A stretch of DNA of 64,000 bases, taken from assembly GCF_005222785.1 (NCBI RefSeq), contig NZ_STGH01000003.1, positions 62,001-126,000 on the forward strand, in the 5' to 3' direction. Made by a program: the position numbers and the translations under genes. A model generated the notes under the pieces. That model was not told the DNA's origin. It was given only the letters and a program-made list of their open reading frames with translations, and ran no database searches. Below are positions 1 to 64,000 of this stretch, piece by piece (the first letter of the stretch is position 1; each line of letters begins with the position of its first letter). This DNA is from Rhodobacter sp. SY28-1 (lineage in GTDB: Bacteria; Pseudomonadota; Alphaproteobacteria; Rhodobacterales; Rhodobacteraceae).

Positions 1-522
1 AAGGTAATGCCGCTGGCCGAACGGCTGGGCCTGTCGCGCACCTCGTTCTACTGGCATTACGCTGACCGTGAGGCATTGCTTGCCGGTCTGGTCGACAGGT
101 GGCGCTCCCGGAACACCGTCAATCTGGTCGCCCGCTGCGAAAGCCCCGCGGCCACGATTTCCGAGGCGCTTCTGAACCTGTTCGACTGCTGGTACGACAG
201 TCAGCTGTTCGACAGCCGCCTGGAATTCGCCATGCGTACCTGGTCGCTGACCGACCCGGCAGTTGCTGCCGCGATGGCAGAGGCCGATGCCATCCGGGTC
301 GCGGCGATCACCGGCCTGTTCCGGCGCTTCGGCTATGGCACGACCGAGGCTGACACGCGCGCCCGAACGCTGTACCTGACGCAGGTCGGCTATATCGCCC
401 TCAGGTCGGATGAAGACCTGCAGGTCAGGATGGACCGGGTGCAGCCCTATGTGCTGACCTTCTGCGGCGTCGCCCCAAGCGAGGCCGAAGTGGCGGCCTT
501 CCGCAGGCGGCACGGGGCCTGA
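1..522 (+). CDS. TetR-family regulator, 5' end outside window
   Basis: Only the C-terminal part of the gene is present. The reading frame is open to base 1, and the first readable residues fall inside a helix-turn-helix (LGLSRTSFYWHY followed by an acidic helix), so the ATG at base 7 is internal and the true start lies upstream. TetR proteins bind palindromic operators through this motif and sense a ligand through the helical C-terminal domain, here about 130 residues. The gene converges on the RND pump gene, whose stop is 12 bases further on. The ligand and target genes cannot be told from the window. Confidence 0.85.
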   Translation, partial: KVMPLAERLGLSRTSFYWHYADREALLAGLVDRWRSRNTVNLVARCESPAATISEALLNLFDCWYDSQLFDSRLEFAMRTWSLTDPAVAAAMAEADAIRVAAITGLFRRFGYGTTEADTRARTLYLTQVGYIALRSDEDLQVRMDRVQPYVLTFCGVAPSEAEVAAFRRRHGA

Positions 523-534
523 GCACCGCGCAAT

Positions 535-3500
535 CTATTCGGCTGCGTGCGACTTCGGCCCGCGCCTGACCAAGGCTTCCTCCAGCACCGAAATCCGGTT
601 CTGCAGCACCGCCACGTCCACCTGATTGCGCGCCAGACCATCCGCCACGATCAACGGGTCGGGGGCCTCGCGTTCGACTTCCTTCTTGCCGATGAACCGG
701 CCGAGAACCCATGAGAAGAAGCGGGAAAGGTCATCCATCGCCAGGTACATCGACGGCACGACGACCAGGCTCAAGACGGTCGAGACGATGATCCCGCCCA
801 TCACGGCAATGGCCATGGGCGCACGGAACGCCCCGCCTTCGCCGACGCCAAGCGCCGAGGGCAGCATCCCCGCCGACATGGCGATCGAGGTCATCACGAT
901 CGGCTGGGCGCGCTTGTGCCCGGCTTCGATCACCGCGTCGATCCGCTTCATCCCGCGGGCCCGCATCTCGATGGCGAAGTCGATCAAGAGGATGGCGTTC
1001 TTCGCGACGATCCCCATCAGCATCAGGATGCCGATCAGCACCGGCATCGACAGCGGGTTCTGCGTCAAGATCAGTGCCGCGGCGACCCCGCCGACCGACA
1101 GAAGCAGCGAGAAGATGATGGTGACTGGCTGCAGGACCGAATGGAACAGCAGGATCAGCACGAACATCATCAAGAGGACGCCCAGCACCATCGCGTTGAC
1201 AAAGCTGGTCAGAAGCTCGGCCTGGGTTTCCGCATCGCCCGAAGGCGCGACCGAGACCGTGGCGGGCAGCGCCAGCGTGGGCAGGATTTCGGTGAACCGC
1301 GCCGTGGCCTGGTCAAGGACGAACCCGGGGGCGATGTCGGCACCGACGGTCGCGACCCGCAACCTGTTCTGGCGCTTGACCACCGACGGACCCTCGGCGA
1401 CCTCGATGGTTGCGACAGCCGACAGGGGCACGGGACCGGATGCGGTTGTGACCTTCAGCGCCGAGATGCGGGACAGGTTGTCGCGCGAGATTTCGTCCAA
1501 CTGCACCCGGATCGGCACCAGACGGTTGTCGATCGACAGCTTGCCAAGCGCGGCAGAGACGTCGCCGATGGTGGCAACCCGCACGACCGAGGCGATCTGC
1601 TGCGAAGTGACGCCCAGACGCGCCGCTTCTTCTGCCTTGGGCGTGATCTGGATCTCCGGGCGTGGAAGTGCTGCCTCCGTCGACGTGTTCACGAACATCG
1701 GTTCCTGACGGAGTGCCTCCTCGATCTTCTGGATGGCAAGGTTCAGGTCGTCTTCGTCGTCGGACAGGATGTCATAGCTGAAGGGACGAGCGCCGCCGCC
1801 CATGGTCGCCGCCTTGAAGGCGCGGACGTCCGGGATCGCTTTCAGCGCCTCGAAGACCTCGGCCTCGATCTCGATCTGCGGGCGCAGGCGGCCTTCCGAC
1901 GGGATCTCGGGGATCAGACCGCCCACCACGGGCAGGGCGCTGCCAAGGTCGATCAGCTTGCGCCCCAGACCGTTGTCCAGCCGGTCGAGGATGATGGTGA
2001 AGGTCGCACGGCGGACGTCGCGGTCACCCAGCGGGGTGGACCCGCCGATCACGAGGACGGATTTCACCCCGTCGATGTCCTTGACCACGTCGCGCATCGC
2101 GTCGGTTGTCGCAGCGGTGTCGCCGATGGTAGAGCCGGGGGGAAGTTCTACCGACACGACGATCCGGCTTTCGTCTTCTGGCGGGAACAGGCTGCCCGGG
2201 ACCTGCAGCATGGCGATGACCGAGAAGATCACCACGATCACGGCGACCACGACGGTAAGGTAATAGGTCGGCAGCGCAAGCCAGGGCCAGCGCTTCGACC
2301 GGCGCACCTTGGTCGTGCTGCGCACCATCCGCAGGTAGCCGCGCATGAAGGCGCCGTCCTTGTGACCCTCGGCATGGCCGACCGCGTCTTTCGACCGCAT
2401 CAGATAGGCGGCCATCATCGGGGTTATCAGGCGCGCAACCAGAAGCGAGAACAGGACGGCAATCGCGACGGTCAGGCCGAATTGTCGGAAGTACTGGCCG
2501 GGGATGCCGGGCATGAAGGACACCGGCACGAATACCGCGACGATGGTGAAGGTCGTGGCGATGACGGCCAGACCGATCTCGTCCGCCGCCTCGATCGCGG
2601 CACGATAGGGGGTCTTCCCCATGCGGATGTGGCGGGCGATGTTCTCGATCTCGACGATGGCGTCGTCGACCAGGATGCCGGTGGCCAGCGTCAGGGCCAG
2701 GAAGCTGACAAGGTTCAGCGAAAAGCCCAGCATGTCCATCAGCCAGAAGGTCGGCACCGCGGACAAGGGCAGCGCAATGGCCGAGATCAGCGTCGCGCGC
2801 CAGTTCCGCAGGAACGCGAGCACCACAAGGACAGCCAGCAAGGCGCCTTCCAGCAGCGTGTGGATTGCACTTTCGTAGTTGCCGTAGGTGTAGAACACGG
2901 AATCGTCGACCATCGTGATCGCGACGTTCGGGTTCTGCTTGCGCAGGTCCTCGACCACCGAATTCGTCACTTCGGCCACGCTGACCTCGGACGCGCCCTT
3001 CGACCGGAAGACCAGGAAGCTGACCGAGGCTTCGCCGTCGATGCGAGCAAAGCTTTTCAGCTCCTCATAGCTGTCGATGACCTGGCCCAGGTCGCTCAGC
3101 TTGACAAAGCGGCCCGAGGGCAGCGCGATGGTGGTGTTGGCAAGGCTCTCGACGGTGCCCTGGTCGCCCAGCGTCCGGATCACCTGCTCGCCATCGCCCA
3201 GTTGCAGCTTGCCCGCGCCCAGGTTGGCATTGGTTGCGGCGATCTGCGCGCTGACCGCCTGCGCCGTCACCCCATAGCTGTCCAGCCGCACGGGGTCGAG
3301 CTCGACCCGGATTTCCCGATCCGCCCCGCCGATGCGGGTGACGCGGCCGATGCCCGGCTTGCCTTGCAGCGAGCGGGTGACGGTGTTGTCGACGAACCAG
3401 GAGATTTCCTCCATCGTCATGTCCGGCGCGGTGACCGCGAAGGTCATGATCGCCTGTCCCTCGACGTCGATCCGGGTGACGATGGGGGATTCGATCCCGC

Positions 3501-3861
3501 CCGGCAGGTCGCTGCGGATCTGGTCCACGGCGTCCTTCACATCCTGAACTGCCTTGTCGGTCGGAATTTCCATCCGGAACTCGACGACCGTGGTCGACAC
3601 CCCGTCCGTCACGGTCGAGGTCACGCGCTTGGCCCCGGTCAGGCCCGCGACGGCGTCCTCGATCTCCTTGGTAACCTGGCTTTCCATCTCGGCCGGGGCG
3701 GCACCCGATTGCGCCACGCTGACCGCGACCAGGGGCACGTCGATGTTCGGGAACCGCGTGATGGGCAGGGTGTTGAAGCTTTGCCAGCCGAGCACCATCA
3801 GCAGGAAGAACGCCAGCAGGGGGGCTACGGGATTGCGGATCGACCAGGCCGAGAAATTCAT
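535..3861 (-). CDS. RND efflux transporter, inner membrane pump (AcrB/MexB-type HAE family)
   Basis: The 1108-residue protein has the full RND layout: an N-terminal membrane helix after the [10 protein letters not shown] start, a large periplasmic loop, TM2-6, a second loop and TM8-12. TM4 carries the proton-relay pair in [15 protein letters not shown], and TM10 has the matching lysine in [13 protein letters not shown]. About 60 residues extend beyond the usual C-terminus and could form a short cytoplasmic coil. The pump would exchange protons for drugs or other hydrophobic compounds and needs a periplasmic adaptor, encoded just upstream at 3873-5066, and an outer membrane channel that is not in this window. 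A TetR gene heads the operon. Substrates are unknown. Confidence 0.93.
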
Positions 3862-3872
3862 CGCCGCACCCC

Positions 3873-5066
3873 TCAGTTCGTGCCTTTGGCGGCAGGCACC
3901 GGATTGATCCGGTCACCCGCGCGGACAAAGGCGCCAGCCTTAAACACCACCTGGTCGCCTGCGGAAAGCCCGCTGGTGATCTCGACCATTCCGCCGTCCC
4001 GGATGCCGGTCGTGACCTGCACCCGCTCGACCACTCCATCCTTGACGCGCATCACGGCGCTGCCCTCGGAGGTCGAGCCAATGGCGCTGACCGGCACGGC
4101 CAGGGTGTCACGCTCGGCCGCCAGGATTTCGGCTTCGACGAACATGCCCGTCCGCAACTCGCCCGACTGATCCACTTGGATCCGGGCCCGCCCCAGGCGG
4201 GTCACCGGGTCGATCGTGGGTTCTACCAGCCGGACCGTGCCCTGCAGGGCATCTGCCATCCCGATGGCCCGAAGCCTGGCCTTCTGCCCCGGCGCAAGGC
4301 GCAACAGGTCGGCCTCGGACACGTCGGCGCGCAGTTCCAGCGCCGCATCGCGGGTGATCACGAACATCGGCTGGCCCGCGGCCGTGGCAATCGCCCCGAT
4401 CTTCGCGTTGCGCGCCACGATCTTGCCCGCAACCGGGGCCTTCACCTCGGTCCGCGACAAGCTCAGTTCGACATTCTCCAGCCGCGCTTCGGCCAGGGCA
4501 AGCTGGGCCCGGGCCGATTCAAGCCCCTGCCGCGCCACCGTCACCCGGGCATTGGCCGAGACGGAATTGGCGTTCGCGGTATCCAGCTGTGCCTGCGCCG
4601 TGGTGCCCTGTTCGCGCAGCTTTGCGGTACGGCTGGCGACCCGCGCGGCTTCGGCGGCAGAGGACTCTGCCTCGACCAGCTGCGCTTCGGCCTGCGCGAT
4701 GGCCGACTTGGCGGAGGCAAGGGACGCAACGGCCTCGGTCTTCTGCAGATCCAGCGTCGTGCGCGACAGGACGGCCAGGACCTGACCCTCGGTCACCATG
4801 TCGCCCACGTCGACCAGCAGACTGTCCAGCGGCTGACCCTCGATCAGTGGCGCAACCTGCACCTCTTCCACCGCCGCAATCAGGCCCGAGGCGATGATCC
4901 GGTCGGACAGCGGCATCAAGGCCACTTCGGTGACCGAGATCGCGGGCAAGGCAGGTGCCACCTCGGCCGGGGCCGCGGCTTCTGCGGCTGCGGCTTCTTC
5001 GGCCTGGACTGATACGGTCATGCCGCCAAGGGCGACGACGGCTGCAAGGATAAGGGTCGGGCGCAT
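3873..5066 (-). CDS. RND efflux periplasmic adaptor (membrane fusion protein, HlyD/AcrA family)
   Basis: The 397-residue protein starts with a signal peptide (MRPTLILAAVVALGGMTVSVQA). A lipoyl/barrel half follows around residues 60-95, then a long alanine-rich helical hairpin to about residue 190, the second lipoyl half (VKAPVAGKIVARNAKIG) and a beta-barrel domain. It bridges the inner membrane pump encoded at 535-3861 to an outer membrane channel. The start at 5066 is chosen because it has AGAAGG eight bases upstream and begins the signal peptide; an earlier ATG at 5102 would overlap the TetR gene. The gene lies four bases after the TetR stop and 11 bases before the pump, so the three form an operon. 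Confidence 0.92.
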   Translation of the reverse strand: MRPTLILAAVVALGGMTVSVQAEEAAAAEAAAPAEVAPALPAISVTEVALMPLSDRIIASGLIAAVEEVQVAPLIEGQPLDSLLVDVGDMVTEGQVLAVLSRTTLDLQKTEAVASLASAKSAIAQAEAQLVEAESSAAEAARVASRTAKLREQGTTAQAQLDTANANSVSANARVTVARQGLESARAQLALAEARLENVELSLSRTEVKAPVAGKIVARNAKIGAIATAAGQPMFVITRDAALELRADVSEADLLRLAPGQKARLRAIGMADALQGTVRLVEPTIDPVTRLGRARIQVDQSGELRTGMFVEAEILAAERDTLAVPVSAIGSTSEGSAVMRVKDGVVERVQVTTGIRDGGMVEITSGLSAGDQVVFKAGAFVRAGDRINPVPAAKGTN

Positions 5067-5070
5067 GGGG

Positions 5071-5691
5071 TCAGCCTTCTGCACGGTCGCTGGACACATC
5101 AAGGAGAATTCGGTCGATCACGGCCACCACCTGCGCCGCAAGCGCAGGGCTGGCCGGACCGCATTGGGCAGTGCGGGTCGCCATGGCCTTCACCAGCATC
5201 ACCAGCATCTGGCACTGACCCTCGTAACGCTGTCGCGCGTCTTCGATGTTACGATGCGTAACATGGGCGAAGATTGCCGACAACATGGAAACAATCGTCT
5301 CTTCCATCTGCCGGGCCGCTTCGCCGATTTCGGGCTTGCGGATCGCGGCGGCGGTGATTTCGGCCCAAAGCTGGCCGTCTTTCATCGACTCTTCGGAAAA
5401 GTGGTTCAGGATCCGGTCGCGCAGGCAGGCCATCGGCTTGTCCGAGGTCTGGATCTCGGCGAACTCGCCCTGGATTTCCGACAGGTCATAGCCGCACATC
5501 GCCTCGACGATCGCGGCCTTCGACGGAAAGTAACGGTAGAAGTTGCCGACGCTCATCCCGGCCGCGCGGGCAAGGTCCTGCATCGACGCGCCGTCGAATC
5601 CCTTTTCGGCAAAGGCCTGCCGGATCGAAGCCAGGATCTCGTGGCTGCGCTCCTCGGCGGCGTGCGGGGCAGGGTGGGGCAAGGGTGTCAT
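5071..5691 (-). CDS. TetR-family repressor of the RND efflux operon
   Basis: The 206-residue protein has a typical N-terminal TetR helix-turn-helix (DLARAAGMSVGNFYRYFPSK, about residues 40-60) and a helical ligand-binding domain. It is the first gene of the efflux operon, directly ahead of the adaptor and pump, which fits a drug-responsive AcrR-like repressor. The start at 5691 is preferred over 5754 because the longer form would run through a perfect 16-bp palindrome at 5707-5722. That palindrome lies 16 bases ahead of the start and resembles AcrR-type operators, which suggests autorepression. The inducer is unknown. Confidence 0.88.
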   Translation of the reverse strand: MTPLPHPAPHAAEERSHEILASIRQAFAEKGFDGASMQDLARAAGMSVGNFYRYFPSKAAIVEAMCGYDLSEIQGEFAEIQTSDKPMACLRDRILNHFSEESMKDGQLWAEITAAAIRKPEIGEAARQMEETIVSMLSAIFAHVTHRNIEDARQRYEGQCQMLVMLVKAMATRTAQCGPASPALAAQVVAVIDRILLDVSSDRAEG

Positions 5692-5706
5692 GGGTTTCGG
5701 CCGTGG

Positions 5707-5722
5707 GAATGAACGTTCATTC
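5707..5722. promoter_or_regulatory. palindromic operator for the efflux TetR repressor
   Basis: GAATGAACGTTCATTC is a perfect 16-bp palindrome between the divergent TetR and tgt genes. Its core resembles known AcrR-class operators. It lies 16 bases upstream of the TetR start, so binding would block transcription of the whole efflux operon. It is also 126 bases from tgt, where an effect is less likely. Confidence 0.75.
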
Positions 5723-5847
5723 ACTGCAGATATAGAGAATGACGCAGAGGTCAAGCAGGATTACGGGGCAAGCGGCGGATTGGATGGCAGCGGCTTCACT
5801 TTTTCCCGGATTTGGCCCAAGGAAGCGGCAACGAAAGGGTGCAATGC

Positions 5848-6978
5848 ATGGCAACCGGCTTCAGTTTCAAGCTCTCGGCGACGGATGGCGCGGCGCGGAC
5901 CGGGGTGATCTCGACCCCGAGGGGAGAGATTCGCACCCCCGCCTTCATGCCGGTTGGCACCGCCGCCACAGTCAAGGCGATGCTTCCGGAAAGCGTGGCG
6001 GCAACGGGGGCCGACATCCTTCTGGGCAATACCTACCACCTGATGCTGCGCCCGACAGCCGAGCGGATCTCGGCACTTGGCGGCCTGCACCGGTTTATGA
6101 ACTGGTCGAAGCCGATCCTTACCGATTCCGGCGGGTTCCAGGTCATGTCGCTGGGACCTTTGCGCAAACTGACCGAGGAAGGGGTGCGCTTTTCCTCGCA
6201 CCTTGACGGGTCCAAGCACATGCTGACCCCCGAACGCAGCATGGAGATCCAGCGCCTTCTGGGCAGCGACATCGTGATGTGCTTCGACGAATGCCCCGCG
6301 CTGCCAGCGGACGAGGCGACGGTCGCCAAGTCTATGCGGCTGTCGATGCGCTGGGCGCAGCGCTCACGCGATGCCTTCGGCGACCGGCCAGGCCATGCGC
6401 TGTTCGGGATCATGCAGGGCGGCGTCACGCGCGACCTGCGCGAGGAATCGGCTGAGGCGCTGAAGCGTATCGGCTTCGACGGCTATGCGGTCGGCGGCCT
6501 TGCGGTGGGCGAGGGACAGGAGGCGATGTTCTCGGTCCTCGACTACGCGCCGGGGTTCCTGCCGGAAGACAAGCCGCGTTACCTGATGGGCGTGGGCAAG
6601 CCCGACGACATCGTCGGCGCGGTCGAACGCGGCATCGACATGATGGACTGCGTATTGCCTTCCCGCTCCGGTCGCACGGGACAGGCCTGGACCGCGCGGG
6701 GGCAGGTCAACTTGCGCAACGCCCGCCACAAGGACGACCCGCGTCCCCTGGAGGACGGCTGCCAATGCCCCGCCTGCCGCAGCTATTCCCGCGCCTACCT
6801 GCACCATGTGGTGAAATCGGACGAGATCATCGGCTCGATGCTGCTGACCTGGCACAACCTGCACTACTATCAGGTGCTGCTGCAGGGCCTGCGCGACGCG
6901 ATTGCGGTGGGGGGACTCAAGGGCTTTGTGGCCGGGTTCCATAGGTCGCGAGAGGAAGGCGATATCCCACCTCCGTGA
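5848..6978 (+). CDS. tgt: tRNA-guanine(34) transglycosylase
   Basis: The 376-residue enzyme exchanges guanine-34 for preQ1 (queuine precursor) in tRNAs with GUN anticodons. Family signatures are visible: [14 protein letters not shown] near the start, [13 protein letters not shown] with the catalytic aspartate, a FDECPALPA loop, and the catalytic [16 protein letters not shown] stretch. The zinc site is [19 protein letters not shown]. The start at 5848 is chosen because GAAAGGG lies eight bases upstream and the length then matches the usual bacterial enzyme; an ATG at 5812 lacks a ribosome binding site. No queA or queG neighbour is present, so it is a stand-alone gene here. Confidence 0.97.
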
Positions 6979-7059
6979 CACTGCTCCCCAAGTAGCGGAT
7001 TGGCTGATTAGTGGCATTACAGACACAATCGGTGGTGGAGTGGCAGAAGGCGTCCCCGG

Positions 7060-7074
7060 TTAATTTTCGGTTAA
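7060..7074. promoter_or_regulatory. possible CtrA binding site (TTAA-N7-TTAA)
   Basis: TTAATTTTCGGTTAA fits the full alphaproteobacterial CtrA consensus TTAA-N7-TTAA. It lies 61 bases upstream of the Hint-domain protein start at 7135, a sensible distance for promoter control. The match is seen in the sequence; the regulation is inferred, since such a short motif can occur by chance. Confidence 0.45.
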
Positions 7075-7134
7075 CGTTGCATTTGCGACCAAAGTCCCAG
7101 TGGGCCGACTGGGCGGCCTGCGACTGGGGCAGGC

Positions 7135-8187
7135 ATGGCAACCTTTTCACTCTGGGCGCGTGAAGACTCGATCACGGCGAACAACTCGACGCTGAACCCG
7201 ATAGGTACCAACCAGGCACCGACGACCGAACTGATCTTCACCGACAACGGCACCGGCGACCTGTCGCTGGAGTTCAACGGCGGATTGCCGGACCCGGATA
7301 CCCAGGTCATCATCGGCGGCACGGCGTATGACTTTACCGTTGTGCTGACCGGGATCCTGCCCGACAACTCGCAGGTTCCGGCCACGTTGGTCGGTCGAAC
7401 TGTGGCCGTGATCACAGTTGTGATCGACGGGGAGGTGCATGAGTACTTCTTCGTGCTTGGCGCTCCACCTGCGACATTCGATGAGATGGACGACATCGGC
7501 AACGGAGCGATTCCGCTGACCACTGTCGATCCCGATCCACCGCCGTTCTGTTTTGCCAAGGGAACTGAAATCGCGACGCCCTCGGGTGACCGCCTGGTCG
7601 AGACATTGCGCAGCGGTGACAGCGTGCTGACCGAGGACGGGCGCAGCGTGACCATCGGCTGGATAGGGACTTCTCGCTACAGCCGCCGTCGGGCGTCCGG
7701 AGACATCCGGCTGCGTCCGGTCCATGTGCGTGCGCACGCCTTCGGCCAAGGCCTGCCTCGTCGCGATCTCGTCGTGTCGCGCCAGCACCGCATCGTGATC
7801 GAATCATCGGCCTGCGAACTGTTCTTCGGTAGCAACCGCGCCTTTGTTGTTGCCGGACACTTGCCAGAGCTTCTCGCGGCCTCGCCCGAACCAGAGGAAG
7901 ACGTCATCTACTTCCACATCCTTCTGGAAACGCACGAAATCCTGCTGGCGAACGGTCTTCCTGCAGAAAGCTTTCAGCCCGCGCGACGGATGATCGAGAC
8001 GCTGTCCGAAGCATCCCGGCAATCGCTGGACGAAGTGCTGGAGGTGTTGGGGACCGACGACATGCTTGCCCGCCCCGATGCCTTGCCCACCCTGAACCGG
8101 CGTGAAGCGCGTGTCGTGTTTGCATCCCAGGTCGGAGTCAGGTCGTCAGAACCCGTTGAATTGCGGGCCGCGGTGACTGTCAACTGA
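7135..8187 (+). CDS. Hint (hedgehog/intein) domain protein
   Basis: The 350-residue protein has an N-terminal part of about 135 residues, rich in Asp, Thr and Gly and without a signal peptide, like RTX-type secreted proteins. A Hint domain starts at CFAKGTEIATPSGDRLVETL, whose first Cys is the expected self-cleavage nucleophile, and runs through VVSRQHRIVI to about residue 290. This single-Hint architecture is common in Rhodobacterales. The domain can autoprocess a thioester, so the N-terminal part may be released or attached to something. No secretion genes are adjacent. A CtrA-like box at 7060-7074 precedes the gene. The biological role is unknown. Confidence 0.8.
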   Translation: MATFSLWAREDSITANNSTLNPIGTNQAPTTELIFTDNGTGDLSLEFNGGLPDPDTQVIIGGTAYDFTVVLTGILPDNSQVPATLVGRTVAVITVVIDGEVHEYFFVLGAPPATFDEMDDIGNGAIPLTTVDPDPPPFCFAKGTEIATPSGDRLVETLRSGDSVLTEDGRSVTIGWIGTSRYSRRRASGDIRLRPVHVRAHAFGQGLPRRDLVVSRQHRIVIESSACELFFGSNRAFVVAGHLPELLAASPEPEEDVIYFHILLETHEILLANGLPAESFQPARRMIETLSEASRQSLDEVLEVLGTDDMLARPDALPTLNRREARVVFASQVGVRSSEPVELRAAVTVN

Positions 8188-8384
8188 CGGGGATTGCACA
8201 TTCCTTCCCGGTCCGGTTCTCGCAATCGGCCTTGTGGACGCCCGCGCGGGGGTTCACACTGTTGGCAAGCGGCAAAGCTTGAAACCCGCCGTTAGGTACC
8301 ACAAGTTAACACTCCTGAAGACGGAGCGGGCAGGGTTGCCGATGGTCGGGACCCCGTGTCGCTGCCGCGAACGAAGGTAGACAT

Positions 8385-10781
8385 ATGAGCACCCAAAGCT
8401 ATCCGGTCCTGCCCCTGCGCGACATCGTGGTGTTTCCCCACATGATCGTGCCGCTCTTTGTCGGACGTGAAAAATCGGTCCGCGCGCTGGAAGAGGTGAT
8501 GCAGGATGACAAGCAGATCCTCCTGTCCTCGCAGAAGGACCCGACCGCGGATGACCCGCAGGCCGACGGCATCTTCCGTGTGGGCGTGCTGGCCAATGTT
8601 CTGCAGCTTCTGAAACTCCCCGACGGCACGGTGAAGGTGCTGGTCGAGGGCAAGTCGCGCGTGAAGATCACCGGTTTCGTCGAAAACCCGGCCTTCTTCG
8701 AGGCCACTGCCGAAACGCTGGTCGAGACCGAAGGTGACGTCACCTCGGTCGAGGCGCTGGTCCGCGCCGTGGGCGAAGAGTTCGAGCGCTACACCAAGGT
8801 CAAGAAGAACATCCCCGAAGAGGCGTTGGCCGCCGTTTCCGACACCCGCGAACCCGCGCGGCTGGCGGACCTTGTGGCCGGCCACTTGGGCGTGGACGTG
8901 GGCCAGAAGCAGGCGATCCTTGAGACGCTGGATGTGGCCGAGCGGCTGGAGAAGGTCTACGGCCACATGCAGGGCGAACTTTCGGTCCTGCAGGTCGAGA
9001 AGAAGATCAAGTCCCGGGTGAAAACCCAGATGGAGAAGACCCAGCGCGAGTACTATCTGAATGAGCAGATGAAGGCCATTCAGAAGGAACTCGGCGACGG
9101 CGAGGACGGCCAGAACGAGGTCGCCGAGCTGGAAGAGCGGATCAAGAAGACCCAGCTGTCCAAGGAAGCGCGCGAAAAGGCCGATGCCGAGCTGAAGAAG
9201 CTGAAGTCGATGTCGCCGATGTCGGCGGAAGCGACCGTCGTGCGCAACTACCTCGACTGGCTTCTGGGCGTGCCGTGGGGCGTGAAGTCCCGCGTCAAGA
9301 AGGACCTGGGCGCCGCGCAGAAGGTGTTGGATACCGATCACTTCGGTCTGGAAAAGGTCAAGGAGCGGATCGTCGAATACCTGGCGGTGCAGGCGCGGTC
9401 GACCAAGCTGAAAGGCCCGATCCTCTGCCTCGTCGGCCCTCCGGGCGTCGGCAAAACTTCGCTGGGGCGTAGCGTTGCGAAAGCGACGGGGCGCGAGTTC
9501 ATCCGCATCAGCCTTGGCGGCGTGCGCGACGAATCCGAAATCCGCGGCCACCGCCGGACCTATATCGGGTCGATGCCCGGCAAGATCATCCAGTCGCTGA
9601 AGAAGGCCAAGACCACCAACCCGCTGATCCTTCTGGATGAAATCGACAAGATGGGTCAGGACTTCCGGGGCGACCCGGCCTCGGCTCTCCTGGAGGTGCT
9701 GGACCCCGAACAGAACAACACCTTCATCGACCACTATCTTGAGGTCGAATACGACCTGTCGAACGTGATGTTCATCACCACGGCGAACTCCTACAACATG
9801 CCGGGCCCCTTGATGGACCGGATGGAGATCATCCCGCTTGCGGGCTATACCGAGGATGAAAAGCGCGAGATCGCCAAGGGTCACCTTCTGCCGAAGCAGA
9901 TTGCGGCGAACGGTCTGAAGAAGGGCGAATTCAGCGTCAGCGACGACGCGCTGAACCATGTCATCCGCTACTACACCCGCGAGGCGGGCGTGCGGAACCT
10001 TGAGCGCGAGATCGCCAAGCTGGCCCGGAAAGCCGTGACCGACATCCTGAAGGGCAAGACCAAGCGCGTCGAGGTCGACCCGGCCAAGGTCGAGGAATAC
10101 CTTGGCGTCCAGCGCCATCGCTACGGCCTGGCCGAGAAGGAAGACCAGATCGGCGTGGTGACGGGCCTCGCATGGACCAGCGTGGGCGGCGATCTTCTGC
10201 AGATCGAAGCCCTGCGCCTGCCGGGCAAGGGCCGGATGAAGACGACCGGGAAACTGGGCGACGTGATGAAGGAATCGATCGACGCGGCGGCCTCTTACGT
10301 CCGCTCGATCAGCCCGCAGATCGGTGTCAAGCCGCCGAAGTTCGAATCGATGGACATCCACGTCCACGTCCCGGATGGCGCGACGCCGAAGGACGGGCCG
10401 TCGGCGGGTCTGGCGATGGTCACGGCCATCGTCTCGGTCCTGACCGGGATCCCGGTCCGCAAGGACATCGCGATGACCGGCGAAGTGACGCTGCGCGGCA
10501 ACGCCAGCGCCATCGGGGGCTTGAAGGAAAAGCTGCTCGCAGCACTACGGGGCGGGATCAAGACCGTCTTCATCCCCGAGGAGAACGCCAAGGACCTGGC
10601 GGAAATCCCGGAAAACGTGAAGACCGGTCTGACGATCATCCCCGTTACGCATGTGCGTGAGGTCCTGGCCCAGGCGCTGGTCCGCCAGCCCGAGCCGGTG
10701 GAATGGGACGAAGCGGCCGAAGAGGCGGCGGCTGCCGCCAAGGCAAGCGCGGCCGTGCCGCCAAGCCAGACCGCGCACTGA
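8385..10781 (+). CDS. lon: ATP-dependent protease La (Lon)
   Basis: The 798-residue protease degrades misfolded and regulatory proteins in the cytoplasm. The order is an N-terminal substrate domain ([22 protein letters not shown]), a coiled helical region, an AAA+ module with Walker [10 protein letters not shown] and Walker B LILLDEID, a sensor and lid region, and the C-terminal protease with the catalytic serine in [11 protein letters not shown] and the lysine near [10 protein letters not shown]. The length is normal. The upstream region has a CTTGAAA at 8278-8284 that resembles a heat-shock sigma factor -35 element, but I see no convincing partner. An intrinsic terminator follows at 10802-10829. 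Confidence 0.98.
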
Positions 10782-10801
10782 TCCTAAAGCCAGCCCAGAC
10801 C

Positions 10802-10829
10802 AAGGCGCGTCCGCAAGGGCGCGCCTTTT
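10802..10829 (+). terminator. intrinsic terminator after lon
   Basis: AAGGCGCG pairs with CGCGCCTT across a short loop and is followed by a run of T. It lies about 20 bases behind the lon stop codon and ahead of the HU-like gene. Confidence 0.75.
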
Positions 10830-10917
10830 CGCATGTCCGTTCGGGAATCGGCTGGCCCCGGGCCAGAAGCCGCACTATCGTCCGCGCCCAACCGAAACTG
10901 GAAGGATCGTCAGGCAC

Positions 10918-11325
10918 ATGGCCCCCCGTACGCCCAAGGATACCGAGAAGAAAGCCGCCAAGTCCGCCAAACCGGCCAAGCCCGCAACAAGGCCGAAGAC
11001 CTCCGAGGCGGCCAAGCCCGAGTTGAAGGTCGTCGCCGCGGCCCCCGCAGCCGAGGCGTCGGGCGGTGCGATGAAGCTAAGGGACCTGATCGACGCCGTG
11101 GCCACCGCGACCGGCGGCAAGAAGCCCGAGGTGAAGAAGACGGTCGAGGCCACGCTGGCCGCCCTGGGTGAGGCGCTGGCAGCCGGGAAGGCCCTGACTG
11201 TGCCGCCCTTGGGCAAGCTGCGCGTTGTGAAGGCCAAGGGCCCGGCCCTGACGCTGAAACTTCGGGTCGCCGAAGGCGCCAAGGCTGCGGGATTGGCCCT
11301 TGCAGACGACGGAGAGGATGGCTAA
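10918..11325 (+). CDS. HU-like DNA-binding protein with Lys/Ala/Pro-rich tail
   Basis: The 135-residue protein has about 45 residues of disordered KPAKPAKPA-like sequence at the N-terminus, which recalls histone H1-type tails. The C-terminal 80 residues look like an HU/IHF fold (MKLRDLIDAVATATGGKKPEVKKTVEATLAALGEAL, then VPPLGKLRVV). HU proteins bind and bend DNA without strong sequence preference. GAAGGA lies 11 bases ahead of the ATG at 10918. The usual HU arm sequence is only weakly visible, so it may be a specialised nucleoid protein rather than the main HU. It lies between lon and tRNA-Val(CAC). Confidence 0.75.
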   Translation: MAPRTPKDTEKKAAKSAKPAKPATRPKTSEAAKPELKVVAAAPAAEASGGAMKLRDLIDAVATATGGKKPEVKKTVEATLAALGEALAAGKALTVPPLGKLRVVKAKGPALTLKLRVAEGAKAAGLALADDGEDG

Positions 11326-11348
11326 AAGCCCCGCAACGAACAGGTTTC

Positions 11349-11423
11349 GGGCGATTAGCTCAGCGGTAGAGCGCTTCGTTCACATCGAAGATGTCAGCGG
11401 TTCAAATCCGTTATCGCCCACCA
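11349..11423 (+). tRNA. tRNA-Val (anticodon CAC), phage attachment site
   Basis: The 75-nt gene folds as a full cloverleaf. The acceptor GGGCGAT pairs with ATCGCCC, the anticodon stem CTTCG/CGAAG frames the loop TTCACAT, and the T arm has GTTCAAAT. The CCA end is encoded. Anticodon CAC reads GUG (Val). The last 31 bases are part of a 32-bp repeat that recurs at 30600-30631, so this gene is the integration target and stays intact on the integrase side. Its original terminator now lies at the far end of the element. Confidence 0.97.
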
Positions 11424-11424
11424 T
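11393..11424 (+). repeat. attL: left 32-bp attachment repeat
   Basis: These 32 bases, from the variable loop to one base past the tRNA CCA end, recur exactly at 30600-30631. The bases just outside differ (T at 11392 against A at 30599). An integrase gene starts 89 bases further on. This is the usual picture of tyrosine-recombinase integration into a tRNA 3' end. Confidence 0.93.
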
Positions 11425-11429
11425 CTAAC

Positions 11430-11466
11430 CCCCAGTAAAACAAAGAAAGCCCTTGTTTTGCTGGGG
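11430..11466 (+). repeat. hairpin just downstream of tRNA-Val
   Basis: CCCCAGTAAAACAA and TTGTTTTGCTGGGG form a 14-bp stem with one G-T pair and a nine-base loop. It starts seven bases after the tRNA gene, inside the element. It may act as a replacement terminator for the tRNA, protect its 3' end, or be part of the attachment region. There is no good T run behind it. Confidence 0.55.
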
Positions 11467-11481
11467 TTATTACGTTCTGCT

Positions 11482-11502
11482 GTTACAAAATCCGTTACAA
11501 AA
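11482..11502 (+). repeat. direct repeats GTTACAAAA, possible integrase arm sites
   Basis: GTTACAAAA occurs at 11482-11490 and 11494-11502, 12 bases apart, just ahead of the integrase start. A third copy lies at 30560-30568, 32 bases before attR. Copies on both arms of the attachment site are what integrase arm-type sites would look like. Binding is inferred. Confidence 0.5.
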
Positions 11503-11512
11503 TGGGTCTGTG

Positions 11513-13078
11513 ATGGCTGGCGCACAACGATACCTCTTGAACCGCGATGGTCGATTCTTCGCCCGGCTGGTGGTGCCGAAAGACCTTCGGCCTATCGTCG
11601 GTAAGTCTGAGTTGCGGGCACCCCTCGGGCCGGATCGCAGAACTGCCGTGAAGCTTCTGCCGGGCGCAGTGGCGCAGCTTCAACACCAGATCGCCCAGGC
11701 AGAACGGCAGGCGGCACCCGCGAACGTCGCTACCGCACCATCCCGCTATCCACTGGCCCCGGATCAGATCGCGCTAAGCCACTATCACCAGCGTCTCGCC
11801 CTTGACGACGAACTGCGGAACGATGTTCGGCACTCCTTTGGCTATGTGGACGATGTGCTTGTGCAGCGTTTGCGCGACGGCATGGCGGGCAAGCTGACCG
11901 ATGTTGAACTTGCTTTGCTGATCGGCCCGAGGATCGAACGCTTTCGCGCGGCGGGCAACCTGACTGCCGAACCCGGTTCTGACGAATGGCGGCACATCGC
12001 CCGCGCCTTGTGTGTGGCCGAGTTTGAAGCCCTGTCGCGTGTCGCGGAACGGGATGAAGGCGACTTCATCGGCAAGCCCGAACACCCGCTGATCGCAAAC
12101 GCCGTGCCGCCCGAGGATCAGCCCGAACCGGTGAGCCTGTCGAAACTGTGGGATGACTACATCAAGGCCCGCACAACAGCGGGGTTCATGAAAGACGGCG
12201 GCAAGCGAATGCGGCCTGTCGCGGCCAGCTTGCGAAAGTTCCTCGGGCACAACGATGCACGGCAGGTCACCAAGAAGAACCTGCTGGACTGGCGCGACCA
12301 GTTGCTTGTGTCTCTCTCTGCCAAGACGGTTTCAGACATGTATCTGTCTGCCGTGCGGTCCCTGTTTCAGTGGGCGCACGAAAACGAGCGCCTGCCGGGC
12401 AACTCCGCCGCTACGGTGAAGCAAGCGAAGCCCAAGAAGCAACGTGTCCGAGAGGCGGGGTATACCGATGCCGAAGCTGTCGCGGTCTTGAAGGCGTCTC
12501 GGTCCTATCAGCCGAATGCCGATGGACTGGGGCGCATCCGTGAAACCCCAGCCTCGGTGAATGCTAAGCGATGGGTGCCGATCATCTGTGCCTTCACCGG
12601 CGCGCGCGTGTCAGAGATCACGCAACTACGGGCCGAAGATGTGCGCAAGGATGGCGAACGGCTGATCATTCGTATCACCCCGGATGCTGGCACGGTGAAG
12701 GCGGGCGGCTATCGTGACGTGCCGTTGCATCGCCAGATCGTCGCCTTGGGTTTTGATGACTTTGCAAAGGGCGTGGGGCAGGGGCCGTTGTTCCACAACG
12801 GAACCGACCCCGAGAAATATGCGGCTAAAGCCGTTCGGATGACCAACCAAGTTGGAACATGGCTGCAACAGAGTGGCCTTGTTCCGGCAGGTGTTCAGCC
12901 CAACTACGCTTGGCGACACCGCTTCAAGACGCAAGCGCGGGACATGGGCGCGGATACTCGCGTTGTAGACGGCATACAGGGCCACGCAGGGCGCACCGCT
13001 TCCGATGGCTACGGTGATGTTAGCATTGCCGCAAAGATCAGGGTGATCGATCAACTGCCCGAATACCCACTAGTGTAA
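11513..13078 (+). CDS. int: tyrosine site-specific integrase
   Basis: The 521-residue recombinase would integrate and excise the element at tRNA-Val(CAC). It has an N-terminal MAGAQRYLLNRDGRFFARLVVP domain typical of a phage integrase subfamily, a SAM-like core-binding region around residues 200-320, and a catalytic domain. Visible catalytic features are Arg in FTGARVSEI (about residue 365), Arg-His in YAWRHRF (about 468-469), and the nucleophile Tyr in the GH...GYGDV end. The box II position that is usually His is Tyr465 here. The ATG at 11513 is preferred because the upstream part of the frame runs through the GTTACAAAA repeats. No excisionase is recognisable nearby. Confidence 0.93.
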   Translation: MAGAQRYLLNRDGRFFARLVVPKDLRPIVGKSELRAPLGPDRRTAVKLLPGAVAQLQHQIAQAERQAAPANVATAPSRYPLAPDQIALSHYHQRLALDDELRNDVRHSFGYVDDVLVQRLRDGMAGKLTDVELALLIGPRIERFRAAGNLTAEPGSDEWRHIARALCVAEFEALSRVAERDEGDFIGKPEHPLIANAVPPEDQPEPVSLSKLWDDYIKARTTAGFMKDGGKRMRPVAASLRKFLGHNDARQVTKKNLLDWRDQLLVSLSAKTVSDMYLSAVRSLFQWAHENERLPGNSAATVKQAKPKKQRVREAGYTDAEAVAVLKASRSYQPNADGLGRIRETPASVNAKRWVPIICAFTGARVSEITQLRAEDVRKDGERLIIRITPDAGTVKAGGYRDVPLHRQIVALGFDDFAKGVGQGPLFHNGTDPEKYAAKAVRMTNQVGTWLQQSGLVPAGVQPNYAWRHRFKTQARDMGADTRVVDGIQGHAGRTASDGYGDVSIAAKIRVIDQLPEYPLV

Positions 13079-13116
13079 TACTATAACAATTCTCTTGCGG
13101 GCGGATTCCGCACTGT

Positions 13117-13147
13117 GGTATCCTGATACCGTAGTGAGTTAACGAGT
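13117..13147 (+). promoter_or_regulatory. shared element 1 ahead of the portal operon
   Basis: GGTATCCTGATACC (13117-13130) is a perfect inverted repeat. It is followed without a gap by a block that matches the one at 20752-20782: GATACCGTAG is identical, and the next 13 positions share nine bases and end in TAACGAGT. A TATAAC at 13082-13087 could be a -10 element. The two copies each precede a structural operon of the element, so a common regulator is inferred. Confidence 0.6.
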
Positions 13148-13152
13148 TCCGC

Positions 13153-14367
13153 ATGGGTATCATGACCAGCCTTGGCCGAATGTTCGGCCAAGGCACCCCT
13201 GAACAGAAAGCCTTTGGGCTGACCGACCCCGAGGCTCTTGCGCTGTTCGGAGTTCTTTCTTCCGCCAGCGGCCTTCCCGTCACCGCCGCCAGTGCAATGC
13301 GTGTCCCTGCCGTCAAGCGGGCCGTGTCGCTGATTGCAGAGTCGGTCGCCACCATCCCCTTCAAAACCTACGTCACCGAAACCCGCGAGACGGCACAGGA
13401 CCACCCGTCCTATTCCATCGTTCATGATTGGGCGAATGACTGGACCAGCGCCGAAACCCTGCGGGAACAGCTCACCGTTGATGCCCTTCTGACCGGCGAC
13501 GGCTACGCCCAGGTGGTGCGCAACGCCGAAGGCAAGGTGCTTGAACTGCACCGGATGGACCCGAGCGCGGTTCAGATGGAACGCAACGACTTCGGCGAAC
13601 CAACCTACCGCATCCGGTTGCAAGATGGTGGCGAAGCCATCCTTGCCTACAGTGACGTTCTGCACTTGCAGGGCATGGGTGGCGTGTCGCCGGTGACGAT
13701 GGCCCGAGAGGCTATCGGGCTGGCCCTTGCCGCCGAACAGCACCTGTCCAACTTCTTCAAGAACGGTGGCCGACCCTCGGGCGTGATCCTGCACCCGAAC
13801 AAGCTTGAAGCCGAGACCAGCAAGAAGCTGGCTGCAAGCTGGTTTGCCTCGCACGGTGGCGACAAGGCCGGATCAACCGCAATCCTTGATGAAGGGATGG
13901 ACTATAAGCAGATCGCTGCCCAGCTGGCGGATTCCGAGTTTTCAGAGGTTCGTCGGGAACAGGTCCGCGAGATTGCCCGCGCCTTCAACGTTCCGCCTGC
14001 CCTGCTTTACGAACTGTCGCGGGGCACATGGTCCAACTTTGAACAGTCGCACCGTGACTTCCTGACAGGCACCCTTCGCCCTTGGATCAGCCGCTGGCAG
14101 GCCGCCTATGCGCGGGTGCTGTTGACGCCCGAGGAACGCACCCGGTTCTACATCGAAGCAACGCCGGATGACATGCTGTCGGTGGAGTTCGCCGCCCGTG
14201 CGACCGCCTTCAGCCAATACGTCGCCATGCGGGCGCTTACCCCGAATGAGGTTCGGGCCGCGCTGAACCGCCCGCCGCTGCCCGGTGGCGACACCCTGCA
14301 AAACCCCTTCACGACCACCAGTGCAGCCGCCCCTGCACCTTCCGAGGATACACCTGAGAATGACTGA
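13153..14367 (+). CDS. phage portal protein (HK97 family)
   Basis: The 404-residue protein has the HK97-type portal signature: an N-terminal VPAVKRAVSLIAESVATIPF region, LLTGDGYAQVVRN, RPSGVILHPNKL, and the stretch with VRREQVREIARAFNVPPALLY. It ends in a Pro-rich tail. Portals form a dodecameric ring at one capsid vertex through which DNA is packaged. It is the first gene of the structural operon, following the integrase by 74 bases. It overlaps the next gene by eight bases. TAACGAGT lies five bases ahead of the ATG. Confidence 0.95.
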   Translation: MGIMTSLGRMFGQGTPEQKAFGLTDPEALALFGVLSSASGLPVTAASAMRVPAVKRAVSLIAESVATIPFKTYVTETRETAQDHPSYSIVHDWANDWTSAETLREQLTVDALLTGDGYAQVVRNAEGKVLELHRMDPSAVQMERNDFGEPTYRIRLQDGGEAILAYSDVLHLQGMGGVSPVTMAREAIGLALAAEQHLSNFFKNGGRPSGVILHPNKLEAETSKKLAASWFASHGGDKAGSTAILDEGMDYKQIAAQLADSEFSEVRREQVREIARAFNVPPALLYELSRGTWSNFEQSHRDFLTGTLRPWISRWQAAYARVLLTPEERTRFYIEATPDDMLSVEFAARATAFSQYVAMRALTPNEVRAALNRPPLPGGDTLQNPFTTTSAAAPAPSEDTPEND

Positions 14368-14689
14368 CCAGATCACGCACCGCGCCTTCTTCGGCGACGG
14401 TGAACACGCCTTCTGCCTGACTGATCCGATGCTTGCCGAACTCGAAAAGATCACCGGGCTTGGTGTGGGTGCCCTGTATCTTCAGCTTGTCGGCATGGCC
14501 TGTTCGGCCACTGTCTTGCGCGAGATCATCCGCCTTGGGCTGATCGGAGGCGGCACCTCGCCCGAGGATGCAATGCGCCTCTGTGATGCCTACGCCAGCA
14601 ATCGTCCCTTGGCCGAAACCTTCCCGCTGGCCTTTGACATCATGGAGGCCCGCTGGACTGGCTTGAAAGCCGACAAGGCTGCTGCATGA
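14360..14689 (+). CDS. GTA gp10-like tail assembly chaperone (Phage_TAC_11-like)
   Basis: The 109-residue protein begins MTDQITHRAFFGDGEHAF and contains ITGLGVGALY and IIRLGLIGGGTSPEDA, which match the small chaperone family found in gene transfer agents and related siphoviruses. There it binds the tape measure protein during tail assembly. It is out of place here, wedged between portal and protease with an eight-base overlap on the portal and an ATGA overlap on the next gene. No tail tube gene is found in the element, so its partner would be the tape measure at 24864-27209 or a helper phage protein. Family assignment is from memory of the sequence pattern. Confidence 0.65.
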   Translation: MTDQITHRAFFGDGEHAFCLTDPMLAELEKITGLGVGALYLQLVGMACSATVLREIIRLGLIGGGTSPEDAMRLCDAYASNRPLAETFPLAFDIMEARWTGLKADKAAA

Positions 14690-16191
14690 CCGATCGGCTG
14701 GAAATCAAGGCCGCCCTGACCGTCACCGATGCGGGCGAAGTCATTGGCACCGCCTGGCCCTTCGGTTCCCCTGACCGGGTGGGTGACGTGATCGAAAAGG
14801 GTGCCTTCACCGGCCCGGCCACGCTGCCCATGCTGTTCAGCCATGATCAGGCACAGGTCATCGGGGTTTGGGATGAAATTACCGAAGGCGAAGCTGGCCT
14901 GACCGTGAAGGGCCGTCTTCTGGTGGACGACGTGGAACGCGCCCGCGAGGTCCGCGCGATGGTCAAAGCCGGTGCTGTCTCGGGCCTGTCCATCGGCTTT
15001 GTCACCAAGGACGCGAAGCGCCACGCCAAGGGCCGCACGATCAGCGCCCTTGAACTGCATGAAATCAGCATTGTTGCGGTCCCGGCACATCCGGGGGCGC
15101 GGATCACCTCAATCAAGTCTGTAACGAGTGGAGTTCCCCAAGTGGAAATCGAAGACCCCAAGACCCCGGCGAATGCGCCGGAAATCGACACCAAGGCGTT
15201 CAACGCCGTTCTGTCCCGGCTGGACAAGCTGGAAGCCAAGACGGGCCGTCCCGGTGCCCCGGCCATTGTGCAGGGCGAAGACAAGGCAGAACGGAAGGCT
15301 TTCGTCACCTTCCTGCAAACCGGCCAGATCGATCAGAAGGCCTTGACCGTCGCGAACGATGCCCCGGCCTATGTGCTGGCCCCGGAAGAAGTCTCGGGTG
15401 AGTTAATCCGCAATCTGGTGGAGTTCAGCCCGATCCGGTCCATCGCCGATGTGCGCACCACCGCAAGCCACACTATCCTTCTGCCGAAGCGCACCGGGAT
15501 CACGAATGCAGTTTGGGTGGGTGAAACCGCTACCCGCACCGCCTCGGAACCGACCTTCGATCAGTCGCAGATCGAAGTGAAGGAACTTGCGACCTATGTG
15601 GACCTGTCCCTGCGGATGCTTGAAGACTCGGGCAACGTGGATTCCGAGGTCCGGCTTGCTCTGGCCGAAGACTTCGGCGCGAAGGAAGGCCTGGCCTTTG
15701 TGAACGGCAGCACCGCCGTTGAACCGACCGGGTTCATGGCCGCCGCAGGTATCGCGGAAACGAACAACGGCCACGCCACCAACCTTTCGGCGGATGCCCT
15801 GATCAACCTGTTCTATGCGATGCCCGCGACCTACCGGAACCGGGGCGCATGGGTCATGAACGGCACCACGCTTGCGACCGTTCGCAAGCTGAAAGACGGT
15901 CAGAACAACTACCTGTGGCAACCGTCCTTCCAAGCGGGCCAGCCGGAAACCATCCTCGGGCGTCCCGTGGTGGAAGTGCTCGACATGCCGAACGTGGCCG
16001 CCGCCGCGACCCCGATCATCTTCGGCGACTTCAAGGCCGGGTATCGCATCTATGACCGTGTGGCGCTGGACGTGCTGCCCGATCTTCTGACGCAACGCAC
16101 CTCGGGCCTGGCCCGCTTCCATGCCCGTCGCCGGGTGGGTGCTGGCGTGGTGCGGACTGACGTGTTCCGCAAGCTGAAGATGGCCGCCTGA
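14686..16191 (+). CDS. fused prohead protease - major capsid protein (HK97 type)
   Basis: The 501-residue protein joins two normally separate products. Residues 1-145 are an S78-type prohead protease, with the His in MLFSHDQ, the Ser in VSGLSIGF and the LHEISIVAVPAHPGARI end. Residues from about 155 form a scaffold-like delta segment followed from about 225 by an HK97-fold capsid (VRTTASHTILLPKRTG, then GFMAAAGIAE, and the C-terminal GYRIYDRVALDVL). At the joint lies TAACGAGT (15122-15129), then GGAG (15130-15133) and, eight bases on, an in-frame GTG at 15142. The capsid could therefore also be made alone by internal initiation, about 350 residues long. The fusion is seen; the internal start is inferred. 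Confidence 0.92.
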   Translation: MTDRLEIKAALTVTDAGEVIGTAWPFGSPDRVGDVIEKGAFTGPATLPMLFSHDQAQVIGVWDEITEGEAGLTVKGRLLVDDVERAREVRAMVKAGAVSGLSIGFVTKDAKRHAKGRTISALELHEISIVAVPAHPGARITSIKSVTSGVPQVEIEDPKTPANAPEIDTKAFNAVLSRLDKLEAKTGRPGAPAIVQGEDKAERKAFVTFLQTGQIDQKALTVANDAPAYVLAPEEVSGELIRNLVEFSPIRSIADVRTTASHTILLPKRTGITNAVWVGETATRTASEPTFDQSQIEVKELATYVDLSLRMLEDSGNVDSEVRLALAEDFGAKEGLAFVNGSTAVEPTGFMAAAGIAETNNGHATNLSADALINLFYAMPATYRNRGAWVMNGTTLATVRKLKDGQNNYLWQPSFQAGQPETILGRPVVEVLDMPNVAAAATPIIFGDFKAGYRIYDRVALDVLPDLLTQRTSGLARFHARRRVGAGVVRTDVFRKLKMAA

Positions 16192-16197
16192 TCGGCC

Positions 16198-16827
16198 ATG
16201 CCCGGCACCGTCCAGCCCTCGCCGGAAGTCCTGTTGTGTTGCGGAACTCATGCCGTGACCCTGCGGGCTTCCTTGCGGGCTGCGATGGCGCTGGAAAGCC
16301 TGCCGGGCGGTATCGCGGTGGTCTGGGAAGATACCGCCCGGCAGAAGCTGACTGCGCTACACGCCGTCATCCGGGCTTCTGCCACGGATAGGGCAGGGGC
16401 CGAGAGGCTTCTTGCCCATGCCGCCACTACCCCGATTGGGCAATTCGCCCACACCGCGCAAGCGGCCTGCCTGGCCCTGTTGTCCGGCTTTCTCAAAGCG
16501 GAGGATCAGGGCGAGGCAACCCCTTCCTCTACCGAACCGGCCAAACCCTTCCGGGACTACCTTGCGGACCTGTTCAGATACGGCACCGGCTGGCTTGGCT
16601 GGCCGCCGTCCGAAGTCTGGAATGCCGGTATAGGTGAGTTGGAAGCCGCCTTCCTCGCCCATGTAGATCGCTTGGTGAAGATGACGCCCGGTGCCAGTGC
16701 GAACGGCACGGCGACGGGTGATGGCGACTACACCGCTGACCGGCTTCGGCAGATCGAAGATCAGGGCTTTGACCCTGCCTTTGATCTTGAAGCGCTGCGG
16801 GCCTTGAAGTCCCGCCACGGCCTATGA
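16198..16827 (+). CDS. hypothetical phage protein with tail-chaperone-like C-terminal part
   Basis: The 209-residue protein is not recognised as a whole. The segment around residues 120-160 (FRDYLADLF, then WLGWPPSEVWNAGIGELEAAF) resembles the short tail assembly chaperones of the Phage_TAC_6/GTA rcc01693 type, which have a GLGL-P-x-x-FW-x-x-TP-x-EL pattern. The N-terminal 110 residues are Ala-rich helices. It follows the capsid gene by six bases and precedes the HNH gene, so it belongs to the structural operon. A neck or completion role is also possible. Confidence 0.5.
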   Translation: MPGTVQPSPEVLLCCGTHAVTLRASLRAAMALESLPGGIAVVWEDTARQKLTALHAVIRASATDRAGAERLLAHAATTPIGQFAHTAQAACLALLSGFLKAEDQGEATPSSTEPAKPFRDYLADLFRYGTGWLGWPPSEVWNAGIGELEAAFLAHVDRLVKMTPGASANGTATGDGDYTADRLRQIEDQGFDPAFDLEALRALKSRHGL

Positions 16828-16837
16828 GGCCCTGAGC

Positions 16838-17185
16838 GTGCCCAAACCGCCCCGCCTCTGCACCTGCGGGCAGATCGTGCCCGCTGGCTCCGTCTGCGCT
16901 TGCCAGAGGGACGCCATACGCGTCCGAGGCCGTCGCCACGATGCCAAAAGGCCCAACAGCCGCCAGCGCGGCTATACGCGCCAGTGGGAGGCCCTGCGGG
17001 CTGAGTTCATCCGCCTGCACCCGCTTTGTGCCTTCTGCGGTTCCACCAGCGAACACGTTGACCACATCAAGGCGCACAAGGGGAACCCGGCGCTGTTCTG
17101 GAACTGGAACAACCTGCAAGCCCTCTGCGAACACTGTCACAACAGCGTCAAGCAGAGGCAGGAACGGGCTATCAATGTCGGCTAG
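16838..17185 (+). CDS. HNH endonuclease, packaging-associated
   Basis: The 115-residue protein has a compact HNH nuclease fold: CAFCG and CEHCH as zinc-binding pairs, the catalytic EHVDHIKAH and the Asn in WNWNNLQALC. A first Cys cluster (CTCGQIVPAGSVCAC) lies at the N-terminus. HNH proteins of this kind work with the large terminase to cut DNA during packaging in HK97-type phages and in capsid-forming satellites. The start is GTG. The gene overlaps the next one by 11 bases. Confidence 0.88.
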   Translation: MPKPPRLCTCGQIVPAGSVCACQRDAIRVRGRRHDAKRPNSRQRGYTRQWEALRAEFIRLHPLCAFCGSTSEHVDHIKAHKGNPALFWNWNNLQALCEHCHNSVKQRQERAINVG

Positions 17186-17510
17186 GGGAGCCGGTCATAA
17201 TCAGTTGCATATCGCCAACCCCGAGCGTGCGCTGTGGCAGGCTGTGCTTCTACAGGCAATAGAGGAAGCGTTGCACGGGCCAAAGAGCGTATCCACATTG
17301 CACCGCGCCCGTGAGTGGCAAGAAGCCCGCGACTACATCACCACCCCCAGCGAAGACCTTGAGATGGTCTGTTCACTGGCAGGGGTGGAGATGGAGGCAG
17401 TGGTGGAGCGGATGAAACTAGAGACTAAGAGCCGCCACCGAAACGCCAACTTTCATGGCCTCGGCACGCTGCGCGAGCGGAATCTTGTCCAACGAAAGGA
17501 CTCGTCGTAA
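17175..17510 (+). CDS. hypothetical phage accessory protein (W..AR.W...DF..VC.LAG type)
   Basis: The 111-residue protein contains LWQAVLLQAIEEAL and, further on, AREWQEARDYITTPSEDLEMVC and SLAGVEMEAVVERM. Small proteins with this tryptophan, short helix and VCxLAG pattern are frequent in alphaproteobacterial prophages next to HNH or terminase genes; their function is not known. The ATG at 17175 lies inside the end of the HNH gene, so the two are translationally coupled. A decayed second copy lies at 19024-19341, on the other side of the first cargo gene. Confidence 0.7.
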   Translation: MSARGAGHNQLHIANPERALWQAVLLQAIEEALHGPKSVSTLHRAREWQEARDYITTPSEDLEMVCSLAGVEMEAVVERMKLETKSRHRNANFHGLGTLRERNLVQRKDSS

Positions 17511-17537
17511 GCTGCTTCGATAATTTTGGAGGGCACC

Positions 17538-18947
17538 TTGACTAAGAGAATTGCCGCTGTTGGCGTCGAACTTGCTTCTTCATCCGTTGAGCACATAGAG
17601 CTACTATCTCGCAAGTCACTTCTTGATTGGGACATTGTTATCTTTCGACCAAATGTAAATGGCTTGGAAGCCGATTCCCACTACAACGGCCGGCGAAGCT
17701 TCGGCGCGCACTACTCGACTCAGATCAAAGACGCTCAAGCTCATTGGCGTCAGCAAATTGAAGCGGCGGTGAAATCAGGAACAACAGTCTTCATATTCCT
17801 ATGCAGCCCAGAGCAGTTCTGGATTGAAACGGGGAAGAAGCAGTATAGTGGCACTGGAAAAAGTGCTCGCGCGACGACTATTGTGACCGATTTAACCAAC
17901 TACGATCTTGCGCCAGTCCCGCCGGGGTGGAATGCGGCAGAAGGTTCGGAGATGGTGTTGGATCCTATTTTCCGAGAGATACTCGGATCATATTGGGATC
18001 GATTTGGAAAGTCATCGGTCTACCATGTGTCCTGGAGTCCCAATCAAGGTAACCGCTGTATCGGCACGAGAGCGGGTGGTCGCACTACGGGCATTTGCGT
18101 GAAGGCGGATGAGCACGAAGGTGGGCTGGTCTTTCTTCCTGATCTGAATTTTGACGATGACAGCTTTGCTGATCTAAATGACGATGAAGACGACTTAGAG
18201 TGGACGAAGGAAGGCAAAATCTTCGCTGAGTCCTTGGTATCTGAGCTTGTAGAAGTCACGCGGCGAATAAATTCAACGCTTGAACGAAGCGCAGCGCCAT
18301 CCTGGGTTTCGGATGCAGCATATGTGCTTCCCGCTGAAAAGGAGATTAGGAATACTGTAGTGAAGATCGAAGGTGAGATTGATCGCCTGAATCGGGAAAG
18401 ATCGGAGAAGCTATCCGAACTTGACGAGGTTGAGCGGATGAAGGGTCTTCTATATGAATCTGGGAAGCCCTTGGAACATGCGATACTGCTAGCTTTGCGG
18501 GTGCTGGGTTTCAGCGCCGAGAACTTTACAGATGAAACTATGGAGCTCGATGCGGTATTTGCTTCTGAGGAAGGAAGGCTGATAGGTGAAGCAGAGGGTA
18601 AGGATAATAAGCAGGTAAACATAACAAAGCTCCGACAGCTAAGTGTCAATATCGAGGAAGACTTTGAGCGCGAAGAAATAACAGTTCGTGCAAAGGGCGT
18701 GCTCTTTGGAAACGCCTTCAGGTTCACACCTCCGGATGAGCGAGAACCTTGCTTTACAGATAAGTGCATTACGTCAGCACAGGTTACTTCTATTGCACTG
18801 ATTGATACGGTCTCACTCTTTCGGGTAGCATCATATTGTCTCAGGCATAACGATGAGAGTGTTGCAAAGGCGTTTCGTCAGAAGCTTTTTTCCGAGAGTG
18901 GAGTTATTCAGGTATTCGGTCTTCTTTCTGCTGAGGCAGTTAAGTAG
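17538..18947 (+). CDS. cargo protein with PD-(D/E)XK nuclease-like C-terminal domain
   Basis: The 469-residue protein has no family I can name. The N-terminal 150 residues look like an alpha/beta Rossmann- or amidotransferase-like domain (LLDWDIVIFRP, then a strand in SGTTVFIFLCSP). A coiled segment around residues 275-300 follows. The end has LEHAILLALRVLGF, then Asp338 in ELDAVF and EAEGK at 351-355, which is the D-x(n)-E-x-K spacing of PD-(D/E)XK nucleases. The start is TTG at 17538, because GGAGGG lies four bases ahead. The gene is clearly more AT-rich than its surroundings and lies in a break of the structural operons, as cargo genes do. A defence nuclease is the best guess. Confidence 0.6.
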   Translation: MTKRIAAVGVELASSSVEHIELLSRKSLLDWDIVIFRPNVNGLEADSHYNGRRSFGAHYSTQIKDAQAHWRQQIEAAVKSGTTVFIFLCSPEQFWIETGKKQYSGTGKSARATTIVTDLTNYDLAPVPPGWNAAEGSEMVLDPIFREILGSYWDRFGKSSVYHVSWSPNQGNRCIGTRAGGRTTGICVKADEHEGGLVFLPDLNFDDDSFADLNDDEDDLEWTKEGKIFAESLVSELVEVTRRINSTLERSAAPSWVSDAAYVLPAEKEIRNTVVKIEGEIDRLNRERSEKLSELDEVERMKGLLYESGKPLEHAILLALRVLGFSAENFTDETMELDAVFASEEGRLIGEAEGKDNKQVNITKLRQLSVNIEEDFEREEITVRAKGVLFGNAFRFTPPDEREPCFTDKCITSAQVTSIALIDTVSLFRVASYCLRHNDESVAKAFRQKLFSESGVIQVFGLLSAEAVK

Positions 18948-19023
18948 CCGCTATGGAGAGTGTGCCTGTTCGGTCAGCCCTGGCAACCAGCGCAGGAGGT
19001 CCGCCAGTTGAAGTTTCTGTGCG

Positions 19024-19341
19024 ATGCGTCCGTGCGAACCGACCTCTGCGTTCTGCGGTGCCATCAGCTTGAGCCGGTCAATTGCATGGGCCGAAGAACT
19101 GCGCATGGCTGCACCCCCCATTCGGGAGTGGCCGGAAGCCCGCGGCTACATCAACGCACCACGAATATGCCTAGCCAAGGTCTGTGCGATGGCGGAGATA
19201 GAGATTTGGGTGGTGTTAGAGCAGAAGCGAGTTAGGATCGCAACGATACACGCAGCTAATGACGTGCTGGAATGCCCGCGCAAAGAGGTCGCTAGACAAC
19301 ATCATTGGTCTGGACAATCGATCCCGAACACGATCAACTGA
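19024..19341 (+). pseudogene. decayed copy of the 17175-17510 gene
   Basis: The frame contains REWPEARGYINAP followed by VCAMAEIEIWVVLEQKR. This lines up with REWQEARDYITTP and VCSLAGVEMEAVVERMK of the intact gene, and the stretch before it (SLSRSIAWAEEL) loosely matches its start. The rest does not match, there is no good ribosome binding site, and the segment differs too much for a recent copy. It marks a duplication or a recombination scar around the cargo gene at 17538-18947. The whole gap 18948-19372 holds nothing else I can support. Confidence 0.55.
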
Positions 19342-19372
19342 GCCTGTCAAAAGGACTAATCGGAGAACAACC

Positions 19373-20212
19373 TTGTTTAATCTTCTTGTTCAATCTGGTG
19401 GATGGCCAGCGCATCAGAGTGACTTCGAATCGTCTCGTATATTTGAATACACAGATGACCATATAAGGGACCTCTTTACCGTCGGTGGACGGCCGAATTT
19501 TCGCGATCTAATGGCGTTGCCAGCTCTCTTTATGCCTGAACAGAATTCGGGTGATAACATGGCACGTGTAGGAACGATTACGCGTGTAACGAGTTCAGGG
19601 GCGCGAAGCGTGCGCATTGAATATTCCTACGATCCGAAAATGCCTGCCGTTAGTGTCGATTGGATAGGGTCGATAGCGTCAGATCTTGGAATGCATGATT
19701 GGGAGTTTAGTCGCACCCACTGGGCTGTGAAAGAGCCCGATCTTTTCCGGGCAATAATAACAGCTATGCAGCCACAACAGAACCAAGCCATTGTATTTAA
19801 TGTTCCGGACAAAAGCGCTATTCAAAGAGATCAGATTTCTGTAATGATGCCATTTGATCGCGGATTTGATGGAACATATGAAGCAATACGCAGGGCTGGC
19901 GCGACCGTTCGTATGCGAGTGAATCGTGCTGACAACATTTGGGAGCATCATGCAATCATTCAGGACATTGTTTCTTTAATTGCCAGGTCGCAGATTATTG
20001 TTGCTGACTGCACGGGCATGAATCCAAATGTCTTTTATGAGATAGGGATTGCTCATGCAATTGGACGTGAGGTTATTTTAATCACTCAGAACATGGATCA
20101 TATTCCGTTTGACCTAAGGCACCTTCGAGCGCTGACTTATCACCCCAACGGCGAAGGTTTGGATACTTTGCAGATTAAGCTGACGGATAGAATTCAAACT
20201 CTTCTGCGCTAA
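19373..20212 (+). CDS. cargo protein with TIR/nucleoside-deoxyribosyltransferase-like domain
   Basis: The 279-residue protein has a beta-rich N-terminal part (residues 60-115), a conserved-looking EFSRTHWAVKEPDLFRAI segment, and a C-terminal alpha/beta domain from about residue 154. That domain reads ISVMMPFDRGFDGTYEAIRR, then IIVADCTGMNPNVFYEIG and AHAIGREVILITQ. This is the pattern of the nucleoside 2-deoxyribosyltransferase/TIR-like superfamily, where the Glu after NPNVFYE is the expected catalytic residue. Such domains cleave N-glycosidic bonds and often act as immune effectors. The start TTG at 19373 has GGAGA six bases ahead. Low GC and the setting point to acquired cargo, probably paired with the gene at 17538-18947. 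Confidence 0.65.
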   Translation: MFNLLVQSGGWPAHQSDFESSRIFEYTDDHIRDLFTVGGRPNFRDLMALPALFMPEQNSGDNMARVGTITRVTSSGARSVRIEYSYDPKMPAVSVDWIGSIASDLGMHDWEFSRTHWAVKEPDLFRAIITAMQPQQNQAIVFNVPDKSAIQRDQISVMMPFDRGFDGTYEAIRRAGATVRMRVNRADNIWEHHAIIQDIVSLIARSQIIVADCTGMNPNVFYEIGIAHAIGREVILITQNMDHIPFDLRHLRALTYHPNGEGLDTLQIKLTDRIQTLLR

Positions 20213-20256
20213 TAGGGAAGGTCAAATCTAAATGTGGACTTGCGGGCATTTGCGGT

Positions 20257-20287
20257 GAGGTGCCCTCGAAAGGGCACCTCTCTTTTT
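20257..20287 (+). terminator. strong intrinsic terminator after the cargo genes
   Basis: GAGGTGCCCT and AGGGCACCTC form a perfect 10-bp stem around a CGAA loop, followed by TCTTTTT. It ends transcription coming from the TIR-like gene. It also touches the stop codon of the convergent small gene at 20286-20447. Confidence 0.92.
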
Positions 20288-20447
20288 ATGACGAGAACCA
20301 CATCTTGAAGGCTGCCCAGAGAAGCGCTGGAATCAGGCCAAGCGCAATCGCCCAAAAACTGGGTTCTTGCACCACTTTTTCAAGAATCACGAGTCCTGAT
20401 TTAGTGTCAATAATGATGCGTGTTTTCGTCTCTTTCTTTAAATTCAT
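20286..20447 (-). CDS. small single-span membrane protein (53 aa)
   Basis: The 53-codon frame opens with AAAGGA about 10 bases before the ATG. It encodes a polar start (MNLKKETKTRIIID) and one hydrophobic helix (FWAIALGLIPALLWAAFKMWF) near the C-terminus. It reads toward the cargo genes and ends at their terminator hairpin. It is AT-rich like the cargo. It could be a regulator, a membrane partner of the defence-like pair, or a lysis-type peptide; nothing in the sequence decides between these. No homologue is recognised. Confidence 0.6.
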   Translation of the reverse strand: MNLKKETKTRIIIDTKSGLVILEKVVQEPSFWAIALGLIPALLWAAFKMWFSS

Positions 20448-20751
20448 AGCATAGAATTCCTTTACTAGAAGGTCGTTCGAAGAATTCTCTGCTGTTCATT
20501 TGGCTAGAGCTTCTCGTCACGGTATCCTTTCGATTGTTGAATGAATGCTCAGTCCAGGCTCCGCGCTGTTCTCATTGGATGAGCGGGGTTATCATGAGAA
20601 CCCAGCCAATGTTGAGGCTAGTTGCCTAGCCGACACCTGACAAGGATGTGCATCGTGCAGTGCCTGGGGTGGCCGGGAACTTCATGCCCTTTAGGGAACC
20701 GGCGCGGGGAGCTTCGCGCAAGACTGTTATAATATAACTTTTCTAGGTTGG
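20448..20751. other. AT-richer gap with inverted repeats, no gene
   Basis: I see no supported protein gene in this stretch. It contains GTTCTCAT (20568-20575) with its inverted partner ATGAGAAC (20594-20601), and GGCTAG/CTAGCC around TTGC (20616-20631). A consensus -10 hexamer TATAAT lies at 20728-20733. The structures could belong to a small RNA or a leader, or be the promoter region of the connector operon. Confidence 0.4.
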
Positions 20752-20782
20752 GGTAATATGATACCGTAGCAGGGTAACGAGT
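20752..20782 (+). promoter_or_regulatory. shared element 2 ahead of the connector-terminase operon
   Basis: GGTAATATGATACC (20752-20765) has the same GGTA-N6-TACC frame as 13117-13130, and GATACCGTAG is identical in both. The copies stay aligned without gaps up to TAACGAGT. A second TAACGAGT at 20792-20799 directly touches the ATG of the next gene. The pairing with the portal operon suggests one late regulator for both. Confidence 0.6.
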
Positions 20783-20799
20783 GCCTGTGAGTAACGAGT

Positions 20800-21171
20800 A
20801 TGCCCCTGTCCCTCGCCCTGATCCGGGCGCACCTGAATCTTGAACGTATCCCGACCGAAGACCCGCTGCTTACCCACTACGGCAACGTGGCCGCTGCATG
20901 GGTTCAGGCCTACACCGCCCAACCCTTCGACCACGGCAACGCCCTCATGGTGCAGGCCGCGCTTCTCATGGTAGCGCATCAGTATGAAAGCCGCGAGGCC
21001 GTCACCTTTGGCAGTGCCTATCAGCTTCCCTTCGGTGTGCATGAACTGCTTTCGCCCCTGAAGAACCGGGTGACGGGCCACCGGCAAGACCTTCCCGCCG
21101 AACCGCCTCTGCCCCCGCCAGCGCTGGAGCCTGATCCGCCCGCCCCTGACCCTGATGCGGACCCCGTGTGA
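20800..21171 (+). CDS. head-tail connector (gp6-like)
   Basis: The 123-residue protein matches gp6-type connectors, which form a ring below the portal. It starts MPLSLALIRAHLNLE and contains WVQAYTAQPF, ALLMVAHQYESREAV and LPFGVHELLSPLK, then ends in a Pro-rich tail. It opens the second structural operon, and each of the next three genes overlaps its predecessor by a few bases. TAACGAGT touches the start codon. Confidence 0.82.
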   Translation: MPLSLALIRAHLNLERIPTEDPLLTHYGNVAAAWVQAYTAQPFDHGNALMVQAALLMVAHQYESREAVTFGSAYQLPFGVHELLSPLKNRVTGHRQDLPAEPPLPPPALEPDPPAPDPDADPV

Positions 21172-21629
21172 TGGGCAAGCTGGTGACAGGTTCCGAGGCG
21201 CTTGCGAGCAAGCTGGCCGCTGTTCCCACCGAAGTGCTGCAAGCCCTTCGCCCGGCTCTCACAAAGTCGGTGCATGAGATCGCAGCCGACGCGCGGGCGC
21301 TTGCTGCGAGTTCCCGGCGCACGGGTGCGCTGGTGGAGTCCATCGAAGCGACTTCACCCGGCGAGACTACCCCGCCGTTTGCCACGGGTGGCGGCAGGCT
21401 GACTGCCGGGCCGAACCAAGCCTTTGTGACGGCGGGCGATACCGATGCACGGCATGGGCATCTGGTGGAGTTCGGCACGGAAGAACGCCACCACCAGGAC
21501 GGCACTAGCACGGGCACCATGCCCGCCGAACCCTTCTTGCTGCCCGCGTGGCGATTGAACAGAGCCCGTGCCGAACGCCGGATCAAGAAGGCTATCAGCG
21601 ACGCCGCGAAGAAGGCGGTGGCAGGATGA
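21171..21629 (+). CDS. HK97 gp10-like neck/tail completion protein
   Basis: The 152-residue protein has the basic helical start and the GHLVEFGTEERHHQ followed by PAEPFLLPAWR motif of the HK97 gp10-like family. These proteins sit between head and tail. The ATG shares its A with the stop of the previous gene (TGATG). A GTG three bases upstream is a less likely start. Confidence 0.82.
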   Translation: MGKLVTGSEALASKLAAVPTEVLQALRPALTKSVHEIAADARALAASSRRTGALVESIEATSPGETTPPFATGGGRLTAGPNQAFVTAGDTDARHGHLVEFGTEERHHQDGTSTGTMPAEPFLLPAWRLNRARAERRIKKAISDAAKKAVAG

Positions 21630-22102
21630 ACGATCCGACCGTTGCCCTGCAAATGCTGATCCGGGACCGCCTGGCGGAACACCCGAAAATTGAGGAGCGT
21701 ATCAGCCCCTACAACATTCGTGTTGGCCCTATCGGACCCCACCACATGCCCGCGATTGTGCTTAGCCCGGCACGGGTTCGCGTTCTTGGGCGGGCTTCGG
21801 GCGGTCAGATCGTGGCCGAGGTGCGCGTGTTCCTTCACCTCTGGACGCCGGAAGACGCTTCAACGCTGCCCGATGGTCAGTATTCGTCTTGGCTTCTGAA
21901 GAATGAAGGCGGCTCTGCCACGGCGCAGATCATCGCCAATGCGATGCTGTCCGCACTGATGGACGCGCCCCGCGCATCCGACTTCCAGATTGACGAATGG
22001 GACCGTCCTGAACTGGTTTGGAACCGCGACCCTGATCCGGCGCAGCCCTTCATTCATGGAACGGTGGCCTTGCGCGCGGTCCTTCGGTGGAGGGCCGACT
22101 AA
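21626..22102 (+). CDS. DUF3168-like tail completion protein
   Basis: The 158-residue protein starts MNDPTVALQMLIRDRLAEHP and contains a GQIVAEVRVFLHLWT strand and an IANAMLSALMD helix. This layout resembles DUF3168 tail completion or tail terminator proteins. The start ATGA overlaps the previous stop. Order and size support a neck role. Such a protein would normally cap a tail tube, but no tube gene is present in the element. Confidence 0.62.
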   Translation: MNDPTVALQMLIRDRLAEHPKIEERISPYNIRVGPIGPHHMPAIVLSPARVRVLGRASGGQIVAEVRVFLHLWTPEDASTLPDGQYSSWLLKNEGGSATAQIIANAMLSALMDAPRASDFQIDEWDRPELVWNRDPDPAQPFIHGTVALRAVLRWRAD

Positions 22103-22413
22103 TGCAGGCTGGCAAGCTTCAGAACCGGATCGAGTTGCAGCGCTTGGAGGAATCCTTCGGCTTGGATCGATCAGTTCGGCAGAGTTGGAGAACCTACGCG
22201 ACCGGGAAGGCCGAACTTCGGCAGGCCGGTGCTTCGGAGTTCCTGACCACCTTCGGCGATGGCGTGTCGAATAATGCGGTGTTCCTGATCCGGTGGATTC
22301 CGGGCGTGTCGGTAACCGACCGGATCATGCACGGCGGCAAGGCGTGGAACATCGTCGCGGTTGCCGAGATCGGCCGCAGGAAGGGCTTGGAACTGCGGGC
22401 GGTGGCGTCGTGA
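22102..22413 (+). CDS. phage head closure / head-tail adaptor protein
   Basis: The 103-residue protein begins MQAGKLQNRIELQR, the typical opening of head-tail adaptor (SPP1 gp16/HK97 gp7-like) proteins. It has the short beta-rich body with NAVFLIRWIPGVSVTDRI and a final GRRKGLELRAV strand. It closes the neck after packaging. It starts inside the TAA of the previous gene. Confidence 0.82.
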   Translation: MQAGKLQNRIELQRLEESFGLDRSVRQSWRTYATGKAELRQAGASEFLTTFGDGVSNNAVFLIRWIPGVSVTDRIMHGGKAWNIVAVAEIGRRKGLELRAVAS

Positions 22414-22415
22414 AC

Positions 22416-22805
22416 CTATTCGTAGAACATCCATCGGTCGCGCTCTTCGCCGTTGTAAGTGACCATGGTCCCGCTTTGCTTGTCATACGTGCAAAGGACA
22501 CCATCCCATTCCTGCCGTTTCATCTCGGCTTTCAATTCCTCGCTGGTTTCCTCAGTAGGAACTATCTCAAAAACAAGTTGACCGTGCTTTTTCCACGATC
22601 TTGCAAGCGCGAGTTCAAGTCCTTCGTATTTGCCCGTCTTAACTTTCTCAGTCAGCCAATCAAGGCAGCTCGATCCATACACTTCTCGCTCTTGGTCAGT
22701 GGTCTTGTCCGAAATGGCGGCCTGATGCCGCTGGTGGTAGACCCAAGCTTGGTATCCCGTGGCGAGGTTAGTGACGACAAGAAGGGCGACAATAGAGCGG
22801 CTCAT
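22416..22805 (-). CDS. hypothetical membrane-anchored protein, antisense to the structural operon
   Basis: The 129-residue protein has an N-terminal signal anchor (MSRSIVALLVVTNLATGYQAWVY) and a charged, presumably periplasmic, body with two Cys residues (SSCLDWL, VLCTYD). It is not recognised. It lies on the opposite strand between the head closure and terminase genes, its stop two bases from the former's stop, and is more AT-rich than they are. This is the position of a moron, a gene expressed independently in the lysogen. Superinfection exclusion is one possible role. Confidence 0.6.
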   Translation of the reverse strand: MSRSIVALLVVTNLATGYQAWVYHQRHQAAISDKTTDQEREVYGSSCLDWLTEKVKTGKYEGLELALARSWKKHGQLVFEIVPTEETSEELKAEMKRQEWDGVLCTYDKQSGTMVTYNGEERDRWMFYE

Positions 22806-22852
22806 AGATCGGTTTCCAAGTGCTATTGCCCCAACCTAGCCGGGTGGCTGGC

Positions 22853-23245
22853 ATGAGCAAGCACCTTCGCGGGGTGAAGCCCAAGGTCGCAGCCGATCAG
22901 GAACCGCTTGCCCGCGTCCCCAAGGCCCCGGCCTACTTCAGCACCTACGCCCTGGCCGAATGGAAGCGGGTCCTGCCGGTCCTGGTGGCCCGGCGGGTGA
23001 TCTGCGCCGCCGATCTGGCACAAGTGGAAACCTACTGCCTTATGAATGGCTTGGTGCGACAAGTTGAGACAGAACGTCAACTGTCTGGCGGGGTGATCGA
23101 CCCCAAGCTGTTCAGTGTTCAGAACCGGGCAGCACAAACCGCCCGCCAGATCGCCGCCACCCTCGGGCTTGATCCGGTCAGCCGGGCACGGCTTGGCAGC
23201 GCTGCGCCGGAAGACGACGATGACAACCCCTTGGCGGTGGCATGA
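22853..23245 (+). CDS. terS: terminase small subunit (P27-like)
   Basis: The 130-residue protein matches P27-type small terminases: an N-terminal basic segment, a PKAPAYFSTYALAEWKRVLPVL helix, then DLAQVETYCLMNGL, and a C-terminal part with AAQTARQIAATLGLDPVSRARL. It recognises the packaging site and loads DNA onto the large subunit. The ATG at 22853 follows a short leader. The stop overlaps the terL start (ATGA). Confidence 0.85.
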   Translation: MSKHLRGVKPKVAADQEPLARVPKAPAYFSTYALAEWKRVLPVLVARRVICAADLAQVETYCLMNGLVRQVETERQLSGGVIDPKLFSVQNRAAQTARQIAATLGLDPVSRARLGSAAPEDDDDNPLAVA

Positions 23246-24852
23246 CGACCGCCTTCCCGGCTTGGATATATGACGGCACCCCCATTCCCGACCCTCTCGG
23301 GCACGGGGAACGGGCCGTCACCTTCTTGCGCCGTCTTCGGCACCCGAACAGCGATGCACCGGGCCGGGCCTTCCAACTTCACGAATGGCAGGAACGGATC
23401 GTCCGGCGCATCTACGGCCCGAGGAACGCGGACGGTAGCCGGATCGTCAAGACCGTGTTGCTGTTGCTTCCGCGCGGGAACCGCAAGACCAGCCTGGCCG
23501 CTGCGCTGGCGCTGTTGCACCTGTTCGGCCCGGAAAGCCGTCCCGCTGGTCAGGTGCTGTTTGCTGCCTGTGACCGGGAACAGGCGTCCATCGGTTTCAA
23601 GGAAGCCGCGAACATCATCCGGGAAGATCGTCGCCTGTTGAACGCGGTGACGATCCGCGATGCCTTCAACAGCAAAAAGCAGATCACGTTCGGGAAGAAG
23701 GCTTCCACCCTGACCGCCCTTGCTTCGGATGGTGGCGCAGCCCACGGCCTGACCCCTTCCTTCACCCTGATCGATGAAATCCATGCCTGGCGGGGCCGTG
23801 ACCTGTGGGAAGCAATCAAGAGCGGTCAGGCCAAGACCGATGATACCCTCATGGTGATAGCCACCACGGCAGGGCGCGGGGCCGAAGGACTGGCCGCCGA
23901 TCAGTTCAACTACGCGGTGCGGGTGGCGAAGGGCGAGGTGGTGAACCCCGAGTTCCTGCCGGTGCTGTTTATGGCCGAACCGGATGACGACTGGCAGGAT
24001 GAAGCGGTATGGCACCGGGTGAACCCCGGTCTTGCACATGGCTTCCCGTCGCTGTCCGGCCTGCGGGCGCTTGCGAAAGAGGCCGAGGGCAACCCTGCCG
24101 AACTTGCCAGCTTCAAGCAGTTCAACCTGAACATCTGGCAGGCCAACAGCCGTGACCCGCTGTTTGATCTGGCGACCTATGACGCCCGCTGCCTTGAAGA
24201 CGATGAAGCCGACCTTGAACAGCTTCCGGCCTACATCGGGGTGGATATGTCTGTCTCTGGCGACCTCACCGCCGTCTCAGTCGCGTTCCGGCATGACGAT
24301 GGGCAGATCACACTTCGCAGCACTGTCTTTGTGCCCGACGATGCCTTGCGCGAGAGGTCCAGCCGCGACGGCGCACCTTACCAGCGATGGGCGACTGACG
24401 GGCTGATCCGGCTCTGCCCTGGCCCGATCATCGATAACGACATGGTTGAAGATCATGTGCGCAATCTCTGCGCCAGCTACGATGTGCAGGAAGTGGCCTT
24501 TGACCCGCACCTGGCCCGCGTGGTCATGCAGCACTTGCACGATGAAGGCTTGCCTGTGTTCGCCTTCCCGCAAAGGCCCCTGACTATGGGCGTCGCGGCT
24601 GGTGATCTTGAAAGGATCGTCACCGGGCGGCTGATCCGGCATGATGGTGATCCGGTGCTTCGGCACCATTTCGAGAACGTGGTGACAAGCCGCAACCCGA
24701 CAACCGGGCTGGTGCGGATGCACAAGGCCACCACGGCCAGCCGAATAGACGCTGCCGTGGCCTCTGCAATGGCTGTCTCTCGGGCCGTCACCGCCAACAA
24801 CACCAAGTCCCGATACGATGACCCGGAAGTGCCGGGCCTTATGATCCTGTAG
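23242..24852 (+). CDS. terL: terminase large subunit
   Basis: The 536-residue packaging motor has an N-terminal ATPase with the Walker A variant LLPRGNRKTS, Walker B FTLIDEIH, and the coupling motif around VIATTAGR. The C-terminal RNase H-like nuclease begins at IGVDMSVSGDLTAVS, and further acidic residues lie in VAFDPHL and at ASRIDAAVA. The length is normal, so the element can probably package its own DNA. The gene is 11 bases ahead of the tape measure gene. Confidence 0.95.
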   Translation: MTTAFPAWIYDGTPIPDPLGHGERAVTFLRRLRHPNSDAPGRAFQLHEWQERIVRRIYGPRNADGSRIVKTVLLLLPRGNRKTSLAAALALLHLFGPESRPAGQVLFAACDREQASIGFKEAANIIREDRRLLNAVTIRDAFNSKKQITFGKKASTLTALASDGGAAHGLTPSFTLIDEIHAWRGRDLWEAIKSGQAKTDDTLMVIATTAGRGAEGLAADQFNYAVRVAKGEVVNPEFLPVLFMAEPDDDWQDEAVWHRVNPGLAHGFPSLSGLRALAKEAEGNPAELASFKQFNLNIWQANSRDPLFDLATYDARCLEDDEADLEQLPAYIGVDMSVSGDLTAVSVAFRHDDGQITLRSTVFVPDDALRERSSRDGAPYQRWATDGLIRLCPGPIIDNDMVEDHVRNLCASYDVQEVAFDPHLARVVMQHLHDEGLPVFAFPQRPLTMGVAAGDLERIVTGRLIRHDGDPVLRHHFENVVTSRNPTTGLVRMHKATTASRIDAAVASAMAVSRAVTANNTKSRYDDPEVPGLMIL

Positions 24853-24863
24853 GAGTAACGAGT

Positions 24864-27209
24864 ATGGCCGAAGTTCAGGGCCTGATTATCAATCTTGAAG
24901 CCCGCACTGCCCAGCTTGAACGCGGGTTGAAGCGCGCAAACGAGGCGCAGCGCAAGGCCGCGCAACAGATGGAACGGCGGGCGAAGACCTCTGCCGATCA
25001 GATCGCAAAGAGCTATGAAAGCGCGGGCGGGCGGATCAGCGATGCCTTCAAGACCATCGCCATGCCGAAGCTTGCCGGGCTGGCCGGAACGGTCGCGGGC
25101 ATCGGTATCGCGGGCGGTGTGGCCGCCGTGCGCCAGACGGTGCGAGGCATCGCGGAAATCGGCGATGCTGCCAAGCGGGCTGGGATGCAGGCAGAGGCAT
25201 TTCAGGAATGGGGCTATGTCGCCGATCAGAACCGGATCAGCGTTGACGCCTTGACCGATGGCTTCAAGGAACTGTCCCTGAGGGCAGATGAGTTCATCGT
25301 GACCGGTTCGGGAAGCGCAGCCGAAGCCTTCAAGCGCCTCGGGTTCAGTGCCTCGGAACTGAAGGGCAAGCTGCAAGACCCTTCGGCCCTTATGGTGGAA
25401 CTGGTGAAGCGGATGGAGGGCTTGGACAAAGCCGCGCAAATCCGTATCGCCGATGAACTGTTCGGCGGGACCGGCGGGGAACAATTCGTCCAGCTACTCG
25501 ACAAGGGCGCTGCCGGTATCTCTGATCAGATCGCCCGCGCGCGGGATCTTGGTCTGGTCATGGATAGCGACATGATCGCCAAGGCCGCCGAACTGGATTC
25601 CAAATTCCGCGAAGTTGAAACCCGGCTGCAATCGATGTGGCGCACGGGCGTTGTGGAGGCCGGTTACTTCTTCGGTTTGATCGAACGTGAGAAGGAAAAG
25701 CTACAGTTTGACCCGGTGGATACTGCCCGGCTCTTTGGGCAGGACACTTCCGACGCGCTGGTCGATCTGCCCGAGGTTCCGCAAGAGGCTCTTGAACAGG
25801 TTGAAAGCCTGAAGATCGAATACCGCGACCTTGCAACCGAAGCGCAGAACATCATCCCGGCGCTGGCAAACGCCTCTAGCATGATGACTGCACTTGGTCG
25901 GGAAGCCGAAGCGGTCATGCTGCGCGACCTGACCGCTGAATTTGCCGAGGTGGCCGGTAGCTTCGCGGATGGCACCATCACCGGCGAAGAGTTCCGCGCC
26001 AAGCTGGAGGCAATCTCCGGCGAAGTGGTCAGGACCATTTCCGAGATGGAAGAAATGGACCAGGTGCGCCTGAGCGAAGTCACCGGATCAGTTCAGAACC
26101 TCTTGGCTTGGATTCAGGAGCTTCCGGCGGCTGCGGCTGCGGCCCGGAACGAAATCGCTTCGCTTGCGATGATGGACACTGGCACCCCGCTTTCGGGCAC
26201 TGGAGCAGACCTGTTGCCGCCGTCGCCGGGCACCATCACCACCAGCCCGAGGCCGAAGGCAGCACCGGCCATGCTTGGCGAACCGGAAGTGCCCGGCAAG
26301 GGTAGTGCAGGTGGTAGCGGTGGCGGTGCTGGTGGCCGTTCGCAGGATGAGTTTGCCCGCGCCCTTGAGTCCCTGAACCAAGAGCGCCTGGCCCTTGAAG
26401 CCGAAGCCGCTTCGCTGATCGTCGCAACGCAAGCCGGGCTGGAATACGCGGAAGCCTTGGAGTTCGCCCGAGTGCGGGCTGACCTGCTTGTGGCAGCGCA
26501 GCGCGACGGGAAGGCGATTACCCCTGAACTTACCGCCGAAATCGACCGGCTGGCACAGGCACATATCCAGGCAGGCAATGCAGCCAAGCAGGCCGCTGAC
26601 GATCTGGACCGGGTGAAGGAACGCGGGAAGAAGGGTGCCGAGGCCCTGACTGACGTGTTCACCAGCGTCCTGACAGGCGCAAAATCTGCCGAGGAAGCGG
26701 TGGGTGCGTTGCTCTTGGAGATCGCCAAGATTCAGTTTCAGAAGGCGATGATGGGTCTGTTCAGTGGGAGCGGGGTAGGTGGGTTCATCGGCGGCCTGCT
26801 TGGGTTCGCGGATGGTGGGTTCACCGGCACGGGCGGGAAGTATGAACCGGCTGGTGTAGTCCATCGCGGGGAGTATGTGTTCAGTGCCGAGACGGTGAAG
26901 CGCCTTGGCGCGGGCAACCTTGAACGACTCCATAGAAGCGCCAAGAAGGGCTATGCGACGGGCGGGCTGGTGGATGCACCCGAGAGGGTCGCAAGGGCGT
27001 CTGGTGACTCACTGCGGGCCTCTGGTGAGTCATCCGGCCCGAGTGTCACCATCAACGCCCCGGTGACGGTCAACGCCAATGGCGGGACACCGGAACAGAA
27101 CGCCGATCTGGCCGCGAGGATGGCGGAACAAACCGAACGGATGTTCCGGGGGCTGGTGGCGGAAGAACTGGTGAAGCAGATGCGTCCAGGCGGGATGCTT
27201 CGCCGTTAG
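24864..27209 (+). CDS. phage tail tape measure protein
   Basis: The 781-residue protein starts with a coiled LEARTAQLERGLKRANEAQRKA segment. A hydrophobic stretch follows (LAGLAGTVAGIGIAGGVAAV), then a long helical part with Ala-rich coils. Its end is the usual GFADGGFTG and VVHRGEYVFSAETVKRLG of tape measure proteins. These set tail length and pass into the host envelope during DNA entry. Its length would fit a tail of roughly 110-120 nm by the known rule of about 1.5 angstrom per residue. No tail tube, sheath or baseplate gene follows, which is unusual. TAACGAGT touches the ATG, with AGGAG ahead. Confidence 0.85.
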   Translation: MAEVQGLIINLEARTAQLERGLKRANEAQRKAAQQMERRAKTSADQIAKSYESAGGRISDAFKTIAMPKLAGLAGTVAGIGIAGGVAAVRQTVRGIAEIGDAAKRAGMQAEAFQEWGYVADQNRISVDALTDGFKELSLRADEFIVTGSGSAAEAFKRLGFSASELKGKLQDPSALMVELVKRMEGLDKAAQIRIADELFGGTGGEQFVQLLDKGAAGISDQIARARDLGLVMDSDMIAKAAELDSKFREVETRLQSMWRTGVVEAGYFFGLIEREKEKLQFDPVDTARLFGQDTSDALVDLPEVPQEALEQVESLKIEYRDLATEAQNIIPALANASSMMTALGREAEAVMLRDLTAEFAEVAGSFADGTITGEEFRAKLEAISGEVVRTISEMEEMDQVRLSEVTGSVQNLLAWIQELPAAAAAARNEIASLAMMDTGTPLSGTGADLLPPSPGTITTSPRPKAAPAMLGEPEVPGKGSAGGSGGGAGGRSQDEFARALESLNQERLALEAEAASLIVATQAGLEYAEALEFARVRADLLVAAQRDGKAITPELTAEIDRLAQAHIQAGNAAKQAADDLDRVKERGKKGAEALTDVFTSVLTGAKSAEEAVGALLLEIAKIQFQKAMMGLFSGSGVGGFIGGLLGFADGGFTGTGGKYEPAGVVHRGEYVFSAETVKRLGAGNLERLHRSAKKGYATGGLVDAPERVARASGDSLRASGESSGPSVTINAPVTVNANGGTPEQNADLAARMAEQTERMFRGLVAEELVKQMRPGGMLRR

Positions 27210-27269
27210 CCGGGGAAGGAAGCGGGCGAAGCCCGCGACCACCGGGGACGGGATGGCCTGTCCCTGAAA

Positions 27270-27444
27270 ACGTTTCTCCGAATTTCTTGCACGTTCGTTG
27301 TTCTTCTCTCTTAGTGGTTCTCTATAACAAGCAAGAAATTCGGAGAAACGTCTCCGGCTGGGGTTACGCCTGACCTGAAACCATTCTCATTCCCCGGTCC
27401 GAAACCTCGGTTTCGGGGATGCAAAGAAATTCGGAGAAACGTCT
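27270..27444. repeat. iteron-like 17-21-bp repeats (one inverted, two direct)
   Basis: GCAAGAAATTCGGAGAAACGT (27331-27351, 21 bp) is exactly inverted at 27270-27290. The 19 bases GAAATTCGGAGAAACGTCT recur directly at 27335-27353 and 27426-27444, 91 bases apart. The gap 27210-27518 contains no gene. The repeats could be a replication origin, packaging signals or binding sites for the regulator encoded next. The inverted pair could also fold as a long hairpin behind the tape measure gene. Confidence 0.75.
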
Positions 27445-27462
27445 TGTGTTGTCCCGGCTCCA

Positions 27463-27491
27463 TTGACACTTAACGATTAAGTGTTTATGTG
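27463..27491 (+). promoter_or_regulatory. promoter with embedded operator ahead of the RHH-like gene
   Basis: TTGACA (27463-27468) and TATGTG (27486-27491) are 17 bases apart. The spacer is almost filled by CACTTAACGATTAAGTG (27467-27483), a perfect 7-bp inverted repeat around CGA. A protein bound there would block the promoter. The next gene encodes a probable ribbon-helix-helix protein, so autorepression is likely. Confidence 0.7.
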
Positions 27492-27518
27492 GAGGGCATC
27501 AACAACCAAGGACCCAAC

Positions 27519-27962
27519 ATGCCTACCCATATCAGCCTGCCGAACGAGCGCGTGGAACAACTCCGCATGATCGCAAAGGCGAAGAATACGACCATCCCCG
27601 AGGTCATTGCCGGGTTTGTCCGCGCCGAAATCGAGAAGGGCACCATCCCGGCAGCTGTTCCCGGTATCGACGTTGCATCGGACGGCCCGACCATCACGAT
27701 CAAGGCGAAGGGCTTCGAAGCCACTCTGCCGATGAATGAAGGGCCGACCCTGGCCGACCTTCTCAAAGGGTCTGCAATGTCCACGTCCGACCCCGAGCGC
27801 AAGAAGCGCTGGCTTGAGGGACTGGCCGCATTGTCCGGTGTGAAGTTGAAGCGCGCCGGAAACGGGGTGAAGTTGGTTTCGCCCCTGACTGGCAGGGAGT
27901 TCCCGCTGAACCTCGACGTTGCCGCCGATCTGGCCGATCAGATCGACCGGGCGTCCAAATAG
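27519..27962 (+). CDS. ribbon-helix-helix-like regulator of the element
   Basis: The 147-residue protein begins MPTHISLPNERVEQLRMIAK followed by NTTIPEVIAGFVRAEIEKG. That is a short strand, helix, turn, helix pattern like Arc/CopG ribbon-helix-helix repressors. The remaining 100 residues form a less familiar domain. AAGGA lies six bases before the ATG. The promoter just ahead carries a 17-bp palindromic operator. As I see no CI-like repressor in the element, this is the best candidate for its master regulator. DNA binding is inferred from the fold pattern only. Confidence 0.6.
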   Translation: MPTHISLPNERVEQLRMIAKAKNTTIPEVIAGFVRAEIEKGTIPAAVPGIDVASDGPTITIKAKGFEATLPMNEGPTLADLLKGSAMSTSDPERKKRWLEGLAALSGVKLKRAGNGVKLVSPLTGREFPLNLDVAADLADQIDRASK

Positions 27963-28023
27963 AAACAGGGGCCACCGCGCCAACGGTGAACCCCTGCAAA
28001 CTTCCATCTGATAGAGCAACTAT

Positions 28024-28533
28024 ATGGAATCCGAAGAAGAATCGCAAGACCGCGCAAAGCGCCGGGCCGTGCGGAATGCAATCATCGCCAAGGTTGAAGC
28101 GGACAATGCCGAAGCGCGGGCCACGCGGAACGCCCGGCGCTACAAGGCCGAACGCGACCCTATCGAATATGAAGCTCAGAAGGATCGCCAGCGCCGCCAG
28201 TATGAGGCTGAGCAGGGCGGGCCTGTCCGGTCCTATAAGAAGATCATCGCGGTCACCAAAGAAGAACATGGTGAGGTTGCCAAGGCCCGCGATGCTGAGC
28301 GCAAGGCCGGGAAACGTGCGGCAATGTCGCCAGAGGAACGGCAGGCCGATACGGACAAGAAAGCAGATCATCAATGGGTGGAGCGCCGCCGGGCGAGAGG
28401 TATTCCCGAGGACGTCATTCAGGCGGGCCTGATCGCCCATATCCAAGAGCGTGAGGCGAAAAGGGCGGTGAAGGCACAGGCAGATGCCGAGGAAGCCATG
28501 ATGCGGGGTGGTTCCAATTTCGGGCGGTTCTGA
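28024..28533 (+). CDS. hypothetical highly charged phage protein
   Basis: The 169-residue protein is rich in Arg, Lys, Glu and Ala and is predicted to be mainly helical, with stretches such as RRYKAERDPIEYEAQKDRQR and EEAMMRGGSNF at the end. Similar charged proteins occur in alphaproteobacterial prophages without assigned function. It follows the RHH-like gene by 61 bases and probably shares its transcript. DNA or RNA binding is plausible from the charge, but nothing specific is visible. Confidence 0.6.
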   Translation: MESEEESQDRAKRRAVRNAIIAKVEADNAEARATRNARRYKAERDPIEYEAQKDRQRRQYEAEQGGPVRSYKKIIAVTKEEHGEVAKARDAERKAGKRAAMSPEERQADTDKKADHQWVERRRARGIPEDVIQAGLIAHIQEREAKRAVKAQADAEEAMMRGGSNFGRF

Positions 28534-28561
28534 TCGGCGGGAAATCTATCCCGGCACACTG

Positions 28562-28577
28562 GTAAGTATCTACTTAC
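28562..28577. promoter_or_regulatory. palindrome GTAAGTA-TC-TACTTAC
   Basis: A perfect 7-bp inverted repeat with a two-base centre lies in the gap between 28533 and 28676, about 40 bases before the TTGACG element of the next promoter. It looks like an operator. It does not share its sequence with the other palindromes of the element. Confidence 0.5.
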
Positions 28578-28613
28578 TCTACAAAAAACATTTAAAAACA
28601 GATAGTTAGGCTC

Positions 28614-28644
28614 TTGACGGCGGAATCTACCGTCACCTAGATTC
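28614..28644 (+). promoter_or_regulatory. promoter overlapped by inverted repeat
   Basis: TTGACG (28614-28619) and TAGATT (28638-28643) are 18 bases apart and fit a promoter. GAATCTA (28623-28629) and TAGATTC (28638-28644) form a perfect inverted repeat that covers the -10 element. A repressor site is the simple reading. The gene at 28676 follows. Confidence 0.55.
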
Positions 28645-28675
28645 ATGGCATCACACAACGCTAGGAGCGCAACTG

Positions 28676-28840
28676 ATGCCGATCTTCCTTCCTGACTATG
28701 ACCGCCTTCTGTCCGATCTGCGGGCGGCTGCACTGACGACCGACTGGCGCAGCGCGATGGCCGAAGTGCTGGCCGGTGCTGACCTGATGCCCGAGGTCTG
28801 CCGGGGTGATTTTGAAGGGGAGGGGAGGGAGGCGGCGTGA
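28676..28840 (+). CDS. small hypothetical protein (54 aa)
   Basis: The frame starts MPIFLPDYDRLLSDLRAAALT and ends in an acidic GEGREAA tail. GGAG lies about 10 bases ahead of the ATG, and a promoter with an inverted repeat precedes it. Codon use is like that of the surrounding phage genes. No family is recognised. Size and position suit a small phage regulator or inhibitor. Confidence 0.55.
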   Translation: MPIFLPDYDRLLSDLRAAALTTDWRSAMAEVLAGADLMPEVCRGDFEGEGREAA

Positions 28841-28896
28841 ACGCGGGCTGAAACATTTCGTGTTCGCGCGGACTGCAGTTCTTTGTGGCGGATGAT

Positions 28897-28922
28897 GTTC
28901 GTTTCCATATATAGAAACGAAC
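28897..28922. promoter_or_regulatory. inverted repeat GTTCGTTTC...GAAACGAAC
   Basis: A perfect 9-bp inverted repeat with an eight-base CATATATA centre lies 24 bases before the gene at 28947. It could be an operator with a TATATA core. Confidence 0.55.
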
Positions 28923-28946
28923 ACGAACACGGAAACGGAGGATCGA

Positions 28947-29459
28947 ATGGCAAAGTCAAATGCTGAACGGCTGCGCGAGTTCAAAGCGCGCAAGAAAGAG
29001 CAAGAGAAGGTCGCCAGCTTGACGCTGGACGATGTGTTTAAGCGCCCGTTCTTCGAGACGTTGCCCGAAGACTTCGGGCACGATTCAGCCTTTGTCGACA
29101 ACTTCGAAATCATCGGCGTCGCGGCTCCTGAGTTCGCTGACGACCGTGGTATTGAACACCACACGCTCTACAGCGAAAAGTCAGCGCAGCAGCTTTTCCA
29201 GCTTGGCCGAAGGTCCCTTGGTCGCGCCGAGGTTATGGTTGCGGCGCTGATCGAAGCCGCGCAAGACCTTGCCGGTTTCGTCGCTGACTACAAACGCCAA
29301 GAGATCAACGCCCGCCTTGCCGAGATCGAAGCCTCTGACCTGTCGGCACCCGAGGCGAAGAAGGCTGCGCTGCAAGATGCGGCCCGGCTGAATAAGATGC
29401 TGGACCAGCTTGACAAGCAGGTTCGGTGGACCTTCCCGCAGTGGAAGGTGACAGGCTGA
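28947..29459 (+). CDS. hypothetical phage protein
   Basis: The 170-residue protein has a basic N-terminal helix (MAKSNAERLREFKARKKEQEK), a middle part with DDVFKRPFFETLPEDFG, and a helical C-terminal half. The sequence ends in VRWTFPQWKVTG. No family is recognised. An AACGGAGGATCG ribosome binding site makes the start secure, and a 26-base inverted repeat precedes it. It belongs to a run of unknown genes in the right arm of the element. Confidence 0.65.
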   Translation: MAKSNAERLREFKARKKEQEKVASLTLDDVFKRPFFETLPEDFGHDSAFVDNFEIIGVAAPEFADDRGIEHHTLYSEKSAQQLFQLGRRSLGRAEVMVAALIEAAQDLAGFVADYKRQEINARLAEIEASDLSAPEAKKAALQDAARLNKMLDQLDKQVRWTFPQWKVTG

Positions 29460-29496
29460 AAGTAGCCCTGAACCGTAATCTGCACCCGGTTCAGTA

Positions 29497-29538
29497 GCGA
29501 CAAGAACGGAAGTCGGCAAACTAGCCCGCTCTTGTCGC
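29497..29538. repeat. inverted repeat GCGACAAGA...TCTTGTCGC
   Basis: Two 9-bp arms lie 24 bases apart between the genes at 28947 and 29569. The structure could be a weak terminator or an operator pair. There is no T run. Confidence 0.45.
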
Positions 29539-29568
29539 CTAGCAGAAAACCTTTGGAGACTGACTGCT

Positions 29569-29928
29569 ATGACCGATAATGCCATGAAAGGCCCGAAACA
29601 GGCAACGCCCGTGACCATGACGATGGATCACGACACCTTCTTCCTCTGGCTCTACGAGATTCAGGGCCGTCCCGGTGGCGCGGGTGAACCGCTTCCCCCG
29701 AACATGTCGTGGGAAAGGGATACCGACCTGACCTCGCCCTACTTCTTGGTGACTTGCTACATGGACACCGAAGAAGGCATCGTGATCGCTCAGCACAATG
29801 AAGATGCTAAGAGCGTCAAGGTGACGATGCGCTACCCCGCGCCTGGCCCGAACCTGATCCGCACCGTTCGGCTGATGCTTGGTGAAGGTGTCGAAGCACC
29901 GGACGATCTGATGGGGGAGGCCGCGTAA
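29569..29928 (+). CDS. hypothetical phage protein
   Basis: The 119-residue soluble protein contains a HDTFFLWLYEIQGRPGG segment and a beta-rich second half (PYFLVTCYMDTEEGIVIAQ, then VKVTMRYP). I do not recognise it. Its TAATG junction with the next gene shows they are translated as a pair. Confidence 0.6.
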   Translation: MTDNAMKGPKQATPVTMTMDHDTFFLWLYEIQGRPGGAGEPLPPNMSWERDTDLTSPYFLVTCYMDTEEGIVIAQHNEDAKSVKVTMRYPAPGPNLIRTVRLMLGEGVEAPDDLMGEAA

Positions 29929-30245
29929 TGGCCCTGAACCCTCTGCTTAAGAAGCTGGCGGCACAGACCGAAGCACGGCAGGCCAAGGAGGCGCTGATCG
30001 AAGCCTTCATGCGCAAGACCACGATCAAGTATGGCTGGCATGAAGAAACGCCCGCTGAAATGCTTCGCAGCCCCGGCGCAGACATCGGCATGGCTGACGT
30101 GGCCGAAGAGTGGGTTGATCAGATTATCGACTCCGATGAGCCGGATGCCGAGTTTGGTCAACTGATCGATCACCTGACCGGTGTGTTGATGAACGTCGAA
30201 CTGGTCCGCAAGCACTTCCGCAAGCAGTTCGAAACGGCGGCCTAG
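29928..30245 (+). CDS. hypothetical phage protein
   Basis: The 105-residue helical, acidic protein begins MALNPLLKKLAAQTEARQAK and contains MADVAEEWVDQIIDSDEPD. No family is recognised. It starts on the stop codon of the previous gene and is followed by a terminator, so it is the last gene of the element. Confidence 0.6.
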   Translation: MALNPLLKKLAAQTEARQAKEALIEAFMRKTTIKYGWHEETPAEMLRSPGADIGMADVAEEWVDQIIDSDEPDAEFGQLIDHLTGVLMNVELVRKHFRKQFETAA

Positions 30246-30265
30246 ACCTGATCAGGCCTGCCCAG

Positions 30266-30297
30266 CGGGCACCCCACCGGATGCCCGTTTTTCTTTT
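30266..30297 (+). terminator. intrinsic terminator at the end of the element's last operon
   Basis: CGGGCA and TGCCCG form a stem with a 10-base loop, followed by TTTTTCTTTT. It lies 21 bases behind the last gene of the element. Confidence 0.82.
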
Positions 30298-30599
30298 CCA
30301 TCCCGAGAGACGATTTCCGATCACCGTCATACAGACATGTAGGCGGTTGACGCGCCGGGCCAGCGAGCGAGAGGCCAAAAGCGTTGCGGTTAGTCGGTGA
30401 GTGCGCGGGTTCGGTATTTCCATAAACCCCGACATAGCACGGTGGCCCCTCCAGGCTGCGCGGTGTTCGGGCTATCCCAAATTGCCCGAGGTGAGGGCGA
30501 GGGCTTCGGTTCTCGCCCTTTACCTTTCGCGAACCGCACATTTTCTTGGGCGTAACAACGTTACAAAAAGTCTTGTAAGTGTTTGATTTTATTCGACAA
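30298..30599. other. right attachment arm, no gene
   Basis: The stretch has no supported gene. It contains a hairpin AGGGCGAG/CTCGCCCT at 30494-30519 followed by TTTACCTTT, a GTAAC-AAC-GTTAC palindrome at 30552-30564, and a GTTACAAAA copy at 30560-30568 matching two copies next to the integrase. Integration factor binding sites are likely. Confidence 0.5.
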
Positions 30600-30631
30600 G
30601 TCAGCGGTTCAAATCCGTTATCGCCCACCAT
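30600..30631 (+). repeat. attR: right 32-bp attachment repeat
   Basis: An exact copy of 11393-11424, holding the T arm and 3' acceptor half of tRNA-Val without its 5' part. The chromosomal terminator of the tRNA follows eight bases later. Confidence 0.93.
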
Positions 30632-30638
30632 GTCCTGC

Positions 30639-30666
30639 AAGGCGCGCCCCACCCGGCGCGCCTTTT
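30639..30666 (+). terminator. original terminator of tRNA-Val(CAC), now behind attR
   Basis: AAGGCGCGCC and GGCGCGCCTT pair perfectly around a six-base loop and end in TTTT. Without the element it would lie 15 bases behind the tRNA-Val(CAC) gene. It now serves only whatever is read out of the right end of the element. Confidence 0.88.
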
Positions 30667-30719
30667 GCTTGCCGTCAGGGCTTGTCACGCCGGACCCGGC
30701 GCGCTAGGCACCAAGGCGG

Positions 30720-30795
30720 GGGCGGTTAGCTCAGTTGGTAGAGCGTCTCGTTTACACCGAGAATGTCGGGGGTTCGAGTCCCTCACCGCCCACCA
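30720..30795 (+). tRNA. tRNA-Val (anticodon TAC)
   Basis: The 76-nt gene folds as a cloverleaf: acceptor GGGCGGT/ACCGCCC, anticodon stem TCTCG/CGAGA around TTTACAC, and a GTTCGAGTC T arm. The CCA is encoded. Anticodon TAC reads Val codons. Before integration it lay about 90 bases behind tRNA-Val(CAC). Confidence 0.97.
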
Positions 30796-30898
30796 TATTC
30801 CGTTCACATCACCGGCAGCGCGACGGAAATTCCGTCCCGCAGCGTTAGATTCCAAGACAACCGCCTGGGCGCCACGCTACCCTGGCCTCAGGCGCGCG

Positions 30899-32203
30899 AT
30901 GGCTATTTGGGGGAAGACTGCCTTGGCAGATGGTGGCGCAGGCCCGGCTTCGGATCCGGCAGAGGTGATGACCCGCATCCTGTCGCGGCAGCGCCCCCGG
31001 CGGCGTTGGCTGTGGGTGCTTCTGACGCTTGCGTTGATCGGCGGGGCAGGGGGCTGGGCCTGGCTGTCCCTGTCGCAGCCGTCCGGCAGCATCCGGTACG
31101 AGACGGCCGAGGTCACCCGCGGTGAGGTGATCGTGACCGTCACCGCGACCGGATCGGTCCAGCCGACGACGCAGGTCGACGTGTCCTCGGAACTGTCGGG
31201 TGCGCTGGCCGAGGTGGCGGTCGACTTCAACGACCGGGTCGAGGTCGGACAGGTGCTGGCCCGGCTGGACGAAACCAACCTGAACGATGTGATCCTGACG
31301 GCGCGGGCGCAGCTTCAGGCGGCCGAGGCCAGTCTGAAACAGGCCGAAGCCGCCGCGCGCGAAGCCGTTGCCAATCTCGAGTCGCAGGCCGAACTGGACA
31401 GGCGCGGGCAAAGCACGCGGTTGAAGATGGTCGCCTCGGAGGTGGCCCGCGACCGGGCGCAGGCCGCTGTCGATGGCGCGGTGGCCGAAGTCGCGCTCGC
31501 CAAAGCCCGTCTGTCCGAGGCCGAGAACGAGTTGAAGAAGGCAACGATCCGTTCGCCGATCTCGGGCGTGGTCCTCAACCGTGCGGCCGAGCCCGGTCAG
31601 ATCGTCGCGGCCTCTCTGAATGCCCCGGTCCTCTTCACCCTGGCCGAGGACCTGGCGCGGATGGAACTGCGCGTCGATGTGGACGAGGCCGACATCGGCC
31701 GCGTCGGCGTGGGCAACACGGCAGAGTTCACCGTCGACGCCTTCCCCGACCGCAGCTTTCCCGCAACGATCACCACCGTCCGCTACGCCCCCGAAACGAC
31801 AGATGGCGTCGTGACCTACAAGGCGATCCTCTCGGTCGACAACTCCGAAGGCCTTCTGCGTCCCGGCATGACTGCAACCGCGACCATTTCGGTGACGGTC
31901 CAGACGGACGCTCTCCTCGTCCCGAACGCCGCCCTGCGCTACACCCCGCCGCAAGAGGTGGACCAAAGCGAAGGGTCAGGAGGCGGCAGCGGGCTGATCG
32001 GAATGATCATGCCCGGCCGGTCGTCGACGGCCCCGCTTACGCGCGGCACTTCTGCCAGCCAGTCGGTCTGGGTCCTGCAGAACGGCGTTCCGACCGAGGT
32101 CCCGGTGCAGCCCGGCGATACCGACGGCAAGGTGACCGCCGTCATCGCCGAGGGTCTGGCCGAAGGCGACAAGGTGATCGTCGACCAGACGACGGACGGT
32201 TGA
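30899..32203 (+). CDS. MacA-like periplasmic adaptor of an ABC exporter
   Basis: The 434-residue protein has a cytoplasmic start, one membrane helix (RRWLWVLLTLALIGGAGGWAWL, about residues 37-58), a lipoyl domain split around a helical hairpin (residues 125-215), and the barrel and C-terminal domains of HlyD-type adaptors. The second lipoyl half is IRSPISGVVLNRAAEPGQIV. A Ser/Gly-rich insert lies near residue 360. The ATG at 30899 is chosen because earlier starts would translate through the tRNA-Val gene. With the next two genes it forms a MacAB-type tripartite exporter; an outer membrane channel is not nearby. The cargo (peptide, macrolide or other) is unknown. Confidence 0.85.
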   Translation: MAIWGKTALADGGAGPASDPAEVMTRILSRQRPRRRWLWVLLTLALIGGAGGWAWLSLSQPSGSIRYETAEVTRGEVIVTVTATGSVQPTTQVDVSSELSGALAEVAVDFNDRVEVGQVLARLDETNLNDVILTARAQLQAAEASLKQAEAAAREAVANLESQAELDRRGQSTRLKMVASEVARDRAQAAVDGAVAEVALAKARLSEAENELKKATIRSPISGVVLNRAAEPGQIVAASLNAPVLFTLAEDLARMELRVDVDEADIGRVGVGNTAEFTVDAFPDRSFPATITTVRYAPETTDGVVTYKAILSVDNSEGLLRPGMTATATISVTVQTDALLVPNAALRYTPPQEVDQSEGSGGGSGLIGMIMPGRSSTAPLTRGTSASQSVWVLQNGVPTEVPVQPGDTDGKVTAVIAEGLAEGDKVIVDQTTDG

Positions 32204-32204
32204 C

Positions 32205-32933
32205 ATGGCCGGTTCCCTGCCAAAGTCCGGCACGCCCCTGATCCAGCTCTCCGCTGTCAGCCGTGTCTACGGGACCGGCGAGACAGAGGTCCGCGCCCTC
32301 GACCGCACCGACCTTGTGATCGAGAAGGGCGAGTTCGTCGCCATCATGGGCCCGTCCGGCTCGGGCAAATCCACCGCGATGAACATCATCGGCCTGCTCG
32401 ACCGCCCAACCTCTGGCCGCTATTTGTTCAATGGTACCGAGGTGCAGGACCTGGACCGCGACCGTCGTGCGCTTTTGCGGCGCCATTTCCTGGGTTTCGT
32501 CTTCCAGGGCTTCAACCTCTTGCCCCGCACCTCGGCGCTGGAAAATGTTGAACTCCCGCTGATCTACAAGGGCATGCCCCGTCAGGAACGGATCGAACGC
32601 GCCCGTCAGGCCCTGCGCAAGGTCGGGCTTGACGGGCGCGAGGATCACGACCCCTCGCAACTTTCCGGCGGACAACAGCAGCGCGTTGCCATCGCCCGCG
32701 CCCTGGTGGGCGCGCCGATGGTCATCCTGGCGGATGAGCCGACCGGAAACCTCGACAGCCACCGCAGCCACGAAATCATGCGCCTTCTGCAAGAGCTTAA
32801 CCGCGAGGACGGCATCACCATCGTGATGGTCACCCACGAAGACGACATCGCGGCCTATGCCCGGCGCCTGATCCTCTTTGCCGACGGGCGCATTCGCAGC
32901 GACAGCCTGCAGCCCGAACGGTCTCCGGCATGA
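32205..32933 (+). CDS. ABC transporter ATPase (MacB/LolD type)
   Basis: The 242-residue ATPase shows Walker A GPSGSGKST, the Q-loop in FVFQGFNLL, signature LSGGQQQR, Walker B VILADEPTGNLD and the H-loop VTHED. Sequence and neighbours place it in the MacB/LolD group, which drives mechanotransmission rather than direct transport. It starts one base after the adaptor stop and overlaps the permease by four bases. Confidence 0.92.
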   Translation: MAGSLPKSGTPLIQLSAVSRVYGTGETEVRALDRTDLVIEKGEFVAIMGPSGSGKSTAMNIIGLLDRPTSGRYLFNGTEVQDLDRDRRALLRRHFLGFVFQGFNLLPRTSALENVELPLIYKGMPRQERIERARQALRKVGLDGREDHDPSQLSGGQQQRVAIARALVGAPMVILADEPTGNLDSHRSHEIMRLLQELNREDGITIVMVTHEDDIAAYARRLILFADGRIRSDSLQPERSPA

Positions 32934-34141
32934 TCTGGGAAACCATCCGCCTCGCCCTCCTGGCGCTTCGCCGCAACAAGCTGCGCTCGGCGCTGACCAT
33001 GCTGGGGATCGTGATCGGCGTGGCCGCCGTGATTGCCATGGTCACCGTGGGGCAGGGCTCGTCGCGCTCGGTCGCGGCCAGCGTCGAAAGCCTGGGGACC
33101 AATGTCCTGTCAATTCGGCCCGGCGGCCGCGGGTTTGGCCCGGGTCCGGGGTCCTCGCAACCCGCGCGCCCCTTTACGCTGCGCGACGCCGATGCGCTTG
33201 CGGACCTGGCCGTCGTCCAGCAGGTGTCCCCCACAGTCTCCTCCACCCAGACCGTGGTCGCAGGCAGCGAGAACCTGTCGGCCAGCGTGACCGGGGCTAC
33301 GTCCGGCTATCTGGACGTCAACGGATGGACAATTCTGCGCGGGCGGGGCTTCAACTCGGCCGAAGACCGCTCGGGCGCGTCGGTCTGCATCATTGGCATG
33401 ACCATTCAGCAAACACTGTTTGGGACCTCCGACCCCATCGGCCAATCCCTCCGCGTCGGCAAGGTAAGCTGCGAGGTGATCGGTCTCTTGCAGGCCAAGG
33501 GCGCCGGCACCTTCGGCCAGGATCAGGACGAGATCGTCCTCATGCCGATCCGCACCGTCCAGCGGCGCATGCTTGGCAGCGACAATGTCTCGTCGATCTC
33601 GGTCGCCCTTGCCCCCGAAGTCTCCTCCCAGCGCGGCGCGCGCGAGATCGAGGCCCTGTTGCGGGACCGCCGCCGGATTTCCGGCAATGAGGCAAACGAC
33701 TTCAACATCTCCGACCGCGCGCAGATCGCCGAGGTGCTGTCCGGGATCAACTCCGTCCTCACTGGCATGCTGTCCTCGGTCGCGGCGGTCAGCCTTCTGG
33801 TCGGCGGCATCGGGATCATGAATATCATGCTGGTCTCGGTCACCGAACGCACGCGTGAGATCGGCATCCGACTTGCCGTGGGCGCCGAAGCCAGTCAGGT
33901 CCTGACCCAGTTCCTGGTCGAGGCCGTGGTCCTGTCGCTGGTCGGCGGGATCATCGGGGTGATCTTCGGGCTGGCGCTGGCCTTCGGGGCCTCGCTGTTC
34001 ATGGCTATCCCCTTTGCCCCACAGGTTTATGTCGTGGTGCTGGCCTTCGCCTTCTCGGCGCTGATCGGGGTGATTTTCGGTTTCTTCCCGGCCCGCAAGG
34101 CGGCCCGACTTGATCCGATCGACGCCCTGCGGCACGAATAG
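32930..34141 (+). CDS. ABC transporter permease (MacB/FtsX type)
   Basis: The 403-residue protein has the MacB fold: a first membrane helix after RNKLRSALTMLGIVIGVAAVIAM, a periplasmic MacB-PCD domain to about residue 265, and three C-terminal helices including SVAAVSLLVGGIGIMNIMLVSVTERTREIGIRLAVGA. It ends in the conserved ARLDPIDALRHE. It would couple ATP hydrolysis by the previous gene product to substrate expulsion through the adaptor encoded at 30899. The ATPase domain is a separate gene here, unlike the fused E. coli MacB. Confidence 0.92.
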   Translation: MIWETIRLALLALRRNKLRSALTMLGIVIGVAAVIAMVTVGQGSSRSVAASVESLGTNVLSIRPGGRGFGPGPGSSQPARPFTLRDADALADLAVVQQVSPTVSSTQTVVAGSENLSASVTGATSGYLDVNGWTILRGRGFNSAEDRSGASVCIIGMTIQQTLFGTSDPIGQSLRVGKVSCEVIGLLQAKGAGTFGQDQDEIVLMPIRTVQRRMLGSDNVSSISVALAPEVSSQRGAREIEALLRDRRRISGNEANDFNISDRAQIAEVLSGINSVLTGMLSSVAAVSLLVGGIGIMNIMLVSVTERTREIGIRLAVGAEASQVLTQFLVEAVVLSLVGGIIGVIFGLALAFGASLFMAIPFAPQVYVVVLAFAFSALIGVIFGFFPARKAARLDPIDALRHE

Positions 34142-34165
34142 CGCAAGAGCAGCCGCCCTCTGGGG

Positions 34166-35281
34166 CTACCGCTTCAGGATCCGCAGCGCGACCAGTGCTT
34201 CCACGACCAGCGATTTCTGAGCCGGCTTGTCCGCGCCGCCCGTCGCCGTCTGATGCGCGGGCGCGGATTTTGTCCGCTGCCGTGGCGCCGCGATCAGGCT
34301 TTCGGGCAGCGGCCCGCCTTCCTCGCCAATGCGGATCCAGTCCAGCCAATCGCCCGCCGACTGGATGCGGTCGCGCGGCATCACCCGCACCGCCTTGTCG
34401 ATGGCCTCGAGGAACCCCGGCGGATAGCCCTCGTACCGGCCGGCCAGCGGCTCATATGGATCCGCCTCGCCCTCGGCCACGCGGGCCAGGCGACGCTGGC
34501 TTTCCGGCGGCGCCTCGCCAGAGATGACGTGGTGGAACGTCGCCCCAAGCGAATACAGATCGCTCGCCGGGCTTTGTTCCGCCCCGGTCAGATAGAATTC
34601 CTGCGGCGAGTAGCCTTCCTTGATGACCCGCCGCCCGGTCAGTACCCGGGTCGCCCGCACCACCTGTTCGCTGGCAGCACCAAAGTCGATCAGGATCGGG
34701 TTGCCGGACTTGTCGACCAGGATGTTGTCGGGGCTGATGTCGCGGTGCAGGATCCCGGCCTGATGGATGAATTCCACCGCGCTCAGCATCTTCTTCAGCA
34801 TCATCACCACCTGGTCGGGCGTGAAGGCCTGATCGGTGGAATTCAGGATGTCGTGCAGATCGCGGCCGTCGATGAAGTCGATGGCCATGTAGGCGGTGTC
34901 GTTGTCCTCGAACACCTGATGCACACCGACGATGTTCGGATGCACCAGACGGGCCAGGCTTTTCGCTTCGGCGACAAAGCTTTCGACAAAGCTGCGGTAA
35001 TCCAGGTGATGCTTGCGCGACCGCGCGCGAACCAGCGTCGTGCTGCGGCGGCACAGCGCATTCGGAAAGCATTCCTTGATCACGACGGTTCGCTCAAGAT
35101 TGTCCTTCGCCAGATAGGTGATGCCGAACCCGCCGCTGTTCAGGAATCCGACGATCGTATAGTGCCCGCCCAAAAGCTGGGTGCCCGGCTTCAGGTCATC
35201 GGCGAAGGCCTCGGGGTCAACCCGGCCCAACTCGCCTTCGAGCTGATTGCTGATTTGCGTCGGGCCTTGGGTCACTTCCAC
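34166..35281 (-). CDS. Hanks-type Ser/Thr protein kinase
   Basis: The 371-residue cytoplasmic kinase has a glycine loop (GFLNSGGFGITY), the ATP-binding Lys in VVIKE, a catalytic loop HRDISPDNILVD, the IDFGAA metal-binding motif and a YSPQEFY activation end. Catalytic residues are complete. The C-terminal 60 residues are variable and end in a basic tail; there is no membrane helix or PASTA domain. The start codon is GTG; another GTG lies two codons inside. Direct repeats AACATAT at 35400-35417 lie upstream. The substrates and any partner phosphatase are unknown. It converges on the MacB-like permease gene. Confidence 0.88.
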   Translation of the reverse strand: MEVTQGPTQISNQLEGELGRVDPEAFADDLKPGTQLLGGHYTIVGFLNSGGFGITYLAKDNLERTVVIKECFPNALCRRSTTLVRARSRKHHLDYRSFVESFVAEAKSLARLVHPNIVGVHQVFEDNDTAYMAIDFIDGRDLHDILNSTDQAFTPDQVVMMLKKMLSAVEFIHQAGILHRDISPDNILVDKSGNPILIDFGAASEQVVRATRVLTGRRVIKEGYSPQEFYLTGAEQSPASDLYSLGATFHHVISGEAPPESQRRLARVAEGEADPYEPLAGRYEGYPPGFLEAIDKAVRVMPRDRIQSAGDWLDWIRIGEEGGPLPESLIAAPRQRTKSAPAHQTATGGADKPAQKSLVVEALVALRILKR

Positions 35282-35761
35282 ACCTGTCCGTCAGGTCACT
35301 CACAACATCGCACCCGCAGACGACAGGCACGGATGCGCCATGTTCGCTGCGTTCGCTTTCACAAAGATAAACTCGCTGCGGCCTCAACTCCGCAACGACA
35401 ACATATCGTTAACATATTCTAGGCATGGTGCTTGATCTGACGCAAACGATTGCAACTTCAGGGGAAAGTTCCAGGGGAGGGGGCGGGAAGCCCGCACCCC
35501 GGCCCGACCGGTGGATGGTCTGCGACCGGTTTGATTAAATATATGAATTAACAGCGATATTTTCCATGGAACTGGCGTTGCGGAAAAATCTTTGCATTTT
35601 GCACAGTGTGACAATTTAAGCAGCAATCCCAGAGGGATGCGCCATGATCTTGCCAAAATCCTACCGGACTTACGACCCCGGCGGGCATTTCCTGTGCGTT
35701 GGGCAACCTGCAATTGCGCGCCCTGCGCAAGTCCCGATGTTTCCCGCTGATTCGCGGCCCC
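35282..35761. other. gap without a gene
   Basis: No coding frame here has support. The part 35530-35660 is AT-rich. AACATAT is repeated at 35400-35417 upstream of the kinase. ACCGGT occurs twice at about 35508-35530, giving a weak hairpin. I see nothing else. Confidence 0.5.
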
Positions 35762-37321
35762 TCAGCCCGGCGTCCAGGCTTCGGCATCCTGACCCGGCCG
35801 CAGGATGTAGAACCCACCGGCGGGCAAGGTCATCCAGCTGCCTTCCGCGCCGCCCGGCCAGATCACCCGCATCTCGGCCGCCGTGGCCGCGCCCAGGCCG
35901 AAATGCAGCCACCCGACCGAGCCCGAGACGTGACCGCCGCCCGAGGCGATCTCGTGCCGTTCGACAACCACGCCGCGTTTGATCTCGATCACCGCGCCAA
36001 TGGCATCCCGGTTCGCTTCCGGCTGCGCCAGCCGCACCTGCAGCCAGCCGCCCGTCGCCTCACCCGTCTGACGCCAGACTTCGGCGCTGGTCCAGCGGTT
36101 CACCACCACAAGGTCCAGAAGGCCGTCCAGGTTCAGGTCCACGACCTGCGCCCCCCGGGCGATCCTCATGCTGGCCACGCCTGCCCGGTCACCCGCCTCG
36201 ACAAAGGTGCCGTCACCCACGCCAAGCATCAGATTGTTCGGGTCCTGCGCGGCAAAGTCCGGCATCTTCGCCACATTGCCCTTCGCCACGAACAGGTCCA
36301 GCACCCCGTCGTTGTTCACATCCGCAAACTGCGGGTGCCAGGCCGTCGACGGGTTGATGTCGCCCCCGGTATAGGGCTTGTGCGCCGTGATGCCCGACTT
36401 GAAGGCGATATCGGCATAATCCGGCTTGCCCGAAGCCGCGTCCTTCAGGACCTGCAACTTGTTGTCGGCCATCGAGGTCAGGTAATAGTCCGGATAGCCG
36501 TCCAGGTTCACATCCGCCGCGGCGATCCCCATCCCCCAGATGCGCAGGCGTTTCCAGCCGTCCTCTTTCTCGGTATACAGCCGCGGTGCCGCGCCCGGAT
36601 CCAGGTGCCACATCTGCTCCTGCCCGGCCTTGTAGTATTCCCGGTCGTTCGAGACGCGCAGCGACGGGTTGCCTGACCGGTTCCAGTCGGTGAACAGCAT
36701 CGACAACGCGCAGAACGATGGCGTCAGCGGGATTGGCGCGCCGAATTTGTTGCCCTCGGGCCGATGCAGCCAGTTGTCGGTGCACGACCCCCAGGGAAAC
36801 GCCTCTTCCTTGCGGTCGATGTAGTTGCCGATGGCAAGCGTGGGCCAGGTCTGACCCTTTTCCCAGATCGCGGCAAAGGCGCTGGACCAGGCATCGCCGC
36901 CGTCGAAGCCCCAGGCCTCGTTCGCTTCCTCGAACCTGCACTGCCCAAGCCCGCGCAAAAGCTTGTTCTCGCCCAGACGCAGCACCACGAGATCAAGGAT
37001 GCCGTCGCTGTCGATGTCCAGGGGATAGGCCCCCAGGACTGCGTCCAGCGTCACGGCATCGGTCTTCTCGAACGCCAGCGCGCCACCGACGGGGCTGCGG
37101 TTCAGGTACAGAGCCGACGGGGCCGCGCCGCCCGACAGGAACACCTCGGGCAGACCATCGCCCGAGCAGTCGAAGGTGGCGACGCCCCCGCCGACCATGT
37201 ACTCCCACTCGCCCTCGTAAACGGTGGACAGGCCCGCCGAGGCAGTTTCGTCGGTGAAGGTCGGGATCGTAGGCTCGGCGCAGGCGGGGGCCGCAAGGGC
37301 CAGGAACACCAGCGCGCGCAT
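35762..37321 (-). CDS. CRTAC1-family secreted protein (FG-GAP/VCBS and UnbV domains)
   Basis: The 519-residue protein has a short signal peptide (MRALVFLALAAPACA). Several calcium-binding FG-GAP/VCBS repeats follow (DCSGDGLPEVFL, DIDSDGILDLVVL, DVNLDGYPDYYL, DVNNDGVLDLFV, DLNLDGLLDLVVV), which make up a beta propeller. The C-terminal ASPIC/UnbV-like domain holds NRDAIGAVIEIKRG and MRVIWPGGAEGSWM. Such proteins are periplasmic or exported. It starts on the stop codon of the haloperoxidase-like gene (TGATG), so the two are made together, perhaps as partners. Its substrate or ligand is unknown. Confidence 0.85.
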   Translation of the reverse strand: MRALVFLALAAPACAEPTIPTFTDETASAGLSTVYEGEWEYMVGGGVATFDCSGDGLPEVFLSGGAAPSALYLNRSPVGGALAFEKTDAVTLDAVLGAYPLDIDSDGILDLVVLRLGENKLLRGLGQCRFEEANEAWGFDGGDAWSSAFAAIWEKGQTWPTLAIGNYIDRKEEAFPWGSCTDNWLHRPEGNKFGAPIPLTPSFCALSMLFTDWNRSGNPSLRVSNDREYYKAGQEQMWHLDPGAAPRLYTEKEDGWKRLRIWGMGIAAADVNLDGYPDYYLTSMADNKLQVLKDAASGKPDYADIAFKSGITAHKPYTGGDINPSTAWHPQFADVNNDGVLDLFVAKGNVAKMPDFAAQDPNNLMLGVGDGTFVEAGDRAGVASMRIARGAQVVDLNLDGLLDLVVVNRWTSAEVWRQTGEATGGWLQVRLAQPEANRDAIGAVIEIKRGVVVERHEIASGGGHVSGSVGWLHFGLGAATAAEMRVIWPGGAEGSWMTLPAGGFYILRPGQDAEAWTPG

Positions 37322-38640
37322 CAGGCTTCGGTCCTCAGTTGCGCGGCCAAGGCACCGATGGCACGGCCTTGCGTCAGCCCCTGTTCATTGCCGAACCGAT
37401 AGTGGATGCCGCCGTAAAGCCGTGACATCGCGGCCTCTTCCGCCGCCGCCGTGAAGGACGGGAAGCTGCGCACCGGCAGGCCTTCATCTTCGTGCGTGGC
37501 ATCGTCGAAGGCGAAGTCCTCGCCGAACATTGACGTCAGCACGGTCGATGCCGCACCCGACTGGCAGGAATGCCCCGAGGTGTATTCCGGGAAGGGGGGC
37601 GTGATCAGCAAAGGCTCCCAGGCCTTGTCGATGTGCTTCTTGATGTAGGTCACCGGGCGCAGCAGGTTGTATTTGAACTTGGTCGACCAGCAGGAAACGA
37701 AGGCATCCGACTGCGCGCAGCCCAGCTTGGCCAGCGTTGAGGAAATCATCTCGACCGGCAGCGCGTCGCGGTCGGCGATTTGCATGACGATGGAAATCCA
37801 GTGGCCGGCGGGGGTGGGGGTCAGCATCGCATCGTCGGACCAGAACCGCGCGATCAGCTTCTGTTCGTCGGTCAGGGACTTGCCCGTGTCGTAGACTTCC
37901 TTGGCAAAGCCGTAGAAGGCCGAGTCCAGCGCCTCGTCATAATCCGGCGGGGGCGGCGCATCCAGGCTTGCAGTGTCCGGCATCACGAAGGGCCGGTTCT
38001 TCCCCCAATCGGGCAGAAGCGGAGCCTGCTGCATCCGGACCAGACTGGTCGGCACCCAATCCTGAGGCCGGGTACCGGGCGTGTAGTCGCGCGGGAAACC
38101 CATGTTTTCGACCACCGCGCCACCATCGACCCGCGCCCAGGCAAGGATATGCTCCGCCACCGCACGGCCATGGGCGACGCTGCGTTCAACTACATCTGAC
38201 GCAATGTCCTTGCTGGCGGTCTTGCCCATCATCTCGGACATCTTCTGCATCGCCCGCTGGCCCGTGGGCCCGGTGTTTGCGAACAGCTCTTTCACCGCCG
38301 TCTCAAGGGCCGCGTGCAAGACACAAGGCTCGTCGAACTCACCCTCTCCGCGCGCAGGCAGGGGCGTCAGGTCGGTCAACTGCCCGGCCAAGCTGCGCAG
38401 GGCCGGCTTGCCCGTGGCCAGGGCCTCATGCGCCGTGACGCCGATATAGCCGAACCCGCGCGCCGCCACGGGCGGCATGTAGGTGGCGGTATGGCGGACG
38501 AGTTCAAGGATCAGCTTGTGCCAGGTCAGCAGCACCTCGCGCGAGACATCGGCACGCGGGGCGGCAAAGCCGGGACGGAAGGCAAGCGCAACGGGCGCGG
38601 CAAGGGTAAAACCAAGGACCTGACGGCGACGAAATTGCAT
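37321..38640 (-). CDS. vanadium haloperoxidase/PAP2-like phosphatase, Tat-exported
   Basis: The 439-residue protein starts with a twin-arginine signal (MQFRRRQVLGFTLAAPVALAF). The vanadate/phosphate pocket of the vanadium haloperoxidase/PAP2 superfamily is partly visible: KYNLLRPVTYIKKH, PPFPEYTSGHSCQSGA and SRLYGGIHYRFGNEQG with the catalytic His. It could oxidise halides or act as an acid phosphatase; the sequence alone does not decide. The start at 38640 has GGAGGA just upstream. It forms a two-gene operon with the CRTAC1 protein. Confidence 0.82.
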   Translation of the reverse strand: MQFRRRQVLGFTLAAPVALAFRPGFAAPRADVSREVLLTWHKLILELVRHTATYMPPVAARGFGYIGVTAHEALATGKPALRSLAGQLTDLTPLPARGEGEFDEPCVLHAALETAVKELFANTGPTGQRAMQKMSEMMGKTASKDIASDVVERSVAHGRAVAEHILAWARVDGGAVVENMGFPRDYTPGTRPQDWVPTSLVRMQQAPLLPDWGKNRPFVMPDTASLDAPPPPDYDEALDSAFYGFAKEVYDTGKSLTDEQKLIARFWSDDAMLTPTPAGHWISIVMQIADRDALPVEMISSTLAKLGCAQSDAFVSCWSTKFKYNLLRPVTYIKKHIDKAWEPLLITPPFPEYTSGHSCQSGAASTVLTSMFGEDFAFDDATHEDEGLPVRSFPSFTAAAEEAAMSRLYGGIHYRFGNEQGLTQGRAIGALAAQLRTEA

Positions 38641-38707
38641 GGTGTCCTCCAAAAGCGTGCGCGTTTGTGTCACGCGACGGGCCTTGCGACAACACTTTCC
38701 TGACAGG

Positions 38708-40081
38708 TCAGCTGCGGCCCGTCAGCCAGTTTCCGACGGCGGCAAGCTTCGATGGACCGGCCCCCGGACGATCCTCGCGCCGGTCGGCGGCATTCAACAG
38801 CGCGTACATGCCGTGCACACCCAGCCAGCGGATCGGCTCCGGCTCCCAGGCGCGCACCTTGCGGTTGACCCAGGGGAGATGCGCCAGTTCGGTGTCGCGC
38901 CCAAGTGCCAGGTCCGCCAGTGTCCGTCCGGCCAGGTTCGAGGTGGAAACGCCGACCCCCACATATCCACCGGCCCAGCCGATCCCCGTCACGGGGTCCA
39001 GCCCCACCGTTGCGCACCAGTCGCGCGGCACTCCCAGGACGCCGCACCAGGCATGGTCGATCTTCGCCCCCGCCGCCGCGGGAAAATGCCGGTGCAGGAT
39101 CGCCGTCAGCCGTCGGATCGTCTCGGCATCCGGCGCGCCGTTGGTGTCGAGGCTTGAGCCATACCGATACGGCACTCCCCGGGCACCCACCGTGATCCGC
39201 CCCTCGCGGGTGCGCTGGCAATAGCAATAGGCATTGGCGAAATCTCCCACGATTTCATGACCCTGCCAGCCGATCTTCTCCCAGATTTCTGGCGGCAGGG
39301 GCTCGGTCGCGATCTGGGCCGAGTTCATCGGCAACCACTCGCGCTTCCGCCCTGGCAGCCCCGCCGTGAACCCCTCCGTGCAGCGCAGGATAACCGGGGC
39401 CTCAACCTTCCCGTGGTCGGTCGTCACCACGCCCGGCTCATAGCCCATGACCGTCGTCCCTTCGACGATCCGGACACCCGCCCGCTCCACCGCCTTCGCC
39501 AGCCCCCGCACCAGCTTGGCCGGCTGGACCCGCGCCACGTTCGTCACCACCATGGCCCCCAGCGCGCCGGGGATGCGGATGCGGTCCTGAAGGTCCCGGG
39601 CGTTCATCTCGTAGACCCGCCCGTCTTCGCCCCAGTGCCGCCGATGCGCTACCTCGGCCTTCATCCGGCCCAGCTGGGCAGGCTTCGTCGCCACCATCAG
39701 TTCATCGGTCCGCTGGATGTCCGCCGCGATGCCTTCGGCCTCGGCCACGCGGATCACCTCGTCCACCGTGCCGTTCATTGCCTCGACCATCGACCGCACC
39801 GCGTGCTCCGACGAAGTTTCCAGATACCGCTGGTGGTTCCAGGCGAACCCACCCGTCAGCCAGCCCCCGTTCCGGCCCGAGGCCCCGAAGCCGGCGAACT
39901 CCTTCTCGATCACCAGCACATCCAGCGCCGGGTTCGCCTGCTTCAGATACCAGGCCGTCCAGAGACCAGTGTACCCCGCCCCGATGATCGCCACATCCGC
40001 CGTCGTGTCGCCCGCAAGGGCCGCACGCCGGTAGGGCAGCCCGATGTCGGCATACCAGAACGAGACGTCACCGATCCGCAT
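38708..40081 (-). CDS. FAD-dependent oxidoreductase (DAO/PuuB-like)
   Basis: The 457-residue protein has the N-terminal FAD-binding DVAIIGAGYTGLWTAWYLKQ (residues 30-50), a GFGASGRNGGWLTGGFAW segment, and a C-terminal DAO-fold end (GIGWAGGYVGVGVSTSNLAG). The opening SFWYADIG and the GRNGG motif are typical of the gamma-glutamylputrescine oxidase/OrdL branch of amine oxidoreductases. The start at 40081 is chosen for its AGGGGGA site. It is divergent from the dimethylformamidase-like gene with 115 bases between them, hinting at a shared promoter and a common amine pathway. The substrate is unknown. Confidence 0.85.
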   Translation of the reverse strand: MRIGDVSFWYADIGLPYRRAALAGDTTADVAIIGAGYTGLWTAWYLKQANPALDVLVIEKEFAGFGASGRNGGWLTGGFAWNHQRYLETSSEHAVRSMVEAMNGTVDEVIRVAEAEGIAADIQRTDELMVATKPAQLGRMKAEVAHRRHWGEDGRVYEMNARDLQDRIRIPGALGAMVVTNVARVQPAKLVRGLAKAVERAGVRIVEGTTVMGYEPGVVTTDHGKVEAPVILRCTEGFTAGLPGRKREWLPMNSAQIATEPLPPEIWEKIGWQGHEIVGDFANAYCYCQRTREGRITVGARGVPYRYGSSLDTNGAPDAETIRRLTAILHRHFPAAAGAKIDHAWCGVLGVPRDWCATVGLDPVTGIGWAGGYVGVGVSTSNLAGRTLADLALGRDTELAHLPWVNRKVRAWEPEPIRWLGVHGMYALLNAADRREDRPGAGPSKLAAVGNWLTGRS

Positions 40082-40196
40082 GGTTCCCCCTGTTTTCCGG
40101 CCAAGGGGCCACAGGCGGGGCCGCAATTCAAGGCCGAAAGCCAGTTGCCATTGCCGCTTCCCGCGTCGATGCTGCCCGAAAACCACGGGGGAACAG

Positions 40197-41780
40197 ATGC
40201 AGGGCTTCTTCGTCGCCGGACTTTATGACGACGGCGACCCGGTCACCGGGCATTACTATGAGATCGCCTCGAACGACCCGACGCGCCCCCAGGTCTGGGG
40301 CTACACCGCCGCAATCAGCCACCGCCCGGGCGAAACCCTCCGCATCCTCGCCATGTCTTCGGCACCCCAGGCCCGCCTGACCATCGCCCGCGACGGCCTG
40401 ACACCCTTCACCGTCCTCGACACCACCATTCCCACCTCCTTCGCCCCCACCCCGGCCGACTGCTCGGTCCGGGGCTGCGGCTGGCCCGAGGTCTTCCGGC
40501 ACGACATCCCGACCCACTGGCCCAGCGGCGTCTACACCGTCACTCTGGAAATCGAGGGCCATTCCTCCCAAGGCATGTTCGTCCTGAAACCCTCCCAACT
40601 GACCGCGAAGTTGGCCCTCATCCTCGCCACCGGCACCTGGTGCGCCTACAACGACTGGGGCGGGTCGAACCATTACCAGGGTCTCACCGGCCCCAGCGGA
40701 GGCGACTTCGCCGCCGAAGTCAGCCTCCACCGCCCGTGGGCCACTGGCTTCGTCCGCTGGCCCGACGACGCCCCCCGTATCCCGCATGCCTCGCCGCTTC
40801 TGTCCCGCCCTCGTTACCCCCACATGGAATATGCCCGCGCCAAGGGCATCTCGAAGAAATACGCCTCCTCCGGGTGGGCCGCCTTCGAACGCCCCTTTGC
40901 GCTCTGGGCTGAGGAGCAGGGCATCGCCCTTGACTACTTCACCCAGCATGACCTCCACGCTGATCCGAGCCTCCTCAAGGGCTACAAGCGCGCGGTGATC
41001 GTCGGCCACGACGAATACTGGACCTGGGAGATGCGCGACCACCTCGACGCCTGGATCGACCAGGGCGGCCAGCTCGCCCGCTTCGGCGGAAATTTCTTCT
41101 GGCAGACCCGGCTGTCCGCGGACCTCCTCACCCAGACCTGCCACAAGTCCCGGGCCGAGGCCGAGGACCCCCTCGCCGCCACCGACCGCATCACCAGCTA
41201 CTGGGACCACCCCCGCGCCCGCCGCCCGGCTGTCGCCTCGATGGGCCTGACCGGCAGCATGGGTGTCTACGCGGGTTGGAGCCGCTGCGCCGCCCACGGT
41301 TCGGGTGGTTTTACCCTCTACCGCCCCGACCACTGGTCGATGGCCGGGACGGGGCTTGGCTACGGCGATGTCCTTGGCGCGCAATCGAAAATATTCGGCT
41401 ATGAGGTCGACGGCATCGACTACGAGCTCCGCAAGGGACTGCCATACCCCGCGCCGGACACCGGCCTTGCGGGCGATCTCACCATCGTCGCCCTCTCGCC
41501 CGCCACCACGCTGGCCCATCATACCGGGCGGCACGACATGGACCATTTCATCGGCACGCTGGACGCCGAAGAGGTGGCACAGACGATCTACGGCGAGGTG
41601 ACCCCCGAAACCCTGGGTCTTGCCAGCCGCGGCAACGGCTGCATGGCCGAATACCGGCGGGGCAGGGGCGCCGTCTTCAACGCGGCCAGTTGCGAATGGG
41701 TCGCGGGCCTGATCGCCCGCGAACGCCCGGTAGAGGTGGTGACGCGGAACATCCTTCTCGGCGACTGGGGGACGGCTTGA
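40197..41780 (+). CDS. N,N-dimethylformamidase large-subunit-like protein
   Basis: The 527-residue protein has an N-terminal beta-sandwich (to about residue 135), then VLKPSQLTAKLALILATGTWCAYNDWGGSNHY, and a large C-terminal domain with LKGYKRAVIVGHDEYWTWEMRDHLDAWI and GGQLARFGGNFFWQTR. This matches the beta subunit of DMF amidohydrolases, where Tyr and Glu residues bind iron. The small alpha subunit is not next to it, so the true substrate may be another amide. GGGGGA lies directly ahead of the ATG. Confidence 0.75.
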   Translation: MQGFFVAGLYDDGDPVTGHYYEIASNDPTRPQVWGYTAAISHRPGETLRILAMSSAPQARLTIARDGLTPFTVLDTTIPTSFAPTPADCSVRGCGWPEVFRHDIPTHWPSGVYTVTLEIEGHSSQGMFVLKPSQLTAKLALILATGTWCAYNDWGGSNHYQGLTGPSGGDFAAEVSLHRPWATGFVRWPDDAPRIPHASPLLSRPRYPHMEYARAKGISKKYASSGWAAFERPFALWAEEQGIALDYFTQHDLHADPSLLKGYKRAVIVGHDEYWTWEMRDHLDAWIDQGGQLARFGGNFFWQTRLSADLLTQTCHKSRAEAEDPLAATDRITSYWDHPRARRPAVASMGLTGSMGVYAGWSRCAAHGSGGFTLYRPDHWSMAGTGLGYGDVLGAQSKIFGYEVDGIDYELRKGLPYPAPDTGLAGDLTIVALSPATTLAHHTGRHDMDHFIGTLDAEEVAQTIYGEVTPETLGLASRGNGCMAEYRRGRGAVFNAASCEWVAGLIARERPVEVVTRNILLGDWGTA

Positions 41781-41825
41781 CCAATCCCCTTTTCGCCGCG
41801 CGCCCTATCGGCTAGGCCTTGCCGC

Positions 41826-42440
41826 ATGTTGAGCCTGTCGAACCTTGCGGTGGCCCGGGGCGGCGTCACAGTCCTGCGTGGCCTGACGCTGTCGGTCGTG
41901 CCCGGCCAAGCGCTGATCCTGCGCGGGCCGAACGGGTCGGGCAAGACCACGCTGCTGCGGACGCTCGCCGGTCTGCAGCCGCCCGCCGAAGGCTCGTTCG
42001 ACCTTGCTCCCGACAGCGTCGCCTATGCGGCCCATGCCGACGGTCTGAAATCGACCCTGTCGGTCACAGAAAACCTGAGCTTCTGGTCACAAATCTACGG
42101 CGGCCCCGCCATCGACCATGCGTTGACCGCCCTGAACCTGACCCAACTGACCCGCCGCCGGGCGGGAGAGCTGTCCGCCGGCCAGAAACGCCGCCTTGGC
42201 CTTGCCCGCCTGCTGGTGACGGGCCGCCCCGTCTGGCTGCTGGATGAACCAACTGTCAGCCTCGACGTCGCCTCCGTCGCCCTTTTCGCTGATATCGTCC
42301 GCGCGCACCTGGCGAAGGGCGGCCTCGCCGTCATCGCCACTCATGTCGACCTCGGCCTGCCCGAGGCCGTGGTCCTCGACCTCGACCCGTACCGCGCAAA
42401 GGTGATCCAGAGCACCGGCTTCGACGAGGCCTTCGCATGA
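41826..42440 (+). CDS. ccmA: haem exporter ATPase CcmA
   Basis: The 204-residue ABC ATPase carries Walker [10 protein letters not shown], signature ELSAGQKRR, Walker [12 protein letters not shown] and an IATHVDL H-loop. CcmA powers release of holo-CcmE from the CcmC complex during cytochrome c maturation on the periplasmic side. It opens the ccmABCDG cluster. Confidence 0.93.
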
Positions 42441-42513
42441 CGCGTCGCACCCGGACTTGCCGTGGGAGCCTCCGGCGGGAGTATTTCCGACATGGGCAAA
42501 TGAGGGGGCAGGC

Positions 42514-43170
42514 ATGAAGGCCCTCCTCCTCCGCGACCTGCGGCTTGCCTTCCGTTCTGGCGGAGGTTTCGGGCTGGGGCTGGCGTTCTTCTTCCTGCTC
42601 TCCGTCCTCGTCCCGCTTGGGGTCGGTCCCGAAGGCAGCACGCTTGCCCGCATCGCTCCCGGCATCCTCTGGGTCGGCGCGCTCCTCGCCTGCCTTCTCT
42701 CCCTCGACCGCATCTTCGCGCTGGACCATGAGGACGGCTCCCTCGACCTTCTCGCCACCGCGCCGATACCGCTGGAAGCCGTCGTTGCCATCAAGGCTCT
42801 TGCGCACTGGATCGTCACCGGCCTGCCCCTGACCCTGATCGCCCCCGGCCTTGCGATCTTCCTGAACCTGCCGCCCGCAGGCTACCCTTGGCTCGTCCTC
42901 AGCCTCCTCCTCGGCACTCCGGCCCTCTCGATCATCGGAGCCTTCGGCGCGGCCCTCACCGTGGGCCTCCGTCGCGGCGGCCTTCTCCTCAGCCTCCTCG
43001 TCCTGCCGCTTTACGTCCCCACCCTGATCTTCGGGGGCGAAGTCGTCCGCCGCGGGGCCGAGAACATGGCGCTGGCCACCCCCCTGGCACTTCTCGCGGC
43101 GATCAGCCTGGGCGCCGCCGCCCTCCTCCCCTTCGCGGCCGCCAGCGCGATCCGCGTCAATTTGCGCTGA
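42514..43170 (+). CDS. ccmB: haem exporter permease CcmB
   Basis: The 218-residue protein has six hydrophobic segments and the CcmB signature around LDRIFALDHEDGSLDLL and PLYVPTLIFGGEVV. It pairs with CcmA in the inner membrane. The ATG at 42514 is used because a 19-codon upstream extension is hydrophilic and has no site. Confidence 0.93.
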   Translation: MKALLLRDLRLAFRSGGGFGLGLAFFFLLSVLVPLGVGPEGSTLARIAPGILWVGALLACLLSLDRIFALDHEDGSLDLLATAPIPLEAVVAIKALAHWIVTGLPLTLIAPGLAIFLNLPPAGYPWLVLSLLLGTPALSIIGAFGAALTVGLRRGGLLLSLLVLPLYVPTLIFGGEVVRRGAENMALATPLALLAAISLGAAALLPFAAASAIRVNLR

Positions 43171-43226
43171 GCGACTCGCGCGATGGTGTGTTGAGCGCGA
43201 AAGAAGGACAGGATAGGCAACGGCCC

Positions 43227-43955
43227 ATGTCGATCTGGGAATATGCAAACCCGAAGAAGTTCATGCAGACCTCCGCCTGGGCCTTGCCCTGGGCGGTGGG
43301 GCTGACCGTCATCCTTCTGGTCGTCGGCTTGATCTGGGGCTTCTTCTTCACGCCCGACGACTACAAGCAGGGCTCGACGGTCAAGATCATCTACCTGCAT
43401 GTGCCGTCGGCGATGATGGCGATCAATGCCTGGGTGATGATGCTGGTCACGTCCCTCATCTGGATCATACGCCGCCACCATGTAAGCGCCCTGGCCGCGA
43501 AGGCCGCCGCGCCCGTGGGCCTGACCTTCACCCTGATCGCCCTGGTCACCGGCGCGCTATGGGGCCAGCCGATGTGGGGCACCTGGTGGGCCTGGGACCC
43601 GCGGCTGACCTCGTTCCTGATCCTGACCCTGTTCTACTTCGGCTACATCGCGCTGTGGGCCGCGATCGAGGACCCGGATACGGCGGCCGACCTCACCTCA
43701 ATCCTCTGCCTTGTCGGATCGGTCTTCGCACTCCTCAGCCGCTACGCGGTGAACTTCTGGAACCAGGGCCTGCACCAGGGGGCATCACTCAGCCTCGACA
43801 AGGAAGAGAATGTCTCGGACGTCTTCTGGGTGCCGCTCCTTGTCTGCATCGCGGGCTTCATCCTTTTGTTCGTGACGATGGTCCTTCTGCGCACCCGGAC
43901 GGAAATCCGGGCGCGGCGGCTGAAAGCGCTGCTGGCGCGGGAGAGGGTGGCGTGA
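43227..43955 (+). CDS. ccmC: haem lyase subunit CcmC
   Basis: The 242-residue protein has six membrane helices and the tryptophan-rich WGTWWAWDPRLTS haem-handling motif. His residues in YLHVPS and NFWNQGLHQGASL are the expected axial ligands. CcmC attaches haem to CcmE. Its stop overlaps ccmD (TGATG). Confidence 0.96.
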   Translation: MSIWEYANPKKFMQTSAWALPWAVGLTVILLVVGLIWGFFFTPDDYKQGSTVKIIYLHVPSAMMAINAWVMMLVTSLIWIIRRHHVSALAAKAAAPVGLTFTLIALVTGALWGQPMWGTWWAWDPRLTSFLILTLFYFGYIALWAAIEDPDTAADLTSILCLVGSVFALLSRYAVNFWNQGLHQGASLSLDKEENVSDVFWVPLLVCIAGFILLFVTMVLLRTRTEIRARRLKALLARERVA

Positions 43956-44113
43956 TGCCGGATCTCGGGAATTACGCCTTCGCGGTGTTGGGGTCATACG
44001 CGGCGACGGCGGTGCTGATCGCGGCGCTGGTGGGGCTGACCCTGTGGCAGTCGGCCCGGATGAAGCGCGCCCTGGCCGAGGTCGAGGCGCGGCAGGGGAA
44101 GTCGGATGGCTAG
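43955..44113 (+). CDS. ccmD: haem exporter accessory protein CcmD
   Basis: The 52-residue protein has one membrane helix (YAATAVLIAALVGLTLWQ) and a basic tail, as in CcmD, which helps release CcmE. It lies between ccmC and ccmG with a one-base overlap on one side and an eight-base overlap on the other. Confidence 0.88.
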   Translation: MPDLGNYAFAVLGSYAATAVLIAALVGLTLWQSARMKRALAEVEARQGKSDG

Positions 44114-44642
44114 ATGGCTGATGGTGCTGCCTCCGGTCCTGTTCGCAGGGCTGGCGGGGCTGTTCTACGCGGGGATGTACCGCGACAATCCGGGGGAACT
44201 GCAGTCGGTTTTCGTCGGGCGTCCCGCTCCGGTGCTGCCGGCGACGACGCTGCCGGGCATCCCGGGCCTGACCGAGGCAGACCTGCGGACGGGTGAAGTC
44301 ACCGTCGTCAACTTCTGGGCCACCTGGTGCCCGCCCTGCCGGGCCGAGCATCCAGTCCTGCTGAAGATGTCGGCGGATGGTGTCCGGGTCGCCGGGGTTA
44401 ACATCATGGATGACGACGCGAAGGCGGTGGAATATCTGGCCGAGGAAGGCAACCCCTTCATCGGCGTCGCGACCGATCCGCAGGGACGGAACCGGGTGGA
44501 ATGGGGGGTCACCGCGCCGCCCGAGACCTTCATCGTCGGCGGCGACGGGACCGTCCTTTTCCGGTTCGTGGGGCCGCTGGTCGGGACGGATTACGAGACG
44601 CGGTTCGTGCCGGAACTGGAAAAGGCTCTGGCGGGCGGCTGA
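44106..44642 (+). CDS. ccmG: thiol-disulfide oxidoreductase CcmG/DsbE
   Basis: The 178-residue protein has an N-terminal anchor and a periplasmic thioredoxin fold with NFWATWCPPCRAEHP and the cis-Pro loop GVTAPPETFIV. It reduces apocytochrome c thiols before haem attachment. The stop codon is followed without a gap by a 74-bp repeated element. The other ccm genes (ccmE, F, H) are not in the window. Confidence 0.93.
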   Translation: MARWLMVLPPVLFAGLAGLFYAGMYRDNPGELQSVFVGRPAPVLPATTLPGIPGLTEADLRTGEVTVVNFWATWCPPCRAEHPVLLKMSADGVRVAGVNIMDDDAKAVEYLAEEGNPFIGVATDPQGRNRVEWGVTAPPETFIVGGDGTVLFRFVGPLVGTDYETRFVPELEKALAGG

Positions 44643-44716
44643 GTGTCCACGGTGGACAAGACCTGAGAACGCTGATTTTTCAACGCGTTGCGCGCGGGCG
44701 TTCATAGTTTCTTAAC
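44643..44716 (+). repeat. 74-bp dispersed element, copy A
   Basis: It begins directly behind the ccmG stop with GTGTCCACGGTGGACA, in which GTCCAC-G-GTGGAC is a palindrome, and ends in TTTCTTAAC. Copy B at 58669-58742 has the same length without gaps, sharing the first 16 bases, TTTTCAA, CGCGGGCGTT and TTTCTTAAC. Both follow a stop codon and face a gene on the other strand, so a terminator or processing role is possible. Confidence 0.75.
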
Positions 44717-44790
44717 CCGGGGTAAAGCGGCTGACCCACCGCCACCAGGGGCGCAATCAGGACCGCGCCGAATGCCCCAACGGAATTGCT

Positions 44791-45546
44791 TCATCTCGCC
44801 ACCACCCTGCGCTGCGGCAAGACCTCGGTAGCCCTGCGCCGCGCCACTGGAAGCATCGCGATCCCGTCGAACTGCGCATACTCCCCCCGCTTCAGCCAGT
44901 GCGGCATGGTGCGCGCCAGCACCGGGTCGCCGCTGAGATACAGCTGGCCATTGGCAAGCTCTCCCGCAATGGTCGCCCGGCCCAGAAGGATGCCGTGCAT
45001 CGAGACCCGGTTGGTCTCGATGTAAAGGTCGATGTCGAAGCCGGGGATCGCCGTGCAGATCTCGGCTGCGGCGCCGGGCTGCAGGATCGCCCAGTAGGTG
45101 CCATATTCCAGCTCGGGATCGGAAAAGCGGAACTGCAGCACCACCCGGCGTCGGGGCAGGGCATCCGCGACAAAGGCGCCGCGCATCTTCCACATCAGGT
45201 TCGACACGCTGGAGGTGCACAGCGCCACCTCCGCGTCGATGAAGCATTGCGCCCATTGCGCCAGCGCGTTCAGCGCCGGTTCCAGGGCAATGGCGGCCTC
45301 GGTCCGCAAGTAGTCGACCGAGCCGGTTGCGGGGTCGGTGACGCGTTCGACCAGACCCATATCCTCCAGCTCCTTCAGCCGCCGTGACAGTAGGGCGGGC
45401 GAGATGCTGCCAATCTCGCGCCGGAGGTCGTTGAACCGCGTCGCCCCGGCCCAAAGCCCGACCAGGATCGGGATCGTCCAGCGCGGCTCCAGGATGTCGC
45501 AGGCCCGGGTGATCGGGCAGATCATTCCGTAAGGCTTCTGGGGCAT
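44791..45546 (-). CDS. HxlR-family transcriptional regulator with extra C-terminal domain
   Basis: The 251-residue protein has an HxlR winged helix in residues 1-100 (CPITRACDILEPRWTIPIL, then RFNDLRREIGSISPALLSRRLKELEDMGLVERV). The C-terminal 150 residues are an additional domain, perhaps sterol-carrier-like, that could sense a small molecule. GGGAGG lies just upstream. The divergent small gene at 45705 is a possible target. HxlR proteins respond to toxic or redox compounds; the ligand is unknown here. Confidence 0.8.
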   Translation of the reverse strand: MPQKPYGMICPITRACDILEPRWTIPILVGLWAGATRFNDLRREIGSISPALLSRRLKELEDMGLVERVTDPATGSVDYLRTEAAIALEPALNALAQWAQCFIDAEVALCTSSVSNLMWKMRGAFVADALPRRRVVLQFRFSDPELEYGTYWAILQPGAAAEICTAIPGFDIDLYIETNRVSMHGILLGRATIAGELANGQLYLSGDPVLARTMPHWLKRGEYAQFDGIAMLPVARRRATEVLPQRRVVAR

Positions 45547-45704
45547 CGTCCTGCCTCCCTGAGGTCTGGCCCCAGTCTACGCCCAGACGTCGGAGTCGGG
45601 CCAGTTCAAGTTCTGTAGCGGGTTTGCTTCACCTTCTGCACTCAACCTGACGGGCCGACCGGCGCGATCCTGCGGGAACCGGAACCCCCAGACAGGAGAT
45701 CGCC

Positions 45705-45968
45705 ATGACCATCGCTCCACCTTCACGCCGCGGGCCGATCAACGACGGCTGGCTTTCGTTCGGGACGCAAATGATCGAGCAGCTTTGCCCCAAGCGGCCC
45801 GCCACCGAAGGCCTTCATCCCAATGAGGCGGGGGCCTTGTGGCGTCGCCGACCGCTGCACCGTCTGCTGACCTGGTTGACCCGGCCCTTGCCGGACGGGG
45901 CGGGCAATAGCGCCACGGACGCGGCCACACGGCTGGATATCCTGACCCGCGGCGGCTTTCCGCGCTAG
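45705..45968 (+). CDS. small hypothetical protein (87 aa)
   Basis: The frame starts MTIAPPSRRGPINDGWLSFG and has CAGGAG with good spacing ahead. It contains PLHRLLTWLTRPLP and no signal or membrane helix. It is not recognised. The gene is divergent from the HxlR regulator and may be controlled by it. Confidence 0.5.
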   Translation: MTIAPPSRRGPINDGWLSFGTQMIEQLCPKRPATEGLHPNEAGALWRRRPLHRLLTWLTRPLPDGAGNSATDAATRLDILTRGGFPR

Positions 45969-45971
45969 GCC

Positions 45972-46118
45972 TCAGATCATCGCAAGGGCCAGCGACAGTA
46001 CAAGCGCCGCAAGAAGGCATAGGTCCGCAGCCGTCGGACCCGGGGTCGGATCGGCACGCAGGTTGGCCTTGCGGCCGGTTTCGACCGGGGGGCGGAGCGG
46101 CGGGAAGCGGTGGGACAT
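45972..46118 (-). CDS. small C-tail membrane peptide (48 aa)
   Basis: The frame starts MSHRFPPLRPPVETGRK and ends in one hydrophobic helix (TAADLCLLAALVLSLALAMI). AGAAGG lies about 10 bases before the ATG. It lies downstream of acnA on the same strand, behind its terminator. The peptide is not recognised and could be spurious, although the hydrophobic tail supports it. Confidence 0.4.
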   Translation of the reverse strand: MSHRFPPLRPPVETGRKANLRADPTPGPTAADLCLLAALVLSLALAMI

Positions 46119-46172
46119 GGTGCAAAGCCTTCTGGCTGGGGACACCGTCAGACTGCGCGCACAGATCAGAAC

Positions 46173-46203
46173 AAAAAGTGAAGGCCCGGGGGATGCCCGG
46201 GCC
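46173..46203 (-). terminator. intrinsic terminator after acnA
   Basis: On the minus strand GGCCCGGG and CCCGGGCC pair around a short loop and are followed by TTCACTTTTT. It lies 28 bases behind the acnA stop. Confidence 0.85.
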
Positions 46204-46231
46204 ACTATTGGGAAACAGTGCGTTTCCGAAA

Positions 46232-48919
<2,688 letters not shown>

Positions 48920-49094
48920 CTCTGGCTCCCTAGAAAGGCGGCTGCTGCGGGTTTGTATACCATTGTATGCCGAATATCCAGCCCCGCGTTGTGGCTTTCC
49001 TACAGCATGTGACAGGTCTCTCGCAAAACCTTGATTGGCTCGTGTCGGTGGGCATCCCTATAACGCAATGGGGACAAGGATCAGGATAGGCACC

Positions 49095-49790
49095 ATGCGA
49101 CATTTCGTCAGCGCTGCTTGCGGGCTATGGCTTGCGGCTGCGGTCCCGCTGCAGGCCGAGCCGGTGGTTGTGGTCGAACTCTACACCTCGCAGGGCTGTT
49201 CGTCTTGTCCGCCGGCCGACGAATTCGTGGCTATGCTGGCGTCGAACCCGAACATCCTGCCCTTGGCGCTGCATGTCGACTATTGGGATTACATCGGCTG
49301 GGAGGACAAGTTCGCCCATCCGAAGTTCACTGACCGCCAGCGCGCCTATGCCCGTGCGGTGGGGTCGCGGACGATCTACACGCCGCAGTTGATCATCGGC
49401 GGGGCGGACCGGATCGAGGGATTCGCGCCGGAAGAGACGGCCGAACGTCTGCGGGCGCATATGGAGGCGGGCACTCCGGTGCGGCTGACAGTGACGCGCA
49501 AGGGCAACAAGCTGGTGATCCGGGCCGAGGCCGATCCGCCGCTCACCGAACCGGTGCGGGTGCAACTGGTGCGCTATCGCCCGTCCGAGACGGTGACGAT
49601 CGAACGCGGCGAGAATGCGGGCAAGACGGTCACTTACACCAATATCGTGACTTCGTGGGAACGGCTGGACGATTGGTCGGGCCGCGAACCGCTGGAGGTG
49701 TCGGCCCCGTTTGACGGGGAAGAACCCGGCGCGGTGATCGTGCAGCAGGACGGTCCGGCAGCGATCCTGGCGGCAGCGCGGGTGGATTGA
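49095..49790 (+). CDS. DUF1223 secreted thioredoxin-like protein
   Basis: The 231-residue protein has a signal peptide (MRHFVSAACGLWLAAAVPLQA) and a thioredoxin-like domain whose active-site-like motif is ELYTSQGCSSCPPADEF. HVDYWDYIGWEDKFA and YTPQLIIGG are typical of DUF1223. These proteins are thought to act on periplasmic thiols, but no reaction is established. AGGATAGG lies ahead of the ATG at 49095. The gene is divergent from acnA. Confidence 0.85.
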   Translation: MRHFVSAACGLWLAAAVPLQAEPVVVVELYTSQGCSSCPPADEFVAMLASNPNILPLALHVDYWDYIGWEDKFAHPKFTDRQRAYARAVGSRTIYTPQLIIGGADRIEGFAPEETAERLRAHMEAGTPVRLTVTRKGNKLVIRAEADPPLTEPVRVQLVRYRPSETVTIERGENAGKTVTYTNIVTSWERLDDWSGREPLEVSAPFDGEEPGAVIVQQDGPAAILAAARVD

Positions 49791-49815
49791 GGCTTACGCT
49801 GCGCCGAAGCGCACC

Positions 49816-50721
49816 CTACGCGGCCCCACCCTTCCAGCGGCGGTGAATCCAGAACCATTGGCCGGGGTTGGCCAGCACGCGCCGCTCAAGCGCCCGGGTG
49901 ATCTCCAGCGTCATCTCCTCGGCATCGCTGTGCGGCACCGGCGCATCAAGTTCGACCGTAAAGCTCAGCCCATCGGACTGGCGCGTGGCGAAGAAGGGAA
50001 TGAGGTCCGCCTTCAGCCGCAGCGCCAGTTCCGCCGCCGACAGTGCCGTCCTGGCCGGGTGGCCCAGGAAGGGCAGGGCGGGCGCGCCGGGAACGTCCTG
50101 ATCGAACAAGAGAACCAGCTGCCCTCCGGCCTTCAGGTGCCGCACAAAGCCCGCCGTCCCCGCGCGACCCTGCGGAAAGACCGGCCCGCCGAAGGCCTGC
50201 ATCGTCTGCACATAATGCGCGTTGAAATAGCGGTTCGACAGGTTGCGATAGAGCCCGCCGATGTCGAAGCCCCGCGCGACCAGTGCGGCCCGGGCGGCCT
50301 CGTAATTGCCGAAATGCCCCGATACCAGGATCACTGGGCGCCCGGAATTGCGCGCCGCGATCAGGGCGGCATAGCCCGGACCCTGCGGCTCGATTGCCGT
50401 GGCGCGGGCGGTGAAGGGGCGGGTCGAGTAGTTCTCGATCAGGGTGCGGCCGGCATTGTCCAGCGACCCTTGCGCAATCGCCGCACGCTCGGCCTCAGGC
50501 CGGTCCGGCCAGACCAGCGCCAGGTTTTCCCGCGCCCGGGCATCATAGCCCGCCAGGGGGCCGATCACCCGCCGCATCAGCCAGCCGACAAAGGCCACCC
50601 GCCAGGCATAGGGCAGCGCCAGCGCCAGCCCGATCAGCCCGCGCGCGGCCAGGTTGACCAGGAAGTGGTCGGGCCGGAAGGACGGGCGGTCTTGGACGGA
50701 ATCGGGGCTGTCCGAGGGCAT
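49816..50721 (-). CDS. lipid A lauroyl/myristoyl acyltransferase family (LpxL-like)
   Basis: The 301-residue protein has an N-terminal membrane anchor and an LpxL/HtrB acyltransferase fold. VILVSGHFGNYEA contains the HX4-type catalytic His, LLFDQDVPG and the closing QWFWIHRRWK are family marks. It transfers an acyl chain to a lipid A precursor at the inner membrane. It starts eight bases behind the EamA gene. An upstream in-frame ATG at 50937 is rejected because the extension overlaps that gene. Confidence 0.87.
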   Translation of the reverse strand: MPSDSPDSVQDRPSFRPDHFLVNLAARGLIGLALALPYAWRVAFVGWLMRRVIGPLAGYDARARENLALVWPDRPEAERAAIAQGSLDNAGRTLIENYSTRPFTARATAIEPQGPGYAALIAARNSGRPVILVSGHFGNYEAARAALVARGFDIGGLYRNLSNRYFNAHYVQTMQAFGGPVFPQGRAGTAGFVRHLKAGGQLVLLFDQDVPGAPALPFLGHPARTALSAAELALRLKADLIPFFATRQSDGLSFTVELDAPVPHSDAEEMTLEITRALERRVLANPGQWFWIHRRWKGGAA

Positions 50722-50729
50722 CTGGGCTT

Positions 50730-51611
50730 TCAGGACTTGGGCGCGCGGGCGGCGCGGGTCTCGCGGTGCCAGACATAAAGTCCCGCCGCCACGATCACAA
50801 GCGCACCGATCACCGTCCAGCGGTCCGGCCACTGGTCGTACAGCACCGCCCCCCAGAAGGTGGCGAAGACGATCCCCAGATAGGCGAAGGGCGCGACGAT
50901 CCCGGCCTCGGTGATGGAGAAGCTGCGGATGATGCACAGCTGCGCCACCGTGCCGAGGCAGCCGATCAGGACGAACAGCCAGATATCCCCGGCCGCGATC
51001 GGCTGCCAGACGAAGGGCAGCGCCGCACCCGCGACGATGGTGCCAAACAATGCGGCATAGACCATCGAGGCCCAGACGCTTTCCTGCGCACCGATCTTGC
51101 GGGTCAGAAGGGCGCTGGTGGCATAGGAGAGCGCGCAGAACAGCGGCAGGATCGCGGCCCAGCTGAAGACGCCCGCGCCGGGGCGGATCACGATCAGCGC
51201 GCCGATCAGCGCGACGACGACCCCTGCGATGCGGCGAGGCCCCAGCTTTTCACCCAGAAACAGCGCGGCCCCCAGCGTGATCAGGACCGGGTTGATGTCG
51301 GCAATCGCCGTCGCCTCGGCCAGGCCGATGTGGGGCAGCGACAGGAAGAAGAACGTGGTCGCCCCGAACTGCGAGGCCGAGCGCCAGAAATGCAGCACCG
51401 GAAAGCGCGTCCGCAGCACCGGGCCAAGGTGGTGGCGCAGGATCACCAGAACCAGAAGCAGTTGCCCGACGAAACGCACCCAGATCACCTGCGGCGCGGG
51501 GTAGCGCTCGATCAGGCCCTTGGCGGTGGCATCCATCGCGGTGAAGAAGAAGATCGCGAGGATCATCAACGCCACACCGCGCGTGACCTGCGAGATCGGA
51601 GGGGAGGACAT
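50730..51611 (-). CDS. EamA/DMT-family transporter
   Basis: The 293-residue protein has ten hydrophobic helices in two repeated halves, as in the drug/metabolite transporter superfamily. ATAKGLIERYPAPQVIWVRF and EATAIADINPVLITLGAALFLGE are typical of the first EamA repeat. The substrate cannot be told. It is cotranscribed with the acyltransferase. Confidence 0.88.
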   Translation of the reverse strand: MSSPPISQVTRGVALMILAIFFFTAMDATAKGLIERYPAPQVIWVRFVGQLLLVLVILRHHLGPVLRTRFPVLHFWRSASQFGATTFFFLSLPHIGLAEATAIADINPVLITLGAALFLGEKLGPRRIAGVVVALIGALIVIRPGAGVFSWAAILPLFCALSYATSALLTRKIGAQESVWASMVYAALFGTIVAGAALPFVWQPIAAGDIWLFVLIGCLGTVAQLCIIRSFSITEAGIVAPFAYLGIVFATFWGAVLYDQWPDRWTVIGALVIVAAGLYVWHRETRAARAPKS

Positions 51612-51778
51612 GGCGCGTTTCTAGGCGGGGACAGCGGGCGCGGCAAGGGGCGGCGGAAAACGCTTTGGTCGGGCGCAGATGTCGCAGCCGGAAAGAGATC
51701 GGGTCCGGAATACTGGCCTTCAAAATGCCGCAGATATGAATATAACGCTTACCTATTGATGACCTTGTTTGGAGTGAA

Positions 51779-52360
51779 ATGATGAGAAACGTCTTGATCG
51801 CGACGCTGATGCTGTCTGCAAGTGCCGCACAGGCCGGGGGTCCGGTTGTGGTTGCCGACGACCCGGTGGTCGTTGCCCCGGCTGAGGCTGCGGTCGACTA
51901 TGACTGGACCGGGTTTTACGTCGGTCTGTCAGCCATCACCGGAACGTTCAGCGACGATGGCGGCCTGACCAGCGGCGGTACTTCTGGCTATGGCCTGCAG
52001 GCCGGCTATCTGCGTGATCTGGGTAAATTCGTGGTCGGCGGCGAACTTGCCTACGCCCAGGGCGACTATGACGCCTTCCCCGCGAACGACTGGACGTCGA
52101 CGCGGCTGAAGCTGATCGGTGGTTTTGATGCCGGGCGGGTGCTGCCGTACGGTTTCGTTGGCATGTCGAAGTACGACGTGGGCGGCGCCTCCCAATTCTC
52201 GGACAACGTGACGATCTACGGTCTGGGTGCGAAATTCGCCGTATCGCCGAAAATCGCCGTCGGGCTGGAATACCTGGTCGAGAACAAGAGCAACTTCGAC
52301 AACGCCGGGTTCGACATGGAAAACAGCGAACTGTCGCTGCGGCTCGACTATCGTTTCTAG
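51779..52360 (+). CDS. outer membrane beta-barrel protein (OmpA/Omp25-like)
   Basis: The 193-residue protein has a signal peptide (MMRNVLIATLMLSASAAQA), a short acidic linker with DYDWTGFYVGLSA, and eight beta-hairpin-rich segments that end in SLRLDYRF, the C-terminal aromatic signature for outer membrane insertion. It resembles the small porin-like barrels of alphaproteobacteria. Two ATGs are three bases apart; either may be used. Confidence 0.82.
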   Translation: MMRNVLIATLMLSASAAQAGGPVVVADDPVVVAPAEAAVDYDWTGFYVGLSAITGTFSDDGGLTSGGTSGYGLQAGYLRDLGKFVVGGELAYAQGDYDAFPANDWTSTRLKLIGGFDAGRVLPYGFVGMSKYDVGGASQFSDNVTIYGLGAKFAVSPKIAVGLEYLVENKSNFDNAGFDMENSELSLRLDYRF

Positions 52361-52393
52361 TGACTTTGGCGGGGCCGTCCCGCGCGGCCTCGC

Positions 52394-53470
52394 CTAAGCC
52401 TCTTCCGGCTGGATCAGGGTGATCTCGCCGCTGGCCTCCAGCGTCCGGATCGCGCCGATGATCGCGTTCATCGCCTCTTCGGCGTCCTTGTCCTTGACCC
52501 GGCCACGGGCGCCCATCTCCTCGCGCAGGCCCTGCGCCAGTCGTTGCGAGATGTTGGCCAGGATGAACTCCGCCGCCTCCTCCAGCCCCGGCTTGCCCAT
52601 CGACGCCGCCAGTGCGGTCACCAGCTGCGGCTGTTCCACCAGTCGGGTGATCTTCGGCGTGTCGCGCGGGTTCAGGCGAGCAGGGATATGGACAAAGGTG
52701 AAGATGGCCTTGCGCACTTCGGCAGCAAAGGCCGCGTCCTCGGCCTCCAGCCCTTGCAGCACGTCGTCGCGGGTCAGTGATGGCGAGATGTTCAGGATCG
52801 CGCCGACCCGTTCCACCGGGCCCTGGTCAAAGGCCTTGGGCGGCTGGTTGTCGAGTTCCGCCAGAAGCGCCGCGCCGATGCGGCGCACGGTTTCGGGATC
52901 GACATTCCCTGTCAGCGATACCGCATAGGCCACCCGCCGCGCCCGTTCGCCCGGCAACTTGCCCAAAAGCTCTGCCGCCTTGCCGACCGGCAATTTCGAC
53001 AACATGACGGCCCCGACCTCGACCGCCTCGTTCAGAAGGATCGGCAGCAGGCGGTCGGGCGGCAGCTGGGTGATCCGCTCCCACGGGTCGATCTTGGACG
53101 AGGTTGAGGACATTCGCCGCAGCCGCTGCGCCGCCGATTGCGAGATATGGCCGTCCATCATCGACAGCGCGCCCTCGATCCCGCCGGGGAAGGCGAGGCC
53201 CACCGATTCAAGCTCGCCCAGGAACTCGGCGACAACGTCGTCCAGGGTAGAGCGATCCACCAGCCGCATCTGCCCCATCTGCTCGGCCAGGGCGGCCTGC
53301 ATGTGTTCGGGCAGCGAGGACAGGGGCAGCGAAGTGCCTTCGGTCAGCAAGTATCGCACGATCACCGCTGCCTTCTGCCGGGGCGTCAGCACCCGGCGGG
53401 GAAGGGGGGGGACAGTGAGAATCCGGCGTTCCGGGGTGATCCGGGCCAGGGGCACCATGTCTTGCGGCAT
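52394..53470 (-). CDS. FliG-like flagellar motor switch protein
   Basis: The 358-residue protein shows three FliG-like regions: an N-terminal domain with LTPRQKAAVIVRYLL, a middle with PPDRLLPILLNEAVEVGAVMLSKLPVGKAAELLGKLPGERARRVAYAV, and a C-terminal part with EEAAEFILANISQRLAQGLREEM. FliG couples rotor and stator at the flagellar base. The usual charged C-terminal torque helix is changed, and no flagellar genes are adjacent, so it may be a divergent or accessory copy. Confidence 0.75.
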   Translation of the reverse strand: MPQDMVPLARITPERRILTVPPLPRRVLTPRQKAAVIVRYLLTEGTSLPLSSLPEHMQAALAEQMGQMRLVDRSTLDDVVAEFLGELESVGLAFPGGIEGALSMMDGHISQSAAQRLRRMSSTSSKIDPWERITQLPPDRLLPILLNEAVEVGAVMLSKLPVGKAAELLGKLPGERARRVAYAVSLTGNVDPETVRRIGAALLAELDNQPPKAFDQGPVERVGAILNISPSLTRDDVLQGLEAEDAAFAAEVRKAIFTFVHIPARLNPRDTPKITRLVEQPQLVTALAASMGKPGLEEAAEFILANISQRLAQGLREEMGARGRVKDKDAEEAMNAIIGAIRTLEASGEITLIQPEEA

Positions 53471-53533
53471 CGGGTCCTCATCGATTCGACAAGGCCAGCC
53501 TAGGCGCCCCCGGTTAACGGCTGCTTGACCGGA

Positions 53534-53698
53534 TCAGCTGGACGGCGTTTCGACGCAGGTGCCCTTGACGGCGTCCCAGGTCGTGCCGGCCATGCAGCTG
53601 GCGGCGGTCTGTTCGGTGTGCTTCCCGGCGCACTGGGCGAAGGCAAAGCCGGGGAGAAGGGCAATCGCCAGGGCGGCGAGGGTCGTCGTCGTCTTCAT
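53534..53698 (-). CDS. small secreted cysteine protein (54 aa)
   Basis: The frame opens with a near-perfect AAGGAGG site, a signal peptide (MKTTTTLAALAIALLPGFAFA) and a short mature part with three Cys residues. The core CMAGTTWDAVKGTCVE resembles CEEGLVWDEKTKTCVK in the neighbouring TPR protein at 53737-54285. Similar peptides occur near purB in Rhodobacterales. The function is unknown. Confidence 0.7.
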   Translation of the reverse strand: MKTTTTLAALAIALLPGFAFAQCAGKHTEQTAASCMAGTTWDAVKGTCVETPSS

Positions 53699-53736
53699 GG
53701 TCGTCCTCCTTGGGTTGGTCGTCGGATAGCGTCGGG

Positions 53737-54285
53737 TCAGAACGTGTAGGTCACTCCGGTCGCGATGGCACTGGCCAGCGACCGTTCGGCCCAGCTGCCT
53801 TGCCCGCCATGGGCCCGGATCTGGGTCAACTGGTCTTCGGCCATCGCAATTTCGTCCATCTGGACCAGCAACTGGCCGTAATAGCTGCGCGCCAAGATGT
53901 TTGCCGGGTCCAGCGCAAGCGCCCGTTCGTAGGCGGCGATCCCTTCCTCGATCTGGCCGGTCTGGCGCAGAAGGAAGCCCTGGTAGGTCATCACCCGGCT
54001 CGTCTCGCCCTCGGTCATCGCGGCAAGCACCAGCTGAGCGGCCTCATAGCGCCCGGTATAGGCCAGTTCGCGCACCGCGTCGAAACGCTGGTCGTCGTTC
54101 AGGCTGGTGTCCTCGGGTTTGACGCAGGTCTTGGTCTTTTCGTCCCAGACCAGACCTTCCTCGCATTGCGTCGTCGTCTCGGTAGGCTTCGGCGGCTCGC
54201 TGTCGTCACTGCCCACTGCGCGCAGGGGAGAGGGAGCCAGCGCGAAGGCGGCAATGGCAAGCGTCGCGGCAAGGATCATGCGCAT
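53737..54285 (-). CDS. secreted TPR-repeat protein
   Basis: The 182-residue protein has a signal peptide (MRMILAATLAIAAFALAPSPLRA), a short Cys-containing linker (CEEGLVWDEKTKTCV) and TPR-like helices including GQIEEGIAAYERALALDPANILARSYYGQLL. It would act in the periplasm as a protein-binding scaffold. The start at 54285 is used because the upstream extension is not signal-like. It lies between purB and the small Cys protein on the same strand. Confidence 0.75.
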   Translation of the reverse strand: MRMILAATLAIAAFALAPSPLRAVGSDDSEPPKPTETTTQCEEGLVWDEKTKTCVKPEDTSLNDDQRFDAVRELAYTGRYEAAQLVLAAMTEGETSRVMTYQGFLLRQTGQIEEGIAAYERALALDPANILARSYYGQLLVQMDEIAMAEDQLTQIRAHGGQGSWAERSLASAIATGVTYTF

Positions 54286-54383
54286 GAAGCGGCCTTTCGG
54301 ATATTTTCCGAAAGGTAGCATGATTGTCGCCAAGGCAAGAACGGAATGTGCCGACCGGCCCTTAGGACCCGATCACGCTTGCG

Positions 54384-55688
54384 TCAGCTGCCGAAAACCC
54401 GGGCGAAGATCGTATCGACGTGCTTGGTGTGGTAACCAAGGTCGAACTTCTCCTCGATCTCTGCCGGGGACAGGACTGCCGTCACCTCGGGGTCTGCCAG
54501 AAGCTCGGTCTTGAAATCCGCGCCCTTCTCCCAGACCTTCATCGCGTTGCGCTGGACCAGCCGGTAGCTGTCCTCTCGGCTGACGCCCGCCTGGGTCAGC
54601 GCCAGAAGCACGCGTTGCGACATGACCAGACCTTTGAACTTGTTCATGTTCTTCAGCATGTTCTCGGGGTAGACCACCAGCTTCTCGACGACCCCCGCCA
54701 GCCGGTGCAGCGCGAAGTCCAGCGTGATCGTGGTGTCCGGCCCGATCATCCGCTCGACGGAGGAATGGCTGATGTCCCGCTCATGCCACAGCGCCACATT
54801 CTCCAGCGCCGGAACCACGGCCATGCGGACCAGCCGCGCAAGGCCCGTCAGGTTCTCGGTCAGGACCGGATTCCGCTTGTGCGGCATCGCGGACGACCCC
54901 TTCTGGCCGGGCGAAAAGAACTCCTCTGCCTCCAGCACCTCGGTCCGCTGCATGTGGCGGATCTCGATGGCAACGTTTTCTATGCTGCTGGCGATGACGC
55001 CCAGCGTCGCAAAGAACATCGCGTGCCGGTCGCGCGGGATCACCTGGGTCGAGATCGGCTCGGGCGCCAGACCCAGCATCTTGCAGACATGTTCCTCGAC
55101 CGCCGGGTCGATGTTGGCGAAGGTGCCGACCGCGCCGGAGATCGCGCCCGTCGCCACCTCTTTCCGCGCGTTCTCCAGCCGGTCACGGTTGCGCTTCATC
55201 TCGGCATAGAACCGGGCGAAGGTCAGGCCCATCGTCGTGGGTTCCGCGTGGATGCCATGCGACCGGCCGATACGGACCGTATCCTTGTGCTCGAACGCGC
55301 GGGTCTTCAGCGCGGCCAGCACCCGGTCCAGCCCCTTCAGCAGCAGGTCCGCCGCCCGCACCAGCTGGATGTTCAGCGTGGTGTCCAGAACGTCCGACGA
55401 GGTCATGCCCTGATGCACGAACCGCGCATCCTCGGCCCCGATATGTTCGGCCAGATGGGTCAGGAAGGCGATCACGTCGTGCTTGGTGACCGCCTCGATC
55501 TCGTCGATGCGCGCGACGTCAAAGGTTACGTCCTTCGCGCGCCAGACGGCTTCGGCATTGGCCTTCGGGATCACGCCCAAAGCGGCCTGCGCATCGCAGG
55601 CATGGGCCTCGATCTCGAACCAGATCTTGAAGCGGGTTTCCGGGGACCAGATCGCCACCATTTCGGGGCGGGAATAGCGCGGGATCAT
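54384..55688 (-). CDS. purB: adenylosuccinate lyase
   Basis: The 434-residue enzyme of purine synthesis cleaves SAICAR and adenylosuccinate. Superfamily marks are MTSSDVLDT, GRSHGIHAEPTTMG with the catalytic His, and the flexible loop GSSAMPHKRNP with the catalytic Ser. The length is normal. It is followed by the TPR and Cys-protein genes on the same strand. Confidence 0.96.
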   Translation of the reverse strand: MIPRYSRPEMVAIWSPETRFKIWFEIEAHACDAQAALGVIPKANAEAVWRAKDVTFDVARIDEIEAVTKHDVIAFLTHLAEHIGAEDARFVHQGMTSSDVLDTTLNIQLVRAADLLLKGLDRVLAALKTRAFEHKDTVRIGRSHGIHAEPTTMGLTFARFYAEMKRNRDRLENARKEVATGAISGAVGTFANIDPAVEEHVCKMLGLAPEPISTQVIPRDRHAMFFATLGVIASSIENVAIEIRHMQRTEVLEAEEFFSPGQKGSSAMPHKRNPVLTENLTGLARLVRMAVVPALENVALWHERDISHSSVERMIGPDTTITLDFALHRLAGVVEKLVVYPENMLKNMNKFKGLVMSQRVLLALTQAGVSREDSYRLVQRNAMKVWEKGADFKTELLADPEVTAVLSPAEIEEKFDLGYHTKHVDTIFARVFGS

Positions 55689-55749
55689 CGTCGGGCCTCA
55701 AATGCGGGAACGCCGCCCCCTTACGCCGCGTCGCCGCAGGGCGCAAGGC

Positions 55750-56319
55750 TCAGGGGAAGGCCGCGATCCGTTCGGGCGGGATGGTCAGGGGGGTGACCCA
55801 ACCGGCCAGCAGCGCCACCAGACCCACCGCCAGCCCCAGGCCAGCAACGACCATTGCGCGGCCCAAGCCGGGAGACGACCGCGACAGCGGCACCGAAAAG
55901 TGGGCAAAGACCGCCGCCACCGCCAGGCCGTAGTACAACGCAAAGACCACGGGCCAGGGGGCAGGGGCGTGCAGACCAGCCGCCGCAAAGGCCAGGTCCG
56001 TCTCGACGCCCTGCTGGCGCGCTGACAGGACGACACCCACATGGACGGCCAAGAACAGCGCCAGATAGCTTCCGGAGACCGTCTGCAGCGTCAGGCGACG
56101 ACGACGGGCCAGCAACATGAGGCCCAGCCCGAGTTGCACCGCCAGGGCGGCCAGTAGGAGGGCCTCGATCACCGGGGCTCGGTAGACCGTCCGCAGGGCT
56201 TTCTGCACCGAAAGATGGACCTCCTGCCCGAACAGCCCGGCCAGGTGATTGCCCAGATGCAGCAGCAGGAACAGGCCCAGCAGGATTGCCAGCCCTCGGT
56301 GCAGCCTGCGCAGGGTCAT
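55750..56319 (-). CDS. small polytopic membrane protein
   Basis: The 189-residue protein has five hydrophobic helices. The first reads HRGLAILLGLFLLLHLGNHLAGLFG, a pattern with paired His residues like succinate-dehydrogenase-type cytochrome b anchors, and another His lies in LALFLAVHVGVV. A haem-binding role is possible. It overlaps the next gene upstream by four bases and both are behind the TetR operators. Confidence 0.65.
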   Translation of the reverse strand: MTLRRLHRGLAILLGLFLLLHLGNHLAGLFGQEVHLSVQKALRTVYRAPVIEALLLAALAVQLGLGLMLLARRRRLTLQTVSGSYLALFLAVHVGVVLSARQQGVETDLAFAAAGLHAPAPWPVVFALYYGLAVAAVFAHFSVPLSRSSPGLGRAMVVAGLGLAVGLVALLAGWVTPLTIPPERIAAFP

Positions 56320-56684
56320 GCCAGACCTGCCAGCCCAAGGGCCGAGATGGCCAGGAAGGCGACCCAGTGCGGCAGGATGCGCAGCGTGCCCAGCCGCGTC
56401 AGCCCGTAGACGATGAAGAGGCCCGCCGCCGACAGGAACAGCGCGATGGGCAACAGCGACAGGGCCAGCGCCTGCTCCGGCAGGAAGGCCGCCGCGATCA
56501 GTGCCAGGCCACCAAGCGCCATGACCGCCGTCACCGCATGCCAGACCACCGACCAGACCGCCTTGGCAGGTTCCGGCCAGTGCGAGGCAACCATCGGCCG
56601 GTGAATCTCGCGTCCGCCGAGGAAAATATGGACCAGATCGAGAAGCAGTGCCGCAATTCCGGCCGAGAGCAACCAGGCGTTCAT
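56316..56684 (-). CDS. small membrane protein under TetR control
   Basis: The 122-residue protein has four hydrophobic helices (MNAWLLSAGIAALLLDLVHIFLGG, then WSVVWHAVTAVMALGGLALIAAA and two more). It is not recognised. The start at 56684 has GGAGG five bases ahead. It is the first gene of a two-gene operon that diverges from the TetR gene at 56760, and the gap between them contains two matching operators. Confidence 0.7.
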   Translation of the reverse strand: MNAWLLSAGIAALLLDLVHIFLGGREIHRPMVASHWPEPAKAVWSVVWHAVTAVMALGGLALIAAAFLPEQALALSLLPIALFLSAAGLFIVYGLTRLGTLRILPHWVAFLAISALGLAGLA

Positions 56685-56692
56685 GTCATCCT

Positions 56693-56710
56693 CCATACGG
56701 GTGCGTATGG
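56693..56710. promoter_or_regulatory. TetR operator 1 (CCATACG-N4-CGTATGG)
   Basis: A perfect 7-bp inverted repeat with a four-base centre, nine bases ahead of the membrane-protein start. A second copy at 56735-56752 has the same half-sites, with the centres 42 bases (four helical turns) apart. Confidence 0.75.
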
Positions 56711-56734
56711 ATAAGCCGATCCGCTGGACCTTGT

Positions 56735-56752
56735 CCATACGGCTGCGTATGT
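56735..56752. promoter_or_regulatory. TetR operator 2 (CATACG-N4-CGTATG)
   Basis: The 6-bp core half-sites match operator 1 exactly; the outermost pair differs. It ends eight bases before the TetR ATG at 56760. The two sites sit between divergent genes, which is the usual arrangement for an autoregulated TetR switch. Confidence 0.75.
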
Positions 56753-56759
56753 TTGTCGC

Positions 56760-57332
56760 ATGGCAGAGCAGGATCCGCGACAGAGACTGGGGCGCAACGA
56801 CTGGGTTCTGGCCGGACTGCGAGCTCTGGTGCGCGGCGGGATCGCGGCTGTCAGGGTGGAACCCCTGGCGCGGGACCTTAAGGCGACGAAGGGCTCTTTC
56901 TACTGGCATTTCAAGGATCTCGCCGAACTTCATCAGACGATGCTTGAACTGTGGGAGGCGCTGGCCACCACGGCCATCACCCAGGCCGTCCGGACCTCGG
57001 GGCGCGATCCCTACGGGCAGCTGATGCTGCTGGTCGACATGGTGTCGGTCCGCCCGGGCGAAGCCTTTGGCGGCGTGGAGATCGATCCCGCCTTCCGCGA
57101 CTGGGGACGCTGCGACCCGCGTGCCCGCGCCGTCCTGGAGCGGGTCGACCGCCAGCGGCTGGCCGATCTGCAGGATTTCTTGCGCGCCGCGGGGGTTGCG
57201 GAAACCGAACTGTTGTCAAAGGCGCAACTCATTTATGCCGCAGTGATCGGATTAGAAAACCTGCGGCTGACCACCGGGGATGAGATGGGTCCGCCGCTCC
57301 GCGCCCTGGTCGCGCGGCTGGTAACGGGTTGA
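56760..57332 (+). CDS. TetR-family regulator of the divergent membrane-protein operon
   Basis: The 190-residue protein has the TetR helix-turn-helix at residues 30-55 (PLARDLKATKGSFYWHFKDLAELH) and a helical ligand domain. Two CATACG-N4-CGTATG operators lie directly ahead of it, between it and two small membrane-protein genes. It therefore probably represses itself and those genes. The ligand is unknown. Confidence 0.87.
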   Translation: MAEQDPRQRLGRNDWVLAGLRALVRGGIAAVRVEPLARDLKATKGSFYWHFKDLAELHQTMLELWEALATTAITQAVRTSGRDPYGQLMLLVDMVSVRPGEAFGGVEIDPAFRDWGRCDPRARAVLERVDRQRLADLQDFLRAAGVAETELLSKAQLIYAAVIGLENLRLTTGDEMGPPLRALVARLVTG

Positions 57333-57365
57333 AGGGGCGCTGGCGATGGCCGGTGGGGCAGGCAG

Positions 57366-58259
57366 ATGAGTTTGGAAGACAGGACCTGGCAGACAGTGAT
57401 CGGACTGGCCCTCGGCCTTGCGATCCTTGGCCTGGCCGGGGGCTACCTTGGCTGGCTGCATCCCCTGGGGGATTCGCTCGCCGTCGGGCGCGGGATCGCT
57501 GCTGCCGCCATCCTGGTCATCGCGGTTTTCGCCACCTTCGCCGGGCTGCGGATGGCGGCCTTCGTCTCGATGCTGCTGGCGCTGCTGACCGGAGGCCAGG
57601 TCCTTCTGGCCTATGCCTGGCCGGGACTGGCCGGGCAGTATTCGGTCTATCAGAAGAACCTGCTGTTCCGGAACGCCGAGCTTTCCGCGGTCGAGGCCGA
57701 CATCCGCGCCGCGGCGCCGCAGATCGTGACCCTGCAAGAGGTATCGGACCCGAATCTCGCCCTCGTTGCGGCACTGAAGGACGCCTATCCGCATCAGCAT
57801 GTCTGCCCGGGCTCGCGGGTGGGTGGCACGGCGATCCTGACCCAGTTGACCCCGGTCGAGGGCACCGCCTTCTGCGCCCCCGGGCTGGCGGCGATGCAGG
57901 TCGTGACCGGAGAGGAACGGCAGCACCGCTTCTGGCTGGTCTCGGTGCACCTGCACTGGCCCTGGCCGCACCAGCAGGCCGATCATGTCGACCAGTTGCT
58001 GCCGGTCCTGGACCGGATCAACGGGCCGGCGATCATGGCGGGCGATTTCAACATGGTGCGCTGGGCGACCTCGGTCACCCGGATGGCCGAGATTCTGGGT
58101 GTCCGGCCGGCGGGGCCGACCTTTGGCAGCTACATCGGCCTGAGCGATCTGTTCCGCCTGCCGATCGACCATGTCTTCGCCACCAAGGGCGGCAAGGTCA
58201 GCCCGCGCGGGGCGCTTGGGTCGGATCATCTGGGGCTTCTGGCACAGGTCGAGATATGA
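57366..58259 (+). CDS. membrane-anchored endonuclease/exonuclease/phosphatase family protein
   Basis: The 297-residue protein has three N-terminal membrane helices (residues 10-85) and an EEP domain in the periplasm. Visible marks are IVTLQEVSD, VHLHWPWPHQ, GPAIMAGDFNMVRW and the final LGSDHLGLLAQVEI, so the metal and catalytic residues (Glu, Asp-Phe-Asn, Asp-His) are all in place. It may cleave nucleic acid or lipid head groups. The gene follows the TetR gene by 33 bases. Confidence 0.83.
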   Translation: MSLEDRTWQTVIGLALGLAILGLAGGYLGWLHPLGDSLAVGRGIAAAAILVIAVFATFAGLRMAAFVSMLLALLTGGQVLLAYAWPGLAGQYSVYQKNLLFRNAELSAVEADIRAAAPQIVTLQEVSDPNLALVAALKDAYPHQHVCPGSRVGGTAILTQLTPVEGTAFCAPGLAAMQVVTGEERQHRFWLVSVHLHWPWPHQQADHVDQLLPVLDRINGPAIMAGDFNMVRWATSVTRMAEILGVRPAGPTFGSYIGLSDLFRLPIDHVFATKGGKVSPRGALGSDHLGLLAQVEI

Positions 58260-58333
58260 TCGTGTGCATGCCGGGTTGACTGGCGCGGCGGGCTTGGCCT
58301 GACTGGGCCTGACCCGAGATGGGAGAGGTCGCG

Positions 58334-58669
58334 ATGCGTGTCCTGCTGCTTTCGCTCTGCCTTGCCGCCCCCGCCCTGGCCGAAGACTGGCGCGTGCTGG
58401 ACGGCCCCGGGATCACGGCGACGCTGGCGGCCCGGGTGTTGCAGTATCAGGACGGCTCCACCCAGAACTTCTTCCAGGACGGCCGGACCCTCCATGGGGC
58501 CGGGGGCGGCGTGTCCTGGGGGAAATGGTGGGTCGAGGGCGACCGCTACTGCTCCTCCTGGCCACCCTCGGACGTGGCGGCGTGCTACCGGGTGGAAGTG
58601 CAGGGGCTGGATGTCCGTTTCACCTCGGACGGCGGCGAGGTCAGCCTGGGGCGGTATGTCGACCTGTAG
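58334..58669 (+). CDS. small secreted protein
   Basis: The 111-residue protein has a signal peptide (MRVLLLSLCLAAPALA) and a short beta-rich body with FFQDGRTLHG, WGKWWVEGDRYCSSWPPSDVAACYRVEV. A pair of Cys residues may form a disulfide. Similar small periplasmic proteins occur in Rhodobacterales; the function is unknown. Copy B of the 74-bp element begins at the last base of its stop codon. Confidence 0.7.
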   Translation: MRVLLLSLCLAAPALAEDWRVLDGPGITATLAARVLQYQDGSTQNFFQDGRTLHGAGGGVSWGKWWVEGDRYCSSWPPSDVAACYRVEVQGLDVRFTSDGGEVSLGRYVDL

Positions 58670-58742
58670 TGTCCACGGTGGACATTCCCAGATAGTCTTG
58701 GCTTTTCAAGAGCTTGGTCGCGGGCGTTAGGGATTTCTTAAC
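58669..58742 (+). repeat. 74-bp dispersed element, copy B
   Basis: It matches copy A at 44643-44716 over the full length without gaps, including the GTGTCCACGGTGGACA opening and the TTTCTTAAC end. Its tail also forms GGCGTTA/TTAACGCC. Like copy A it lies between a stop codon and a convergent gene. Confidence 0.75.
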
Positions 58743-58840
58743 GCCCGCCTTCACGCTATGGAACCGCTCGTCGGAGACTTCGTCCCTCCTCGCTGAGGCG
58801 TCCACAAACGAGAAGCCGAAGGCGCAGCAGGAGGGGTGCG

Positions 58841-60175
58841 TCACCCCATCAACCTTTCATCGAACGGATAGCGCGTCAGCGTCTCGCAGCCGTCCTCGGT
58901 AATCAGCACCTGATCCTCCAGCTTGATCGAGAAGTCGCCGCCCTCGGGCGAGACGAGCGCCTCGACGCACAACACCATCCCCGGCTCCAGCGCCGCATCG
59001 AAGGCCCCCGGCATCCAGCCGTCCGGGTAGTGGACATAGGGCCATTCGTCGCAAAGCCCGACCCCATGCATCTTGCAGGAATATTTCTGCGCCCAGTACT
59101 CCGGCGCCAGCTGGTGGCCCTGCATCACCAGTTCCTCGATGGTGACGCCGGGACGCAACCGCGCCTTGTGGTCGGCGATGTGGTCCAGCGCGTGGTGGAA
59201 CGCGCTGACCATTGCGTTCGAGGGCCGCGCGTCGCCCACCCACCAGGTCCGGCTGATGTCGATGCAGAAGCCGTAGGCGCCGATCAGGTCGGTATCAAAC
59301 GCCACGATCTCGTTGTTCTGCACCAGCCGGGGGCCACATTCCTGAAACCAGGGGTTCGTGCGGGGACCGCTGGCGAGCAGCCTTGTCTCGATCCACTCCC
59401 CGCCCCGCCGGATGTTGGCCGCGTGCAACTCGGCCCAGATCGCATCCTCCGACACCGTCCCCGAGGGCACATTGGCCCGCGTGAACGCCTCCATCTCGGC
59501 AATCCCCGCCTCGCAGGCCAGATGGGCGCAGCGCATCGCCAGAATCTCGTCGGGTGTCTTCACCGCGCGGACGCGTTCGGTCACCTCCTCGCCTTCCTCG
59601 ACCACGAATCCCGCCGCCTCCAGCGCCCGCAGCCCGTGGACCATGATCTTGTCCACCGCCAGCCGCCGGTTCGCCCCCGCATGTTCGCGCATCACCTCAT
59701 CCACCTGGGCCGCAAACCCCTGTGCGGCCTGCTGTCCCCGATCACCCGTCGAGTTGTAGAAGAACGTCGCCCCTGACCGCAGCTCCTTCACCAGCGGGTT
59801 GAAGGTCACCAGGAAGGGCGAGTTCTTGTACTCCCACATCACCATGTGCCCGTCGGCACACAGAAGGCAGGCGCGGAACGGGTTGTGCGTGTTCCACAGC
59901 TGCATGTTGGTGGTGTCGGTCGCATAGCGGATGTTCAGCGGGTCGAACATCAGAAGCCCGCCATAATCACGCGCGACCAGCCCTGCGACCAGCTTTCGAC
60001 ACCGATCCTCGCGCATCCGGGCCAGGTTCGGCAGTTCCAGCCCCGCCGCCGCCCATTCCTGGAAGGCCAGCTGCGTCGGCCCGATCTCGACCCGGTCGTT
60101 GTCGTTGGGTGTCCCGTCCCCCAAGCTGGTCCCTCGCGTGGGGTCGATCTTCCGGCGGTCGCGGGTGTAGTCCAT
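58841..60175 (-). CDS. dddP: DMSP lyase DddP (M24 metallopeptidase family)
   Basis: The 444-residue protein belongs to the creatinase/M24 family but reads like DddP along its whole length: RKIDPTRGTSLGDGTPNDNDR, PLNIRYATDTTNMQLWNTHNPF, WIETRLLASGPRTNPWFQECGP and LCVEALVSP. The metal ligands are in FDTDLIGAYGFCIDISRTWW (Asp pair), MHGVGLCDEWP (His), EALVSP and KLEDQVLI (Glu pair). DddP splits dimethylsulfoniopropionate into acrylate and dimethyl sulfide. The start at 60175 has AAAGGGGG ahead. A non-lyase M24 paralogue cannot be ruled out. Confidence 0.78.
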   Translation of the reverse strand: MDYTRDRRKIDPTRGTSLGDGTPNDNDRVEIGPTQLAFQEWAAAGLELPNLARMREDRCRKLVAGLVARDYGGLLMFDPLNIRYATDTTNMQLWNTHNPFRACLLCADGHMVMWEYKNSPFLVTFNPLVKELRSGATFFYNSTGDRGQQAAQGFAAQVDEVMREHAGANRRLAVDKIMVHGLRALEAAGFVVEEGEEVTERVRAVKTPDEILAMRCAHLACEAGIAEMEAFTRANVPSGTVSEDAIWAELHAANIRRGGEWIETRLLASGPRTNPWFQECGPRLVQNNEIVAFDTDLIGAYGFCIDISRTWWVGDARPSNAMVSAFHHALDHIADHKARLRPGVTIEELVMQGHQLAPEYWAQKYSCKMHGVGLCDEWPYVHYPDGWMPGAFDAALEPGMVLCVEALVSPEGGDFSIKLEDQVLITEDGCETLTRYPFDERLMG

Positions 60176-60296
60176 GAGGCCCCCTTTGGTCCCTGACAGA
60201 CTGCCCCGGCAGGGAACCGCCGCTTCCCCATCCGCGACACGCATCGTCGCAAATGTGTTGGTTGCAGCCGCCAGTCCCGCATGGTCAAAGACCGTC

Positions 60297-61094
60297 ATGC
60301 CGAACCCGATGCAAGACAGCCCCATCCTGCAGGACCGCCTGCCGCACCTGCCCTGGGTCGACCCGCGCACCCGACGGTTGCCCGGCATCCTCCCGGTGGA
60401 GGGGCGCGACTGGCTGCGGGTGGATGAGGCTTATGGCCCGCAGATGGCGCTGCGCGACCGGCTGATCGCGGCACAAGGCCCCGTCGTCCATGCGCTTTTG
60501 CCCGAGGCCCGCCCGGCGGCGGATGAGCTTTATGCGGCGGTTCTGGACTGGTTGCGCGAAGCCCCCGGCTTCCGACTGAGTGACAGCACCGTGACCCGCC
60601 CCGATGGCGTGTCCGTGCCGCTGGACCCCGATGAGCCGCTTTTGACGCTCGGCCGTCTGGTGCAGGAAGACCTCTGCCTGATGGAGCGGAGGGGCGAGGA
60701 ATATGCCCTGACCGGCGGAATCTTGTGCTTTCCGGCCAGCTGGTCTTTGACCCAGAAGCTTGGGCGCCCGCTGACCGGCATCCACGACCCCGTCCCGGTC
60801 TATGACGCCGACATCGCTAAGCGCGTCGCGCGCCTCTTCGATGCGATCCGGCCGGAACAGGCGCTGTGGCGGATGAACTACCTGACCTACGACGACTTCG
60901 TCCTGCACCAGCCCAGGGTCGAGGGCGAAAGGCGCCCGCAGCCCACCGACCACGTCTTCATCCGGTGCGAACGCCAGTGCCTGTTGCGGCTGCCGAAGAC
61001 GCAGGCGGTGGTCTTCACCATCCACACCTATGTCGTCGATGCCGCGACCGTCACGGCCGAGGAGCTGGCCGCCCTGCGCGAGGCCGTCCATTGA
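60297..61094 (+). CDS. haem-dependent oxidative N-demethylase family (DUF3445)
   Basis: The 265-residue protein has the DUF3445 pattern: LQEDLCLM region (LVQEDLCLMERRGEEY), ILCFPASWSLTQKLGRPLTGIHDPVP and QPTDHVFIRCERQCLLRLPKTQAVVFTIHTYVV. Members bind haem and demethylate amines such as dimethylamine. The start at 60297 lacks a clear site; a second ATG at 60309 is possible. It is divergent from dddP, so both may be involved in use of methylated compounds. Confidence 0.75.
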   Translation: MPNPMQDSPILQDRLPHLPWVDPRTRRLPGILPVEGRDWLRVDEAYGPQMALRDRLIAAQGPVVHALLPEARPAADELYAAVLDWLREAPGFRLSDSTVTRPDGVSVPLDPDEPLLTLGRLVQEDLCLMERRGEEYALTGGILCFPASWSLTQKLGRPLTGIHDPVPVYDADIAKRVARLFDAIRPEQALWRMNYLTYDDFVLHQPRVEGERRPQPTDHVFIRCERQCLLRLPKTQAVVFTIHTYVVDAATVTAEELAALREAVH

Positions 61095-61119
61095 CCCACC
61101 CTTCCGAATGGAGAGCGAG

Positions 61120-61995
61120 ATGCCCGGACTGATCCGCAGGACCCTTCTGATCGGGGGCGCGGCGGCGGCCGCCGGGGGCTTGGCGCTGTGGCGCTGGCGG
61201 ACGCCGGGGGCCAACGACATCGCCTATGGTGACGATCCGCGGCAGGTCATGGATCTGACCTATGCGCGGGGGACGGGGGCGGCTCCGATCCTGGTCATGG
61301 TGCATGGTGGGGCCTTCAAGGTCGGCGACAAGTCGGACCTTGCGGTCTGGCCGGAACTTCTGGACGCAGGCATCGCCGTGGTGCGGGTGAACTACCGGCT
61401 GTCTGGCACGGCGAAATGGCCCGCGCAGGGCGAGGATTGCCTGGCGGCCATCGTCCATCTGCAGCGGCAAGGCGCGGCGCTGGGCCTTGACCCGTCGCGG
61501 ATCGTGCTGATGGGTCAGTCGGCGGGTGCGTTCCTGGCGGTCTCGACGGCGCTGAGCCTGGTCGAGGTGGGCCTGCGCCCGCGGGGCGTGGTCAGCCTTT
61601 ATGGGCCGATGGATTTCTCGACCATGGATCAGGACATGAAGACGCTGGGCCGGACGCCGCAGATGGGCTGGACCGACGCGGCGGACAGCGCGGAAAGCCA
61701 GCTTCTGGGTTATGCGGTGGGCGACCGGCGCGATGCGGCGCGGGCGGTGGGTCCGGTCGGGCGGCTGGATCAGCTGAAGGAACCGCTGCCACCGATCCTG
61801 ATCCGCCATGGTGATGCCGATCCGCTAATCGCCGACCTGCAGGCCAAGCGATTGCGTGAGGCCTGGCTGGCCGCCGATCCTCAGGCCGAGGTCGACTACA
61901 AGCTGGTCCCCGGCGCAGGGCATGGTGGTACTGCGTTCGAGAGCGACCCGGTCAAGGCCGAGGTGCTGGCGTTCCTGCAGAAGGTGCTGGCCTGA
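61120..61995 (+). CDS. exported alpha/beta hydrolase (esterase)
   Basis: The 291-residue protein has an N-terminal Arg-containing signal (MPGLIRRTLLIGGAAAAAGGLALW). A hydrolase fold follows with the oxyanion HGGAF, the nucleophile elbow GQSAG, an Asp in RHGDADPL and the final His in GAGHGG. These suit a carboxylesterase of the hormone-sensitive lipase type. GGAGAG lies five bases ahead of the ATG at 61120. Confidence 0.82.
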   Translation: MPGLIRRTLLIGGAAAAAGGLALWRWRTPGANDIAYGDDPRQVMDLTYARGTGAAPILVMVHGGAFKVGDKSDLAVWPELLDAGIAVVRVNYRLSGTAKWPAQGEDCLAAIVHLQRQGAALGLDPSRIVLMGQSAGAFLAVSTALSLVEVGLRPRGVVSLYGPMDFSTMDQDMKTLGRTPQMGWTDAADSAESQLLGYAVGDRRDAARAVGPVGRLDQLKEPLPPILIRHGDADPLIADLQAKRLREAWLAADPQAEVDYKLVPGAGHGGTAFESDPVKAEVLAFLQKVLA

Positions 61996-62010
61996 GCCCT
62001 TTGGGGGCGG

Positions 62011-62733
62011 TCAGTCGTCGCGCCCGATGCCTTTAAGGTCGCGGCCACCGACCCAAAGCCACAGCGACCGGGCCAGCCCGTAGGGCAGGGCGATGGCGAC
62101 GCTGGCCAAACCCAGAAGATAGCCGCCGACCTGGATCGCCCCCGTCGTGACGGGGCCGGGCGGGGCGGGTGGCGTGTCGGGTGCCACGGGGCGGCCTGCC
62201 TTCGGCCTCGCCACTCCCGGCGCGATCTCGTCGCGGATCGAGGCGAGCGGGTCGTCCCCCGGTTGCGGGATCGTCGGTTCAGTCAGGACGACCGGCGCCA
62301 CGGCTTCCGGGGTGTCGGGGGATGGTGCGGGCTCGGGCTCGGGCGCGGGCGGCGCTTCGGTCCAGAGATGCGGCCCGATCTCGGCCACCAGCGCGTTGCC
62401 GCGCTTGACGTCGGGGTCGGCGGTCGCGCTGGCATGGGAGAGCGTCGCGGCCAGGTTCTGCATCCAGGCGGCAACGCGCAGGTGTGACGGCACGAAACGT
62501 TCGGCCCGGCCCAGCTTGTCGGCCGGAATCCGGCCCGCGCCGTTCTTCACATTGATCGCCGCGCGGCGCATCCGGCGGGCGGACCAGGCATGCAACGGGG
62601 CGATCAGGTCGCGCGACAGGAACACCGTAGCCCGGCCCAGGGCGCGCAGGTCGAAGGGCGGACGCTGCCCGCCCGAAGCCCAGATCTCGGGGCGGTTCTT
62701 GCCGGGACGATTTCCAAGGGGACTGTCTGCCAT
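62011..62733 (-). CDS. hypothetical protein with C-terminal membrane segment
   Basis: The 240-residue protein has a basic N-terminal half (RRMRRAAINVKNGAGRIPADKLGRAERFVPSH), a Pro/Glu/Ala-rich linker of about 85 residues, and a hydrophobic stretch near the end (VGGYLLGLASVAIALPYGLARSLWLWV). It is not recognised. The pattern suggests a cytoplasmic or periplasmic domain tethered to the membrane. It lies between the esterase and glnA. Confidence 0.6.
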   Translation of the reverse strand: MADSPLGNRPGKNRPEIWASGGQRPPFDLRALGRATVFLSRDLIAPLHAWSARRMRRAAINVKNGAGRIPADKLGRAERFVPSHLRVAAWMQNLAATLSHASATADPDVKRGNALVAEIGPHLWTEAPPAPEPEPAPSPDTPEAVAPVVLTEPTIPQPGDDPLASIRDEIAPGVARPKAGRPVAPDTPPAPPGPVTTGAIQVGGYLLGLASVAIALPYGLARSLWLWVGGRDLKGIGRDD

Positions 62734-62884
62734 GGCTCACCCGCCGCCTGTTACAACCGCAGGTTAGTCGAGGCGCGGGGCGGCGGCAACCATCCCCGGA
62801 TGGGTTTTCAAAAGGTTATTGTCGCTGAGGTGTTTCAAGCAATGTCAAGGGCTTGCCCATGCTGTCCTGCGTGGTCAGGCAGCA

Positions 62885-62910
62885 GAAAGGGCGCCCGAAG
62901 GCGCCCTTTC
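62885..62910 (-). terminator. terminator-like hairpin after glnA
   Basis: GAAAGGGCGCC and GGCGCCCTTTC pair perfectly around four bases, 20 bases behind the glnA stop. The T residues lie inside the stem and no clear T run follows. Confidence 0.6.
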
Positions 62911-62929
62911 CATATCACTGTCCCCGCCC

Positions 62930-64000
62930 TCAGCAAGAGTAGTAGAGCTGGTATTCCACCGGGTGGGGGGTGTGCTCGTAGGCGTACACTTCTTCCCACT
63001 TCAGGGCCATGTAGGCCTCCAGCTGGTCGCGGTCGAACACGTCGCCCGCCAGCAGGAAGTCCATGTCCTTCTCCAGCTCTTCCAGAGCCTCCCGCAGCGA
63101 ACCACAGACGGTCGGGATTTCGGCCAGTTCTTCCGGCGGAAGATCATACAGGTCCTTGTCCGAAGCCGGACCCGGGTCGATCTTGTTCTTGATGCCGTCA
63201 AGACCAGCCATCAGCAGCGCCGCGAAAGCCAGGTAGGGGTTCGCCGACGGATCGGGGAAACGGGCCTCGACACGCTTGGCCTTCGGCGACTCGGTCCACG
63301 GAATACGAACGCAGCCCGACCGGTTGCGGGCCGAATACGCGCGCAGAACCGGGGCTTCAAAGCCGGGGATCAGGCGCTTGTAGCTGTTGGTGCCGGGGTT
63401 GGTCAGCGCGTTCAGCGCCTTGGCATGCTTCAGGATGCCGCCGATGAACCACAGGGCTTCCTGGCTCAGGTCGGCATACTTGTCGCCCGCGAACAGCGGC
63501 TTGCCGCCCTTCCAGATCGACATGTTGACGTGCATCCCCGACCCGTTGTCTCCCTTCATGGGCTTCGGCATGAAGGTCACGGTCTTGCCGTAGGCGTGCG
63601 CCACGTTGTGGATCACGTACTTGTACTTCTGGATGTTGTCGGCCTGCTCCACGAGCCCGCCGAAGATCATGCCCAGTTCGTGCTGGCAGGTCGCGACCTC
63701 GTGGTGGTGCTTGTCGACCTTGATGCCCATGCGCTTCATGGTGGACAGCATCTCGCCGCGGATGTCCTGGGCTTCGTCGATCGGGTTCACCGGGAAGTAG
63801 CCGCCCTTGTGGCCCGCGCGGTGGCCGTAGTTGCCGCCTTCGGTCACGGTGTCGGTGTTCCAGGCAGCCGCCTCAGCGTCGATCTCGTAGGCCACCTTGC
63901 GGGGGGTCACGGAATAGCGGACGTCGTCGAAGATGAAGAATTCGGCTTCCGGCCCGAAGTAGGCCGCGTCACCAATGCCGGAGGACTTGAGATAGGCCTC
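62930..64000 (-). CDS. glnA: glutamine synthetase type I, 5' end outside window
   Basis: The C-terminal 356 residues are present; the frame is open to base 64000, where it reads [26 protein letters not shown]. Type I marks include the ATP-binding [19 protein letters not shown], the active-site NRSGCVRIP and the ATP/glutamate loop, and the sequence ends in the Tyr-rich EYQLYYSC. The Lys-Leu-x-Pro-Gly-Tyr type adenylylation region is replaced by NLYDLPP-like [14 protein letters not shown], which contains the usual Tyr. It makes glutamine from glutamate and ammonia. Confidence 0.95.

Follow-up and report, generated by a model that had tools for sequence, protein, structure and literature searches.

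Two neighbouring candidate anti-phage genes in the cargo slot of a phage-like element of Rhodobacter sp. SY28-1

The Integrated Element and Its Cargo Slot

The window analysed here, a stretch of 64,000 nucleotides from Rhodobacter sp. SY28-1 (contig NZ_STGH01000003.1), contains an integrated element of 19.2 kb at 11393..30631. An exact direct repeat of 32 bp marks its two ends, with copies at 11393-11424 (the 3' end of tRNA-Val) and 30600-30631. An integrase-like gene (11453-13078), a tape-measure-like protein of 781 aa (24864-27209), the portal and the terminase were assigned by eye. Among five flanking genes that were scanned, those for the capsid, the HNH protein and the adaptor have known roles, one belongs to an unknown phage family, and the fifth, X, has no match in PHROGs. 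The initial annotation had placed the genes described below inside a phage element, and the repeat together with the capsid, HNH and adaptor genes bears this out. Capsid-forming PICI-like satellites have an integrase, att sites and their own capsid and packaging genes, and no tail genes. In the element the att repeat and the capsid, HNH and adaptor genes were identified, and the putative tape-measure protein is present as well.

Within the element a slot is found between the HNH and X genes and the head-tail adaptor gene. Its left border is X (17178..17510, forward strand), a small phage gene that follows the HNH gene and whose middle part matches five related elements (L214-L217 and L219) at the DNA level. 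The conserved right border (20663..20747) lies directly before the adaptor gene and is matched by DNA in 18 of 80 related elements. Of the six closest related elements, five have other AT-rich genes in the slot, mostly on the opposite strand: a 485-aa HEPN-like gene (below the Pfam cut-off) in L214, a 259-aa gene in L215, genes of 188 and 434 aa in L216, an NYN gene in L217 and a DUF6236 gene in L219. Because these relatives carry different AT-rich genes at the same place, the slot is a cargo hotspot. No clean empty site was seen among close relatives. The gap between HNH and gp10 is 139 bp in L218, where X and the adaptor were undetected; L246 and L260, both distant relatives, have gaps of 63 and 10 bp, and in each the adaptor directly follows HNH and X was undetected. 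For P2-like phages and P4-like satellites, parts of one study describe a conserved position filled by different defence candidates (PMC9122126). The present slot resembles those hotspots in its fixed position and varying cargo; it differs in belonging to another element family, in lying between HNH/X and the adaptor, and in that its cargo is candidate defence.

The Two Cargo Genes

The slot holds two genes on the forward strand, P1 (469 aa, 17538..18947) and P2 (279 aa, 19373..20212), each beginning with TTG behind a GGAG-type ribosome site, as first annotated. The starts are credible because homologues begin at the equivalent residue: those of P1 start at the matching position, and the 'LFNLLV' of P2 aligns with 'MFNLLV' in its relatives. 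GC and GC3 are 0.488 and 0.475 for P1 and 0.461 and 0.419 for P2, compared with 0.606-0.653 and 0.682-0.766 for six other genes of the element, so that the difference in base composition noticed at the outset holds. The 425-bp spacer between the two genes contains a feature absent from the initial annotation, a decayed copy (19082..19205, forward strand) of part of X, with 17271-17392 as its source. By blastn, 89 of 129 columns are identical to X (E 2e-7), and one frame weakly matches the X region of the related element L216 (E 0.002).

A terminator-like hairpin of 10 pairs followed by TCTTTTT (20257..20280, forward strand) lies 3' of P2. On the reverse strand, P3 (20286..20447), a 53-aa ORF with one hydrophobic stretch, converges on it. 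The membrane peptide and terminator proposed earlier thus stand as an ORF and a hairpin, but terminator-like sites in the region occur at chance number (4 found, 4.2 in shuffles) and the 96-nt fold is not exceptional (z -1.42). Promoter-like sites, 5 against 3.5 in shuffles, are likewise close to the chance number. P3 may or may not be a real gene; no family was found for it, and it matches none of the collected ORFs of at least 60 aa.

P1, a Predicted Nuclease

P1 consists of an alpha/beta N-terminal part (about residues 1-245), a long helix (265-305) and a PD-(D/E)XK-type domain (about 305-437) with the acidic-K motif E313, D338, E353-G-K355. In a 73-row alignment E313 and D338 are found in 73/73 sequences and E353 and K355 in 71/73; the last two counts are biased because a search pattern included residues 349-356, while E313 and D338 stood in none. 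The acidic motif has been lost from one homologue, L008, which was retrieved independently of that pattern. The AF2 model (mean pLDDT 93.8, pTM 0.61) gave Foldseek matches with probability 1.00 to EndoMS, AF1548, 2vld and FokI (E 0.005-0.013) and lower ones to HindIII (E 0.04) and Hjc (E 0.15), with probabilities of 0.9-1.0 across the nuclease matches; the output carries no aligned ranges, and no PDB chain was matched at E <= 0.001 (best 2.2e-3). By Foldseek probability and motif together, the model has a restriction-endonuclease-like fold, which supports membership of P1 in a predicted nuclease family of the PD-(D/E)XK type, as had been suspected from its C-terminal pattern.

No known family accommodates P1. 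It matches no model in Pfam, PADLOC, PHROGs or NCBIfam, its profile has no sequence match to any PDB chain, and the scattered database matches within the family each concern at most 2 of 73 members. One member matches GIFT, a GATase-like model (E 0.0099), and GATase-like folds appear at low probability among the Foldseek matches of P1; both are leads only.

P2, an NDT-Fold Protein with a Swapped N-Terminal Domain

P2 has an N-terminal domain (residues 1 to about 140) and a C-terminal NDT-fold domain (about 150-279; D198, D212, Y222, E223). The NPNVFYE stretch, on which the assignment to nucleoside deoxyribosyltransferases and TIR proteins was originally made, falls in the C-terminal half, where NDT-class profiles match residues 182-275. 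The AF2 model (mean pLDDT 89.4, pTM 0.51) has an NDT as its best Foldseek match (E 7.2e-5), and 11 matches at E <= 0.001 comprise NDTs, DNPH1, one TIR and one SPARTA protein; fold and profiles agree with that assignment. Scores against Pfam are lower: PF05014 (nucleoside 2-deoxyribosyltransferase) gives 21.9 bits, below the gathering score of 28.8, and no Pfam TIR model matches at E<=1. Residues 187-261 match the PADLOC model 'Effector TIR' PDLC00733 (E 4.9e-11), the PADLOC match being through the C-terminal domain only. Both D198 and E223 are present in 32/32 distinct P2-type proteins. Across 124 collected NDT domains D198 is not general, being kept in only 67, compared with 122 for E223. E223 and D198 align by eye with E104 and D80 of DNPH1, the second of which is named in PDB titles. 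Both folds proposed in the initial annotation have stood, as have the conservation of catalytic-type residues and the kinship to immune effector classes.

The N-terminal domain has no credible Pfam match, and 15 of its members gave nothing better than E 0.027. Membership in the AbiJ-NTD group was considered and rejected, none of AbiJ_NTD1-5 matching P2 or the 15 N-terminal domains in Pfam. A PHROGs family of unknown function, phrog_4962, matches residues 18-154 (E 0.002). Among 49 distinct carriers of the domain, 3 are too short to tell and 46 continue beyond it: into NDT (32), FRG (4), CAP12-type TIR (3), TIR_2 (3, with the motif ALSFPGE), SEFIR/TIR (3) and another TIR domain (1). Among these carriers the domain is thus swapped between predicted NAD+- or nucleotide-cleaving domains. 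With a TIR-type copy as query, 319 plasmid records match, of which 259 are predicted conjugative; the best 60 of the 319 are annotated as FRG (34) or TIR (10), the rest being hypothetical, nucleotide-binding or unannotated.

Distribution and Neighbourhoods

Both proteins are patchily distributed. P1 is found in 4 of 394 genomes of the bacterial family; P2 is matched over at least 270 of its 279 residues in 3 of 394 and over any length in 30. Plasmids and viral contigs also carry homologues. Those of P1 in viral contigs, at least the ones among the matches listed, were found with a 3-row alignment as query; the single P1 sequence matched none. Among 50,697 phage records there is a single weak, partial match to P1; for P2 no match reaches 80% coverage, and the partial ones, in 36 records, span at most 45% of the protein. 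The P1 family extends from Pseudomonadota to Patescibacteria and into archaea.

The initial annotation joined the two genes in one module and proposed co-occurrence as the check. Homologues of P1 were collected at 91 loci, of which 3 represent the source locus itself. At the 88 others no P2-type protein (N-terminal domain plus NDT) was found within flanks of 1.5-6 kb, often ended by the contig, nor any protein with the P2 N-terminal domain or an NDT domain of the P2 kind. Conversely, for none of 31 further distinct P2-type proteins was P1 present at the locus, within flanks of the same sizes and limits. Since the relatives never occur together in the sample, a two-gene system is not supported and was rejected on co-occurrence; the claim of a single module is not borne out, and the X remnant lies between the supposed partners.

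Neighbours of P1 vary, each neighbour cluster being confined to 5 or fewer of 90 loci. PADLOC matched 183 models among 131 neighbours and 42 among 115 control proteins, figures that count models and not proteins, come from genome loci and from 13 stretches, respectively, and in both lists are headed by broad models (mads, AriA). P2-type genes lie near defence- or toxin-type genes in 3 of 6 plasmid loci examined (17 records at >=80% coverage). They adjoin restriction-modification genes in L095, AbiE genes in L094 and, in L098, a DUF1778/GNAT pair, presumably also of this type. In L002 and L095 they lie directly beside proteins that combine AbiJ_NTD5 with NDT.

Relation to Known Systems

The closest analogy for P2 is with the AbiJ-NTD fusions. 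In parts of the 2013 HEPN survey (PMC3710099) an N-terminal domain is described as swapped among toxic or immune enzymes, including nucleoside 2-deoxyribosyltransferases and TIR; domains of this type were proposed to detect viral components and hold the enzyme in check, and the NDT domains to act on bases in DNA, not NAD+. The N-terminal domain of P2 is similarly swapped among several effector domains. It differs in lacking an AbiJ_NTD match and in being joined, in our sample, to predicted NAD+ or nucleotide cleavers only, not to HEPN or nuclease domains. The best reading of P2, by this analogy, is as a sensor-plus-NADase-like protein. Other parallels come from sections of two papers, in which DrHyd versions are named as NADase effectors of immune systems (PMC9503650) and Swarozyc DUF4062 as a sensor with a TIR-like NADase (PMC13174449); those sections do not mention the P2 N-terminal domain. 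P2 shares the fold class and the catalytic-type Glu with the NDT/DrHyd superfamily and TIR-like NADases, but it scores below the Pfam NDT threshold.

P1 resembles effectors of the Card1/Can2 type, CARF nucleases to which VC1899 (1xmx) is presumably kin, in joining an alpha/beta sensor-like part to a PD-(D/E)XK-type nuclease within a single polypeptide. It is unlike them in having no sequence match in the PDB and in superposing poorly. Effectors of Thoeris, CBASS and retrons have a signal synthase or a reverse transcriptase as neighbour; the five flanking genes scanned here are the capsid, HNH and adaptor genes, a member of an unknown phage family and X. Open-licence full texts gave no description of P1 or of the P2 N-terminal domain among the matches listed (titles and abstract starts), which is weak evidence of absence.

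Proposed Roles and Alternatives

P1 and P2 are probably two separately acquired single-gene anti-phage candidates in a cargo hotspot, not one system. P2 would most likely be an abortive-infection protein. Its N-terminal 140 or so residues may sense an infection cue, or restrain the enzyme until the cue appears; the NDT-fold domain would then break an N-glycosidic bond, with E223 as the catalytic residue. The target would most likely be NAD+ or a related nucleotide, DNA bases being the older proposal for such fusions. P1 would most likely be a free-standing nuclease, its alpha/beta part the sensor and its PD-(D/E)XK domain cutting nucleic acid.

A broader, joint proposal is tentative, with chances somewhat short of even. 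In it, the P2 N-terminal domain would be an undescribed mobile infection-sensing module for several classes of NAD+-cleaving effectors (NDT, TIR_2, SEFIR, CAP12-type TIR, FRG/ART), so that one trigger would be common to a family of single-gene immune proteins encoded by phages and by the conjugative plasmids of Gram-negative bacteria, and P1 would found a separate undescribed family of sensor nucleases, from Pseudomonadota to Patescibacteria and archaea.

It is unlikely that P1 and P2 instead work for the element, at the expense of the host or of a helper phage, by superinfection exclusion, helper interference or toxin-like maintenance. Their position amid the element's head genes, the plasmid and viral-contig homologues, and the toxin-antitoxin-type genes near the plasmid homologues would suit such selfish or counter-defence cargo, but immune proteins have these effector classes and this kind of domain swapping. 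The readings also overlap, because a prophage that blocks other phages protects its host.

Metabolic or neutral cargo, with P2 as a nucleoside salvage enzyme and P1 as a repair-type nuclease, is rather improbable. The Foldseek matches of P2 to genuine NDTs and DNPH1, and of P1 to EndoMS and Hjc, are consistent with it; the mobile, patchy distribution and the joining of the P2 N-terminal domain to TIR, SEFIR, CAP12-TIR and FRG domains, for which we know of no salvage role, argue against it.

Equally improbable, or slightly more so, is a single two-gene system of Thoeris- or CBASS-like logic, in which a nucleotide signal produced or removed by P2 would be sensed by P1 N-terminally and answered with DNA cleavage: adjacency, common strand and AT-rich composition, the two top Foldseek matches of P1 (VC1899 and 6sce, a cyclic-oligoadenylate-activated CRISPR nuclease, with Cdn1, 9u49, lower) and the ability of DrHyd/TIR-class domains to make ADP-ribose derivatives (in parts of PMC9503650) are outweighed by the 0/88 co-occurrence, the spacer with its decayed phage-gene copy, and the poor superposition of 1xmx and 6sce on P1 (rmsd 38.6 and 34.5).

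Implications

The main result is a corrective one: adjacency in a cargo slot does not amount to a two-gene system. P1 represents a broadly spread, unannotated family of the nuclease type with a sensor-like part. Some carriers of the P2 N-terminal domain are on conjugative plasmids of enterobacteria. If this domain senses phage, a trigger found once would be readable through several NADase-type effectors.

Cargo slot of the integrated element

P1, a predicted PD-(D/E)XK-type protein (17538-18947, plus strand, 469 aa), and P2, an N-terminal domain of about 140 residues followed by a nucleoside deoxyribosyltransferase (NDT) fold domain (19373-20212, plus strand, 279 aa), are encoded by neighbouring genes. 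The initial annotation of the two ORFs is borne out: both have TTG starts and are AT-rich, with GC 0.49 and 0.46 vs 0.61-0.65 in six element genes. A terminator-like hairpin follows P2 (20257-20280), with such sites, this one included, no more numerous in the region than by chance; a convergent 53-aa ORF lies beyond it. The integrated element spans 11393-30631 (about 19.2 kb) and is bounded by a 32-bp exact repeat of the tRNA-Val 3' end (11393-11424 and 30600-30631). PHROGs profiles identify its capsid (phrog_10, E 4.9e-74), HNH (phrog_144) and head-tail adaptor (phrog_40) genes; the names integrase-like (start 11453), portal, terminase and tape-measure-like rest on inspection by eye.

The HNH gene and X, a small phage gene (17178-17510, plus strand), form the left border of the cargo slot. 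A capsid query gave 239 viral contigs, of which the best 80 were taken as related elements. The slot interval, from HNH/X to an adaptor, gp10-like or head-closure-like gene (and taking in the adaptor wherever the right border is another gene), was examined in 61 of these (L214-L274), and both borders were found in 50. The closest six among the best 80 of 239 are L214-L219 (capsid 80-84%). Five of them (L214-L217 and L219) each carry different cargo, with GC 0.44-0.54 where the locus as a whole has 0.57-0.63. In locus order the products are a HEPN-like protein of 485 aa (E 7.5e-4, under the Pfam cut-off), one of 259 aa, two of 188 and 434 aa (both in L216), an NYN protein of 289 aa (E 1e-9) and a DUF6236 protein of 351 aa (E 1.9e-16). 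In each of these five loci the main cargo gene is on the opposite strand, whereas P1 and P2 are not. PADLOC returned weak matches for two of these six proteins and nothing stronger. In L218, 139 bp separate HNH from gp10, and in the distant relatives L246 and L260 the adaptor is immediately 3' of HNH. Most of L220-L273 have smaller slot ORFs with GC near that of the element. DNA at 20663-20747 has matches in 18 related elements (best 80 of 239) and may serve in recombination or regulation; it is the right border of the slot, just before the adaptor gene. Because relatives hold different cargo and the border DNA is conserved, the slot is a cargo hotspot. Hotspots of this kind are known in P2-like phages (after phage P2, not the protein) and P4-like satellites (PMC9122126).

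The element may be a capsid-encoding satellite. By eye, few tail genes or none accompany its integrase-like, capsid, adaptor and terminase-like genes; a 781-aa tape-measure-like gene, also named by eye, is a sign of some tail function. The gene order is common to the capsid relatives, of which 27 of 80 (the best 80 of 239 viral contigs) are 15-19 kb. Between head-closure-like and terminase-like genes, on the other strand, lies an ORF of 129 aa whose N-terminus has a hydrophobic stretch (22805-22416, minus strand); it is possibly a second cargo gene.

P1 and P2 apart in the other loci collected

The proposal that P1 and P2 form one module is not supported. P1 homologues were found in 91 loci, three of them the window. 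In the 88 others, which include redundant ones (e.g., L004/L005 and L007/L022), no P2-type protein, P2 N-terminal domain or such NDT-domain protein was detected within flanks of 1.5-6 kb, many on short contigs, to which these counts apply. Conversely, P1 was absent from the loci of the 31 other distinct P2-type proteins. In the family sample (394 genomes), P1 matched in four (in one of them as a fragment where the contig ends) and P2 in 30, with at least 270 of 279 residues covered in three; P1 with full-length P2 occurred in the window's own genome alone. In one family genome (G126) the P1 fragment lies on a different contig from an NDT-domain match. P1 matched two of 385 genomes in the class sample, one being the window's own. 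The genomes behind 36 of at least 73 P1 genome loci were searched for P2; six matched, none at full length. The genome behind L021 encodes, outside the flank around its P1, a TIR-ended protein whose N-terminal domain is of the P2 type. The stretch 19082-19205, between the two genes, is a diverged partial copy of X, the gene immediately ahead of P1 (89/129 columns, E 2e-7), best explained by separate acquisitions or local duplication. P1 and P2 are two separate defence candidates, with the P2 N-terminal domain the most interesting part.

P1, a candidate sensor-nuclease

No family model matched P1, matches to its relatives were scattered (each reaching at most 2 of 73), and no PDB sequence matched its profile. 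In the AF2 model (mean pLDDT 93.8, pTM 0.61; 73 rows) the N-terminal part is alpha/beta, and a long helix follows before the motif-bearing C-terminal alpha/beta domain. The top two Foldseek matches, VC1899 and a CRISPR nuclease activated by cyclic oligoadenylate, superpose badly; GATase-like folds came lower. EndoMS, AF1548, FokI, HindIII and Hjc were matched at probability 0.9-1.0, with nothing at E ≤ 0.001; as aligned ranges were not given, these nuclease matches are assigned to the C-terminal domain by the motif. Against viral models the top match was an unnamed 210-aa protein (E 8.8e-4). The VC1899, CRISPR-nuclease and GATase-like matches are taken to indicate no more than that the N-terminal part is a candidate Rossmann-like sensor.

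E313, D338 and E351 are present in 73 of 73 aligned rows and E353 and K355 in 71; since one search pattern covered residues 349-356, the counts there are inflated, while E313 and D338 lie outside it and are clean. A homologue in L008 (1459-2967, minus strand), found by protein search, lacks the E/D/E-x-K residues and keeps the remaining chain, possibly as an inactive or repurposed version.

Searching with an alignment of three rows (A3) brought in 10 viral and at least 73 genome loci. Record titles include Rhodobacter, Agrobacterium, Pseudomonas, Sulfurimonas, Planctomycetes and Acidobacteriaceae, and also Patescibacteria, Methanosarcina and a nanohaloarchaeal MAG; for MAGs, binning errors are possible. 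A 38% homologue is found on seven Enterobacter plasmid records, adjoined by an integrase in both inspected. Among 50,697 phage records P1 had a single match, weak and partial. No neighbour cluster was shared by more than 5 of the 90 loci (ORFs picked by length). The 131 nearest neighbours matched 183 PADLOC models vs 42 for 115 control proteins, which were drawn from 13 stretches in genomes that carry P1; because models rather than proteins were counted, the difference need not mean a surplus of defence genes. One of the few conserved neighbourhoods is that of L056 and L084 (about 4000-11100; Malaciobacter and Sulfurimonas, epsilon-type), where related large genes flank the homologue.

P2, a swapped N-terminal domain on an NDT-type domain

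Profile matches place the C-terminal half of P2 in the NDT class: PF05014 (residues 187-243, 21.9 bits, under the cut-off of 28.8), PADLOC 'Effector TIR' (187-261) and phrog_3634 (182-275). The AF2 model (pLDDT 89.4, pTM 0.51) best matches T. brucei NDT (E 7.2e-5), and DNPH1 and TIR domains score nearly as well. D198, D212, Y222 and E223 occur in all 32 distinct P2-type proteins, a conservation partly biased by one viral search with the patterns N[PA]NVFYE and RAD[ND][IF]W[EID][HND]; plasmid and genome matches were pattern-free. Among 124 collected NDT domains, E223 is kept in 122 (two gaps) and D198 in only 67.

For the N-terminal part, Pfam gave nothing credible (best E 0.027 among 15 members) and PHROGs a marginal match to a family of unknown function (phrog_4962, E 0.002); no PDB sequence matched (best E 1.6). 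Searched alone against plasmids, it picked up proteins with the annotations TIR, FRG and nucleotide-binding. Its profile found 49 distinct carriers in the collected loci, a total skewed to NDT, as several of the searches started from P2: NDT 32, FRG 4, CAP12-type TIR 3, TIR_2 (ALSFPGE type) 3, SEFIR/TIR 3, another TIR 1 and too short 3. Pfam confirmed the class of all 14 non-NDT carriers; L103, 'other' by pattern alone, was counted as SEFIR/TIR on Pfam, and L104, a shortened plasmid gene, was merged with L097. A less biased genome search with this domain only (10 of 15 query rows NDT-type) matched 12 of 398 genomes: NDT 5 (window's own included), TIR-class 3, FRG 1 and short 3. A TIR-type copy matched 319 plasmid records, mostly enterobacterial; of 60 spread rows, 34 were annotated FRG and 10 TIR.

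SEFIR and CAP12-TIR are predicted NAD+ or nucleotide cleavers. PMC9503650 counts TIR and DrHyd versions among the NADases and treats Frg as a possible one, so each class joined to the P2 N-terminal domain is predicted to cleave NAD+ or nucleotides. For AbiJ-NTDs, PMC3710099 proposed that these swapped domains detect viral components and hold the toxin in check; NDT domains were proposed there to act on DNA bases.

If P2 has a recurring partner, it is a second NDT-domain gene and not P1. Such tandems were seen in 4 of 32 distinct cases. In L002 (791-1561 with 1754-2614) and L095 (4890-5621 after 4001-4840) the P2-type gene directly adjoins one for an AbiJ_NTD5+NDT protein; in L098 (4001-4819 with 4998-5831) it has a near-duplicate, and in L142 (1427-2167 with 2250-3110) a second NDT-domain gene. 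A chimera in L109 (1483-2541, minus strand) joins a primase-type zinc-finger-like start, judged by eye, to an NDT domain end.

Possible mode of action

Alongside the observed fold, residues, domain swapping, hotspot and absence of P1/P2 pairing in the collected loci, a mode of action can be proposed. P2 would be autoinhibited until a phage cue acted on its N-terminal domain; the NDT domain would then cleave NAD+ (or else another nucleotide or DNA bases), and phage growth would stop. P1 would be a sensor-nuclease working alone. The benefit is most likely that the element excludes competing phages.
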